From Oceanospirillaceae bacterium (lineage in GTDB: Bacteria > Pseudomonadota > Gammaproteobacteria > Pseudomonadales > Balneatricaceae), in the NCBI GenBank assembly GCA_002686055.1, contig NYZU01000007.1, positions 3,858 to 45,737 on the forward strand: a DNA stretch of 41,880 nucleotides, in the 5' to 3' direction. Of this stretch, positions 1 through 41,880 are shown piece after piece. Below the pieces are notes generated by a model. It ran no database searches. It was not told the DNA's origin and was given only the letters and a program-made list of their open reading frames with translations. The translations under genes were made by a program, and so were the position numbers. Positions within the stretch are counted from its first letter, which is position 1, and every line of letters starts with the position of its first letter.

Positions 1-1217
1 ATATCAGAAGAGATAATGGCTTCCTTAGGTAATACAGATTCAATAGCACGCCAAACCATACGTGGGCTTAGCCATTCAGGCTTGGCTGCACGGGCACGTT
101 CGTTCCAAGTGGTACCTGGATCATCGTCTTCATGGGTCATAGCCGCTAGTTCAGTTGCCCAGTTGGCTTTGGTTTCTGCGATACGGGCTTGACGAGCAGC
201 ACGATCATTATCGCCGGCATTGTCACTTAGTTGTGCCAAGATACCATTGGCTACCTTGGCAGCGTCACCAACAATACCTACACTCACTGGCTTAGTTAAA
301 CCAATACGCTCAGGCTTTAGATCAACCTGAATAATGCGCGCATTCTTTGGCCAGTAATCAATTCCGTAGCCAGGTAAAGTAGAGAATGGATTCAAGCGCG
401 TGCCCAAGGCCAATACTACATCAGCTTCACTGATTAGTTGCATACCGGCTTTGGAGCCGTTATAGCCAAGAGGGCCAGCAAATAGTGGGTGGGAACCAGG
501 GAAGGCATCATTATGCTGATAACCACAACATACTGGCGCATCCAAACGTTCTGCCAAAGCCATTGAAGCAGCAATACCACCATCAGATAAAACCACACCA
601 GCACCATTAAGAATAACGGGGGATTTGGCGTTAGATAGCATCTCTGCAGCGGCAGCAACTGCTGACTCACCGCCGGCAGGCAATTCAAAATCAATCATCG
701 TCGGCAATTCAATATCTACCACTTGGGTAAACATATCGCGGGGTACGTTGATCTGTGCAGGTGCTGAGGCACGGTGGGCATTGGCAATAACACGGTCTAG
801 TACTTCTGCAATACGGGAAGGATCACGAACTTCTTCCTGATAGCAAACCATATCTTTAAATAAAGCCATTTGCTCAACTTCTTGGAAGCCACCCTGACCA
901 ATGGTTTTATTGGCTGCTTGTGGGGTTACTAACAAGAGTGGCGTATGGTTCCAATAAGCGGTTTTCACGGCAGTAACAAAGTTGGTAATACCAGGACCAT
1001 TTTGAGCAATCATCATACTCATTTTGCCGGTTGCACGGGTATAACCATCAGCCATCATGCCACCAGAGCCTTCATGGGCACAGTCCCAAAAGGTAATTCC
1101 GGCGTCTTCAAATAAATCGGAAATAGGCATCATGGCAGAACCAATGATACCGAATGCATGCTCAATACCATGCATCTGTAAGGTTTTTATAAAGGCTTCT
1201 TCTGTGGTCATTTTCAT
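1..1217 (-). CDS. xsc: Sulfoacetaldehyde acetyltransferase Xsc (partial, C-terminus outside window)
   Basis: This ThDP-dependent enzyme converts sulfoacetaldehyde plus phosphate to acetyl phosphate and sulfite, the desulfonation step for taurine, isethionate and DHPS. My translation of the minus strand reads MKMTTEEAF, then IGSAMMPISDLF, CAHEGSGGMMADGYTRATGK and QNGPGITNFVTAVKTAYWNH, which are characteristic of Xsc rather than acetolactate synthase. About 405 residues are visible of an expected ~590; the C-terminal ThDP-binding domain is cut off by the window edge. The start could also be the ATG at 1226 or 1211; 1217 fits the usual MKMTTEEAF N-terminus. It diverges from the lacI gene at 1550, with a palindromic operator between them, so it is probably controlled by that repressor. 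A pta gene usually follows xsc but would lie outside the window. Confidence 0.95.
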   Translation of the reverse strand, partial: MKMTTEEAFIKTLQMHGIEHAFGIIGSAMMPISDLFEDAGITFWDCAHEGSGGMMADGYTRATGKMSMMIAQNGPGITNFVTAVKTAYWNHTPLLLVTPQAANKTIGQGGFQEVEQMALFKDMVCYQEEVRDPSRIAEVLDRVIANAHRASAPAQINVPRDMFTQVVDIELPTMIDFELPAGGESAVAAAAEMLSNAKSPVILNGAGVVLSDGGIAASMALAERLDAPVCCGYQHNDAFPGSHPLFAGPLGYNGSKAGMQLISEADVVLALGTRLNPFSTLPGYGIDYWPKNARIIQVDLKPERIGLTKPVSVGIVGDAAKVANGILAQLSDNAGDNDRAARQARIAETKANWATELAAMTHEDDDPGTTWNERARAAKPEWLSPRMVWRAIESVLPKEAIISSD

Positions 1218-1437
1218 TGCTGACATACCTGCATAAAGGATTAATAATAATGCCTGACAAAAGGTATGGCAGGCCCATATACCATACAAAGTCTAAACAA
1301 AGCTAAGAGCTAGCCATAGAGCCACATTTATTGATTCATTAGGCCAGTCATAAGAAAAAATACCCCATAAGAAAGGAGAATTATTTTGTAGCCTTATTGT
1401 CTTTATTATAGGTTCTTTACAAATTATATAAAATTAG

Positions 1438-1453
1438 ATGTAATCGCTTACAT
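1438..1453. promoter_or_regulatory. LacI-family operator between xsc and lacI
   Basis: ATGTAATCGCTTACAT is a near-perfect 16-bp palindrome centred on CG, the usual form of LacI/GalR-family operators. It sits between the divergent xsc and lacI genes. Two copies of nearly the same word lie upstream of hpsN at 8101 and 8171. The shared word ties the separated xsc gene to the hps operon. Which protein binds is inferred from proximity to the lacI gene at 1550. Confidence 0.75.
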
Positions 1454-1549
1454 AAATTAATATAAACTCACATAGAATTATCTTTAGGTCATATTTCGTT
1501 TAATCGGTATACTAACTACTAACTGCTTTAATATTTAGGTTTTCTATAT

Positions 1550-2566
1550 ATGTTTGAAGGATCCAAACCCAAAGTGGATGATGTCGCTAGACTGGCAGGC
1601 GTATCAACTGCCACTGTTTCGCGGTTTTTAAACACTCCCGAAAGGGTGTCTGAAAAGACTAGAAAAAAAGTAGGCGCCGCGGTAGAAGAACTTGGCTATA
1701 CACCCAACTTTGGTGGTCGTTATTTAGCCTCCCAAACATCGCGCACCATGGGGGCCATAATACCGACCATGGAAAATGCCATTTTTGCTAAGGGGATACA
1801 GGCCTTTCAGGAAGTGTTGGCAGACGCCGGTATTACATTACTTATCTCCACCTCGAGTTATGATCATGAGCAAGAGTTTGAAAATATCCGTACCTTAATT
1901 GGTCAAGGAGCAGAAGGCCTATTACTTATTGGCACGGCAAGGCCACAAAGTACCTATGATTTCTTAGCTAGACGCAATATCCCTTATGTAATCGCTTGGA
2001 ACCATCGCTGGGATGGTAAACACTTGTATGTGGGCTTTGACAACCATGCCGCCATGCGGGAACTCACCCAGACAGTCTTGGAAATGGGGCATAAAGATAT
2101 TGCCATGATTGCTGGTCCGACTCAATTTAATGATCGCATAGAGGATCGTATAGCCGGCGCGAAAGCAGCCATTGAGGAGGTTGAAGGTGCGCAATTAAAT
2201 TTAAAATCATGCGCTTCAAATTATTCGCCTTCACTGGCTGGGCAAGCTTTTGCTGAATTGATGCAACTTAACCATAAACCTAGTGTTATATTGTGCAGTA
2301 ATGACGTACTGGCGGTAGGGGCAATAATGCAAGCAAGAAAGATGAATATTAGCGTTCCCGAGGATATTTCTATAACCGGTTTTGACGATATTGATATCGC
2401 TGAAATAGTGACCCCAACTTTAGCTACAGTTCATGTACCTCACGGCCGTATGGGTCAAGCTGCAGCCGGGCTATTGCTTAAAATGCGCGCTGGCGATACT
2501 AATAATAAAAGTATTAAGTTGAGTACCAATACGGTACTGAGAGAGTCTCTGCGTTATTATCCATAA
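1550..2566 (+). CDS. LacI-family transcriptional regulator of the DHPS module
   Basis: The 338-residue protein has the LacI layout. An N-terminal helix-turn-helix (about residues 9-31, VDDVARLAGVSTATVSRFLN) is followed by the hinge and a periplasmic-binding-protein-like effector domain containing ILCSNDVLAVG and ISITGFDDIDIAE. It is of normal length. The ATG at 1550 has no obvious Shine-Dalgarno sequence, but it places the helix-turn-helix at the usual distance from the N-terminus. The gene is divergent from xsc and convergent with the last gene of the hps operon. Identical-type palindromes in its own upstream region and in front of hpsN suggest that it represses xsc, the hps operon and itself. 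The inducer is probably DHPS or an intermediate, but nothing in the sequence identifies it. Confidence 0.9.
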   Translation: MFEGSKPKVDDVARLAGVSTATVSRFLNTPERVSEKTRKKVGAAVEELGYTPNFGGRYLASQTSRTMGAIIPTMENAIFAKGIQAFQEVLADAGITLLISTSSYDHEQEFENIRTLIGQGAEGLLLIGTARPQSTYDFLARRNIPYVIAWNHRWDGKHLYVGFDNHAAMRELTQTVLEMGHKDIAMIAGPTQFNDRIEDRIAGAKAAIEEVEGAQLNLKSCASNYSPSLAGQAFAELMQLNHKPSVILCSNDVLAVGAIMQARKMNISVPEDISITGFDDIDIAEIVTPTLATVHVPHGRMGQAAAGLLLKMRAGDTNNKSIKLSTNTVLRESLRYYP

Positions 2567-2641
2567 AATATGGTAACACTGATATAAAAGAGTACGGTGA
2601 GTTTATAAACAGCTTTAGTGCCCTACTTCAAAAAGCCAATA

Positions 2642-3787
2642 TTAGCGCCATAAGTGTTTAGCTAATGCTTGTGGTGATGGGCAATGGAGTTGAGACATCA
2701 ATTGTTCTAGCTCAAGTTGCAACAGGGTTGCACATCGGTCGCTACCCGCTTGACCACCGGCTGCCACACCATACATAAAGCCTCTACCGGCAAATACCGC
2801 TTGTGCACCTAAAGCAAGGTAACGAGCCACATCAATACCAGACTCAACCCCACTATCCACCATCACTGTTACACCACCATCTACAGCAGCAACAATATTA
2901 GGCAAAGCCTGCACAGGGGAAGGCGCTACATCCAGCTGCCGGCCACCATGATTAGATACCACAATACCATCAACGCCAATTTCCATAACCGCTTTGGCAT
3001 CATGGGCAGTCAGAATACCTTTAACTATCAGATTACCCTGCCAGTGCTCCCGTAGCCATTCTAGCCAAGCCAAATCCACTACATCACGCAATTTAGTACG
3101 AATAAATTCAGCGGCATCTTTCATGGCCATGGTTTTACTGTCCATATAGGGTGTTAAATTAGCAAACTGTGGTAATCCATGGGTAACTGTCGCCAAGCTC
3201 CAAAGGGGGCGCTGGCATGACTGCCAGACACTGGTGGGGGTGATTTTAGGTGGCACACTAAGGCCACTTTTAATGGCTTTAATACGCCGCCCTGGAGTAG
3301 GTACGTCGACTGTCACTACCAAATTTTCACAACCAGCAGACCTGGCTCGCGCTAATAAATCTAGACAGATTTCTCGGTCTGCAGGCGGATAGAGTTGAAA
3401 CCATAAATTATCCCCAGCATGAGCAGCAGCCGTTTCAATACTAATTGTAGCTACCGTACTTAGAACATATGGGGTGTTGGTTTTTTGTGCGGTCTTGGCA
3501 TGCATTACCGACGCTTGGGGCCATACCAGACCACTTAAACCCAAAGGGGCAATACCGAAGGGTAGGTCGTATTGTTTACCAAACAGTTTGGTATGTAACT
3601 GAGGCTTGGCATAAGCATCAGTATAGTAGGGCTGTAATTGCACTCCATCCAAGGCTCTACGGTTGCCCTGCATAGCTATATTGGCGTTACAGCCTTCTTC
3701 GATATAATCAAAAGCAAATTCAGGAATACGCCGGCGGGCTAACTGTTTTAAGTCAGCAATACAATGGGCATTTTCTACCGCCGGCAT
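2642..3787 (-). CDS. FMN-dependent 2-hydroxyacid dehydrogenase, probable sulfolactate dehydrogenase
   Basis: This 381-residue protein belongs to the FMN-dependent alpha-hydroxyacid dehydrogenase/oxidase family (L-lactate dehydrogenase LldD, glycolate oxidase). It shows the FMN-site segment PFGIAPLGLSG (76-86), WFQLYPPADRE (129-139) and the catalytic His280 in SNHGGRQLD, then a glycine-rich phosphate-binding segment (VMVDSGVESG) and FAGRGFMYG. It is the last gene of the hps operon, 23 bp after comDE, with AGGAG at good spacing. In DHPS catabolism sulfolactate must be oxidised to sulfopyruvate between HpsN and ComDE. No NAD-dependent SlcC or ComC homologue is in the window, so this protein is the best candidate; a membrane-bound dehydrogenase called SlcD fills that step in roseobacters. 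Whether it is orthologous to SlcD is not established here. Confidence 0.85.
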   Translation of the reverse strand: MPAVENAHCIADLKQLARRRIPEFAFDYIEEGCNANIAMQGNRRALDGVQLQPYYTDAYAKPQLHTKLFGKQYDLPFGIAPLGLSGLVWPQASVMHAKTAQKTNTPYVLSTVATISIETAAAHAGDNLWFQLYPPADREICLDLLARARSAGCENLVVTVDVPTPGRRIKAIKSGLSVPPKITPTSVWQSCQRPLWSLATVTHGLPQFANLTPYMDSKTMAMKDAAEFIRTKLRDVVDLAWLEWLREHWQGNLIVKGILTAHDAKAVMEIGVDGIVVSNHGGRQLDVAPSPVQALPNIVAAVDGGVTVMVDSGVESGIDVARYLALGAQAVFAGRGFMYGVAAGGQAGSDRCATLLQLELEQLMSQLHCPSPQALAKHLWR

Positions 3788-3810
3788 CGTTTATTCTCCT
3801 AAATTAGTGA

Positions 3811-4932
3811 CTAGCTTGCTATAGCATCCATAAAGCGTTGCTTAATAGCTAAGGCCGTCAGCGGAATCTCACCGCCCACTTTATCATTACCCGCTTCGAT
3901 AAAATAGTGCACAAATTGCTTCTTATCACGCAGAGCTTGTTGCATGGCCTCTTTATCATCGGTCATGGCCTGAGACTTAATGCCCATAGAGTTGGCGATG
4001 CCAGACAAGTTAAAGCCTTGTGAGCTAAGTGTTGGCTGGTTACCGGTGGAACCCCAGCTACCATTATCCAAACAAATCAGGGTTAGATTCTCAGGCTGCA
4101 TAGCCGCTAGATCTATCAACTGATTCGGGTTAAAGAACATAGAGCCATCACCATCAATAATATAAACATGACGATCAGGTACTGATAGTGCTAGGCCGAT
4201 ACCTACCTCCACGGCTGAACCTAAGGCACCCAACATATAAAAGTTGGTGTCACGGTCCATGGTGTTGTATACCTCTTTGGAGGGGAAACCAATTTGCGAA
4301 ATAACAATATCCCTATCATCAATAGTTGGCATAATCTGGCCAATGGCCTGATAACGGTTAACACTTGGAGTGCCTTGATAAGCAGGTACATCAACAGTTA
4401 CTGGCTCAATGCGTGGATGACCAAACTGATGATAGTCTGGATTGTTTTGTTCCCATACTTCAGGTGACATTAGGAATACTTTTACCTTGTTTTCTTCAAA
4501 ACAAGCAGCCACTTCTGCATTAAGGTTATCTAGGTCTTCTGCTTTGGCTAAAATCTGGTATTCCACATCAATAGCATTCAGCAAGTCTTCAACCTTGCCA
4601 CCAAAGATAATTTGCGCTTCGATTGGTTCTTTGTAATAACCACGCCAGGAAACAAAAATAGGTAGGCCTGCTTGATAAAGCTTCTGCATGGTGTAAAGCT
4701 CAGTGACCAAGTTACCTAAACCAGTATTTTGAATCATCATCGCTGTACGCTTACCGCCCAAACTACGACCAAAACACAAACCTAGGCCTGCTGATTCCTT
4801 GGTAATATCCCATACATCCATGGTTGCTGGTTTATGGGACATTAACGCGTTCATCTTATTACAAGGCAAATAAGTTACGGTATCAACCTGATTGGTCTCT
4901 AATGCCGCCCAAATGCGCTCACTGTTATTCAT
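3811..4932 (-). CDS. comDE: Sulfopyruvate decarboxylase, fused ComD-ComE
   Basis: This enzyme decarboxylates 3-sulfopyruvate to sulfoacetaldehyde using ThDP. Residues 1 to about 165 match the ComD-type pyrimidine domain, with Glu46 in TKESAGLGLCFGRS at the cofactor-activating position and QNTGLGNL following. Residues from about 190 to 373 match the ComE-type diphosphate domain, with the ThDP motif GDGSMFFN (261-268) and LDNGSWGSTGNQ. In methanogens and several bacteria these are two proteins; here they form one 373-residue chain. AGGAGA lies 6-7 bp before the ATG. The gene is 16 bp downstream of the zinc alcohol dehydrogenase gene and is clearly part of the operon. A phosphonopyruvate decarboxylase is the main alternative, but xsc and hpsN nearby argue for the sulfonate substrate. 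Confidence 0.9.
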   Translation of the reverse strand: MNNSERIWAALETNQVDTVTYLPCNKMNALMSHKPATMDVWDITKESAGLGLCFGRSLGGKRTAMMIQNTGLGNLVTELYTMQKLYQAGLPIFVSWRGYYKEPIEAQIIFGGKVEDLLNAIDVEYQILAKAEDLDNLNAEVAACFEENKVKVFLMSPEVWEQNNPDYHQFGHPRIEPVTVDVPAYQGTPSVNRYQAIGQIMPTIDDRDIVISQIGFPSKEVYNTMDRDTNFYMLGALGSAVEVGIGLALSVPDRHVYIIDGDGSMFFNPNQLIDLAAMQPENLTLICLDNGSWGSTGNQPTLSSQGFNLSGIANSMGIKSQAMTDDKEAMQQALRDKKQFVHYFIEAGNDKVGGEIPLTALAIKQRFMDAIAS

Positions 4933-4948
4933 TTATTTTCTCCTATTA

Positions 4949-5959
4949 TTAGCCAAACATAGCGTCTGGATGCAATACAATCTTTGCCGCTGCAACACGA
5001 CCATGGTGTAAGTCACTAAAGGCTTCAATACCTGAGCTGAGTTCCCGTCTTTCTACCCATGCTAAGTCGCCGAGACGACCATCAATCAGCATATCTAGGG
5101 AAGCCTGCATATCTTGTTTGGTATAACAGTAATTGCCTAAAAAGGTGACTTCTTGCAAAGTCAGACGGCGCGTATCCAAGCCCTCGTCTGCATTTTGTAA
5201 ACCAACATGGGAAACGATTCCCCCCGCCATCACTTGTTCTGAAGCCATGCGTCTGGTAGCGCCACTACCCACACAATCAAGCACTATGTCATAAGCACCT
5301 GGAGCTGGGGCTGAATCTGACAAGGGATCAAAAACCTGAGCAACATTTTGCTGTTCTACGGTCGCCCGCCGCAGGGCATTGGTTTCCGCCAAAGCAATAT
5401 CTAAACACCCTTTAGCCGACAAGACTAAGGCCGCTAGTAGACCAATCGCGCCACCACCAATAACTAAGACCCGCTGCTCTGATATGGGGCGGTAACTAAT
5501 ACGCTCAATTTGCGCTATAGCATGCAAAGCCGTCGCCGTGGGCTCAGTTAAGCTGGCAATCCAAGGTTCTATAGGTTGTTTGGGGATAATTAGACTGGCG
5601 CGTTTTACTACCACATATTCGGCATAGGCACCGGCTAAATACATGCCAATAAGCTCACGCTCGGCACAAAGATTGGTGCGACCGGATAAGCAATGATTAC
5701 ATTGACCACAAGTTAGTAATGGATTGACTACCACCAACTGACCGTCTAATTCACCACCCACCACATAGCCAGATACCTCATGGCCTAAAATCAATGGCGG
5801 CACACGCCTTTCATCCAAACCGTGATAAGCATGCATATCAGAGCCACAAATGGCCGTCGCAGCTACCTTAAGCAGAACCTCATCGGGGCCCGGTTCTGGT
5901 TTTGGCTCATCTCGATATTGCATAACTTGTGTATCGGTATAAACAAGTGCTTTCATCAT
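4949..5959 (-). CDS. Zinc-dependent alcohol dehydrogenase (DHPS 2-dehydrogenase candidate, HpsO/HpsP role)
   Basis: A 336-residue medium-chain dehydrogenase. The catalytic zinc region is CGSDMHAYHG, with GHEVSGYVV following. The four-cysteine structural zinc lobe is CGQCNHCLSGRTNLC. The Rossmann motif is VLVIGGGAIGLLAALV. In Cupriavidus, HpsO and HpsP are dehydrogenases thought to interconvert the DHPS enantiomers through the 2-ketone, so that HpsN receives its (R)-substrate. This protein and the neighbouring SDR are the obvious pair for that job. GGAGG precedes two consecutive ATG codons (5959 and 5956); either could be the start. It sits between the SDR and comDE genes with short gaps. Confidence 0.85.
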   Translation of the reverse strand: MMKALVYTDTQVMQYRDEPKPEPGPDEVLLKVAATAICGSDMHAYHGLDERRVPPLILGHEVSGYVVGGELDGQLVVVNPLLTCGQCNHCLSGRTNLCAERELIGMYLAGAYAEYVVVKRASLIIPKQPIEPWIASLTEPTATALHAIAQIERISYRPISEQRVLVIGGGAIGLLAALVLSAKGCLDIALAETNALRRATVEQQNVAQVFDPLSDSAPAPGAYDIVLDCVGSGATRRMASEQVMAGGIVSHVGLQNADEGLDTRRLTLQEVTFLGNYCYTKQDMQASLDMLIDGRLGDLAWVERRELSSGIEAFSDLHHGRVAAAKIVLHPDAMFG

Positions 5960-5989
5960 CAGTTCCTCCGGCTAAAAATCAGTGCCCTT

Positions 5990-6763
5990 TTACTTCGCAG
6001 TAAAACCACCGTCCACATAAATAACCTGACCAGTAATATAATCTGCTGCGCGGCTAGCTAAAAAGACTGTAATACCATCAAGGTCTTGTAGGTCACCATT
6101 GCGCCCTATGGCTGTCTGTTTAGCTAACTTCTCAACTATTTCAGAACTGTCAAACACAGCTTGCGTTAAACCCGTTTGGAAAAAGCCCGGTGCAATCGCA
6201 TTACAACCAACCCCACTAGCTGACCAAGCCTCAGCCATAGCTCTGGTTAATTGGGCTACGGCACCTTTTGAAGCGCCATAGGCAATACCATTAGTTAATG
6301 CTCTTGCAGATTGCAAGGACGCAACATTAATAATCCTACCCCAGCCTCTAGCTTGCATAGCTGGCACTAGCTTTTGCGCCAACATAAAAGGCACTTTTAC
6401 ATTTAATGTTTGTGTTTTATCCCAGCTTTCACTAGTTACTTGCTCAGCCGCTTGACGAAGATTAACCCCCGCTGTATTACACAGAATATCTATTCGCCCA
6501 TAGCAGGACTGCGCCTGTTCAACGACACTGTCCCACTGCTGCTCATCAAGTAAATCAGCGGCAATATAGCTAGCCTTAATATCCTTAGCTGCAAGCTCGA
6601 CCTGCAACGACTTTAAACTATCTTCACTGCGCGCCACCAAAACCAGATGCGCACCAGCAGCTCCAAGTGCTCGCGCTTGCTGGGCACCGATACCCGATGA
6701 GGCGCCCGTTATTAGGGCTACCTTATCGTGTAGACTAAAAGCTTCTAAGGCATTAGTGGCCAA
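5990..6763 (-). CDS. Short-chain dehydrogenase/reductase (DHPS 2-dehydrogenase candidate)
   Basis: A classical SDR of 257 residues. The nucleotide-binding motif TGASSGIG, NTAG, the Ser of INVASLQS and the catalytic pair in AYGASKGA are all present, and it ends with the usual YVDGGF. The start chosen is TTG at 6763, because GAGGAG lies exactly 7 bp before it. ATG at 6778 is possible but has no ribosome-binding site, and ATGs further upstream would add an unlikely tail. The start overlaps the end of hpsN by 11 bp, so translation is probably coupled. Its likely role, with the zinc dehydrogenase downstream, is DHPS C2 oxidation/reduction. Substrate is inferred from context only. Confidence 0.87.
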   Translation of the reverse strand: MATNALEAFSLHDKVALITGASSGIGAQQARALGAAGAHLVLVARSEDSLKSLQVELAAKDIKASYIAADLLDEQQWDSVVEQAQSCYGRIDILCNTAGVNLRQAAEQVTSESWDKTQTLNVKVPFMLAQKLVPAMQARGWGRIINVASLQSARALTNGIAYGASKGAVAQLTRAMAEAWSASGVGCNAIAPGFFQTGLTQAVFDSSEIVEKLAKQTAIGRNGDLQDLDGITVFLASRAADYITGQVIYVDGGFTAK

Positions 6764-8054
6764 GATCAAACTCCTCATTAGGGAAGTATTTATGTAAACG
6801 ATCATCACCAGAACGTGCATGACCTTCCATACCTTCCAAACGGGAAATACGTGCTGCTGTTGCACCCACCTCACGGTTAGCTTCTTTGGTCATACGCTGG
6901 GTAGTACAAGTTTTAATAAATTTACCTACAGACAGACCACCGGTATAACGGGCAGCGCCTTTGGTTGGTAATATATGGTTGGTACCAGAACACTTATCAC
7001 CATAGGTCACCGTGGTTTCCTCACCCACAAATAGAGAACCATAGTTAGATAAATTATCTACCCACCAATCTAGGTCTTCACATTGTACTTCCAAATGTTC
7101 AGCGGCGTATTCGTCACTGACCTGCACCGCTTCTTCACGGGTATCACATACCACTACTTCGGCATAATCTGCCCAGGCACTGCGAGCAGCTGAGCGCGAT
7201 GGTTCAGGCATATCTTCAATCAAAGTCGGTACAATCTCGATCACTTTATTTGCTAATTCTAGATCTAAACTGATTAACCACATCGGGGAGTCCGGGCCAT
7301 GCTCACCTTGTCCAACCAAATCACTCGCCACAATACGTGGATCCGCACTTGCATCTGCCAATACACCAATTTCAGTTGGGCCGGCAAACATATCAATGCC
7401 CACACGACCAAACAACATACGCTTCGCTTCTGCGACAAAGCGGTTACCTGGGCCGGCCAAGACATCGGCTGGACGCCCAGTAAATAAACCAAAGGCCATA
7501 GCAGCAATACCTTGTACGCCACCCAAAGCCAATATAGTGTCCGCACCACTGTAGTCAGCTGTATACAAAATAGCATCGTTCACACCACCACCTGGCTTAG
7601 GTGGAGAACAAGCGATAACATGGTTTACCCCTGCGGCTTTAGCTGTCGCTACAGACATAACTGCGGAAGCAACATGAGAGTAACGGCCACCAGGAATATA
7701 ACAACCGGCTGTTTGCACAGGAATTTGTTTTTGACCAGCCCATAAACCAGGGGATAACTCCACCTCAAAATCTGTTAAGGCTTGACGTTGGTGCTGGGCA
7801 AACTTAGAAACCCGCTCATGGGCAAAGCGAATATCGTCTTTAACACGTTGTGAGAGTCTTTCACCGGCTGCATCAATTTCGTCGCGAGTGACCACAATAT
7901 TACCGTCAAACTTATCTAGGTCATGGGCATACTGGGCACATCTTTCTTCGCCACCCTGTTCGATATTTGCCAGCATCTCCGACACAATAGCTCGCGTATT
8001 ATCTTCACCTGTAGCTGGAGATTTTGCTGCTCGCTTTACATAATTAATGGCCAT
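6753..8054 (-). CDS. hpsN: Sulfopropanediol 3-dehydrogenase HpsN
   Basis: HpsN oxidises the C3 alcohol of (R)-DHPS to the carboxylate of sulfolactate in two NAD-dependent steps. It has the histidinol dehydrogenase fold. The family's catalytic and zinc residues are visible: GQGEHG (Gln and His), AEHLEV (Glu-His), GDKCSGTNH (Asp) and EGHAR (His). The region VGKFIKTCTTQRMTKEA near the C-terminus and the absence of a his operon fit HpsN rather than HisD. The ATG at 8054 is preferred over an in-frame GTG at 8063 because AAGGTG lies 6 bp upstream; the protein is then 433 residues. It is the first gene of the hps operon, behind a promoter bracketed by two operators. A diverged paralogue lies in the island at 34661-35971. 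Confidence 0.93.
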   Translation of the reverse strand: MAINYVKRAAKSPATGEDNTRAIVSEMLANIEQGGEERCAQYAHDLDKFDGNIVVTRDEIDAAGERLSQRVKDDIRFAHERVSKFAQHQRQALTDFEVELSPGLWAGQKQIPVQTAGCYIPGGRYSHVASAVMSVATAKAAGVNHVIACSPPKPGGGVNDAILYTADYSGADTILALGGVQGIAAMAFGLFTGRPADVLAGPGNRFVAEAKRMLFGRVGIDMFAGPTEIGVLADASADPRIVASDLVGQGEHGPDSPMWLISLDLELANKVIEIVPTLIEDMPEPSRSAARSAWADYAEVVVCDTREEAVQVSDEYAAEHLEVQCEDLDWWVDNLSNYGSLFVGEETTVTYGDKCSGTNHILPTKGAARYTGGLSVGKFIKTCTTQRMTKEANREVGATAARISRLEGMEGHARSGDDRLHKYFPNEEFDLGH

Positions 8055-8100
8055 ATTGATCACCTTAACTGTTTAAGTTAGTTCTGCAAGAACACAATAA

Positions 8101-8116
8101 ATGTATGCGCTTACAT
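8101..8116. promoter_or_regulatory. LacI-family operator, hpsN-proximal
   Basis: ATGTATGCGCTTACAT differs from a perfect palindrome at one position per arm. It lies about 46 bp upstream of the hpsN start and just downstream of a candidate promoter, the classical repressor position. It is the exact reverse complement of the second copy at 8171-8186. Confidence 0.78.
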
Positions 8117-8128
8117 TTTAATATCTCA

Positions 8129-8156
8129 ATAGTATCAAAAAAGCCCTACAAGACAA
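8129..8156 (-). promoter_or_regulatory. Candidate hpsN promoter (-35 TTGTCT, -10 TACTAT)
   Basis: On the minus strand TTGTCT (8156-8151) and TACTAT (8134-8129) are separated by 16 bp, an acceptable though weak sigma-70 pair. It lies between the two operator copies, so a repressor on either or both would block it. Confidence 0.4.
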
Positions 8157-8170
8157 GGTTATTTTAAAAA

Positions 8171-8186
8171 ATGTAAGCGCATACAT
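8171..8186. promoter_or_regulatory. LacI-family operator, hpsN-distal
   Basis: ATGTAAGCGCATACAT is the exact reverse complement of the site at 8101-8116. Centre-to-centre spacing is 70 bp, so repression by DNA looping is possible. It is also the operator nearest to the divergent DMT transporter gene, whose start is about 230 bp away. Confidence 0.78.
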
Positions 8187-8414
8187 TTTGTCAAAAAAAG
8201 CCGTTTTTTGACAAAAATTAAATATACGCGTCATTTGAAATGAACACAATAAGCCAATATCGTTAGGTCATTAGGGCCAATTTTAATAACTTGTCTTAGT
8301 CCTAACCTGCTGATGTAATTATTTTTAAATACTCGTCACTAAACGCTTTTTTTCATTGCCTACATAGCATTTTAAAGTTAGTCTTTGCTGTTCCCACTGG
8401 CCGCAGGATAAATT

Positions 8415-9293
8415 GTGAAAACTTTATCTGACAATGTTAAAGGTATGCTCCTGATGAGCCTAAGCATGGCGGGCTTTACGCTTGCTGATGCTAATCTAAA
8501 AATGGCTTCTGAGTATGTTTCGACGGGCGTAATTACTTTGGCTTTGGGCCTTGGCGGCACAATTCTATTTTGGATTATGTTAGCCCGCAAAGGTGAACCC
8601 TTATTTAGCAGTGCTATATTTGAACCTCCCGTTATGCTTAGATCTGTTGGCGAAACAGTGGCCACAGTATTTATGGTCATGGCACTTACCTACTCTTCTT
8701 TTATTGCCGTCACTGTTATTGTGCAAACCTTGCCACTGTTGCTCACTTTATTTTCCCTTGTATTTCTGGGTGAAAAAGTAGGCATACAGCGTCTAAGCGC
8801 TGTCCTGCTAGGTTTTTGTGGCATGTTGATTATTATGCGGCCAGGTACCGATGGCTTCGATATATTCTCACTGTTCGCCGTACTAGCCGTGATGGGGATG
8901 GCGATGCGTGATATTGGTTCACGCTTAGCCGCTAAACATCATTCATCTGTGCGTTTAGCAGTATTTGGCACTATGGCACAAACCCTTGCTGGCTTAGTGT
9001 TTATGCTGTTTGAGCCAGCACCAAGCTGGCCCCCAATGATCGCCTGGGTATACCTGCTAGGCATGGTGTCACTGGCTAGCTTTGCTATTATTTTTGTCAC
9101 CAAAGCCATGCGCACTGGCGAAGTTTCCGCAGTTAGCCCATTCCGTTACACCCGTTTACTATTCGGCATCTTGGCTGGGGTACTTATATTTGGCGACTCA
9201 CTAGATAGATTTACCATTTTGGGCTCAGTTATTATTTTGTTAGCTGGGCTATATATCTGGCAGCGAGAGCAGCGACTAGGCACGAAAAAATAA
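8415..9293 (+). CDS. EamA/DMT-superfamily transporter
   Basis: A 292-residue integral membrane protein with about ten predicted transmembrane segments in two EamA repeats, the RhaT/YdcZ-like drug/metabolite transporter architecture and length. The start is GTG at 8415, preceded by AGGA at about 7 bp. It diverges from hpsN and shares the intergenic region carrying two LacI operators. It may therefore move DHPS inward or a product outward, but nothing in the sequence fixes substrate or direction. No TauE/SafE-type sulfite exporter and no intact TRAP transporter is seen nearby. It ends in a strong bidirectional terminator. Confidence 0.85.
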   Translation: MKTLSDNVKGMLLMSLSMAGFTLADANLKMASEYVSTGVITLALGLGGTILFWIMLARKGEPLFSSAIFEPPVMLRSVGETVATVFMVMALTYSSFIAVTVIVQTLPLLLTLFSLVFLGEKVGIQRLSAVLLGFCGMLIIMRPGTDGFDIFSLFAVLAVMGMAMRDIGSRLAAKHHSSVRLAVFGTMAQTLAGLVFMLFEPAPSWPPMIAWVYLLGMVSLASFAIIFVTKAMRTGEVSAVSPFRYTRLLFGILAGVLIFGDSLDRFTILGSVIILLAGLYIWQREQRLGTKK

Positions 9294-9306
9294 TTTCTAC
9301 ACATAT

Positions 9307-9334
9307 AAAAAAACCGCCCCAGGAGGCGGTTTTC
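9307..9334. terminator. Bidirectional intrinsic terminator
   Basis: AAAACCGCC and GGCGGTTTT form a perfect stem around CCAGGA, flanked by A-runs on one side and T-runs on the other. It can end both the DMT transporter transcript (+) and the proXWV transcript (-), which converge here. Confidence 0.92.
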
Positions 9335-9356
9335 TAATATCGGTAAATACTATGAT

Positions 9357-10403
9357 TTAACGATAGGTGGTTTCTGATTGACCATGGCCTTTCGGCCGCG
9401 CTATACCGCCAATCATATCGCCTAAAGTCACTTTACCAATGGCAGCGCCATCACGGGTAACCGTGGCTTCTGTTACACCAGAATCAGACATCATCGGCAA
9501 GGCGTCTTCTAGTATCATCTTGTGATCTAATGTTAGATCACTAGAGCTAGTGCCTTCTTCCATAACCGCTGACACCTGCAATACCCGAGCTCGGTTTATA
9601 TCCTTGATAAAGTCACGCACATAGTCGTCAGCTGGATTAAGCACAATCTCCTGTGGCGTCCCTTGTTGGATCACTGCCCCATCACGGAGAATAACAATAT
9701 TGTCACCAATGCGCAGAGCCTCATCCAAATCATGGGTAATAAAGATAATGGTTTTATGCAGCTCTTCTTGCAAATCCAGCAAGATATCTTGCATATCGTT
9801 ACGGATCAAAGGGTCCAAAGCCGAGAAAGCTTCATCCATCAAGAGGATTTCTGCATCTGTGGCTAAGGCCCGGGCCAAACCAACCCGTTGCTGCATCCCA
9901 CCTGATAATTGCGCCGGGAAATTAGCTTCAAAACCAGTAAGGCCCACTCGATCGATCCAACGCTGAGCTCGCTCATGCTGCTCTGGCACAGGCAGCTTCT
10001 TAACCTTTAAGCCATAGCATACATTGTCTAGTACCGTCCGATGGGGCAACAAAGCAAATTTTTGAAACACCATAGACATTTTACTGCGACGAAAATCTCT
10101 TAGCTGCTCATCAGACATAGCCAGAACATTTTCACCATCGATTAAGACTTCACCCGAGGTGGGCTCAATCAAACGGTTTAAATGACGAATCAAGGTTGAC
10201 TTACCTGATCCAGACAGCCCCATAATCACTTGAATTTTTCGTGCTGGAATATCGATATTAACATTTGATAAACCCAACACATGCTTGTAGTCATTTAACA
10301 GGTCTGCCTTGCTACAGCCGTTTTCTACATGCTGCACCATGGCTTTGCCATTACTACCAAAGATTTTATATAGATTTTTTATGGAAACCTTAACTTCAGA
10401 CAC
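9357..10403 (-). CDS. proV: Betaine-type ABC transporter ATP-binding protein
   Basis: The ATPase of a ProXWV-type importer. It has Walker A GLSGSGKST, the signature LSGGMQQRVGLARALA and Walker B EILLMDEAFSALDP, then a C-terminal CBS-like regulatory segment from about residue 290, shorter than the paired CBS domains of E. coli ProV. GTG at 10403 is chosen as start because AAGGAGG lies 5 bp before it and the mature sequence then begins VSEVKVSIKNLYKIFG. The longer frame back to 10457 would lie inside proW. It overlaps the proW stop by 8 bp, so the two are translationally coupled. Glycine betaine or a related quaternary or sulfonium osmolyte is the family-typical substrate. Confidence 0.9.
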   Translation of the reverse strand: MSEVKVSIKNLYKIFGSNGKAMVQHVENGCSKADLLNDYKHVLGLSNVNIDIPARKIQVIMGLSGSGKSTLIRHLNRLIEPTSGEVLIDGENVLAMSDEQLRDFRRSKMSMVFQKFALLPHRTVLDNVCYGLKVKKLPVPEQHERAQRWIDRVGLTGFEANFPAQLSGGMQQRVGLARALATDAEILLMDEAFSALDPLIRNDMQDILLDLQEELHKTIIFITHDLDEALRIGDNIVILRDGAVIQQGTPQEIVLNPADDYVRDFIKDINRARVLQVSAVMEEGTSSSDLTLDHKMILEDALPMMSDSGVTEATVTRDGAAIGKVTLGDMIGGIARPKGHGQSETTYR

Positions 10404-11286
10404 CGTGGCCTCCTTGACGGTGCTTCTGCAACCGCTTGCCATATGCTTGAGATACACGATCGAAAATAATCGCTAGGGCGACGATCGCCAAACCATTCAT
10501 TAAGCCTAAAGCTAAATATTGATTAGATATAGCTCGTAAAACCGGCACACCCAACCCTTTAACACCAATCATAGAGGCAATAACTACCATGGCTAAGGCC
10601 ATCATAATAGTTTGGTTTACCCCAGCAAATATATTCGGTAATGCTAATGGAATTTGGACATCAAAAAGTTTTTGTCTAGGGCTAGCACCAAAGGCATCAG
10701 CTGCTTCCAAAACCTCTTTATCCACCAGTCGAATACCTAAATTTGTTAAGCGTACAATGGGCGGTAAAGCGTATACACATACGGCTAGCAACCCAGGTAC
10801 CTTACCAATACCCAATAACATAATAATTGGAATCAAATATACAAAACTCGGTATAGTCTGCATTACATCCAGTATCGGAGTAATCGCCGTCTGCAAACGA
10901 TCAGAGCGCGCCATTAATATCCCTATGGGAATACCAACACCGATACAGACAATGGTTGCCACAGAAATAATAGCCACCGTAGCCATGGTATTTTCCCACA
11001 TACCTAGATAGCCAATAAGTAGGAATGAGGCAATTGTCCCCAACACCAGCCATAGACTACGAGAGCCAAGCCATGCTAAGGCTGCAAATATCAAAATCAT
11101 AAATGGCCATGGAATAGTAAGCATTAACTTTTCCAATCCCACCATAAAATGTAGCAAAGGCTCAAAGAACCCTTCTATACTGTCACCATTAGCACGAGAA
11201 AACTCCCGAAACGACTGGTCAATACCTTTTTTAAGATCACGCAGGTCCTGACGTCCCATTTCCGGAAATTCAGATAGAAAATCCAT
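10396..11286 (-). CDS. proW: Betaine-type ABC transporter permease
   Basis: A 296-residue inner-membrane permease of the ProW/OpuAB family, with the binding-protein-dependent transport signature in the cytoplasmic loop (EAADAFGASPRQKLFDVQIP). The soluble N-terminal ~60 residues before the first membrane segment are typical of ProW. AGGAG lies 6 bp before the ATG. It follows proX after a 148-bp gap that carries a terminator-like hairpin, and overlaps proV. Confidence 0.9.
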   Translation of the reverse strand: MDFLSEFPEMGRQDLRDLKKGIDQSFREFSRANGDSIEGFFEPLLHFMVGLEKLMLTIPWPFMILIFAALAWLGSRSLWLVLGTIASFLLIGYLGMWENTMATVAIISVATIVCIGVGIPIGILMARSDRLQTAITPILDVMQTIPSFVYLIPIIMLLGIGKVPGLLAVCVYALPPIVRLTNLGIRLVDKEVLEAADAFGASPRQKLFDVQIPLALPNIFAGVNQTIMMALAMVVIASMIGVKGLGVPVLRAISNQYLALGLMNGLAIVALAIIFDRVSQAYGKRLQKHRQGGHGV

Positions 11287-11380
11287 GCTTAACTCCTAAT
11301 CTGCAATCATATGCCGCAAGGGCTTATGCAACAGGTTTTTAATTAAATGCCTATAACCATGTAGCCATCAAGTATTTATA

Positions 11381-11413
11381 AAAAAGGCCCAGCAACCAAT
11401 TGGTGTGGGCCTT
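11381..11413 (-). terminator. Hairpin with T-run between proX and proW
   Basis: AAGGCCCA and TGGGCCTT pair around a loop that itself contains the palindrome CCAATTGG. On the minus strand five T residues follow. Placed after proX and before proW, it should reduce transcription into the membrane components and stabilise the proX message, giving excess binding protein. Confidence 0.8.
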
Positions 11414-11434
11414 ATATTTTAATGCCAATCCTAA

Positions 11435-12433
11435 TTATAGAGCAGCTTTGATCTTGGCAGCTGCGTCAGCAGATACCCATGGACCCCAAACATCTTCATG
11501 TTGCTCTAGGAAAGCAAAGGCAGCATCTTCACCAGTAGCTTGGTTGTCATCCATATATACCAACATACCGTTCATAGCAGCACCTGGGAAGGTACGCTTG
11601 CTGAAGTAATCTGCAGCACCGCCATGAGACTTGATCTCATCTGTTACCACAGTGTTTACAACTGACTCAGTCCAAGAGGAAGGTTGTGGATCAGCACATT
11701 CTTGCTCAGGCTTAACAATACAGTTATCCCAGTTGTCAGCACCACCCCACTCAACACCAAAGTCGATAGCTTCTAGACCATAACGACCTGCTAAGGCAGT
11801 TGGTGACCAGTAGTAACCCATCCAGTTATCACCACGCTCAACAGCCTTAGCCACGGAGCCGTCTAGACCAGCAGCAGAACCTGGATCAACCAGTTTCCAA
11901 CCTTTGGCTTCCATATCAAATGCGCGGAATAGGTTAGCCGTAGCTAATTGACAACCCCAACCTGCTGGACAACCAACAAGGGCACCTTTAGAAGGATCTT
12001 CAGCATCTGGGAACAGTTCTGGATGCTCAAGAATATCCATCACAGTTTTGATATTTGGATTGTTAGCAATGAAATAATCAGGCACGAACCAGCCTTCACC
12101 GGCACCAACGATTGGGCCTTCATTCACAACGTGTAAACGGCCTTCAGCTACAGCTGCATTTAGAGGAGTTGCAACAGCGTTAGCCCACAGCTCAGGAGCA
12201 ACCATTGGTTGACCCTTTTCGTTCATAGATGCAAAAGTAGTCATTGTTGCGCCTGGCACCAATTCCACTTCACAACCATAACCTTCTTCTAAAATGATTT
12301 TATCGACATTAGCCATCAACTCGGCAGAGGCCCAGTTCATTTCCGCAATGGTAATTTCACCACAGCTAGCGATGGCACCTTGAGACAGAGCGAATGCACC
12401 TGCAACGGCAACACCTTTTACATACTTATTCAT
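11435..12433 (-). CDS. proX: Betaine-type ABC transporter substrate-binding protein
   Basis: A 332-residue periplasmic protein with a Sec signal peptide (residues 1 to ~22, ending around AIAS) and the OpuAC/ProX fold: ITIAEMNWASAELMANVDKI, PGATMTTF, ELWANAV, and tryptophan-rich segments (GYYWSPTALAG) that in this family build the aromatic cage for quaternary ammonium. AGGAG lies 5 bp before the ATG. It is the first gene of the unit and is followed by an attenuating hairpin. Glycine betaine/proline betaine is the default substrate. Being next to the DHPS module raises, but does not show, the possibility of another osmolyte. Confidence 0.88.
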   Translation of the reverse strand: MNKYVKGVAVAGAFALSQGAIASCGEITIAEMNWASAELMANVDKIILEEGYGCEVELVPGATMTTFASMNEKGQPMVAPELWANAVATPLNAAVAEGRLHVVNEGPIVGAGEGWFVPDYFIANNPNIKTVMDILEHPELFPDAEDPSKGALVGCPAGWGCQLATANLFRAFDMEAKGWKLVDPGSAAGLDGSVAKAVERGDNWMGYYWSPTALAGRYGLEAIDFGVEWGGADNWDNCIVKPEQECADPQPSSWTESVVNTVVTDEIKSHGGAADYFSKRTFPGAAMNGMLVYMDDNQATGEDAAFAFLEQHEDVWGPWVSADAAAKIKAAL

Positions 12434-13171
12434 ACATACTCCTAATTATTGTTTTTATCCAGCCCCAAAAAGAGACGCAAAGAGTATCTACTACATAAGC
12501 TATTTACCAACCTATTGGTTATCAACAGGTATAAAGGTCGCAAGCCAAATTTGCTTACTAACTAAGTTCTAATGCCTACACTCTATTGCGTATTTCAAAG
12601 GGTCTCATATAGATAAAATAAATCAATTATTGATTACGACATAGTATTTAACTAAATACGACATTCATCGAATAAAGTGTCATAAAGCCTACGCCTTCGG
12701 ACAAGGAGACCGGTTATTGAATAACCCTTTGTCCTTCTTCTAGCATAACAATTGCTTTCATAAAAAACAAAGGAATACGTAAAATACTCAAATAAATAGA
12801 AAAACTATTTTTATCAGACAGATAGTAATACTTTTTAACCCACTGAGATCATTAATTAAACCGCAAAGCATTAAGAGTTTAATGCATATACATTGTAAAA
12901 AATCAGATCCACCTGATATGTATTAAATTCGCAGATCAGCAGATTAGGGGGTTTGTTGCTAATTATGTATGCCGACTAGGCAAAAAATAACGTGAAGTTG
13001 AAGGGCGTTTAATTGAAGCTGAGTACTAGTCCAGAGTATCTGTATTTTAGCCATCATCTTCAAGGGCAAGTTAACCGGCTAGCCGCAAAAGAATATCCTA
13101 ATGGTGTATATCTTCTAATGGCTAACCGCTTAATTTATAGTGACCAAATAACAGTGGCACTTAAGCCGCTG
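12434..13171. other. 738-bp gene-free region between nirD and proX
   Basis: I find no supportable gene here. It must hold the proX promoter (minus strand). Two structures stand out: the palindrome ACCAACCTATTGGT at 12506-12519, a possible operator about 75-85 bp upstream of proX, and the nested inverted repeat at 12699-12734. The 3' end of nirD and the first bases beyond it form an imperfect inverted repeat (13144-13179) without a T-run. The rest is AT-rich and unremarkable. Confidence 0.6.
12699..12734. repeat. Nested inverted repeat of unknown role upstream of proX
   Basis: GGACAAGG and CCTTTGTCC form an outer stem around GGTTATTGAATAACC, a perfect 7-bp inner stem. No T-run follows on either strand, so a simple terminator is unlikely. 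It lies about 265 bp upstream of proX and downstream of nirD on the same strand; it could be part of a leader RNA or a protein site. Confidence 0.5.
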
Positions 13172-13501
13172 CTATTTGGCTTCAAGGACAACCATATTAT
13201 CAATAACCTGAGTTTTATATACGGGAATGGATACAGTTTCATCCTCAAGACACTGACCTGTCTGCAGATTAAAATGCTGCTTATACATCGGCGAAGCAAC
13301 GGTAACTTGATCATCTAATTGCGCCATCAAACCCCGCGATAATACATTTGCGTCACTAAATGGGTCATAATTACCAATGGCATAAATTTGGTCACTTTCC
13401 GCCTCGCGAAATACCGCCACTTGTTGCTCATTGATTTTCGCACACACACCGCTATTGGGGACAATATCGTCTAATGCACATACTTTGATCCAAGTCATCA
13501 T
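13172..13501 (-). CDS. nirD: Nitrite reductase [NAD(P)H] small subunit
   Basis: The 109-residue small subunit of assimilatory NADH-nitrite reductase, with a Rieske-like fold. It is recognisable by WIKVCALDDIVPNSGVCAKI, VAVFREAESDQIYAI and NYDPFSDANVLSRG. The length is normal. It begins 8 bp after nirB, with AGGAG before the ATG, and completes the nirBD unit that reduces nitrite to ammonium in the cytoplasm. Confidence 0.95.
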   Translation of the reverse strand: MMTWIKVCALDDIVPNSGVCAKINEQQVAVFREAESDQIYAIGNYDPFSDANVLSRGLMAQLDDQVTVASPMYKQHFNLQTGQCLEDETVSIPVYKTQVIDNMVVLEAK

Positions 13502-13509
13502 ATTCTCCT

Positions 13510-16062
13510 TTAGCCTGCTTTGGCGATTAAATGAGCTCTTTCATCAACCGTCGCCGGACGCGGCTGACCCCGTTCCGAAACATAAACAAGATTTTCGTCA
13601 CTATCAGGGGAGTTAATAAAGTGAGAGAAACGCTTCAGCTTTTCTGGATCTTCGATAGTGGTTGCCCACTCACACTGATAATTTTCGATATTAAGCAGCA
13701 TTTCTTTCTCGAGCTCATTAACAATACCCAAACTGTCATCGATAATAACTTCGCGTAAATAATCCAAACCACCTTCCATATTTTCCATCCATACGGAGGT
13801 TCTTTGCAGTCGATCAGCGGTACGTATATAGAACATCATTAATCTATCAATATATTGAATTAATGTTTCCCGATCTAAATCTGTCGCGAACAGATCACCA
13901 TGCCTTGGCTTCATGCCGCCATTACCACAGACATATAAGTTCCAACCATTTTCTGTGGCTATAACACCAAAGTCTTTGGACTGGGCTTCAGCACATTCGC
14001 GCGTACAACCAGATACCGCAAACTTTATTTTGTGCGGGGCACGGACACCTTTATAACGATTCTCAATATCGATCGCCAAACCAACAGAGTCATCTACGCC
14101 ATAACGACACCAGGTACTACCCACACATGATTTTACCGTCCGCACTGACTTGCCATAGGCCTGGCCTGTTTCAAATCCAGCCGCAACCAAACGCCGCCAA
14201 ATATCTGGCAACTGATGTAGTCGCGCACCAAACAGGTCAACCCTTTGGCCACCTGTAATTTTGGTATAGAGATTAAAATCACGGGCTACTTCACCCAGTA
14301 TAATAAGTTTTTCCGGGGTAATTTCACCACCGGCAACCCGAGGCACAACAGAATAAGTACCATCTTTTTGAATATTGCCTAAATAGGCATCGTTGGTATC
14401 TTGGAGACCGACATGCTGGTCTTTTAGCACATACTCATTCCAGCAACTAGCTAAAATCGAACCAATGGCTGGCTTACAAATCTCACAGCCTTGGCCTTGG
14501 CCATACTTTTCTAACATTTCGCTAAAGGTTTTAATGCCTTCGACCCGAATCAAATGATAAATCTCTTGGCGGGTATAAGGGAAATGTTCACAAATATCAC
14601 GATTTACCTCAACGCCAAGGGCCTCCAGTTCATGATTCACCACACTGGTCATTAAGGGCACACAACCACCACAACCAGTACCGGCTTTGGTATCGCTTTT
14701 TACGTCACCAACAGAACAGCAACCAGACTTCACTGAGGCGCTGATATCCCCTTTACTGACATCATGACAGGAACAAATTTGCGCCGTTTCTGGTAACGCA
14801 TCAACACCTAGACCACCGACATCTTCACCCATACTCGGCAGAATTAATGATTCGGGACTAGCAGGTAAAGCAATACTATTTAAACAATATTGCAGCAAGG
14901 TACCGTATTCTTCGGCATCACCAACTAAAACTGCACCTATTACATGTTTACCATCAGGACTGACGACTAGTTTTTTATAAACACCATTGGGGTCATTTTT
15001 GTAGGTATAACATTGCGCACCGGGAGTAGCCGCATGGGCATCGCCAATGGACGCAACATCAACCCCCATAAGCTTTAACTTGGTACTCATATCAGCACCT
15101 GAGAAAGGCACTTCATTACCAACAAGGTGGGCGACAGCGGTTTTCGCCATAGCATAACCTGGCGCTACCAAGCCAAATATACGTTCTTGCCACAGGGCAC
15201 ATTCACCAATGGCGTAAACATCTTTATCTGAGGTTTGGCAATGATCATTGATCATTATTCCACCACGAGGGCCGACATCCAGCTCACTGTCACGAGCTAA
15301 GGCGTCTTGGGGACGAATACCAGCAGAAAACAAGACTAAATCTGTTTCTAATTCTGTACCATCGGCAAATTCCAACTTGTGAATGGATGCTTCACCATCA
15401 GTAATACAATTTGTGGCTTTAGATAGGTGAACACTTACCCCAAGCTCTTCAATTTTCTTTTTCAGCAGGGCGCCGCCATCATCATCAACTTGCACTGCCA
15501 TTAAACGTGGGGCAAATTCCACCACATGAGTTTCTAAGCCTAAATCTTTTAAGGCTTTGGCTGCTTCTAGACCCAATAATCCACCACCAATAACAACGCC
15601 TTTTTTAGCCCCGCTAGTAGCTGCTTGGGTAATATCTTCTAAATCTTCAATGGTGCGGTAAACAAAGCAATTTTGTCGATCATTACCAGTAATAGGTGGT
15701 ACAAAGGGATAGGAACCGGTGGCTAAAACAAGCTTATCGTAACTAACCGTAAGCCCTTTCGTGGAGGTTACGGTTTTCGCCCCACGATCTATGCTCTCAA
15801 CACGATCATGCAAATATACTTTTACCCCTGCTGTAGCGTAACTTTGTGGGTCGGCGAGGCTTAAGTCATCGGCATTACGGTTAACAAAATATTCACTTAA
15901 ATGAACACGATCGTAGGCCAGTCTGGGTTCTTCGCTAAAGGTATGTATTTCAAATTGATCTGTATTTTCGCTGGCCAAAAGTGACTCGATAAATTGATGG
16001 CCAACCATTCCATTACCTACGACTACCACCTTCGTTGTGCTTATAGTTGTAGCAAGACTCAT
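13510..16062 (-). CDS. nirB: Nitrite reductase [NAD(P)H] large subunit
   Basis: An 850-residue siroheme nitrite reductase that reduces nitrite to ammonium. Domains in order are: FAD/NAD oxidoreductase (VVVVGNGMVGHQF at the N-terminus, VVIGGGLLGLEAAKAL near residue 150); a BFD-type [2Fe-2S] segment (CSCHDVSKGD, then GTGCGGCVP); a second cysteine cluster (GQGCEICKP); and the C-terminal siroheme/[4Fe-4S] half with CVGSTWCRYG and GCTRECAEA supplying the four cluster cysteines. The length is typical of NirB. The start at 16062 has GAGGGG about 10 bp upstream. A sigma-54 promoter and an attenuator-like leader precede it. Confidence 0.96.
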   Translation of the reverse strand: MSLATTISTTKVVVVGNGMVGHQFIESLLASENTDQFEIHTFSEEPRLAYDRVHLSEYFVNRNADDLSLADPQSYATAGVKVYLHDRVESIDRGAKTVTSTKGLTVSYDKLVLATGSYPFVPPITGNDRQNCFVYRTIEDLEDITQAATSGAKKGVVIGGGLLGLEAAKALKDLGLETHVVEFAPRLMAVQVDDDGGALLKKKIEELGVSVHLSKATNCITDGEASIHKLEFADGTELETDLVLFSAGIRPQDALARDSELDVGPRGGIMINDHCQTSDKDVYAIGECALWQERIFGLVAPGYAMAKTAVAHLVGNEVPFSGADMSTKLKLMGVDVASIGDAHAATPGAQCYTYKNDPNGVYKKLVVSPDGKHVIGAVLVGDAEEYGTLLQYCLNSIALPASPESLILPSMGEDVGGLGVDALPETAQICSCHDVSKGDISASVKSGCCSVGDVKSDTKAGTGCGGCVPLMTSVVNHELEALGVEVNRDICEHFPYTRQEIYHLIRVEGIKTFSEMLEKYGQGQGCEICKPAIGSILASCWNEYVLKDQHVGLQDTNDAYLGNIQKDGTYSVVPRVAGGEITPEKLIILGEVARDFNLYTKITGGQRVDLFGARLHQLPDIWRRLVAAGFETGQAYGKSVRTVKSCVGSTWCRYGVDDSVGLAIDIENRYKGVRAPHKIKFAVSGCTRECAEAQSKDFGVIATENGWNLYVCGNGGMKPRHGDLFATDLDRETLIQYIDRLMMFYIRTADRLQRTSVWMENMEGGLDYLREVIIDDSLGIVNELEKEMLLNIENYQCEWATTIEDPEKLKRFSHFINSPDSDENLVYVSERGQPRPATVDERAHLIAKAG

Positions 16063-16100
16063 CTAGAGAAACCCCTCTCATTTATAAAAACAGCGCCCAC

Positions 16101-16130
16101 AAAAAAAACCGATCACATTGCTGTGATCGG
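16101..16130 (-). terminator. Leader terminator (attenuator) in front of nirB
   Basis: A perfect 9-bp stem, CCGATCACA/TGTGATCGG, with a 4-nt loop, followed on the minus strand by eight T residues. It lies between the nirB sigma-54 promoter and the nirB start, so it would abort nirBD transcription unless antiterminated. It could also be read as the end of nasR, but it lies downstream of the predicted nirB start site. Confidence 0.85.
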
Positions 16131-16132
16131 AG

Positions 16133-16144
16133 GACGTCGTTGTC
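16133..16144 (-). promoter_or_regulatory. Candidate ANTAR (NasR) RNA hairpin, nirB leader
   Basis: On the minus strand GAC-AACGAC-GTC forms a 3-bp stem with a hexaloop having A at position 1 and G at position 4, as in ANTAR-bound RNA. It ends 2 nt before the terminator stem. The same arrangement occurs in front of nasF and nasA. Confidence 0.55.
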
Positions 16145-16169
16145 TTGGATTATGATTCACCTAATATAA

Positions 16170-16185
16170 TGCAAGCCACATGCCA
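16170..16185 (-). promoter_or_regulatory. Sigma-54 promoter of nirBD
   Basis: The minus strand reads TGGCATGTGGCTTGCA, with GG and GC 10 bp apart: one mismatch to the TGGCACGN4TTGCA consensus. Transcription should start near 16159, giving a leader of about 97 nt that contains the hairpin and terminator. Confidence 0.8.
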
Positions 16186-16289
16186 AAAAACATAAAGGCA
16201 TATAAAACAAACAATTAGGGAAATAAATTTTTTTTAACCAGCCATACACGCACTTTGTTTGCTCACGGGTGGACAGATACACTATCTAG

Positions 16290-16306
16290 CGCCCGATTTT
16301 AGTGCA
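16290..16306. promoter_or_regulatory. Possible NtrC site upstream of nirB
   Basis: CGCCCGATTTTAGTGCA matches about 13 of 17 positions of the NtrC consensus TGCACYW4TGGTGCA. It lies 131-147 bp upstream of the predicted nirB start, a typical enhancer distance and close to that of the site upstream of nasF. The match is imperfect. Confidence 0.4.
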
Positions 16307-17530
16307 TTATGGCTTATGCTTTTTGAAAGTTTCGATAATTCTTTGTGCCATCACTTGTACTGGCACTTGCTGCTGCATCGCACTTTGTTGTAACTGACGA
16401 TGAGCAGAAGCTTCATCTAATTTTAGATTTTCTTGCAGAATCGCTTTGGCCTGCTCAGTTAATTTACGTATTTTTAAAGCATCACGGGCAGACTTAAGAT
16501 CCGCTTCCAAGATATCAATTTTTTTACGTTGATCGTGCAATACCTTATATATTGGATGTGAAGGATTGGATACGGACAGAGTTACGTCGCTATTTATAGC
16601 TAGGGATAATTGCTTTTCAATAGTCTTATTATTTTGCAAGGCAGACTTAATGCGCTCATCACAAAGAACTTGTAACTCATGCAATGATGCCTGCTCAATA
16701 ATATGCAGCTGATCCATATAATCCGTTGCCTTGGTGTACCATTCTTCGGCAATTTGCGGATCAATATCAGCTTTGCTAAACAACTTATTACGCACGTCTC
16801 TTAGGCGATTTAAGACTTCATGTTGTGGGCCTTTTATCAGGGCTGAAAATCTTGCTTGTTGATCATCCGTCGCGGTTTGTTGAAAACCCTCAAAGACTTC
16901 ATCAATTTTCTCAGTGAGTTGTTTTAATCGCTCTTGTAGACGTTCAACAAAATAACCACGGGCAAAACCTATGGCGGTCCAGCCACGTTCTTGTGCGACT
17001 AATTCTTTGCCTTGAATAAGATGGAATAGCGCACTTAAGGCACGGGTTAATTTAGGGTCCGATGCTAGATAGGCCACTTCAAATATAACTTGAATTAGCT
17101 TTTCAATAATCCAACTTAATTCCTGAGTAGAATCGGCTGGCTGAATGGCGAAGGTTTTTATCCGTTCCCGCAAACCATATATAGCATCAATTGCCCAAAA
17201 TGCCTCGCCCACAGCATTGAGTAGTGCCGGGCTAATCACATCTTTTTGGGACTGCTCGTAAAGGGATTGGAAAGCCTGGCGAAACTCAGTAATAGCCTTA
17301 TCTGAAAGCTGCGCTTGATCAAACAAAGTATATTGTTTGGACTTATCTTGGGTAACTAGGTAAATATTGCTAAGGCCACGCTCATGCTGCAAGTTATAAA
17401 TTAACTCACTAATTAACGCCACCCACTGTAGGCTGAGTTTTAGATTATTCAGGTTGTAGGTTTCCGCATGTTTCGCAGCGATAACAAAATGTCGCGCAGA
17501 AATTTGGGAAGAAGCCTGTTGCTTACTCAT
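16307..17530 (-). CDS. nasR: Nitrate/nitrite-responsive antiterminator NasR (NIT + ANTAR)
   Basis: A cytoplasmic RNA-binding regulator. Residues from about 20 to 270 (WVALISELIYNLQHERGLSN at the front) match the all-helical nitrate/nitrite-sensing NIT domain. The last ~55 residues (LTEQAKAILQENLKLDEASA then VMAQRIIETF) are an ANTAR domain, which binds hexaloop hairpins and prevents intrinsic termination. I place the start at the ATG at 17530 (407 residues), with AAGG just upstream; the longer frame to 17590 adds an unlikely hydrophobic tail. It lies between nasC and nirB. Three leader terminators in this window are its obvious targets. Confidence 0.93.
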   Translation of the reverse strand: MSKQQASSQISARHFVIAAKHAETYNLNNLKLSLQWVALISELIYNLQHERGLSNIYLVTQDKSKQYTLFDQAQLSDKAITEFRQAFQSLYEQSQKDVISPALLNAVGEAFWAIDAIYGLRERIKTFAIQPADSTQELSWIIEKLIQVIFEVAYLASDPKLTRALSALFHLIQGKELVAQERGWTAIGFARGYFVERLQERLKQLTEKIDEVFEGFQQTATDDQQARFSALIKGPQHEVLNRLRDVRNKLFSKADIDPQIAEEWYTKATDYMDQLHIIEQASLHELQVLCDERIKSALQNNKTIEKQLSLAINSDVTLSVSNPSHPIYKVLHDQRKKIDILEADLKSARDALKIRKLTEQAKAILQENLKLDEASAHRQLQQSAMQQQVPVQVMAQRIIETFKKHKP

Positions 17531-17654
17531 AAAGCCTTCAATTTGGTAATACAAATAATATCTTGGTAACAAGACGCCATTGGCGTACAAGAATAAAGGT
17601 TATCTTTTGAGCTGAATTTTGGCAATGCTTTCGTGATTAGTCACACTAATACAC

Positions 17655-17660
17655 ATTATA
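17655..17660 (-). promoter_or_regulatory. Possible -10 element of a nasR promoter
   Basis: A perfect TATAAT on the minus strand in the 172-bp gap between nasC and nasR, with no good -35. It would allow nasR expression independent of the attenuated nasFEDC transcript, which is needed if NasR is to be present before induction. Weak evidence. Confidence 0.3.
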
Positions 17661-17702
17661 AAATAGGACAAATAGGGACGATTGTTTATGCTTTAAAGAT
17701 AA

Positions 17703-18926
17703 TTAGCCAAAAGCGAGGCTCTGGGATGCCTGAGCATTTACTGGGTCGGTGGCTTGGAATAGTTCACTTACTTGTGGACTCATAGTGGTATTACCAAACA
17801 GGATGGCACCCACTAGTTGCCCTTCCGCATACCAGAAGCGCCGGTATTCCTGTTGCTCTGCATCAAGATAATAGGCTGTTTCATCGGTAGCCGAGATATC
17901 GCCACAAGAATAAAGATCAATACCACTGATTTTAAGTTGCGTGGCGATGGGCTTATCTTGGTAGTTTGCTATTTGGCCTGCCAATCTTGCGGCCAACACC
18001 TTACATTGATCCCAAATAGGGGCTACCAGACCATATGTATTGCCCTCAAATTCAATACATTCACCCACAGCATAAATATTGTTATCCGAGGTTTGCATAC
18101 CTGCATCAACTAAAATGCCTTTATTAGTCGCCATACCCGATACTTTAGCAAGCTCACTATTGGGCGTAATGCCTAAGGCAAATACCACCAAGTCAGCATT
18201 GAGCTGGGTATCATTGTCTAAAGTTACTGAGGTCACTCTGCCTGCTGGCGCATGGATATGCTTGATGGTCGAATTGGTTTTTATATCTAAGCCACGTTGC
18301 TCTAAGACTTGTCTTAATAAGTTACTGGCACTGGCATCTAACTGTCGGTTTAGCAAGTAGTCTGAACGGTGTAACAAGGTTACTGCCATACCCAATTTTC
18401 TTAACCCTTCAGCTGCTTCCAAGCCAAGAAAACCACCACCTACAACGATCGCTTGCTTAGCTTGTAAAGCGGTTTGCTGCATTAACTCAACGTCGCGAGT
18501 ATTACGAAAGGTCATTACCCCTTCGGCATCCCTATTTTCAAGGCTGGGCTTGACGGGACTTGCGCCCGTTGCGAAAACAAGTTTTTGATATTGGTAACGG
18601 GTGCCCTGATCATCTTCAATCCAACATTTATGACGATTAATCTGTAGCACTCGTCGACCCACAATTTGCTTGGTAACAGCAAGTATAGCGTTAGGCAAAG
18701 TCAACTCTATTTGCTCAGGTGGAATTTCCTCAGCTAATAAAGGCGACAACATGATGCGATTATAGGCAGGGCGTTGTTCTTCACCAACAACAGCAATCGA
18801 ACTCGGTATATGGCCATGACTGGCAAGGTCACATAGCAGCCTATGGGCTGCCGGACCATTACCAATCACAATCAGTTCAAAGTGTTTGTGGCTGTCAACT
18901 TTAGGCAGAGACTTGTTTAGGCTCAT
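17703..18926 (-). CDS. nasC: FAD/NAD(P)-dependent reductase, electron donor to nitrate reductase (NasC-like)
   Basis: A 407-residue pyridine nucleotide-disulfide-type reductase resembling the N-terminal half of NirB. The FAD-binding motif is VIGNGPAAHRLL (about residues 21-32), the NAD-binding motif is VVGGGFLGLEAAEGL, and the second FAD motif is NIYAVGECIEF. In Klebsiella nasFEDCBA the nasC product passes NADH electrons to the NasA catalytic subunit. Position after nasD supports the same role, although nasA itself is divergent here. The start overlaps nasD by 26 bp, suggesting translational coupling. A role as an additional nitrite reductase flavoprotein cannot be excluded. Confidence 0.8.
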   Translation of the reverse strand: MSLNKSLPKVDSHKHFELIVIGNGPAAHRLLCDLASHGHIPSSIAVVGEEQRPAYNRIMLSPLLAEEIPPEQIELTLPNAILAVTKQIVGRRVLQINRHKCWIEDDQGTRYQYQKLVFATGASPVKPSLENRDAEGVMTFRNTRDVELMQQTALQAKQAIVVGGGFLGLEAAEGLRKLGMAVTLLHRSDYLLNRQLDASASNLLRQVLEQRGLDIKTNSTIKHIHAPAGRVTSVTLDNDTQLNADLVVFALGITPNSELAKVSGMATNKGILVDAGMQTSDNNIYAVGECIEFEGNTYGLVAPIWDQCKVLAARLAGQIANYQDKPIATQLKISGIDLYSCGDISATDETAYYLDAEQQEYRRFWYAEGQLVGAILFGNTTMSPQVSELFQATDPVNAQASQSLAFG

Positions 18927-19767
18927 CAGCTTTACTAGCCACTTTGGAGAGATTAGTTTGGGCCGGATTAATCGGCTCTACCTTTTTTTGCTTTTCGTAC
19001 AGGAAGGAAAGTACTTGCTGACGGTAACTGTTGTATTTCTCATGATCTGCAAGAGCAATACGGTCCCTTGGGCGCTCCAGTTCAATATCCAGTACTTCAC
19101 CAACTGTAGCTGATGGACCATTGGTCATCATCACTATACGATCGGACAAGAGTACAGCTTCATCCACATCATGGGTGATCATAATAACTGTATTACCCAA
19201 AGTGGCCTGAATCTCCATAAGCGAGTCCTGCAGATGGGCTCGGGTCAAGGCATCGAGAGCGCCAAACGGCTCGTCCATAAGTAACACACTGGGCTCCATC
19301 GCTAACGCTCGAGCAATACCCACACGCTGTTTCATACCACCAGATATTTCATCGGGGCGTTTATCCAAGGCGTGTGACATATGCACTAAGCTAAGGTTGT
19401 GCTCAATCCATTCTTTCATTTCGGCTTTTGATTTCTTGCCTTTAAATACCTGTTTTACAGCCAGTTCAACATTTTGGTAAGTTGTTAACCATGGCAGCAA
19501 AGAATGGTTCTGAAACACAACTGCCCTTTCTGGGCCAGGCTCGGTCACCACTTTTGAATCAAGGAGAACACCACCTTTGGTGGCTTGATACAGCCCTGCA
19601 ACAATATTGAGGACTGTCGACTTACCACAACCAGAGTGGCCAATAAGGGAGATAAATTCACCCTTTTTAATCTTTAAATTGACATTATCGAGTGCCTGAA
19701 AAGGCCCATTAGGCGTTGGGAACTCGATTGAGACACCGCTTATTTCTAGGTGAGCTTTGCTATTCAT
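18901..19767 (-). CDS. nasD: Nitrate ABC transporter ATP-binding protein
   Basis: A 288-residue ABC ATPase of the NrtD/SsuB/TauB group, with Walker A GHSGCGKST, signature ISGGMKQRVGIARALA and Walker B VLLMDEPFGALD. It lacks the C-terminal NrtA-like extension seen in NrtC. Lying directly after the permease and binding-protein genes, it energises nitrate/nitrite import. The C-terminal ~40 residues beyond the conserved core are low-complexity and charged. Confidence 0.92.
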   Translation of the reverse strand: MNSKAHLEISGVSIEFPTPNGPFQALDNVNLKIKKGEFISLIGHSGCGKSTVLNIVAGLYQATKGGVLLDSKVVTEPGPERAVVFQNHSLLPWLTTYQNVELAVKQVFKGKKSKAEMKEWIEHNLSLVHMSHALDKRPDEISGGMKQRVGIARALAMEPSVLLMDEPFGALDALTRAHLQDSLMEIQATLGNTVIMITHDVDEAVLLSDRIVMMTNGPSATVGEVLDIELERPRDRIALADHEKYNSYRQQVLSFLYEKQKKVEPINPAQTNLSKVASKADEPKQVSA

Positions 19768-19777
19768 AACTAATTCC

Positions 19778-20773
19778 TCAACGTGCTACCGATGTTTTAT
19801 CCCATGACAACCAACGTTGTAGCATTAACATCATGCGATCCAAACAAAATCCAATTAGACCAATGACTACCACGGCAACCATAATGCGACCCAATGAGTT
19901 GGAGCTACCATTCTGGAACTCGTCCCACACAAACTTACCAAGCCCAGGGTTTTGCGCGAGCATTTCTGCGGCAATCAATACCATCCAAGCAATACCTAAA
20001 GACAAGCGCATACCGGTAAAAATCATGGGAACGGATGAAGGTAAGACAATTTTAAGCACATGGGTCAACCAATTAAGGCGTAGTACTTGTGATACATTCT
20101 GTAAATCACTGCTAATGCTTGATACCCCAACGGAAGTATTCAACAGTGTCGGCCATAGACAACAGAGACTGACCGTTATCAAAGAAGTGATAAAGGATTT
20201 GGCAAACATGGGATCTTCACTAACGTATACCGCACTTACCACCATAGTGACCAAGGGCAGCCAAGCTAGTGGCGATACCGGTTTGAATATTTGAATAATC
20301 GGGTTCAGCGCTGAATTTAACGAGCTACTTAAGCCAATACATATGCCTAATGGCACAGCAATCAGGGTTGCTAGAATAAATCCCGCAAGTACAGTAATTA
20401 GACTCGTACCAATTTGGTCAATAAAAGTGGGTCGACCGTTGTATTCACGCCATTTTACCGGAGCATTTGGATCCTTCGCTAAGCGCTTGGCATTTCGCTC
20501 TTCTTGTCTTTCATAAAAAGCGGTAGCGCGGGCGCGTTCCTCTAAATGCTCAGAAATAAGATTTTGTGATTGTTGCAATACTTCAACAGGGCCTGGAAAT
20601 TTTCCTAATGAAGTGTCAACTTGTTTGGCACCAATATTCCAAATAAGCATAAAAATCACCAAACCAATAATAGGTAAGGCAACGATGCGTAAAAAGTTAT
20701 TAAACTTTTCGTCTAAGTTTTGTAACATGCTTGCACTTTTGTCCGTCTGTAAAGTGAGTTTTGATGTACTCAT
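19778..20773 (-). CDS. nasE: Nitrate ABC transporter permease
   Basis: A 331-residue NrtB/NasE-type permease. The first membrane segment (PIIGLVIFMLIWNIGA) is followed by a long soluble insertion with an EER/KRLAKDP segment characteristic of this family, then four to five further segments and the conserved EAA-type loop. It sits 10 bp upstream of nasD and 41 bp after nasF. Confidence 0.92.
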   Translation of the reverse strand: MSTSKLTLQTDKSASMLQNLDEKFNNFLRIVALPIIGLVIFMLIWNIGAKQVDTSLGKFPGPVEVLQQSQNLISEHLEERARATAFYERQEERNAKRLAKDPNAPVKWREYNGRPTFIDQIGTSLITVLAGFILATLIAVPLGICIGLSSSLNSALNPIIQIFKPVSPLAWLPLVTMVVSAVYVSEDPMFAKSFITSLITVSLCCLWPTLLNTSVGVSSISSDLQNVSQVLRLNWLTHVLKIVLPSSVPMIFTGMRLSLGIAWMVLIAAEMLAQNPGLGKFVWDEFQNGSSNSLGRIMVAVVVIGLIGFCLDRMMLMLQRWLSWDKTSVAR

Positions 20774-20814
20774 AGGGCAACCCCTTGCCCCAGCAGAGCT
20801 GGGGCAATCATAAT

Positions 20815-22188
20815 TTAGATTTGGTCATCACCTTTTAGGCCAATCTCTAGACTTTCTAGATAGGCATTAGGCTGTGTACCATCGAAAACGATACCGTCAA
20901 TAAAATCATCCTGTGGTGGACGGAAACCATCTTCAGTACCGAAGTCTGGGAAATCTTTCGCATCCATTATGCCCTCGTCAATCAGTGACTGGGCAGCAAC
21001 TGCATAGATATCAGGACGGTATACTTTTTTCGCCATCTCCATAAACCATTCGTCGCTCTTAGGCTCTGCAATCTGACCCCAACGACGCATTTGGGATAGA
21101 TACCAAACCGCATCTGAGTAGTATGGATAGGTAGCGTTATAGCGGAAGAATACGTTAAAGTCTGGAACTTCACGCTTATCCCCTTTCTCATATTCAAAGG
21201 TACCCGTCATGGAGTTAGCAATAACGTCATAGTCAGCACCCACGTAATAAGGCTTGGAAAGAATTTCCACCGCTTCTGGGCGGTTAGCGTTATTATTTTC
21301 ATCCAACCAATGAGCAGCGCGAATCATGGCACGCACAACGGCTAGGTGAGTATTGGGGTATTCTTCAGCCCAAGATTTGGAAACACCAAATACCTTCTCT
21401 GGGTTGTTTTTCCAGATTTCATAGTCGGTAATAACCGGTACACCAATACCTTTAAATACAGCCTGCTGGTTCCAAGGTTCACCTACACAATAGCCTGAGA
21501 TAGTGCCAGCTTCCAAAGTGGCGGGCATTTGTGGCGGTGGGGTAACAGATAGCAAAGTATCGGCATCAATTTGTCCTGAGGTGTCACCTTTATGAGGCGC
21601 ATAAAAACCAGGGTGAATACCACCTGCTGCTAACCAGTAACGCAATTCATAGTTGTGCGTGGATACTGGGAATACCATGCCCATATTAAAAGGCTTACCT
21701 TCATCTTTGTATTGCTCAATTACTGGCTTAAGGGCCGTGGAGCTAATTGGGTGAACTGGCTTTCCATCACTGCCCACGGGAATATGTTTCTTCATTTCTT
21801 CCCATACAGAGTTGGATACAGTAATACCATTACCATTTAAGTCCATACTAAAGGCGGTGATAATATCTGCCTGAGTACCGTAACCAATGGTCGCGCCCAA
21901 TGGCTGACCAGCGAGCATATGAGCACCGTCCAACTGACCATCAATTACGCGATCCAGAAGTACTTTCCAGTTGGCTTGGGCTTCCAGCTCAACAAATAAG
22001 CCTTCATCTTCAAAAAACCCTTTTTCGTAGGCAACGGCTAAAGGTGCCATATCTGTCAGTTTGATAAAGCCAAACTTAAGATCTTCTTTTTCCGGATAAC
22101 CGATTTCAGCAAAAGCCGAAGTGGCCAGTGATAAGCATGCGACCAATGAAAATGTCTCTAGTCGCTTGCCAAATTTGTGTAGCTTCAT
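20815..22188 (-). CDS. nasF: Nitrate ABC transporter substrate-binding protein
   Basis: A 457-residue NrtA/NasF-type periplasmic protein, with an N-terminal signal peptide ending near SAFA (residues ~15-27) followed by [32 protein letters not shown] and [17 protein letters not shown], all hallmark segments. The length is typical. AAGGAGC lies 5 bp before the ATG. It is the first gene of nasFEDC; its leader carries a sigma-54 promoter, an ANTAR-type hairpin and an intrinsic terminator. Confidence 0.95.
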
Positions 22189-22203
22189 GTTTAGCTCCTT
22201 AAT

Positions 22204-22264
22204 AAAAAAAATAGGCGCCGCACATAAGGAAAGTGAAGAATGCTTCCCTTATTGTGTAGCGCCT
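22204..22264 (-). terminator. Leader terminator (attenuator) in front of nasF
   Basis: A long hairpin (22213-22264) with end stem AGGCGC/GCGCCT and a nearly continuous upper stem, followed on the minus strand by seven T residues. It ends about 16 nt before nasF, within the untranslated leader, and so is an attenuator rather than the end of a gene. Confidence 0.88.
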
Positions 22265-22269
22265 TTGCT
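22258..22269 (-). promoter_or_regulatory. Candidate ANTAR (NasR) RNA hairpin, nasF leader
   Basis: On the minus strand AGC-AAAGGC-GCT forms a 3-bp stem with a hexaloop having A at position 1 and G at position 4. Its 3' half overlaps the first bases of the terminator stem, so forming one should prevent full formation of the other. A second hairpin, GGTGA/TCACC at 22277-22291, lies just upstream, with a 5-nt loop. Confidence 0.55.
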
Positions 22270-22312
22270 TTTAGTTGGTGAGAGTGTCACCTAAATGTAC
22301 TGTCACATGTAT

Positions 22313-22328
22313 TGCAAATAAGATGCCA
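22313..22328 (-). promoter_or_regulatory. Sigma-54 promoter of nasFEDC
   Basis: The minus strand reads TGGCATCTTATTTGCA, with GG and GC 10 bp apart and two mismatches to the -24/-12 consensus. Transcription should start near 22302, giving a leader of about 114 nt. Confidence 0.8.
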
Positions 22329-22435
22329 TGTTTTAAATTTATATATAAATCAATCAGTTAATTATTTTAAGCTATTTTCTCTAGCCTCTTTACTCAGCCA
22401 TGAGTATCTATAGGCTCCCAATTTTGGAACATCCG

Positions 22436-22452
22436 TGCCCACAAATGGTGCA
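22436..22452. promoter_or_regulatory. NtrC binding site between nasF and nasA
   Basis: TGCCCACAAATGGTGCA has a complete right half-site TGGTGCA and a partly conserved left half relative to TGCACYW4TGGTGCA. It lies between the divergent sigma-54 promoters, about 140 bp from the nasF start and 95 bp from the nasA start, so one enhancer could serve both. Confidence 0.6.
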
Positions 22453-22514
22453 GTAATTGGGCGCCTATTAATTTAAATAACCTATTTAGCCTTGTTTTAG
22501 TAGAAAACTGCAGT

Positions 22515-22530
22515 TGGTGTAAATCTTGCT
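22515..22530 (+). promoter_or_regulatory. Sigma-54 promoter of nasA
   Basis: TGGTGTAAATCTTGCT has GG and GC separated by 10 bp and a full TTGC box at -12. The predicted start is near 22541, about 78 nt upstream of the nasA ATG. Confidence 0.75.
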
Positions 22531-22551
22531 TACAATTAAATAACAATTTTT

Positions 22552-22563
22552 GGCAATGAAGCC
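22552..22563 (+). promoter_or_regulatory. Candidate ANTAR (NasR) RNA hairpin, nasA leader
   Basis: GGC-AATGAA-GCC forms a 3-bp stem with a hexaloop having A at position 1 and G at position 4. Its last two bases are the first two of the terminator stem, so the two structures compete. Confidence 0.55.
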
Positions 22564-22603
22564 TGTTTTACTCTCAAGATTTGGGGGTGGGACAGGTTTT
22601 TTT
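22562..22603 (+). terminator. Leader terminator (attenuator) in front of nasA
   Basis: Positions 22562-22576 pair with 22582-22596 over 15 bp if G-U pairs are allowed (ends CCTGT and ACAGG), followed by TTTTTTTATTTT. It lies wholly within the leader and shows that the upstream in-frame TTG at 22550 is not the nasA start. Confidence 0.8.
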
Positions 22604-22618
22604 ATTTTGAGTAATATA

Positions 22619-25249
22619 ATGACCATTAAGTCGACATGTCCTTATTGTGGTGTTGGTTGCGGCATCACTATAGAACAGCAAACGAATCACATTAGTATTA
22701 TTGGTGATAACAAGCATCCAGCAAACTATGGCAAGTTATGTGTTAAAGGAAGTAACTTGGCCGACACCTTAGGTAAACACGATCGTTTAACTGAGCCCAG
22801 CATCGACGGCCAAGGGACTTCCTGGGATGTCGCTATTGCCAAAATAAGCTCAGCCATTAGTCAGTCTGTAGCTAAATATGGTCCAGACTCCGTGGCTATG
22901 TACCTATCAGGGCAGTTGTTAACGGAAGACTATTACGTCGCCAATAAATTTATGAAGGGCTATATAGGCACAGCCAATGTAGATACCAATTCTCGACTTT
23001 GTATGGCCTCCAGTGTGGTTGGCCATAAACGAGCCTTTGGCGAAGACCTCGTACCGGGTAATTATACGGATTTTGATGCCGCTGAATTGATTGTCTTTGT
23101 TGGCTCAAATGCAGCCTGGAACCATCCCATTATTTATCAGCGTATTTGCCAAGCCAAAAATCGCAATCCTGACCTTAAAGTAGTGGTCATTGACCCTAAA
23201 CAAACCGCCACCGCAGATATCGCTGACCTGCACCTTGCCATTAGGCCAGGTAGTGATAGCCTGCTATTTAATGCTTTATTAGCCTATATTGCCGATTCGA
23301 CTAGCTTTAACCAAGCCTATGTAGATCAGTTTACTAATGGCTTTGAGCAAGCATTAACAACTGCTCAAGAAGATATTTTTGATCAAGCAGACTTGTTAAC
23401 TAAATTAGATATATCCGCTACTGACTTACAGGATTTTCTTGAACTATTTGCTCGTTACGACAAAACGATTACCCTTTACTCACAAGGCATAAATCAATCC
23501 TCCAGTGGTTCAGACAAGGTCAATGCCATTCTTAATTGTCATCTAGCTACTGGGCGCATTGGCAAACCCGGAATGGGACCCCTTTCACTAACTGGTCAGC
23601 CTAATGCCATGGGTGGTCGAGAAGTCGGTGGTCTAGCCAATCAGTTAGCTGCCCATGAGGACTTTAGTGATCCCGTCGGCATACAACGTATTGAAGAGTT
23701 TTGGCAAGCGCCTAATATAGCCAAGACTGAGGGCGCCAAGGCAGTGGATCTTTTTCATGCCCTAGAAACAGGCGCTATCAAAATAGTCTGGATTATGGGC
23801 ACTAATCCAGTGGTCAGCATGCCCAACGCCAATCAGATTAAACGTGCTTTAGCCAAGGCTGACCTTGTCATTGTCTCCGAGTCCATGGCAGCAACAGACA
23901 CCTTGGATTATGCCGATATTGTTTTACCTGCTAGCACATGGAGTGAAAAGCAAGGCACAGTTACCAATTCTGATCGCCTTATTAGCCGCCAACGTGGCTT
24001 TATTCCCCCCCCAGGCCAAGCCAAGCATGATTGGTGGGCTATAGTTGAAGTGGCTCGTCATATGGGTTTTGCCGAGGCCTTTGACTTTACTAGCCCAGCA
24101 GATATTTTCCGCGAGCATGCGGCACTGAGTGGTTTTAAAAACAATGGCCGGCGGCTATTTGATATAAGCGCCTTAGCCACATTAACGGATGCGCAATATG
24201 AAGCTTTAACACCACTCAGATGGCCAGTCACCAGTGCCCATCCAAATGGTTGTGACCACATCCTGAATAATGGCATTTTCCCCACACCTGATAGCCGCGC
24301 GCGTTTTCTTTCCATAAGCCATCGCCAACCAGAGCAACCGCCCAATAAGGCCATGCCCTTTATTCTGAACACCGGGCGAATTCGCGACCAATGGCACACC
24401 ATGACACGTACGGGGCGTGCGGCTAAATTAATGCAACATCGTCGGGAACCCTTTGTGGATATCAATCCAACTGATGCTAAGAAATTATCCATTAAAGAGG
24501 GCCAGTTACTCTGCTTACAACATCAATCACAAGGCACTATTGTTGTGCGGGCACATTTAGACAAGGGGCAACGCCAAGGAGAACTCTTTGTACCCATGCA
24601 CTGGACCGATAGATTTGCCAGTAACGCTCGTATTAATCAATTAATCGAACCCAAAACCGACCCTTTTTCTGGCCAACCTGAATCAAAACAAGGTCGTGTT
24701 GCGATCCAGCCATTTAGAGCCAAAGTCTATGGTACCTTGGTTACAGACAAACCCCTTACTGACGATCAATTAGCTCACTTCACCTATTGGTCTAAAGCCC
24801 CCTTGCCCCAGCACTTTATTTACTATTTTGCTAGTGAGTCTAGGGCTGATGAGTTACATCAATGGAGTGAAGAAATACTTGGTCATCCTACTATAGCCGC
24901 TGGGGACGGGCTATCAGGTGATCAACGCTATGCTTGGATCAAAGATAAGCAATTACAAAGCTTAATGGTGGTGGCTAAAGAAGATGCGTTACCGGATATG
25001 GCTTGGATAGAAGAAATCTTGTTAGCGCCCATAAACAGTGAGAACAGATCCAATATTCTGGCCCTAAAACCGGCTACTGGGGTTGATGCTGGCCCAGTTA
25101 TTTGTAGCTGTTTTCAAGTGCGTAAAGCCCAAATCAATAGTGCCATTGAAAATGGCTGTAAGAGTCTTGAAGCACTGCAAGCAAAACTAAAATGTGGGAC
25201 CAATTGTGGCTCTTGTTTGCCTGAAGTGAAGGGGCTGTTTAACCCATAA
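22619..25249 (+). CDS. nasA: Assimilatory nitrate reductase catalytic subunit
   Basis: A cytoplasmic molybdopterin (bis-MGD) enzyme of 876 residues that reduces nitrate to nitrite. The N-terminal [4Fe-4S] ligands are Cys7, Cys10 and Cys14 (CPYCGVGC) and the Cys of LCVKG. The molybdopterin domains contain SRLCMASSV, GPLSLTGQPNAMGGREVGG and MGTNPVVSMPN. The C-terminus carries a BFD-type [2Fe-2S] domain (CSCFQVRKA, then CGTNCGSCLP), as in Klebsiella NasA. ATG at 22619 is preferred over TTG at 22550 because the intervening bases form a leader terminator and the iron-sulfur motif then sits at the usual distance from the start. It is divergent from nasFEDC. Confidence 0.95.
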   Translation: MTIKSTCPYCGVGCGITIEQQTNHISIIGDNKHPANYGKLCVKGSNLADTLGKHDRLTEPSIDGQGTSWDVAIAKISSAISQSVAKYGPDSVAMYLSGQLLTEDYYVANKFMKGYIGTANVDTNSRLCMASSVVGHKRAFGEDLVPGNYTDFDAAELIVFVGSNAAWNHPIIYQRICQAKNRNPDLKVVVIDPKQTATADIADLHLAIRPGSDSLLFNALLAYIADSTSFNQAYVDQFTNGFEQALTTAQEDIFDQADLLTKLDISATDLQDFLELFARYDKTITLYSQGINQSSSGSDKVNAILNCHLATGRIGKPGMGPLSLTGQPNAMGGREVGGLANQLAAHEDFSDPVGIQRIEEFWQAPNIAKTEGAKAVDLFHALETGAIKIVWIMGTNPVVSMPNANQIKRALAKADLVIVSESMAATDTLDYADIVLPASTWSEKQGTVTNSDRLISRQRGFIPPPGQAKHDWWAIVEVARHMGFAEAFDFTSPADIFREHAALSGFKNNGRRLFDISALATLTDAQYEALTPLRWPVTSAHPNGCDHILNNGIFPTPDSRARFLSISHRQPEQPPNKAMPFILNTGRIRDQWHTMTRTGRAAKLMQHRREPFVDINPTDAKKLSIKEGQLLCLQHQSQGTIVVRAHLDKGQRQGELFVPMHWTDRFASNARINQLIEPKTDPFSGQPESKQGRVAIQPFRAKVYGTLVTDKPLTDDQLAHFTYWSKAPLPQHFIYYFASESRADELHQWSEEILGHPTIAAGDGLSGDQRYAWIKDKQLQSLMVVAKEDALPDMAWIEEILLAPINSENRSNILALKPATGVDAGPVICSCFQVRKAQINSAIENGCKSLEALQAKLKCGTNCGSCLPEVKGLFNP

Positions 25250-25286
25250 AAAATTTAATGTGTTTGATATTTCCTGGTTTGGGTAG

Positions 25287-25439
25287 TCATTCAATGTCGT
25301 CGCCGGTGTGCGTGATGATATCTCTGTGCAGGATGTATTTAAAGGTGTGACACCTTTCTTTATTGCTGATGCAGTCACTATTGCCTTGTTAGTGGCATTC
25401 CCCAGTATTGTTTTATGGCTACCGAGTATTGCTTCCTGA
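25287..25439 (+). pseudogene. Remnant of a TRAP transporter large permease (DctM) C-terminus
   Basis: A 50-codon open stretch ending in TGA at 25437 reads FNVVAGVRDDISVQDVFKGV, then TPFFIADAVTIALLVAFPSI and VLWLPSIAS. This closely resembles the C-terminal membrane segment of DctM/TRAP-T large permeases (the PFxxAD...LxxAFP...LWLP pattern). A stop at 25284 and the absence of any upstream coding sequence show that the rest is gone. It lies between nasA and the island's left end, so it is a deletion scar. TRAP transporters serve DHPS uptake in roseobacters, but the substrate of this one is unknown. Confidence 0.7.
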
Positions 25440-25464
25440 TAACAAAGGAACAGCTACTCGGTAG
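25419..25464. repeat. Inverted repeat after the TRAP remnant
   Basis: CTACCGAGT and ACTCGGTAG form a 9-bp stem with an inner TTCC/GGAA. It starts inside the last codons of the remnant. No T-run follows, so termination is doubtful; it may be the old operon-end hairpin. Confidence 0.5.
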
Positions 25465-25619
25465 GGCAATGCAACAAACTAGAAAGTAGTTAAGTCTGGG
25501 CGCAAAAATTACCAATAGCGCCAACTAAACTGAGGGCGTTGTTGCAAACAAACAAGCTATAAAGAAATGAAATAAATGGCTGAAAAAGCCCAAAAACATA
25601 GTTAAAACAAGAGAAGAAA

Positions 25620-25664
25620 TGGCGCGCCCGAGAGGATTCGAACCTCTGACCGCCTGGTTCGTAG
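25620..25664. repeat. Left attachment repeat (tRNA-Arg 3' fragment)
   Basis: 45 bp identical to 41772-41816. It contains the T-arm, variable region, acceptor 3' strand and CCA of tRNA-Arg, but not the 5' half, so it cannot encode a tRNA. A weak hairpin with an AT-rich tail at 25578-25590 may be the ancestral tRNA terminator. Confidence 0.9.
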
Positions 25665-25687
25665 TTAGCTAGTCAATTCTACGAACC
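25656..25687. repeat. Core-type inverted repeat at the left att site
   Basis: GGTTCGTAG (25656-25664) and CTACGAACC (25679-25687) are perfect 9-bp inverted copies 14 bp apart. The left one is the tRNA anticodon-loop sequence. This is the arrangement of paired core-type sites for a tyrosine recombinase. Confidence 0.65.
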
Positions 25688-25821
25688 TAGTAATATCAAC
25701 ACTTTCAGAACAGGGCGTTCGTTGCATTTGTCCTCACTGAGCATAACTAAGCACAACTGACTCCGGCAAAAGTTCGGCAACTGAATTAGCACAATAACCA
25801 AACCACTTTAACGGAAAGTGT
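25688..25821. other. Gene-free left end of the island
   Basis: No coding sequence is supportable. Short repeated words on the minus strand (TTGCCG twice, TCAGTTG twice between about 25750 and 25790) could be integrase arm-type sites, but this is speculative. Confidence 0.35.
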
Positions 25822-26250
25822 TTACATGAAAGTTGAAAATGATTGTTTAGCAAAATCAGTTAACGGGTGTGATTTCCGGGTCGCCTCATTCATTTGAACT
25901 ATTACCGTATCCGCCGTAGCGACCAAATTGCCATTTTGAAACAGACCTTGGGTTAAGGTTACGGAACTGTTGCCAATACGTACCACACGGGTACCTATCT
26001 CAACGGTACCGGGCCAGTTAATTTCGCCTAATAGATTAAGGTTGGAATTGGCAATAACAAAGCTGGCATTGTCATCCAATACCCCCATAGCTGGGTCGGA
26101 CATGAATTCTACTCTGCCCGTTTCCATGTAAGTGGAAAACATGGCGTTGTTAACATGGCCTTGGCGGTCCGTGTCGACGTAACGAATTTTATCGTAGGTT
26201 CGCAGGGGAAAATCTTCGTAGCGTAATTCAGCATCCTTATCCAAGGCCAT
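25822..26250 (-). CDS. Hot-dog fold thioesterase (4HBT family)
   Basis: A 142-residue single hot-dog domain of the 4-hydroxybenzoyl-CoA thioesterase/YbgC type. The active-site region is DTDRQGHVNNAMFSTYMETG (residues 26-45), with the D...GHVNN...E pattern typical of acyl-CoA thioesterases. AGGAG lies 6 bp before the ATG. It is the last gene of the island operon, 12 bp after a SnoaL-like gene. It suggests that a CoA or other thioester occurs in the pathway, although no CoA ligase or transferase is present in the island. The substrate is unknown. Confidence 0.85.
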   Translation of the reverse strand: MALDKDAELRYEDFPLRTYDKIRYVDTDRQGHVNNAMFSTYMETGRVEFMSDPAMGVLDDNASFVIANSNLNLLGEINWPGTVEIGTRVVRIGNSSVTLTQGLFQNGNLVATADTVIVQMNEATRKSHPLTDFAKQSFSTFM

Positions 26251-26262
26251 TGGTAGCTCCTA

Positions 26263-27264
26263 TTATGTTCTGGGCACATCCGTCATACGCTGCAGTATAT
26301 CCAGACCTTGCTGATTCCAAAAGTGTAAAAAGTCGATAAAGATCCAGTTCTCAGCCAATTTATCGCCCTGACGACGATAGATATCAATCACGCGCATGTC
26401 ACCCGGCTTACCCGTAGCCGGCATGCCCATAAAACCACCGGTAGGTTCTAGGGTAAGATTAGGCCAACCAAAGAAACCACCGAATTCGCCTTCGGCCATG
26501 CGGCAGATATGACCATTAAAGATACGATCTTTAAATCCTGCACGAAATGGTCCTGAATGCTGTTTAGCATAACGTTCAATGGTGTAGGTAGCGCCAATGC
26601 CCGTAGGGCCCCACCAAATCATATCTTCACACCAACTCCGACGCAGTTCATCAACCAAAGACATATCGTTTTGCCAGTTACCGATATCATTTACCATAAA
26701 ATCAATCGCAGCAATGGTTTTATCACCCTCTGCTGGGTCTGACTCGTCATATATTAACCCATTATGAGTCATGGGCCCTGGTTGCACCAACTGAGCACCA
26801 GTCATAGGCGGAAAAGGGTTAAGCCCTGCCTGCATCATGACATGAGGGATATCAAAAAACATGGCTGATTCAACAATTTTGTTGTTTGCAACCTTATGAA
26901 ATTCACAATAACGTAAAAAGGTCATTTTGCCAGTCGCAGGAATACCTAACCATGGCTCGTCTAACAAGCCCATCAAATGGCCCATAGAAACAACCCAGAC
27001 ACCACCATCACTATCTGGCAAACGGTTTTTACCAGCCATAAAGATATCTTCACGTCTTTGCATGTGCTTAAAAGACTGCCGCAAGGGCTGCCAGAATAAA
27101 GCGACTACTTGGCTATAATCTTTTTGCTCATTAAATGGATGATAGCCCCGCCATAAATAATCATCGGCAATATAGGTAGCAGTGCTATCAGCTATATTGT
27201 CTACCAAAGAAGTATCTAACTGTTGATAATAATCTCTAACTAATTGCTTTTCTGAGTGAAACAT
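26263..27264 (-). CDS. Two-domain SnoaL-like protein (paralogue A)
   Basis: A 333-residue protein with two cone-shaped alpha+beta (SnoaL/NTF2-like) domains. The first carries MGHLMGLLDEPWLGIPATGK, then RYCEFHKV and FFDIPHVMMQAG. The second carries WWGPTGIGATYTIERY, MGMPATGKPG and NWIFIDFLHFW. SnoaL-fold enzymes include polyketide cyclases, dehydratases, isomerases and epoxide hydrolases. It shares the same block order with the proteins at 29769, 32512 and 33594. AGAGG precedes the ATG by 7 bp. It sits between the RraA-like and thioesterase genes with gaps of 10 and 12 bp. The reaction is unknown. Confidence 0.8.
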   Translation of the reverse strand: MFHSEKQLVRDYYQQLDTSLVDNIADSTATYIADDYLWRGYHPFNEQKDYSQVVALFWQPLRQSFKHMQRREDIFMAGKNRLPDSDGGVWVVSMGHLMGLLDEPWLGIPATGKMTFLRYCEFHKVANNKIVESAMFFDIPHVMMQAGLNPFPPMTGAQLVQPGPMTHNGLIYDESDPAEGDKTIAAIDFMVNDIGNWQNDMSLVDELRRSWCEDMIWWGPTGIGATYTIERYAKQHSGPFRAGFKDRIFNGHICRMAEGEFGGFFGWPNLTLEPTGGFMGMPATGKPGDMRVIDIYRRQGDKLAENWIFIDFLHFWNQQGLDILQRMTDVPRT

Positions 27265-27274
27265 TCAAAAACCT

Positions 27275-27973
27275 CTATGTGCGACTTTTTTCAAACAACG
27301 TCCAAGCAGATTCAAATTTTTCGAAATCAAAATCGTCTTGTTCGGCGGGCTCCAACACTAACTTCTCTGTATCCAGCAGTTTTTTAATGGACACTTCCAA
27401 GACAGGAATCACGTCTTTCGGAATCACCACAGCACCATGACCATCAGCATGAATTAGATCGCCCTCTTTTACTTGCATACCAAAAATATTCACTGGCTCA
27501 CCAATAGTACGCACATGCACAAAAGCATGACTAGGGCCTATAGAGCCAGCAATGACAGGAAAACCATCAGGTAAATCACCCAAATCTCGCATGACACCAT
27601 TGGTAAGGGCACCACCTAAACCAAAGCCTTTGTGGACCGTGGTATTGATTGCTCCCCAGTAAGCGCCTACGGCATTAGGGAAATCAACATCTTCAACTAC
27701 GGCAATGCCGGGACGAGGGCCTTCCGACATATACTTGTAATAGGCCATACGACGGGCTTTAATCACTTCAGAGGTTTCCGTTGGTGGATCAATAGCCGCG
27801 ATCTGAGACACACGAGCATAACCTACCACAGAGCCCTCTTCTGGTGCAGAACTAAGCATGGTGCCACGAGTAAACTGGTTAAAACCTCGCTTACCTTGTG
27901 CCACTTCAATTGCATTACATACGGTGGGGGTGTCTACTTGTTGCAGTAGCGCCAATAAACTGTCACTCATCAT
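27275..27973 (-). CDS. RraA/HMG-aldolase-like protein
   Basis: A 232-residue member of the family that includes the RNase E inhibitor RraA and the class II HMG/CHA aldolases and oxaloacetate decarboxylases. The metal-binding Arg129-Asp130 in GVMRDLGDLPDG and the HADGHGAVVIP segment are retained, which favours an active retro-aldolase or decarboxylase releasing pyruvate over the regulator RraA. It follows the alpha/beta hydrolase gene after 4 bp; starts at 27973 and 27970 are equally possible. In the island it would suit a late carbon-carbon cleavage step, which is inference. Confidence 0.8.
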   Translation of the reverse strand: MMSDSLLALLQQVDTPTVCNAIEVAQGKRGFNQFTRGTMLSSAPEEGSVVGYARVSQIAAIDPPTETSEVIKARRMAYYKYMSEGPRPGIAVVEDVDFPNAVGAYWGAINTTVHKGFGLGGALTNGVMRDLGDLPDGFPVIAGSIGPSHAFVHVRTIGEPVNIFGMQVKEGDLIHADGHGAVVIPKDVIPVLEVSIKKLLDTEKLVLEPAEQDDFDFEKFESAWTLFEKSRT

Positions 27974-27977
27974 AGTT

Positions 27978-28679
27978 CTAACCAGTTGCTTGCAACCAAG
28001 CTACAAGGGCTTGGTTAGTTAGTTGAGGTTGCTCCAAACAGGGTATGTGACCCGCATCTGGAATAATGGTGTAGTTGGCATGAGGCATCAATTGAGCCAT
28101 AAGATCATGCCGATCTTTAGGGCATAGCAGATCTTCCTCACCCATCAGAATGAGGGTTGGCACGATCACTTCAGCCAAGGTATTTTGCTGGTCAGGACGG
28201 GTGGCAAGGGCCTGGGACTGAGCAACAAATACGTCAGCACCTAAATCTAAAGCCATTGCAGTTGCATCTTCCGTAAGTTGGGAGGTATCTGTATTACTAG
28301 CAAAATAACGTGCAATCATTTGCTCGCGCATAATTTGCTCTAGGCCACCAGAAGCAGCGGCCTCCATTTGCGGTTGACGAGCCGCTTGCACCTCAGGTAT
28401 TTCGGCCCGTGGATTAGTATCCAGCAAGGCTAATCGAGTCACTCTTTCAGGTGCAATACGCATTACTTCCATGGCCACAATGCCACCCATAGACAAACCA
28501 GCAAGAGCAAACTTAGCGGGAGCTTGCTGTAATACAGTCTCAGCCATTGCCCTCATGGTATTCGCTAGACCAAAATCTACCACTATCACCTCTCGGCTGA
28601 TGGAAAAGTAGTCGATTTGTGGCTGGTACAAACGTCGATCACACATCATACCAGGCAATAAAACTAAAGTTTCTGACAT
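27978..28679 (-). CDS. Alpha/beta-fold hydrolase
   Basis: A 233-residue hydrolase with nucleophile Ser63 in GLSMGG, an Asp in the segment GEEDLLCPKD and His211 in DAGHIPCLEQP: a complete Ser-Asp-His triad. Related enzymes hydrolyse esters, enol-lactones and carbon-carbon bonds of ring-cleavage products. It follows the bicupin gene by 17 bp. No signal peptide is present, so it acts in the cytoplasm. The substrate cannot be assigned. Confidence 0.87.
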   Translation of the reverse strand: MSETLVLLPGMMCDRRLYQPQIDYFSISREVIVVDFGLANTMRAMAETVLQQAPAKFALAGLSMGGIVAMEVMRIAPERVTRLALLDTNPRAEIPEVQAARQPQMEAAASGGLEQIMREQMIARYFASNTDTSQLTEDATAMALDLGADVFVAQSQALATRPDQQNTLAEVIVPTLILMGEEDLLCPKDRHDLMAQLMPHANYTIIPDAGHIPCLEQPQLTNQALVAWLQATG

Positions 28680-28696
28680 CAGAACAACTCGCTTTG

Positions 28697-29668
28697 TTAG
28701 CTAATAGAACCTTGCTCAGCAGTCCAGGTTAGACCTGCAGGGTCGTCAGTTTTACTAATACGATACAGACTCGATTCACCCGTTACGCAAGCTTCGATAG
28801 AGTGCGCTAGACCTGGTGGCACCCAACAGGTATCACCGGGGTTCAGGATTTCTTCGTGGCCTTCCCACTTCAATTTCCAGTAACCCCGCATAGGCATTAG
28901 TACTTCATGTTGTGGGTTCACATAGCTATCAGCAGAAATCGAATGACGACTGAGCAACTCCACATTAAAGCCGGTCTTGTCTTTGATCATACCCGTTTCA
29001 CTAATTACATTACATGGTGCATCTTTGGATAGTGCCATCATGTCCCAGTAACGTTTAACATAGTTAGGAATAACAATGGATGCCGACACTTCTGGAATCT
29101 CTGCCACCTGCTCACGTGTGAGCTTCGGCATTGGCTTTTCACCCTCTGGAAGTTGCTCACCTTTCTTAGTGTCATACAGAGCGCCTGATTCAGCCAACAC
29201 GAGACCGTGGGCTGCTGCCGCTTCCAACACATGTGGAGCCCAAATCACACCACCACCGGAATCATCACCGCCCAGCACGGACATGATCATGCCATAGTCG
29301 CTACCAACGTTTTCAAAGCCACGGAACACGCGAGTCGGAATATTAAAAATATCCCCTTCTTCCATGATTACCTCACCCGCAGTGCCATGCTCTCCCCAGA
29401 AGAAACGCCACTTACCTTTAAGTACGAAAAACACCTCCGCCGTATTATGGTAATGTAAGGAGTTAAAACATTTTGGCGGCTGACCTGCAGCGCCAATATT
29501 AAAACCAGGCGTGGCTTTTATATGTACGTGCTGATCATGGCTTTCAGCTACGCCGGCACCAATAATGGTAAAGTTTTCTTTTTGATCCGAACCCGGTGTG
29601 TGAGCATCAATGAATGCACTGCGACAAGGCTGCAGTTCACCGTAACGTACGATTTGTGGTTGTTCCAT
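28697..29668 (-). CDS. Bicupin protein (gentisate-dioxygenase-like architecture)
   Basis: A 323-residue protein with two cupin domains. The first has His72, His74 and Glu78 (LHYHNTAEVFFVLKG) and GDIFNIPTRVFRGF, a complete metal site of the HxHx3-4E type. The second (HEVLMPMRGYWKLKW ... GDTCWVPPGLAHSI) lacks a full HxH and may be structural. The layout resembles gentisate/salicylate ring-cleaving dioxygenases, but isomerases and other bicupins look similar. The ribosome-binding site is weak. A 100-bp gap with a large inverted repeat separates it from the upstream gene. Confidence 0.82.
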   Translation of the reverse strand: MEQPQIVRYGELQPCRSAFIDAHTPGSDQKENFTIIGAGVAESHDQHVHIKATPGFNIGAAGQPPKCFNSLHYHNTAEVFFVLKGKWRFFWGEHGTAGEVIMEEGDIFNIPTRVFRGFENVGSDYGMIMSVLGGDDSGGGVIWAPHVLEAAAAHGLVLAESGALYDTKKGEQLPEGEKPMPKLTREQVAEIPEVSASIVIPNYVKRYWDMMALSKDAPCNVISETGMIKDKTGFNVELLSRHSISADSYVNPQHEVLMPMRGYWKLKWEGHEEILNPGDTCWVPPGLAHSIEACVTGESSLYRISKTDDPAGLTWTAEQGSIS

Positions 29669-29692
29669 TTGTATGACTCGAAGTTTGAATAA

Positions 29693-29758
29693 TGGGCTCT
29701 CAGTGTTATTCTTTTCGTTAGGGTTTTAACCCGACTCTTTAAGTTGGACTGAAGCCCA
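29693..29758. repeat. Large inverted repeat between SnoaL-like and bicupin genes
   Basis: TGGGCT...CAGT at one side and ACTG..AGCCCA at the other can pair, with an internal GGGTTTTAACCC palindrome. It fills most of the longest gap in this half of the island operon. It could be an mRNA processing or stabilising element, or a site for the LacI protein; neither is shown. Confidence 0.45.
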
Positions 29759-29768
29759 GCCTGCTTTA

Positions 29769-30740
29769 CTAGCCTGTTTGTAGAGCAATCTGTTTCCACA
29801 CAGAGGTCTCATCAAACAAGACATATTCCTTTCGTAAACCCCATGGACCAAATTCGGCATGAGCGGCGCACATTATGAATACCTCTTTGCCCGTGGGTTG
29901 CCCAAACATACCCCAGCCGTCGTGCTTGCCATGTAAACTAAAACGAATTGCCGCGCGAGGTGGCATCATTGGGTCATCCCGACCAATCTGATGGTCGATT
30001 GTGAATTTGGCATTAGGAAAACTCGCACGCAGCCCCATCCAGAAGCGATCAATGGCAGGATAGGAAATATCCTCTAAACCACCTGGGTAAGCCACATTAC
30101 AAGCACGATCATATTCACGCTCAACGGTAGCCATGTCGGCATTCATCATGCTGCTGATAATGTCAGCGTACTTCTGTCCCCACTCGTTATCATTACCTTT
30201 ACCTTTATAGGGACCTTCAATATCGATCTCGGGTGTAAATGGTTTTACACAGTTCTCTGGGCCACCTTCGCGTGCAATCAGATCAATCGCGTATTGTTTA
30301 GAATCCCAGCCCATCTGTTTAACGATGGCACCCTGATCACGAATCAACCATTCATCAGTAATGGCGTTGTTGATGGCATAACAGTCGGCAATAATTCGGT
30401 ATCTCAGCTGTTTACCTGTGGCCTTACCGTAAACACCATCACCTAGGTGGGTAGCAGTAGAATGTATTCGGTGGGAGGACAGCATGCCTACGTCTTCATT
30501 GCCGCTCCAAATAACGTCTTCACCCAACAAAGTTCGATCGGGAAATTCAGCCAAGGTTGCCATGGTGGCCCCAATCACCCCTTGATTACCAACCACAATA
30601 GATGGCGGCGAGCGAACTACAATGTCTTTACCATAATACTCATTTAAGGTATCAATACCGCGGTCTTCCCAAATCTCTTTGGTAATACCGATAATGTAAT
30701 CGGGAAAGTCTTTAAATTTAGGGCTAAAACCTTTCATCAT
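29769..30740 (-). CDS. Two-domain SnoaL-like protein (paralogue B)
   Basis: A 323-residue double SnoaL/NTF2-like protein. The first domain has GNQGVIGATMATLAEFPDRT, IRYRIIADC-like strands and DEWLIRDQGAIVKQMG; the second has FWMGLRASFPNAKFTIDHQI and a strand pair ending GPWGLRKEYVLFDETSVWKQ. It is the most diverged of the four two-domain copies and lacks the PWLDIPPTGH block of the others. AAGGA lies 7 bp before the ATG at 30740. It begins 4 bp after the LacI gene. The function is unknown. Confidence 0.75.
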   Translation of the reverse strand: MMKGFSPKFKDFPDYIIGITKEIWEDRGIDTLNEYYGKDIVVRSPPSIVVGNQGVIGATMATLAEFPDRTLLGEDVIWSGNEDVGMLSSHRIHSTATHLGDGVYGKATGKQLRYRIIADCYAINNAITDEWLIRDQGAIVKQMGWDSKQYAIDLIAREGGPENCVKPFTPEIDIEGPYKGKGNDNEWGQKYADIISSMMNADMATVEREYDRACNVAYPGGLEDISYPAIDRFWMGLRASFPNAKFTIDHQIGRDDPMMPPRAAIRFSLHGKHDGWGMFGQPTGKEVFIMCAAHAEFGPWGLRKEYVLFDETSVWKQIALQTG

Positions 30741-30744
30741 GTTT

Positions 30745-31746
30745 TTATCCTTGTGGCTCTTTGGTACTGTTACGCAGGATTAAAGGGCCATCTACTTCAA
30801 TATGAATGGGCTGTGCTGATGCACTATTTGCATCAAACAGCAATCTTATCGCTTCAGCGACCATACGTTTGGCTGGTTGACGTACTGTAGTTAAATTAAA
30901 TATAGGCCAACTAGCCAAAGGTACATCGTCAAACCCCACCATGGCGACATCGTCTGGTACACGAAAGCCTAGCTCTTTCTCGATCACACCCATTGCCGCA
31001 AAGGCCATATGATCGTTGGCAAAAAACACCGCGTCGGGATGGGTTTCATTGGCAAACATGTTGCGTGTGGCCAATAGAGTTTCTTCGTAATTGTAGTTAC
31101 CCACTTGACGATCAAATAATTCAATACCAGCTTTTTTTAGGGTATCAACAAAACCCTTTTCACGATCTCGCTGTGTTGAAGTTTCCTCCCACCCAGCTAC
31201 ATAGGCGATACGTTTATGGCCAGCGGCTATAAACAATTCTGCTACCTTGCAGCCACCTTGGTAGTTATTAGCAGTAACCGCATGAAAATTGTCTTTTTCC
31301 AAATAGCGGTTAAACAATACCACTGGAATACCAGCTGCTTTACAGCGATCAGCCAAGGCCGATGACATACTCACAGATGCCAATACGACACCGTCAACCT
31401 GATAATCTAGAATTTCAGCCATTACCTCGTCCATGTCATCATTGTCGGAGGCCATAAACATTAGCGGGTGGTAGCCGCTTTTGCGTAATTCTGCCGATAA
31501 AATCTCTAAAATCTCGGGATAAAACTGATTATTTAGATAAGATACAACCACACCAATAATGCGACTATTACCTGTAATTAAAGAGCGCGCCAAAATATTA
31601 GGTCGATAACCTAATTCATCAGCCGCTAGACGCACCTTATCAGCCATTTTTTTTGACACCGATGCGCCGGGGGTGAAAACCCTAGACACTGCAGATTGGC
31701 TTACTCCAGCGAGCTTAGCAACATCTTGAGAAGTAACTATAGCCAT
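30745..31746 (-). CDS. LacI-family regulator of the island operon
   Basis: A 333-residue LacI protein. The helix-turn-helix is SQDVAKLAGVSQSAVSRVFT (residues 6-25) and the effector domain contains VFFANDHMAFAAMGV and VAMVGFDDVPLASW. I place the start at the ATG at 31746, which gives the standard LacI N-terminus; an ATG at 31773 would add nine residues inside the SDR gene. The SDR stop lies 1 bp before this ATG, so the regulator is embedded in the operon and probably autoregulated. Its likely operator is the palindrome at 41247-41260 in front of the first gene. The effector is unknown. Confidence 0.92.
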   Translation of the reverse strand: MAIVTSQDVAKLAGVSQSAVSRVFTPGASVSKKMADKVRLAADELGYRPNILARSLITGNSRIIGVVVSYLNNQFYPEILEILSAELRKSGYHPLMFMASDNDDMDEVMAEILDYQVDGVVLASVSMSSALADRCKAAGIPVVLFNRYLEKDNFHAVTANNYQGGCKVAELFIAAGHKRIAYVAGWEETSTQRDREKGFVDTLKKAGIELFDRQVGNYNYEETLLATRNMFANETHPDAVFFANDHMAFAAMGVIEKELGFRVPDDVAMVGFDDVPLASWPIFNLTTVRQPAKRMVAEAIRLLFDANSASAQPIHIEVDGPLILRNSTKEPQG

Positions 31747-31747
31747 C

Positions 31748-32512
31748 TTAATCTGCCGTCCATCCGCCATCAACGATCAAACTTGTACCCGTTACCATAC
31801 TGGAAGCATCAGTAGCTAAATACTGCACCGCTGCCATAATATCTTGTACCTCAGCAATCCGACCTAGTTTAATCTTTGATTCCACCCAAGCCTTACGTTC
31901 CAGATTGCTAAATGTTTGTTTAGCTAATTCTGTATTAACGAAAGTTGGGCATACCGTATTCACACGAATCTGATGTTCACCCCACTCAATGGCCATGGCC
32001 CTAGTGAAGCCTTCGACCGCAAACTTACTTGCACAATAAACAGCACGATCAATGCCACCAACATGAGCCATTTGTGAGCTGATATTGATTAGAGAACCCG
32101 ATTTTCCGGCTGCAATTAACCCCTTGGCGACTTCGCGAGTTAGGAAATAGGCACCACGTAAATTAATGCCCATCACCTGATCATAATCAGAGGTTGATGT
32201 TTCCAAGGCTGGGCTATGTTTAGCCATACCAGCACTGTTCACCAAGACATCAAAAACTCCAACTGCAGCAACCGCTTGGGCCGTCTGCTCAACATCACTA
32301 ACATCTAGTTCAATGGCCTGTGCCTGAAGCCCTTCTGCTTGCAAGCTGTTTACCAAATCCTCTAAGCGATCTAGGCGTCGAGCTGCCACAGTAATGTCTG
32401 CACCAGCGCGTGCCAACGCCACGGCGCAAGCTAAACCAATACCCGATGACGCACCAGTAACGAGCGCACGCTTTCCGGCTAAAGAAAAACTAGGGGATTC
32501 TGGTAACTGCAT
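31748..32512 (-). CDS. Short-chain dehydrogenase/reductase
   Basis: A classical 254-residue SDR with TGASSGIG (about residues 19-26), NSAGM, the Ser of INISSQMA, catalytic Tyr/Lys in YCASKFAVEG, and the C-terminal GTSLIVDGGW. GGAGA lies 5-6 bp before the ATG, and the start overlaps the preceding stop in a TAATG junction. It presumably oxidises a secondary alcohol of the island's substrate, NAD(P) dependent, in the cytoplasm. Sugar-acid dehydrogenases of this type often accompany LacI-regulated catabolic operons. Confidence 0.9.
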   Translation of the reverse strand: MQLPESPSFSLAGKRALVTGASSGIGLACAVALARAGADITVAARRLDRLEDLVNSLQAEGLQAQAIELDVSDVEQTAQAVAAVGVFDVLVNSAGMAKHSPALETSTSDYDQVMGINLRGAYFLTREVAKGLIAAGKSGSLINISSQMAHVGGIDRAVYCASKFAVEGFTRAMAIEWGEHQIRVNTVCPTFVNTELAKQTFSNLERKAWVESKIKLGRIAEVQDIMAAVQYLATDASSMVTGTSLIVDGGWTAD

Positions 32513-33564
32513 TAATAATCTCCAATAGGGAATGGGATAGAACCTTGAACCCTCACTTTATTAAATTCACGCATGCGTGACAATACATCAACACCTAATT
32601 GGCGATACGCATCAAGGATGTCCACCATTACCCAGTTCTCGCGAATTTTGCCGTTCTCTATACGCCAAAAATCCAAACTGCACAGGGTAATTTTTTGGCC
32701 ACTAGGTGCGATACCCATCCAACCATCATGGGTAATGGTTTGAATCATATTAGGCCAGCCAGTAACAGCGGCATAATTACCTTCGCCAAAGAACTGATAG
32801 GTTATTTCGTTCATATATTGGCCGCGATCTGGCATGGCATTGATAAAAGGAATTTGATGCCAATTACGAAAGCCATCAATACCTCTACCGGTACCGATGC
32901 CAGCAGGGCCATACCAATTCATTCGATCGTGCCAATACTTATCCATTGCCATCACTTCAGGGCCACCTTGTGTTGGATGGCGCTTCATATGGGTCAGCAT
33001 ATCAATGATATGCTGACGACTACGTAGCGGCTGAGCAGCATCCTGGTTAGAGATAGATAGTCCATCTTGCGTGGCAGGGCCAGGTATATAGAACTCCAAT
33101 CCCAGTGAAGGCGCCATAGGCCAGGCCTTAGCTTGCATCATAACTTCGGGAATATCCCATAAGGTTTGAATTTCAGTTACCTTTCCATCCACGAAATTAT
33201 AGAACTCGTGAAAACGCATATGCGTTAAATGCCCCGTTGGCAAAATATCCAACCATGGCGCCACAAAGGTGCCAACATAATGGCCGGCGCAGCCAACCCA
33301 AATACTACCATGCTCACTTTCACCAGCCATCAGAATCCAATCACGACGTTCCAAATCTGGCATGGCTGCCAACAAAGGCCCGTAACATTCGTCATAGAGT
33401 TCATCAGCTCCCTGCATATCGCCTAATGGGTAAGGCATATGGATGATGCATTGATCACTAAACAATTCACGCATAGCTCTACGTACATCAACTTCATTAA
33501 AGCTGTACATGGTAGCTGTCATTTGCCGGATTAACTGTTTAATTTCACTAAAATCATACATCAT
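32512..33564 (-). CDS. Two-domain SnoaL-like protein (paralogue C)
   Basis: A 350-residue double SnoaL-like protein. Domain 1 has CAGHYVGTFVAPWLDILPTGH, MRFHEFYNFVDGK and LWDIPEVMMQAKAWPM. Domain 2 has WYGPAGIGTGRGIDGFRNWH, GDY-type strands (GEGNYAAVTGWPNM), HDGWMGIAPSG and NWVMVDILDAYRQLGVDV. It lies 29 bp downstream of a close paralogue (33594-34628) with the same block order, so the pair arose by tandem duplication. The start at 33564 could shift by one codon. No catalytic activity can be assigned. Confidence 0.82.
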   Translation of the reverse strand: MMYDFSEIKQLIRQMTATMYSFNEVDVRRAMRELFSDQCIIHMPYPLGDMQGADELYDECYGPLLAAMPDLERRDWILMAGESEHGSIWVGCAGHYVGTFVAPWLDILPTGHLTHMRFHEFYNFVDGKVTEIQTLWDIPEVMMQAKAWPMAPSLGLEFYIPGPATQDGLSISNQDAAQPLRSRQHIIDMLTHMKRHPTQGGPEVMAMDKYWHDRMNWYGPAGIGTGRGIDGFRNWHQIPFINAMPDRGQYMNEITYQFFGEGNYAAVTGWPNMIQTITHDGWMGIAPSGQKITLCSLDFWRIENGKIRENWVMVDILDAYRQLGVDVLSRMREFNKVRVQGSIPFPIGDY

Positions 33565-33593
33565 AAAAATACTTCTACGACCAAAGTGACAGC

Positions 33594-34628
33594 CTAAACA
33601 CTGCCAATAGGATATAGTAATTGGCCTTGCACTCGCGCTTTGTTAAATTCACGCATCCTCGCCATTACATCTACACCTACTTGTTGGTATATATCCAATA
33701 CATCAAACATGACCCAATTTTCACGGATCTTATCATTTTCCATGCGCCAGAAATCTAAACTAGCCATCGTTATCGGCTGATCAGCCGGAGTAATACCCAA
33801 CCAACCATCATGTTTGATAGTCTGTTTCATATTTGGCCAGCCCGTAACAGCTGCATAATTACCATCGCCAAAGAAATTAAAAACCAATTCATCATCTGCC
33901 TGGCCTCGATCCGGCATAGCCGCCAAAAACGGGATCTGGTGCCAATTCCGAAAGCCTCCAATACCACGACAAGTTCCTACACAGGCAGGCCCATACCAAT
34001 TCATACGTTTGTGCCAGAACTTTTCTAGTTCCATCACTTCTGGACCGCCCTGGCTTGGGTGCTTAACTAGGGCCGCCAGCATATCTAGTACGATTTGTTT
34101 GCTCTGTTGCGCTAACTGTTCGTTAGTTTCAATGTTTAATCCATCTTGAGTTGCTGGTGCAGGTATGCACATATTACGCCCTAGCGCCGGCACCATTGGC
34201 CAAGCGCCAGACTGCATCATGACTTCCGGTATATCCCATATGGACTGCACTTCAACTATCTTACCCGTTTCAATGCGATAGAACTCATGGTAACGCATAT
34301 AAGTTAGATGCCCCGAAGGCGGAATATCTAGCCAAGGCGCCACAAAGGTACCCACGTAATTACCAGCACATCCTACCCACTCAGCACCATGATCGCAGAT
34401 ACCTTGCATTACAATGAATTCGCGCCGTTCAAGATCCGGCATTGCCTTTAACAAGCCCGTATAAACTTCCTCATAAAGTGCCTGTGGTCCCTGCAACTGT
34501 CCCCATGGCTGACACATGTTTATGACAGCATCGGCAGCAAAAAATGTTTGCATTTGCCCATTTACTTCAGCAACAGAAAAGCCAGACATGGCGTCAAAAA
34601 GAGGCTGCAAACGCAGCTTGTTATTCAT
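33594..34628 (-). CDS. Two-domain SnoaL-like protein (paralogue D)
   Basis: A 344-residue paralogue of the next gene. Domain 1 has GNYVGTFVAPWLDIPPSGH, YHEFYRIETGKIVE and IWDIPEVMMQSGAWPM. Domain 2 has WYGPACVGTCRGIGGFRNWH, GDGNYAAVTGWPNM, HDGWLGITPADQ and NWVMFDVLDIYQQVGVDV. I prefer ATG at 34628, with GAGA about 7 bp upstream, over an in-frame TTG at 34640. Differences from paralogue C include Cys in place of Ala or Gly in the WYGPA/GT block. It lies between the HpsN-like gene and paralogue C. Confidence 0.82.
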   Translation of the reverse strand: MNNKLRLQPLFDAMSGFSVAEVNGQMQTFFAADAVINMCQPWGQLQGPQALYEEVYTGLLKAMPDLERREFIVMQGICDHGAEWVGCAGNYVGTFVAPWLDIPPSGHLTYMRYHEFYRIETGKIVEVQSIWDIPEVMMQSGAWPMVPALGRNMCIPAPATQDGLNIETNEQLAQQSKQIVLDMLAALVKHPSQGGPEVMELEKFWHKRMNWYGPACVGTCRGIGGFRNWHQIPFLAAMPDRGQADDELVFNFFGDGNYAAVTGWPNMKQTIKHDGWLGITPADQPITMASLDFWRMENDKIRENWVMFDVLDIYQQVGVDVMARMREFNKARVQGQLLYPIGSV

Positions 34629-34660
34629 ACTATTTCTCAACTATCGTCCCTAGTTAAGTC

Positions 34661-35971
34661 TTATTCGGCTCCTGTGCCGTAGGGCACGTCTTTATTGCCA
34701 AAGCGACGCACACGAATATTGCACTGTTCAGCATGGCCAACAAAACCCTCCAACATACACAATCGAGAGCCAAATTCGCCTATCTTCACGGCTGCCTCGT
34801 CGGTAGTGATTTTTTGATAGCTATGGGTTTTCAGATACTTACCAACCCACAAGCCACCCGTATAACGACCCGCTTTTTTAGTTGGCAATGTATGATTTGT
34901 ACCGATGACTTTATCACCATTGGAGACATTAGTACGTTCACCCAAGAACAAACCACCGTAGCAGGTCATATTATCGAGGAACCACTCATCACGATCCGTC
35001 ATCACCTGAACGTGTTCATAGGCTTTGTCTTCTGATACAGCCAACATTTCTTCGTAATTATCACAGAGGATTATTTCACCATAGTCACGCCAACTTACTG
35101 CCGCCGTATCAGCGGTTGGTAAAATTTGTAAAATACGTTCAATCTCAGCCATTGTATCTTCTGCTAGTTTACGTGAATTGGTCACCAAACAAGCTGGGGA
35201 GTTATAGCCATGCTCGGCTTGGCCAAGCAAATCAGTAGCACACAGTTCGCCATCAACTGTGTTATCAGCGATAACCATAGTTTCCGTTGGCCCAGCAAAC
35301 AAGTCGATACCAACGCGTCCATAAAGCTGACGCTTGGCTTCTGCCACAAATGCATTACCTGGACCCACTAACAGATGCACTGGTTCAATAGTTTCTGTAC
35401 CTATTGCCATAGCTCCCACTGCTTGAATACCACCCAACACATAAATCTCATGAGCACCACCTAAATGCATAGCTGCAATCACTGCGGGATTTGGTTCACC
35501 GTTAAATGGTGGGGTACAAGCAATGATACGAGGCACTCCAGCAACATTTGCTGTAGCAACAGACATGTGGGCAGAGGCCACCATGGGAAATTTTCCCCCT
35601 GGTACATAACAACCCACTGACTGCACGGGAATATTTTTATGACCAAGAATAACTCCAGGCATAGTTTCAATTTCTATATCCAGCATGGAATCCTTTTGTG
35701 CTTGAGCGAAGTTCCGAACCTGTTCTTGAGCAAACTTAATGTCTTCCATATCGCGATCAGAGACCTTAGCGATAATGGCTTGGATTTCTTCATCACTTAA
35801 GCGGAATGATTCTTGCGTATAGTTATCAAACTTCTCTGCCAACTCACGAACTGCTTTATCCCCATGAGTTTCAATCTTAGCTAAAGTCTGTTCCACTACT
35901 AGCCGCGTCTTCGCATCATCTGCGGCTTTTTCTGCATCAGCTTTGGCGCTTTTTAACCATTCAATTGCCAT
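34661..35971 (-). CDS. HpsN-like dehydrogenase (histidinol dehydrogenase fold)
   Basis: A 436-residue paralogue of hpsN (6753-8054). The family's catalytic residues are present: [10 protein letters not shown] (Gln, His), YEHVQV (Glu, His), [10 protein letters not shown] (Asp) and FVGHAEQ (His). It should therefore oxidise a primary alcohol to a carboxylate with NAD. The substrate-side stretch differs: [13 protein letters not shown] here against GGRYSHVASAVMS in HpsN, so the substrate is probably not DHPS. The second of two close ATGs (35971) has GAGG 8 bp upstream and is preferred over 35977. Lying among SnoaL-like genes, it marks the island as a catabolic, not histidine-biosynthetic, cluster. 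Confidence 0.88.
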
Positions 35972-35998
35972 AATCATTGCCTCACTTATCTATTCTCG

Positions 35999-36529
35999 TT
36001 AATGACCAGGATGTAAGGGCTGTTTATCGCCCTTATCAAAAGCTTCCCAGCCTTCACCATTAAAAACATCTACACCAAGCTGTGCCAACACGAAGGGAAA
36101 ATCAACCATGACCCAGTTATCTACAATTTTCCCATCGACTACTTTCCAAAAATCCATGTAACGAATTTCAACTCTTTGACCCGTTGACTCGACTCCCATA
36201 AAAGTGCCAGAGTGAACTGCTTCTTGACGACCAAAAGCGGCTGCCCACTCACCCATGTATAAGCGTGCCTCGTCGATACAAACCTTATCGGAAAAAGCAG
36301 CTTGAAATGGTTTTTGCCAGTTATCTTGGAACTCTTTAAGGCCGATTTTAGTTCCACAGCCCTGATTGCCCATCCAACGAAACCCGCTACTAAAAAACTC
36401 GCCGATATCAGCAATACGATGATCATTTAACCCATCAACCATGGTCTCAATTACACGTTGAGTTTCAGCTGTTTTACTCATATCGGTATCACGACTCAAT
36501 GCCGCTTGCTCAGGTCTTGTGCCTTTCAT
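35999..36529 (-). CDS. Single-domain SnoaL-like protein (paralogue E)
   Basis: A 176-residue SnoaL/NTF2-like protein. It corresponds to the second domain of the two-domain copies: FRWMGNQGCGTKIGLKEFQD, then MGVESTGQRVEIRYMDFWKV and NWVMVDFPFVLAQLGVDVFN. AAGG lies about 7 bp before the ATG at 36529; an internal ATG at 36481 is also possible. It follows the second permease gene and precedes the HpsN-like gene. It may resemble the ancestral unit from which the double proteins formed, or act as a separate enzyme. Confidence 0.82.
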   Translation of the reverse strand: MKGTRPEQAALSRDTDMSKTAETQRVIETMVDGLNDHRIADIGEFFSSGFRWMGNQGCGTKIGLKEFQDNWQKPFQAAFSDKVCIDEARLYMGEWAAAFGRQEAVHSGTFMGVESTGQRVEIRYMDFWKVVDGKIVDNWVMVDFPFVLAQLGVDVFNGEGWEAFDKGDKQPLHPGH

Positions 36530-36587
36530 ATTTGTACCTTAAAAATTAATGAGTATGTGATTCACATAGATGCCTAATCAACTACCC

Positions 36588-37745
36588 TTAGCCTTTAACA
36601 GCCACAGCCGTTAAACCGCTGACAATCTGACGCTGGAATACCATAACCAAAACAAATAATGGGGCAATAATTGACACAGCAGCGGCAACAGCCTGAACTT
36701 GATCCGTAGACGTCGTTTCCATATTAAAGAAGTTAGCAATAGCTGGAACCATTGTTTGGTTCTGCATGTCTAGTAATAAAGAAGTCACCAAGAAATCATT
36801 GTAGGCTAATAAAAAACTAAATAACCCTGTGGTTATCACCCCTGGCCACATCACCGGCATAATGACATGACGAAATGCTTGAATATGATTACAACCATCA
36901 ACACGGGCAGATTCATCAAGTTCAACCGGAATATTCTGGAAAAATGAGCGCAACATCCAAATCGTAAAAGGCTGGTTTATGGCGACTAGGACAGCAATGA
37001 CTGCCAGAGGTTGCCCATAAAAAGTTGGCGCAGCATCGCCGAATATTGGCGCCAATATTTCTGCCGAGTTAATAAATACCGGCATATAACCTGCAACTAA
37101 TACGGAATGAGGTAGAGCGCGAAACACCAGGGCCACAACCAACAGCCAGAACGCCAACTTTGTGCCTGAACGCGCTAAACCATAACCGGCTAAAGTACCA
37201 ATAGTAAGAGAAATAGTGACTACGCCAAAAGTTACCACCATAGAGTTTATGAAGTTACGATAAAACTCTCGCTCCACCCAAATGGCTTCATAGTGCTCCA
37301 AGGTAAAGCCGATAATACCTTGTCCAAGGAAACCTAAATTTGGATTCACAAATGCCGAGATACCTGGCAGCACCATAAACAAGGTAACAACAATTAACAG
37401 CATAAAACCAAGCGACACTGACGCCCACCCCAACAGTGGGAAAGCGGCAAAGCCAGAGTGACGACCCCAAATCATAAATTTGCTTTTTAATACGCGAAAT
37501 AAGGCCCAGACTAGCCCAATAAACATCACCAAATCAAAAACACTTATGCCTTTCCCAGCAGCCACCGTATTAGGCCCTAGTAAGACCACTAAGGGGTTAT
37601 GATCAAAAGAATCAATAGGTAGTTTAAAACTAATAACAGCGACCCATAAGATCGGAAAAGCAGCGATTAAACACCAAATTGCAACAAAACCATAAGCGAA
37701 TAATTTCATCGATAAGGGTAATTGCCTGTAGGTGGGCAGACTCAT
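36588..37745 (-). CDS. CUT1-type ABC transporter permease 2
   Basis: A carbohydrate-type (MalG/UgpE-like) permease with the cytoplasmic loop VELDESARVDGCNHIQAFRH, which carries the EAA motif that contacts the ATPase. At 385 residues it is about 100 longer than usual: an insertion after the first membrane segment (around residues 50-130) carries two extra hydrophobic segments before the conserved FTLEHYEAIW. The start codon overlaps the stop of permease 1 in an ATGA junction, with GGAGG upstream. The imported substrate is unknown. Confidence 0.9.
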   Translation of the reverse strand: MSLPTYRQLPLSMKLFAYGFVAIWCLIAAFPILWVAVISFKLPIDSFDHNPLVVLLGPNTVAAGKGISVFDLVMFIGLVWALFRVLKSKFMIWGRHSGFAAFPLLGWASVSLGFMLLIVVTLFMVLPGISAFVNPNLGFLGQGIIGFTLEHYEAIWVEREFYRNFINSMVVTFGVVTISLTIGTLAGYGLARSGTKLAFWLLVVALVFRALPHSVLVAGYMPVFINSAEILAPIFGDAAPTFYGQPLAVIAVLVAINQPFTIWMLRSFFQNIPVELDESARVDGCNHIQAFRHVIMPVMWPGVITTGLFSFLLAYNDFLVTSLLLDMQNQTMVPAIANFFNMETTSTDQVQAVAAAVSIIAPLFVLVMVFQRQIVSGLTAVAVKG

Positions 37746-38767
37746 GAATTTCCTCCATAATACTGCTTCCAGGTTTTACGCAGTGGGTAAATTAACAGGA
37801 AGATAATGCCAATCATAGTTAGCATAGCGCTTGCAGAAGCCCGGCTTACAGATCGGTTTCCCGCTTGGTCTGGAACCAAAAACTCATAGGTAAGCCACTG
37901 CAGAGAAATAACGTGGCTCTGACTGGAGAAACCAACAATTTCTTCAAACACACGATAAGCATCCATGAGGTGAATAAGACTTACGAACACAATAAGTGGC
38001 ATTAGGTGTGGTATAACAATGTACCAAAGTTGTTGCAAACGGCTGGCACCATCTATTACCGCACTTTCTAAAGAATCACTATTTATTGTTTGGAGCCCTG
38101 CATAGAACACTACAAAGGCAAAAGGTGCTGCGTGCCAGACACGATAGAACAACATTAAAAACTCAATAGTCCAGGCTTCAGCAAACATCGCAATATCTTT
38201 GTCTAACCACCATTCAAGGGCAGCTGTTAGAATGCCATCACCAATAAACAACCATTTAATCGACAAGGCACCAATGACAGGGGTGATGATAAATGGCAGC
38301 AGGGTAATAAAAATAACTGAGCCCCGCAGTGATTTAACCAGAGAATTAACGGCAACAGCTAGCCCTAATCCTAGACCAATCACCAACGGTAAAGTAATGA
38401 AAGTGAATGTTAGGGTAAAACGTAAGGCCCCCCAAAAATCGATAAGCAGCAAACCTCTCCAGTCCCCAGCAGTTATTTTCTGCCAAGCTTTTTCGGGTTG
38501 TAATAGTTCACGATAAACATCAAAACCAACAAAGGTTGTGGTAGTAACCATATTACCTTCATCATCTAAAACAGGAATCGTCTTTTCCTCAGTGACACAA
38601 ATCTGCGTTATGAAACCAGGGGTACACGTTTCTACCATTTGAGTTTGCATGACCGGCTGAGTCAGATTAAAGCTCTGCCAAAATACGCTTATTAAAGGCG
38701 CTAAAATAAACAGCAGCATCATCAACAATGATGGACCAACAAACCATGCAAAAGTCTTAAACTTCAT
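37742..38767 (-). CDS. CUT1-type ABC transporter permease 1
   Basis: A MalF/UgpA-like permease of 341 residues. After the first membrane segment there is a ~50-residue periplasmic loop (about 35-90) with cysteines in ETCTPGFITQICVTEEKTIP. The EAA-type loop is SLESAVIDGASRLQQLWYIV. It is preceded by a 102-bp gap with a hairpin, and overlaps permease 2 by 4 bp. It forms the inner-membrane channel with permease 2. Confidence 0.9.
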   Translation of the reverse strand: MKFKTFAWFVGPSLLMMLLFILAPLISVFWQSFNLTQPVMQTQMVETCTPGFITQICVTEEKTIPVLDDEGNMVTTTTFVGFDVYRELLQPEKAWQKITAGDWRGLLLIDFWGALRFTLTFTFITLPLVIGLGLGLAVAVNSLVKSLRGSVIFITLLPFIITPVIGALSIKWLFIGDGILTAALEWWLDKDIAMFAEAWTIEFLMLFYRVWHAAPFAFVVFYAGLQTINSDSLESAVIDGASRLQQLWYIVIPHLMPLIVFVSLIHLMDAYRVFEEIVGFSSQSHVISLQWLTYEFLVPDQAGNRSVSRASASAMLTMIGIIFLLIYPLRKTWKQYYGGNS

Positions 38768-38805
38768 CGTTTAATACTCACCAAAAAAATTCTTTAAAAT
38801 TTGTT

Positions 38806-38843
38806 GGGCTGTCCACCCCGATACAAGACCAGTTGGACAGCCC
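38806..38843 (-). terminator. Hairpin between binding-protein and permease genes
   Basis: GGGCTGTCCA and TGGACAGCCC form a perfect 10-bp stem around an 18-nt loop. On the minus strand AACAAATTTT follows, a poor T-run. It probably protects the binding-protein mRNA and lets part of transcription through to the permeases. Confidence 0.65.
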
Positions 38844-38869
38844 TAGGCTTAAATTCCTAAACCAGGAAC

Positions 38870-40090
38870 TTATAGGTAACCAGCTTCTTTAGCTTTGCTA
38901 GTGTATGCAGCTTCAATGTCTGCAAGTGTAGTGGCGGCATCTTTCTTACCAGTCAGGTAATCGGCGAGACCACTACCCAGAACGCCGTGCATAATACCTT
39001 CTGGGCCACCAGCAGCATATGGCTTTGCACCATTCATTGCAGTAGCAATAGCGCCTTCAGCAGCAGCACTTGGCTGGTAGCCAGATATTAACCAAACAGC
39101 CTTATCATTGTTAGCTTTAACCATTTCTGTATCCAAGCCTTCCATCACTACCTTAAAAGCTGCTTCCGCTTCAGCATCAGAAATATTGGAGGCGATAACG
39201 ATACCGTCCCACCATAAAGTGGATGCAGGAATACCCGTTTCAGAGATCACTGGGGCAGAGGCCATTTTAACCATACCAACAACCTGGCTTTCTTCTGCGT
39301 TGTTCATAGCAGCCGCACGAGACGCCCAAAGATTAGCCATCGCAATCTTTCCAGACTGAAATTGCTTCTGGACATAAGTAGAATCAGAAACGAGGAATTC
39401 TGGATCCATGTAAGCAGTCAAGGATTTCATCATTTCTAAGGTTGCAATTCCTTGAGCATTGTCAATAGCAGGCTGGTTACCAGAACCAATCAAACTACCG
39501 CCAAAGCCTAAGTGCATATTGACGAACTCTTCACCTAAGTTCCAACCTGTCATGTATGTACCGCCCAATGGATAATCAACGACACCTGCAGCCTTAATCT
39601 TTGCAGCTGCTGCTAATACATCTTGATAGGTCTTAGGTTCAGCAATGCCCAAATCAGCGAGAATATCATGGCGATACATCAAGTGCTGATTATTCACCAT
39701 CATCGCCACAGCCATGATCTTGCCATCAATTTTGATTAGCTGACTTGGTTGCAGGTGAGAACCGTACTTGGCTACTAAATCATCCAAGGCGCGAACAGTA
39801 TCAGCATTCAATAGTGGCACCAAAGTAGCGTTATTTACACCACCAATCTGATATAAAGCCGGCTTGGCTGCAAAAGCATCAGGCTGCTTTTCTTTAAAGT
39901 CATTATCTAAAGTTGGAGTAAAATTACCACACTCAGCCATAGCACCAGTAACTGCCTTCCAGGCATCAAAACCGGAACTAAGTGACTTTAACTGTACATC
40001 ATTATTAAACGAACAGGCTGCAAAAGCACCTGAACTGGCAAGTGTCAAAGCACTAGCTAATGCGAGATTTTTAATTGTTTTTGCTTGCAT
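38870..40090 (-). CDS. CUT1-type ABC transporter substrate-binding protein
   Basis: A 406-residue periplasmic binding protein of the carbohydrate (family 1) type, with a Sec signal peptide (residues 1-24, ASSGAFA/ACS) and the typical segments IDGKIMAVAMMVNNQHLMYR, LADLGIAEPKTYQDVLAAA and FQSGKIAMANLW. GGAG lies before the ATG. The CS directly after the signal might suggest a lipoprotein, but FAAC is a weak lipobox in a Gram-negative binding protein. Its ligand is the key unknown of the island. A small stem-loop (CCTATC/GATAGG, 40126-40142) separates it from the ATPase gene. Confidence 0.9.
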   Translation of the reverse strand: MQAKTIKNLALASALTLASSGAFAACSFNNDVQLKSLSSGFDAWKAVTGAMAECGNFTPTLDNDFKEKQPDAFAAKPALYQIGGVNNATLVPLLNADTVRALDDLVAKYGSHLQPSQLIKIDGKIMAVAMMVNNQHLMYRHDILADLGIAEPKTYQDVLAAAAKIKAAGVVDYPLGGTYMTGWNLGEEFVNMHLGFGGSLIGSGNQPAIDNAQGIATLEMMKSLTAYMDPEFLVSDSTYVQKQFQSGKIAMANLWASRAAAMNNAEESQVVGMVKMASAPVISETGIPASTLWWDGIVIASNISDAEAEAAFKVVMEGLDTEMVKANNDKAVWLISGYQPSAAAEGAIATAMNGAKPYAAGGPEGIMHGVLGSGLADYLTGKKDAATTLADIEAAYTSKAKEAGYL

Positions 40091-40157
40091 TGAGTTTCTC
40101 CGTTATTTTTAGGAACTAACTGCCCCCTATCACAACGATAGGTGACTTTTAAAAACT

Positions 40158-41207
40158 TTATAGTTTGACTCGTCGCCCAGAGGCTTTATCAAAAAGATGA
40201 CATATACGCATGGGCGCAGAGAAATTAACCAGATCACCAATTTTGGCGTTGTATTCTTTGTCAGCTTTAACCGTAACCAAATTACCTTCAATGCGAAGTG
40301 ACACAGTGGTTGCATCCCCCAATAGTTCAAGGGAATAAATTTGGCCACTGATTTCTCCACCGGCATCCACCACACTGGCGTCTTCGGCGCGAAAACCAAT
40401 GGTGTAGTCACCATCTTTAGCAGCGATACCGGCAATAGCAACACCGCCAGCCTTAAACACACCATCTTCAACCACACCCTCAATCAAGTTCATGGCCGGT
40501 GAGCCTATAAAACTAGCCACAAAGGTGTTAGCAGGAGTGTTATAAATGTCTTTTGGCGTACCCATCTGCTGAACTTCACCGTTTTTCATAACAATTACAC
40601 GATCTGCTAAAGTCATAGCCTCAACTTGATCATGAGTCACATAGATAGTGGTGACCTTGAGCTCATGGGATAGATTCTTAATTTGAGCACGAGTAGAAAC
40701 GCGTAACTTAGCGTCCAAATTTGACAGAGGCTCATCCATCAAGAAGACCTGAGGACGTCGCACAATGGCGCGTGCCAAAGCCACACGCTGGCGCTGACCA
40801 CCAGACAATTCTGCTGGTTTACGATGCAAAAATTCTTCCAGTTCAACCATGACTGCAGCTTTCATAACCTGCTCATGATGCTGCTCCGTTGGGACTTTAC
40901 GAATTTTTAATGGAAAACGAATATTGTCATAAACCGTCATATTTGGATATAAGGCGTATGACTGAAACACCATGGCCACATCACGATCTTTAGGCTCTAG
41001 ATCATTAACACGATTGCCATTAATCAGAATATCCCCAGAAGTAGGATCTTCAAGACCTGCAATCATGCGCATCGTTGTTGTCTTACCACAACCTGAAGGT
41101 CCTAAAAGCACCAAGAATTCTTGATCTCTGATGGTGGTATCAAAATTTTGTACAGCTACAAAGTCACCCCAAATTTTGGTGATATTTTTTAACTGAATTT
41201 CTGCCAT
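40158..41207 (-). CDS. CUT1-type ABC transporter ATP-binding protein (MalK/UgpC-like)
   Basis: A 349-residue ATPase with Walker A GPSGCGKTT (about residues 37-45), signature LSGGQRQRVALARAIV, Walker B VFLMDEPLSNLD and the H-loop in TIYVTHDQVEA, followed by a C-terminal TOBE-type regulatory domain (IGFRAEDASVVDAGGEISGQ onward), as in MalK and UgpC. It is the first gene of the island operon, directly behind the candidate LacI operator, and energises the importer. Confidence 0.93.
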   Translation of the reverse strand: MAEIQLKNITKIWGDFVAVQNFDTTIRDQEFLVLLGPSGCGKTTTMRMIAGLEDPTSGDILINGNRVNDLEPKDRDVAMVFQSYALYPNMTVYDNIRFPLKIRKVPTEQHHEQVMKAAVMVELEEFLHRKPAELSGGQRQRVALARAIVRRPQVFLMDEPLSNLDAKLRVSTRAQIKNLSHELKVTTIYVTHDQVEAMTLADRVIVMKNGEVQQMGTPKDIYNTPANTFVASFIGSPAMNLIEGVVEDGVFKAGGVAIAGIAAKDGDYTIGFRAEDASVVDAGGEISGQIYSLELLGDATTVSLRIEGNLVTVKADKEYNAKIGDLVNFSAPMRICHLFDKASGRRVKL

Positions 41208-41246
41208 GAACGTGTCTTCTATGTTGTTTGAATTTTCTAAAAACTA

Positions 41247-41260
41247 TGCATACGCTTGCA
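41247..41260. promoter_or_regulatory. Candidate LacI operator of the island operon
   Basis: TGCATACGCTTGCA is a 14-bp imperfect palindrome centred on CG with outer TGCA/TGCA, the LacI/GalR pattern. It lies 40-53 bp upstream of the first gene. It differs from the DHPS-module operator (ATGTAAGCGCTTACAT type), as expected for a second repressor. Confidence 0.6.
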
Positions 41261-41734
41261 AAGACGAAAAAATTATTTGAATACGAATGCAAAACACAAT
41301 ATCAATATTTAAATTCACTTGCAAAAGGTTTTTTATCAATTTTTAGTTTATACGATCTTCCGATCTTCGGTTTTATGTTTGCATTATGAATTGGTATGCA
41401 AAGCTGAGTTCTAGCACAACTTCAATACAGTGGCAATCTAGTAAGTAATTATCAACACCAGCGCTTGCAACATGTCAGATGCTAGCCAACCTAGATTAGG
41501 TTTTACGATATTAAGCACACCTTTGGTTGAATATTTCGTTTAGGATTTATTACAAAAGAAAATATAAAGTGTGATGAAGTCATCGTAATGGACACAAAAC
41601 AACACACGAAACCGCACCCGAACTGGAGAAATTATTGGATGTAGCAAACAAGATTTGTAAAACTAGCTCCTGCAAAAATCCATTTCTATCTTTTGGAAAG
41701 CAGATGTGTCAACAGAGTTAAAGCCCTATAAACG

Positions 41735-41761
41735 AAAAACCCCTTGCAAAGCAAAGGGTTT
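41735..41761 (-). terminator. Terminator of tRNA-Arg
   Basis: AAACCC..TTGC and GCAA.GGGTTT pair around AAA with one mismatch. On the minus strand the stem is followed by TTTTT. It lies on the island side of the right att repeat, so the tRNA transcript now ends in island DNA. Confidence 0.75.
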
Positions 41762-41771
41762 ATCTAAAATG

Positions 41772-41816
41772 TGGCGCGCCCGAGAGGATTCGAACCTCTG
41801 ACCGCCTGGTTCGTAG
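41772..41816. repeat. Right attachment repeat (3' part of tRNA-Arg)
   Basis: Identical over 45 bp to 25620-25664. It is part of the intact tRNA gene. Confidence 0.9.
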
Positions 41817-41848
41817 CCAGGTACTCTATCCAGCTGAGCTACACACGC
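41772..41848 (-). tRNA. tRNA-Arg(ACG)
   Basis: The 77-nt minus-strand gene includes an encoded CCA. The anticodon loop CTACGAA gives anticodon ACG (read as ICG). The D-arm (AGCTCAGCTGGATAGAGT), the anticodon stem CCTGG/CCAGG and the T-arm (AGAGG TTCGAAT CCTCT) are normal. The acceptor stem is not: the 5' strand GCGTGTG faces CGGGCGC, giving a G5-G68 mismatch and two G-U pairs. Most proteobacterial tRNA-Arg(ACG) genes have GCGCCCG at the 5' side, which would pair perfectly. It is the integration site of the island. Confidence 0.92.
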
Positions 41849-41880
41849 GTAAACTTGTGTACTTTTGAATTTTACATCAA

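Follow-up and report, generated by a model that had tools for sequence, protein, structure and literature searches.

The leader that precedes nirB in the window (the whole 41,880-nucleotide stretch of DNA analysed) is probably a transcription attenuator that responds to the nitrate sensor NasR through a single RNA hexaloop, a reading to which we give a probability of roughly three in four. Judged from the sequence, nirB is very probably expressed under just one combination of conditions, scarce nitrogen with nitrate available. An attenuator of the NasR type is well supported because a NIT-ANTAR gene adjoins the leader, the hexaloop is conserved in relatives and the literature holds precedents. 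Sequence and comparison give the promoter box, the hexaloop, both terminator arms, the domains of NasR and the conservation of this kind of motif, from which we infer a role for NtrC, RNA binding by NasR, the direction of control and antitermination itself.

The leader lies on the minus strand between nasR and nirB, and the elements that the original prediction had placed there, a sigma-54 promoter, a GAC-AACGAC-GTC hexaloop with A1 and G4 and a 9-bp terminator with T8, are all present on that strand. Sigma-54 boxes are defined by a -24 GG and -12 GC consensus, which the nirB promoter box TGGCATGTGGCTTGCA matches exactly; the promoter of nirBD, TGGCATGTGGCTTGC, occupies positions 16171-16185 and sets a predicted transcription start (+1) near 16159. 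A 15-nt 5' segment (16145-16159), in which neither folding nor scanning found a second A1/G4 hairpin or a predicted hairpin of any kind, leads to the ANTAR-type hexaloop hairpin GAC[AACGAC]GTC at 16133-16144 (loop 16141-16136, with A1, A2 and G4 and a C:G closing pair). The inner terminator hairpin, CCGATCACA-GCAA-TGTGATCGG, follows at 16109-16130 with nine base pairs and a GCAA loop, and its T8 tract (16101-16108) leaves 38 bases before nirB, the gene of the large subunit of assimilatory nitrite reductase (13510-16062, minus strand); nirD, encoding 109 residues with a Rieske_2 domain (PF13806), lies downstream of nirB at 13172-13501 on the same strand. The sigma-54 pattern TGGCAYNNNNNTTGCA occurs twice in the window without a mismatch, once ahead of nirB and once ahead of nrtA; with up to two mismatches allowed it has 37 matches against 35.6 expected by chance, so that only the exact ones carry meaning. 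An NtrC-like site at 16290-16306 has two mismatches to the consensus, and such sites are not above chance in the window (13 against 23.4). At the gathering score, the only Rfam match in the window was a tRNA at 41775-41848, with none on the nirB leader; at E up to 10, positions 9000-26000 gave seven sub-threshold matches, including Qrr over the nirB leader (20.3 bits, cut-off 50). Pairing of the 5' end (GUGA-A-UC) with the 5' arm of the terminator was considered as an antiterminator and set aside as weak, the nascent fold being no better than that of shuffles and the duplex being matched by 4.4% of them.

Just upstream of the leader, nasR (16307-17590, minus strand) encodes a regulator with NIT (140.1 bits) and ANTAR (43.9 bits) domains, the only ANTAR match in this draft genome (one genome, 72% complete). 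The protein aligns with K. oxytoca NasR (4AKK) at E 3.2e-31. Among the RNA-contact residues named in the accessible text of PMC7496416 and mapped by alignment, R340 and K347 are kept, and W362, K345, R366 and N373 are changed to H397, Q380, Q401 and Q408, respectively; histidine also stands in the place of W362 in 2 of 11 aligned relatives. Judged from these residues, RNA binding by the NasR of the window is plausible, not assured. The listed TTG start of nasR is probably wrong, as homologues begin near an internal methionine at residue 21. From 17590 to 22188, nrtA, nrtB, nrtD, a reductase gene and nasR all run in one direction, and neither a promoter nor a terminator turned up at the junction of the reductase gene and nasR in a simple scan of 15900-17800; nasR may thus be transcribed from the nrtA promoter, itself NasR-dependent, which would make a positive feedback loop possible. 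The nas cluster (13510-25249) looks foreign to the genus, with horizontal gain the likely origin, because NirB is closer to that of a Motiliproteus genome (L061, 77% identity) than to those of seven genus mates with nirB (57-63%) and because NasR has no match in the 14 other genomes of the genus.

The two other nitrate-assimilation units of the window have comparable leaders. On the minus strand, the nrtA promoter (22314-22328, an exact consensus with a predicted +1 at 22302) precedes a leader at 22204-22269 whose hexaloop, AGC[AAAGGC]GCT at 22269-22258, stands over a long terminator ending in T8 (22211-22204). On the plus strand, the narB leader (22552-22603) has the hexaloop GGC[AATGAA]GCC at 22552-22563 over a terminator with T7 at 22597-22603, downstream of a weak sigma-54 box, TGGTGTAAATCTTGC (22515-22529, predicted +1 at 22541), which has 7 of 11 consensus letters; since all other loci had to score at least 8, this box was admitted by hand to the hexaloop-chosen set of leaders described below and, in the gene-centred scan, through a lower cut for the window. 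An ATG at 22619 is a likelier narB start than the listed TTG at 22550, which falls inside the leader. The original prediction saw in nirB a third attenuator of the same design; all three units do have leaders composed of a sigma-54 box, a hexaloop and a terminator, but the narB box is weak and the hexaloop overlaps the terminator in narB and nrtA, whereas that of nirB is clear of the T8 terminator. The loops AACGAC (nirB), AAAGGC (nrtA) and AATGAA (narB) have A1 and G4, and also A2, in three of three, and the transcribed part of each leader holds one A1/G4 hexaloop, in agreement with the predicted single clear hexaloop per leader. The hexaloop is preceded by 11 nt in narB, 15 nt in nirB and 33 nt in nrtA, none with another A1/G4 hexaloop; nrtA has a 5' stem-loop. 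Dinucleotide shuffling yields such a hexaloop (A1/G4, closed by C-G, 3 bp or more) in 2.5% (nirB), 3.7% (nrtA) and 4.4% (narB) of cases, a modest rarity for any one leader; what counts is that all three leaders have it, where it lies and that relatives share it.

We surveyed relatives in the family of the window, which appears to be the one that includes Amphritea, Nitrincola, Marinobacterium, Motiliproteus and Neptuniibacter. NasR had matches at E 1e-20 in 29 of 116 family genomes, the window's own included (two over partial NasR length; best match in the family 42% identical), and at E 1e-60 none beyond the window among the 389 order and 368 class genomes sampled. The leader DNA had no convincing match in the 14 genus mates, and no close homologue of it was found; the hexaloop conservation proposed as a check proved favourable for nas leaders in general. 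We scanned NasR and nirB loci for a sigma-54 box (at least 9 letters) combined with a hairpin of the form C-hexaloop-G, whatever its loop, and with a T6 terminator that begins within or next to this hairpin; 77 elements were returned, 65 of them (two of which should be the window's own nirB and nrtA) with A1/G4; A occupied loop position 2, which was not selected for, in all 65. In a looser set of 87 leaders, left after removal of a chance match in L123 from 88, position 2 was A in 85 and T in 2. Both sets include nirB loci from family members in which NasR has no match, and the leaders of the looser set, being chosen by their hexaloop, cannot speak to its presence, which only the 77-element scan and a gene-centred scan address. 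The latter, in which a hexaloop was not required, covered 125 nas gene starts, 69 without and 56 with a sigma-54 box and a terminator by the thresholds used; an A1/G4 hexaloop was found in 54 of the 56, or 51 of 53 without the three leaders of the window, in counts from which only identical sequences were removed, so that related strains enter more than once. Among the 54, 37 had only a hexaloop overlapping the terminator, 15 had that and an upstream one, and 2 were scored as non-overlapping: the nirB leader of the window and L227, which was scored on a second, downstream terminator and whose fold shows an overlapping one. The two scored as hexaloop-less, the nrtA leaders of L131 and L134, carry the G1 variants GACGGC and GAAGGT. 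Hexaloops with G1 over a terminator occur in L131, L134, L188 and L093, as in GGAC[GACGGC]GTCC.

In the genus itself, all four mates with both an ANTAR gene and nirB have, some 54-68 nt upstream of the extrapolated start of nirB, AGAC[AAAGAC]GTCT or GAC[AAAGAC]GTC, and a strict A1/G4 hexaloop before nirB was absent from all three with nirB but no ANTAR match. Their ANTAR genes are short (frames of 182-224 aa) and presumably NasT-like. In the stretch examined, none of the four has a run of T5 or longer after the hexaloop, so what they carry is not the attenuator of the nirB leader of the window. In four genus mates with the short ANTAR gene (L207-L210), AGC[AAAGGC]GCT and a T7 terminator also follow the ANTAR domain at a distance of some 40-50 nt, presumably ahead of the next gene. 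In L101 and L107, the 0.8 kb or so that follows nirB contains two and three hexaloop terminators, respectively, of the form TGGC[AATGGC]G on the minus strand, perhaps serial ANTAR attenuators.

These comparisons bear on one rival explanation, an ordinary terminator of nasR joined by a chance hexaloop, with no regulation at all. The hexaloop alone does arise in 2.5% of shuffles, and the terminator, the sole terminator-like site in a scan of 15900-17800, is no more than shuffles give (1.7). However, it lies between a sigma-54 promoter and nirB, 38 bases short of the gene, the hexaloop recurs in three of three leaders of the window and in 51 of 53 others with a sigma-54 box and a terminator, and the outer arm described below matches relatives; we regard this explanation as very improbable.

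The interval originally proposed, 16101-16185, holds the promoter, the hexaloop and the T8 hairpin but stops short of a further arm. Just 3' of T8, GTGGGCGCTGTTTTT (16100-16086) aligns with the terminator 3' arm of relatives, GTGGACGCCGTTTTTTTT in L061 and GTGGGCGC in L082, L083 and L087. This 3' arm of an outer terminator, GTGGGCGCTG with T5 (16086-16100, minus strand), was placed by alignment with L061, folds and pair probabilities; in the fold it pairs with 16141-16132, across the hexaloop, and encloses the inner T8 hairpin, such that AACG.CGUCC pairs with GGGCG.UGUU around that hairpin in a leader folded to 16086. When the nirB leader was cut at its first T-run, the closing pair of the hexaloop had a probability of 0.925; the 86 remaining leaders, likewise truncated at their own T-runs, gave 0.001 or less. 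With the outer arm included (fold to 16086), the nirB value fell to 0.0017. Exclusion of the terminator by the hexaloop is thus absent for T8 and present for the outer arm, and the modelled nirB leader has two nested terminators, an inner one at T8 that can coexist with the hexaloop and an outer one that cannot. A nirB leader wholly without such exclusion was rejected as an artefact of the T6-or-longer requirement and of the cut at T8, since the L061 alignment and the folds reveal the outer arm. The pairing of that arm is equalled in 23.7% of shuffles of its own letters, because these are G-rich, and by 28 of 2094 10-mers of the window, and its homology to the arm in relatives is the stronger argument. 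Extra runs of T5 or longer in or just after the terminator occur in 4 of 56 leaders, nirB among them; the other three have no preceding hairpin better than -5.0 kcal/mol, which leaves nirB alone among the 56 with a full terminator nested in an overlapping one. Tandem terminators are mentioned in none of the 15 papers listed out of 85 from a literature search that covered few subscription journals, and we make no claim that nested ANTAR terminators are unpublished.

The same architecture could be that of a half-decayed attenuator, in which the hexaloop and outer arm would be remnants, the inner T8 hairpin would terminate regardless of NasR, and nirB would live on leaky read-through under sigma-54 control only. 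The nesting peculiar to nirB among 56 leaders, the short outer U-tract (T5, two of them paired in the model) and the lack of competition between inner hairpin and hexaloop are what such decay might leave. But the A1, A2 and G4 of the loop, its C:G closing pair and most of the outer-arm complementarity are retained, and the switches of narB and nrtA, in this very genome, still overlap in the normal way, which presumably means that NasR is active. We therefore consider decay rather unlikely and keep to a working NasR attenuator.

Whether a single hexaloop suffices for such an attenuator bears on the original suggestion of a minimal ANTAR target, which gained ground: outside the window, 35 of 53 leaders carry just the hexaloop overlapping the terminator, and the 11 and 15 nt before the narB and nirB hexaloops hold no second one. 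Leaders with a single hexaloop are not confined to this genome. An additional A1/G4 hexaloop further upstream was found in 11 of the 87 hexaloop-chosen leaders with C-G closing (1.9 in shuffles), in 19 of 87 with any Watson-Crick closing (6.3 in shuffles) and in 15 of 53 in the gene-centred set (4.4 expected), the last count using 53 of the 56 leaders, without L227 and the nrtA leaders of L131 and L134. The upstream hexaloop (P1) is real, but a minority among these leaders. Ahead of the hexaloop, the 5' segment shows more structure than its shuffles (mean z -1.77; below -1 in 39 of the 50 leaders long enough for the comparison), and of its 101 predicted hairpin loops 74 have 3 to 5 nt and 18 have 6 nt, 8 of these 18 being A1/G4; in these folds, a 5' stem-loop without an ANTAR loop looks like the common state, and such a hairpin could contact the second NasR subunit. 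Only 6 of 87 leaders lack a predicted 5' hairpin, namely narB and nirB of the window, three of Marinospirillum celere (L123) and one of L088, and the shortest 5' segments of the 87 are those of narB (11 nt) and nirB (15 nt). The leader of L061, whose NirB is the most similar (77%), has both P1 and P2, and P1 was probably lost on the way to the nirB leader of the window, although this is one comparison with its direction unproven.

A second ANTAR site might still lie hidden upstream of nirB, through a more 5' start or a non-canonical hairpin serving as P1. The upstream hexaloops in 15 of 53 leaders, the nirB leader of L061 included, lend this some credit, as does possible read-through from nasR, which runs in the same direction as nirB. 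Against it, the exact sigma-54 box sets +1 at 16159, the 16145-16159 segment is devoid of an A1/G4 hairpin and narB has only 11 nt before its hexaloop. A dual target in nirB was rejected, as no second Watson-Crick-closed A1/G4 hairpin exists between +1 and the hexaloop, and a hidden site seems to us quite improbable beside a single-hexaloop attenuator.

According to the accessible text of the papers compared here, the ANTAR RNA motif of PMC3369931 has two hexaloop hairpins of at least 3 bp each, an arrangement not found in the leaders of the window, all three of which have its A1 and G4 loop letters; GAC[AACGAC]GTC agrees with the single hexaloop of PMC8934654 and with the C:G closing of the NasR SELEX (PMC7496416), and nasR encodes the combination of an ANTAR and a nitrate-sensing NIT domain. 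The nirB leader is thus outside the dual-hairpin definition of 2012 and inside the single-hexaloop view of 2022. In K. oxytoca nasF, where antitermination by NasR is established (PMC3369931, PMC7496416), a NIT-ANTAR regulator of nitrate assimilation, an A1/G4 hexaloop, an intrinsic terminator and nitrate as the expected signal are shared with the window, whereas NasR there controls one operon through a two-hairpin motif (P1P2) and here would face three units with one hexaloop each, the T8 terminator of nirB, unlike nasF, being clear of the hexaloop. For purified NasR, binding to one hairpin was some twelvefold weaker than binding to a pair (about 12 and 1 uM, respectively; PMC7496416), and EutV induction was ablated by deletion of P1, with P1 and P2 both needed at eutP (PMC3369931). 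The EutV RNAs share A1/G4 hexaloops with the window (PMC3369931, PMC8934654), but the eut leaders have two in four of four and those of the window one each (PMC3369931). PMC8934654, published in 2022 and the sole match found in our literature search for ANTAR and a single hexaloop, redefines the minimal ANTAR motif as one hexaloop and asks for more bioinformatic work on single-hexaloop sites. The Pseudomonas nirBD leader (NalA) is under NasT, sigma-54 and NtrC control (review PMC12830290, citing Nie 2024 and Romeo 2012); it combines the same gene with sigma-54/NtrC initiation and ANTAR antitermination, so that the two-key logic is not new, but its regulator is NasS-NasT in place of a one-component NasR, and nested terminators are not mentioned for it in the accessible text of that review.

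On the reading that we prefer, nitrogen limitation would have sigma-54 RNA polymerase, presumably activated by NtrC, start at about 16159. Without nitrate, the 9-bp hairpin would form and transcription would stop in T8 (16108-16101). With nitrate, GAC-AACGAC-GTC, the one hexaloop available, would be bound by a NasR dimer; it lies about 15 nt past the start, and two bases separate it from the terminator hairpin. Bound at the mouth of the RNA exit channel, NasR would hinder closure of the inner hairpin and would also stop the outer arm (16100-16086) from pairing across the hexaloop, allowing read-through into nirBD. Relief of the inner hairpin is the weakest step, because that hairpin and the hexaloop do not compete by pairing.

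For ANTAR proteins at large, the choice between one and two hexaloops is contested, the 2012 model and the NasR affinities favouring two and the 2022 EutV structure favouring one. We tentatively suggest, as a possibility that we hold to be less probable than its converse, that NasR-type leaders of marine gammaproteobacteria mostly have one hexaloop, with narB and nirB (and Marinospirillum) reduced to a bare hexaloop near the 5' end, that a NasR dimer may antiterminate from a single site, and that nirB may be a two-stage gate in which the bound protein blocks the inner terminator without base-pair competition. The leaders of the window would provide naturally occurring single-site targets, in two of which a second site would hardly fit, and since the hexaloop and terminator of nirB can coexist, competition by pairing and steric blocking would be distinguishable there.
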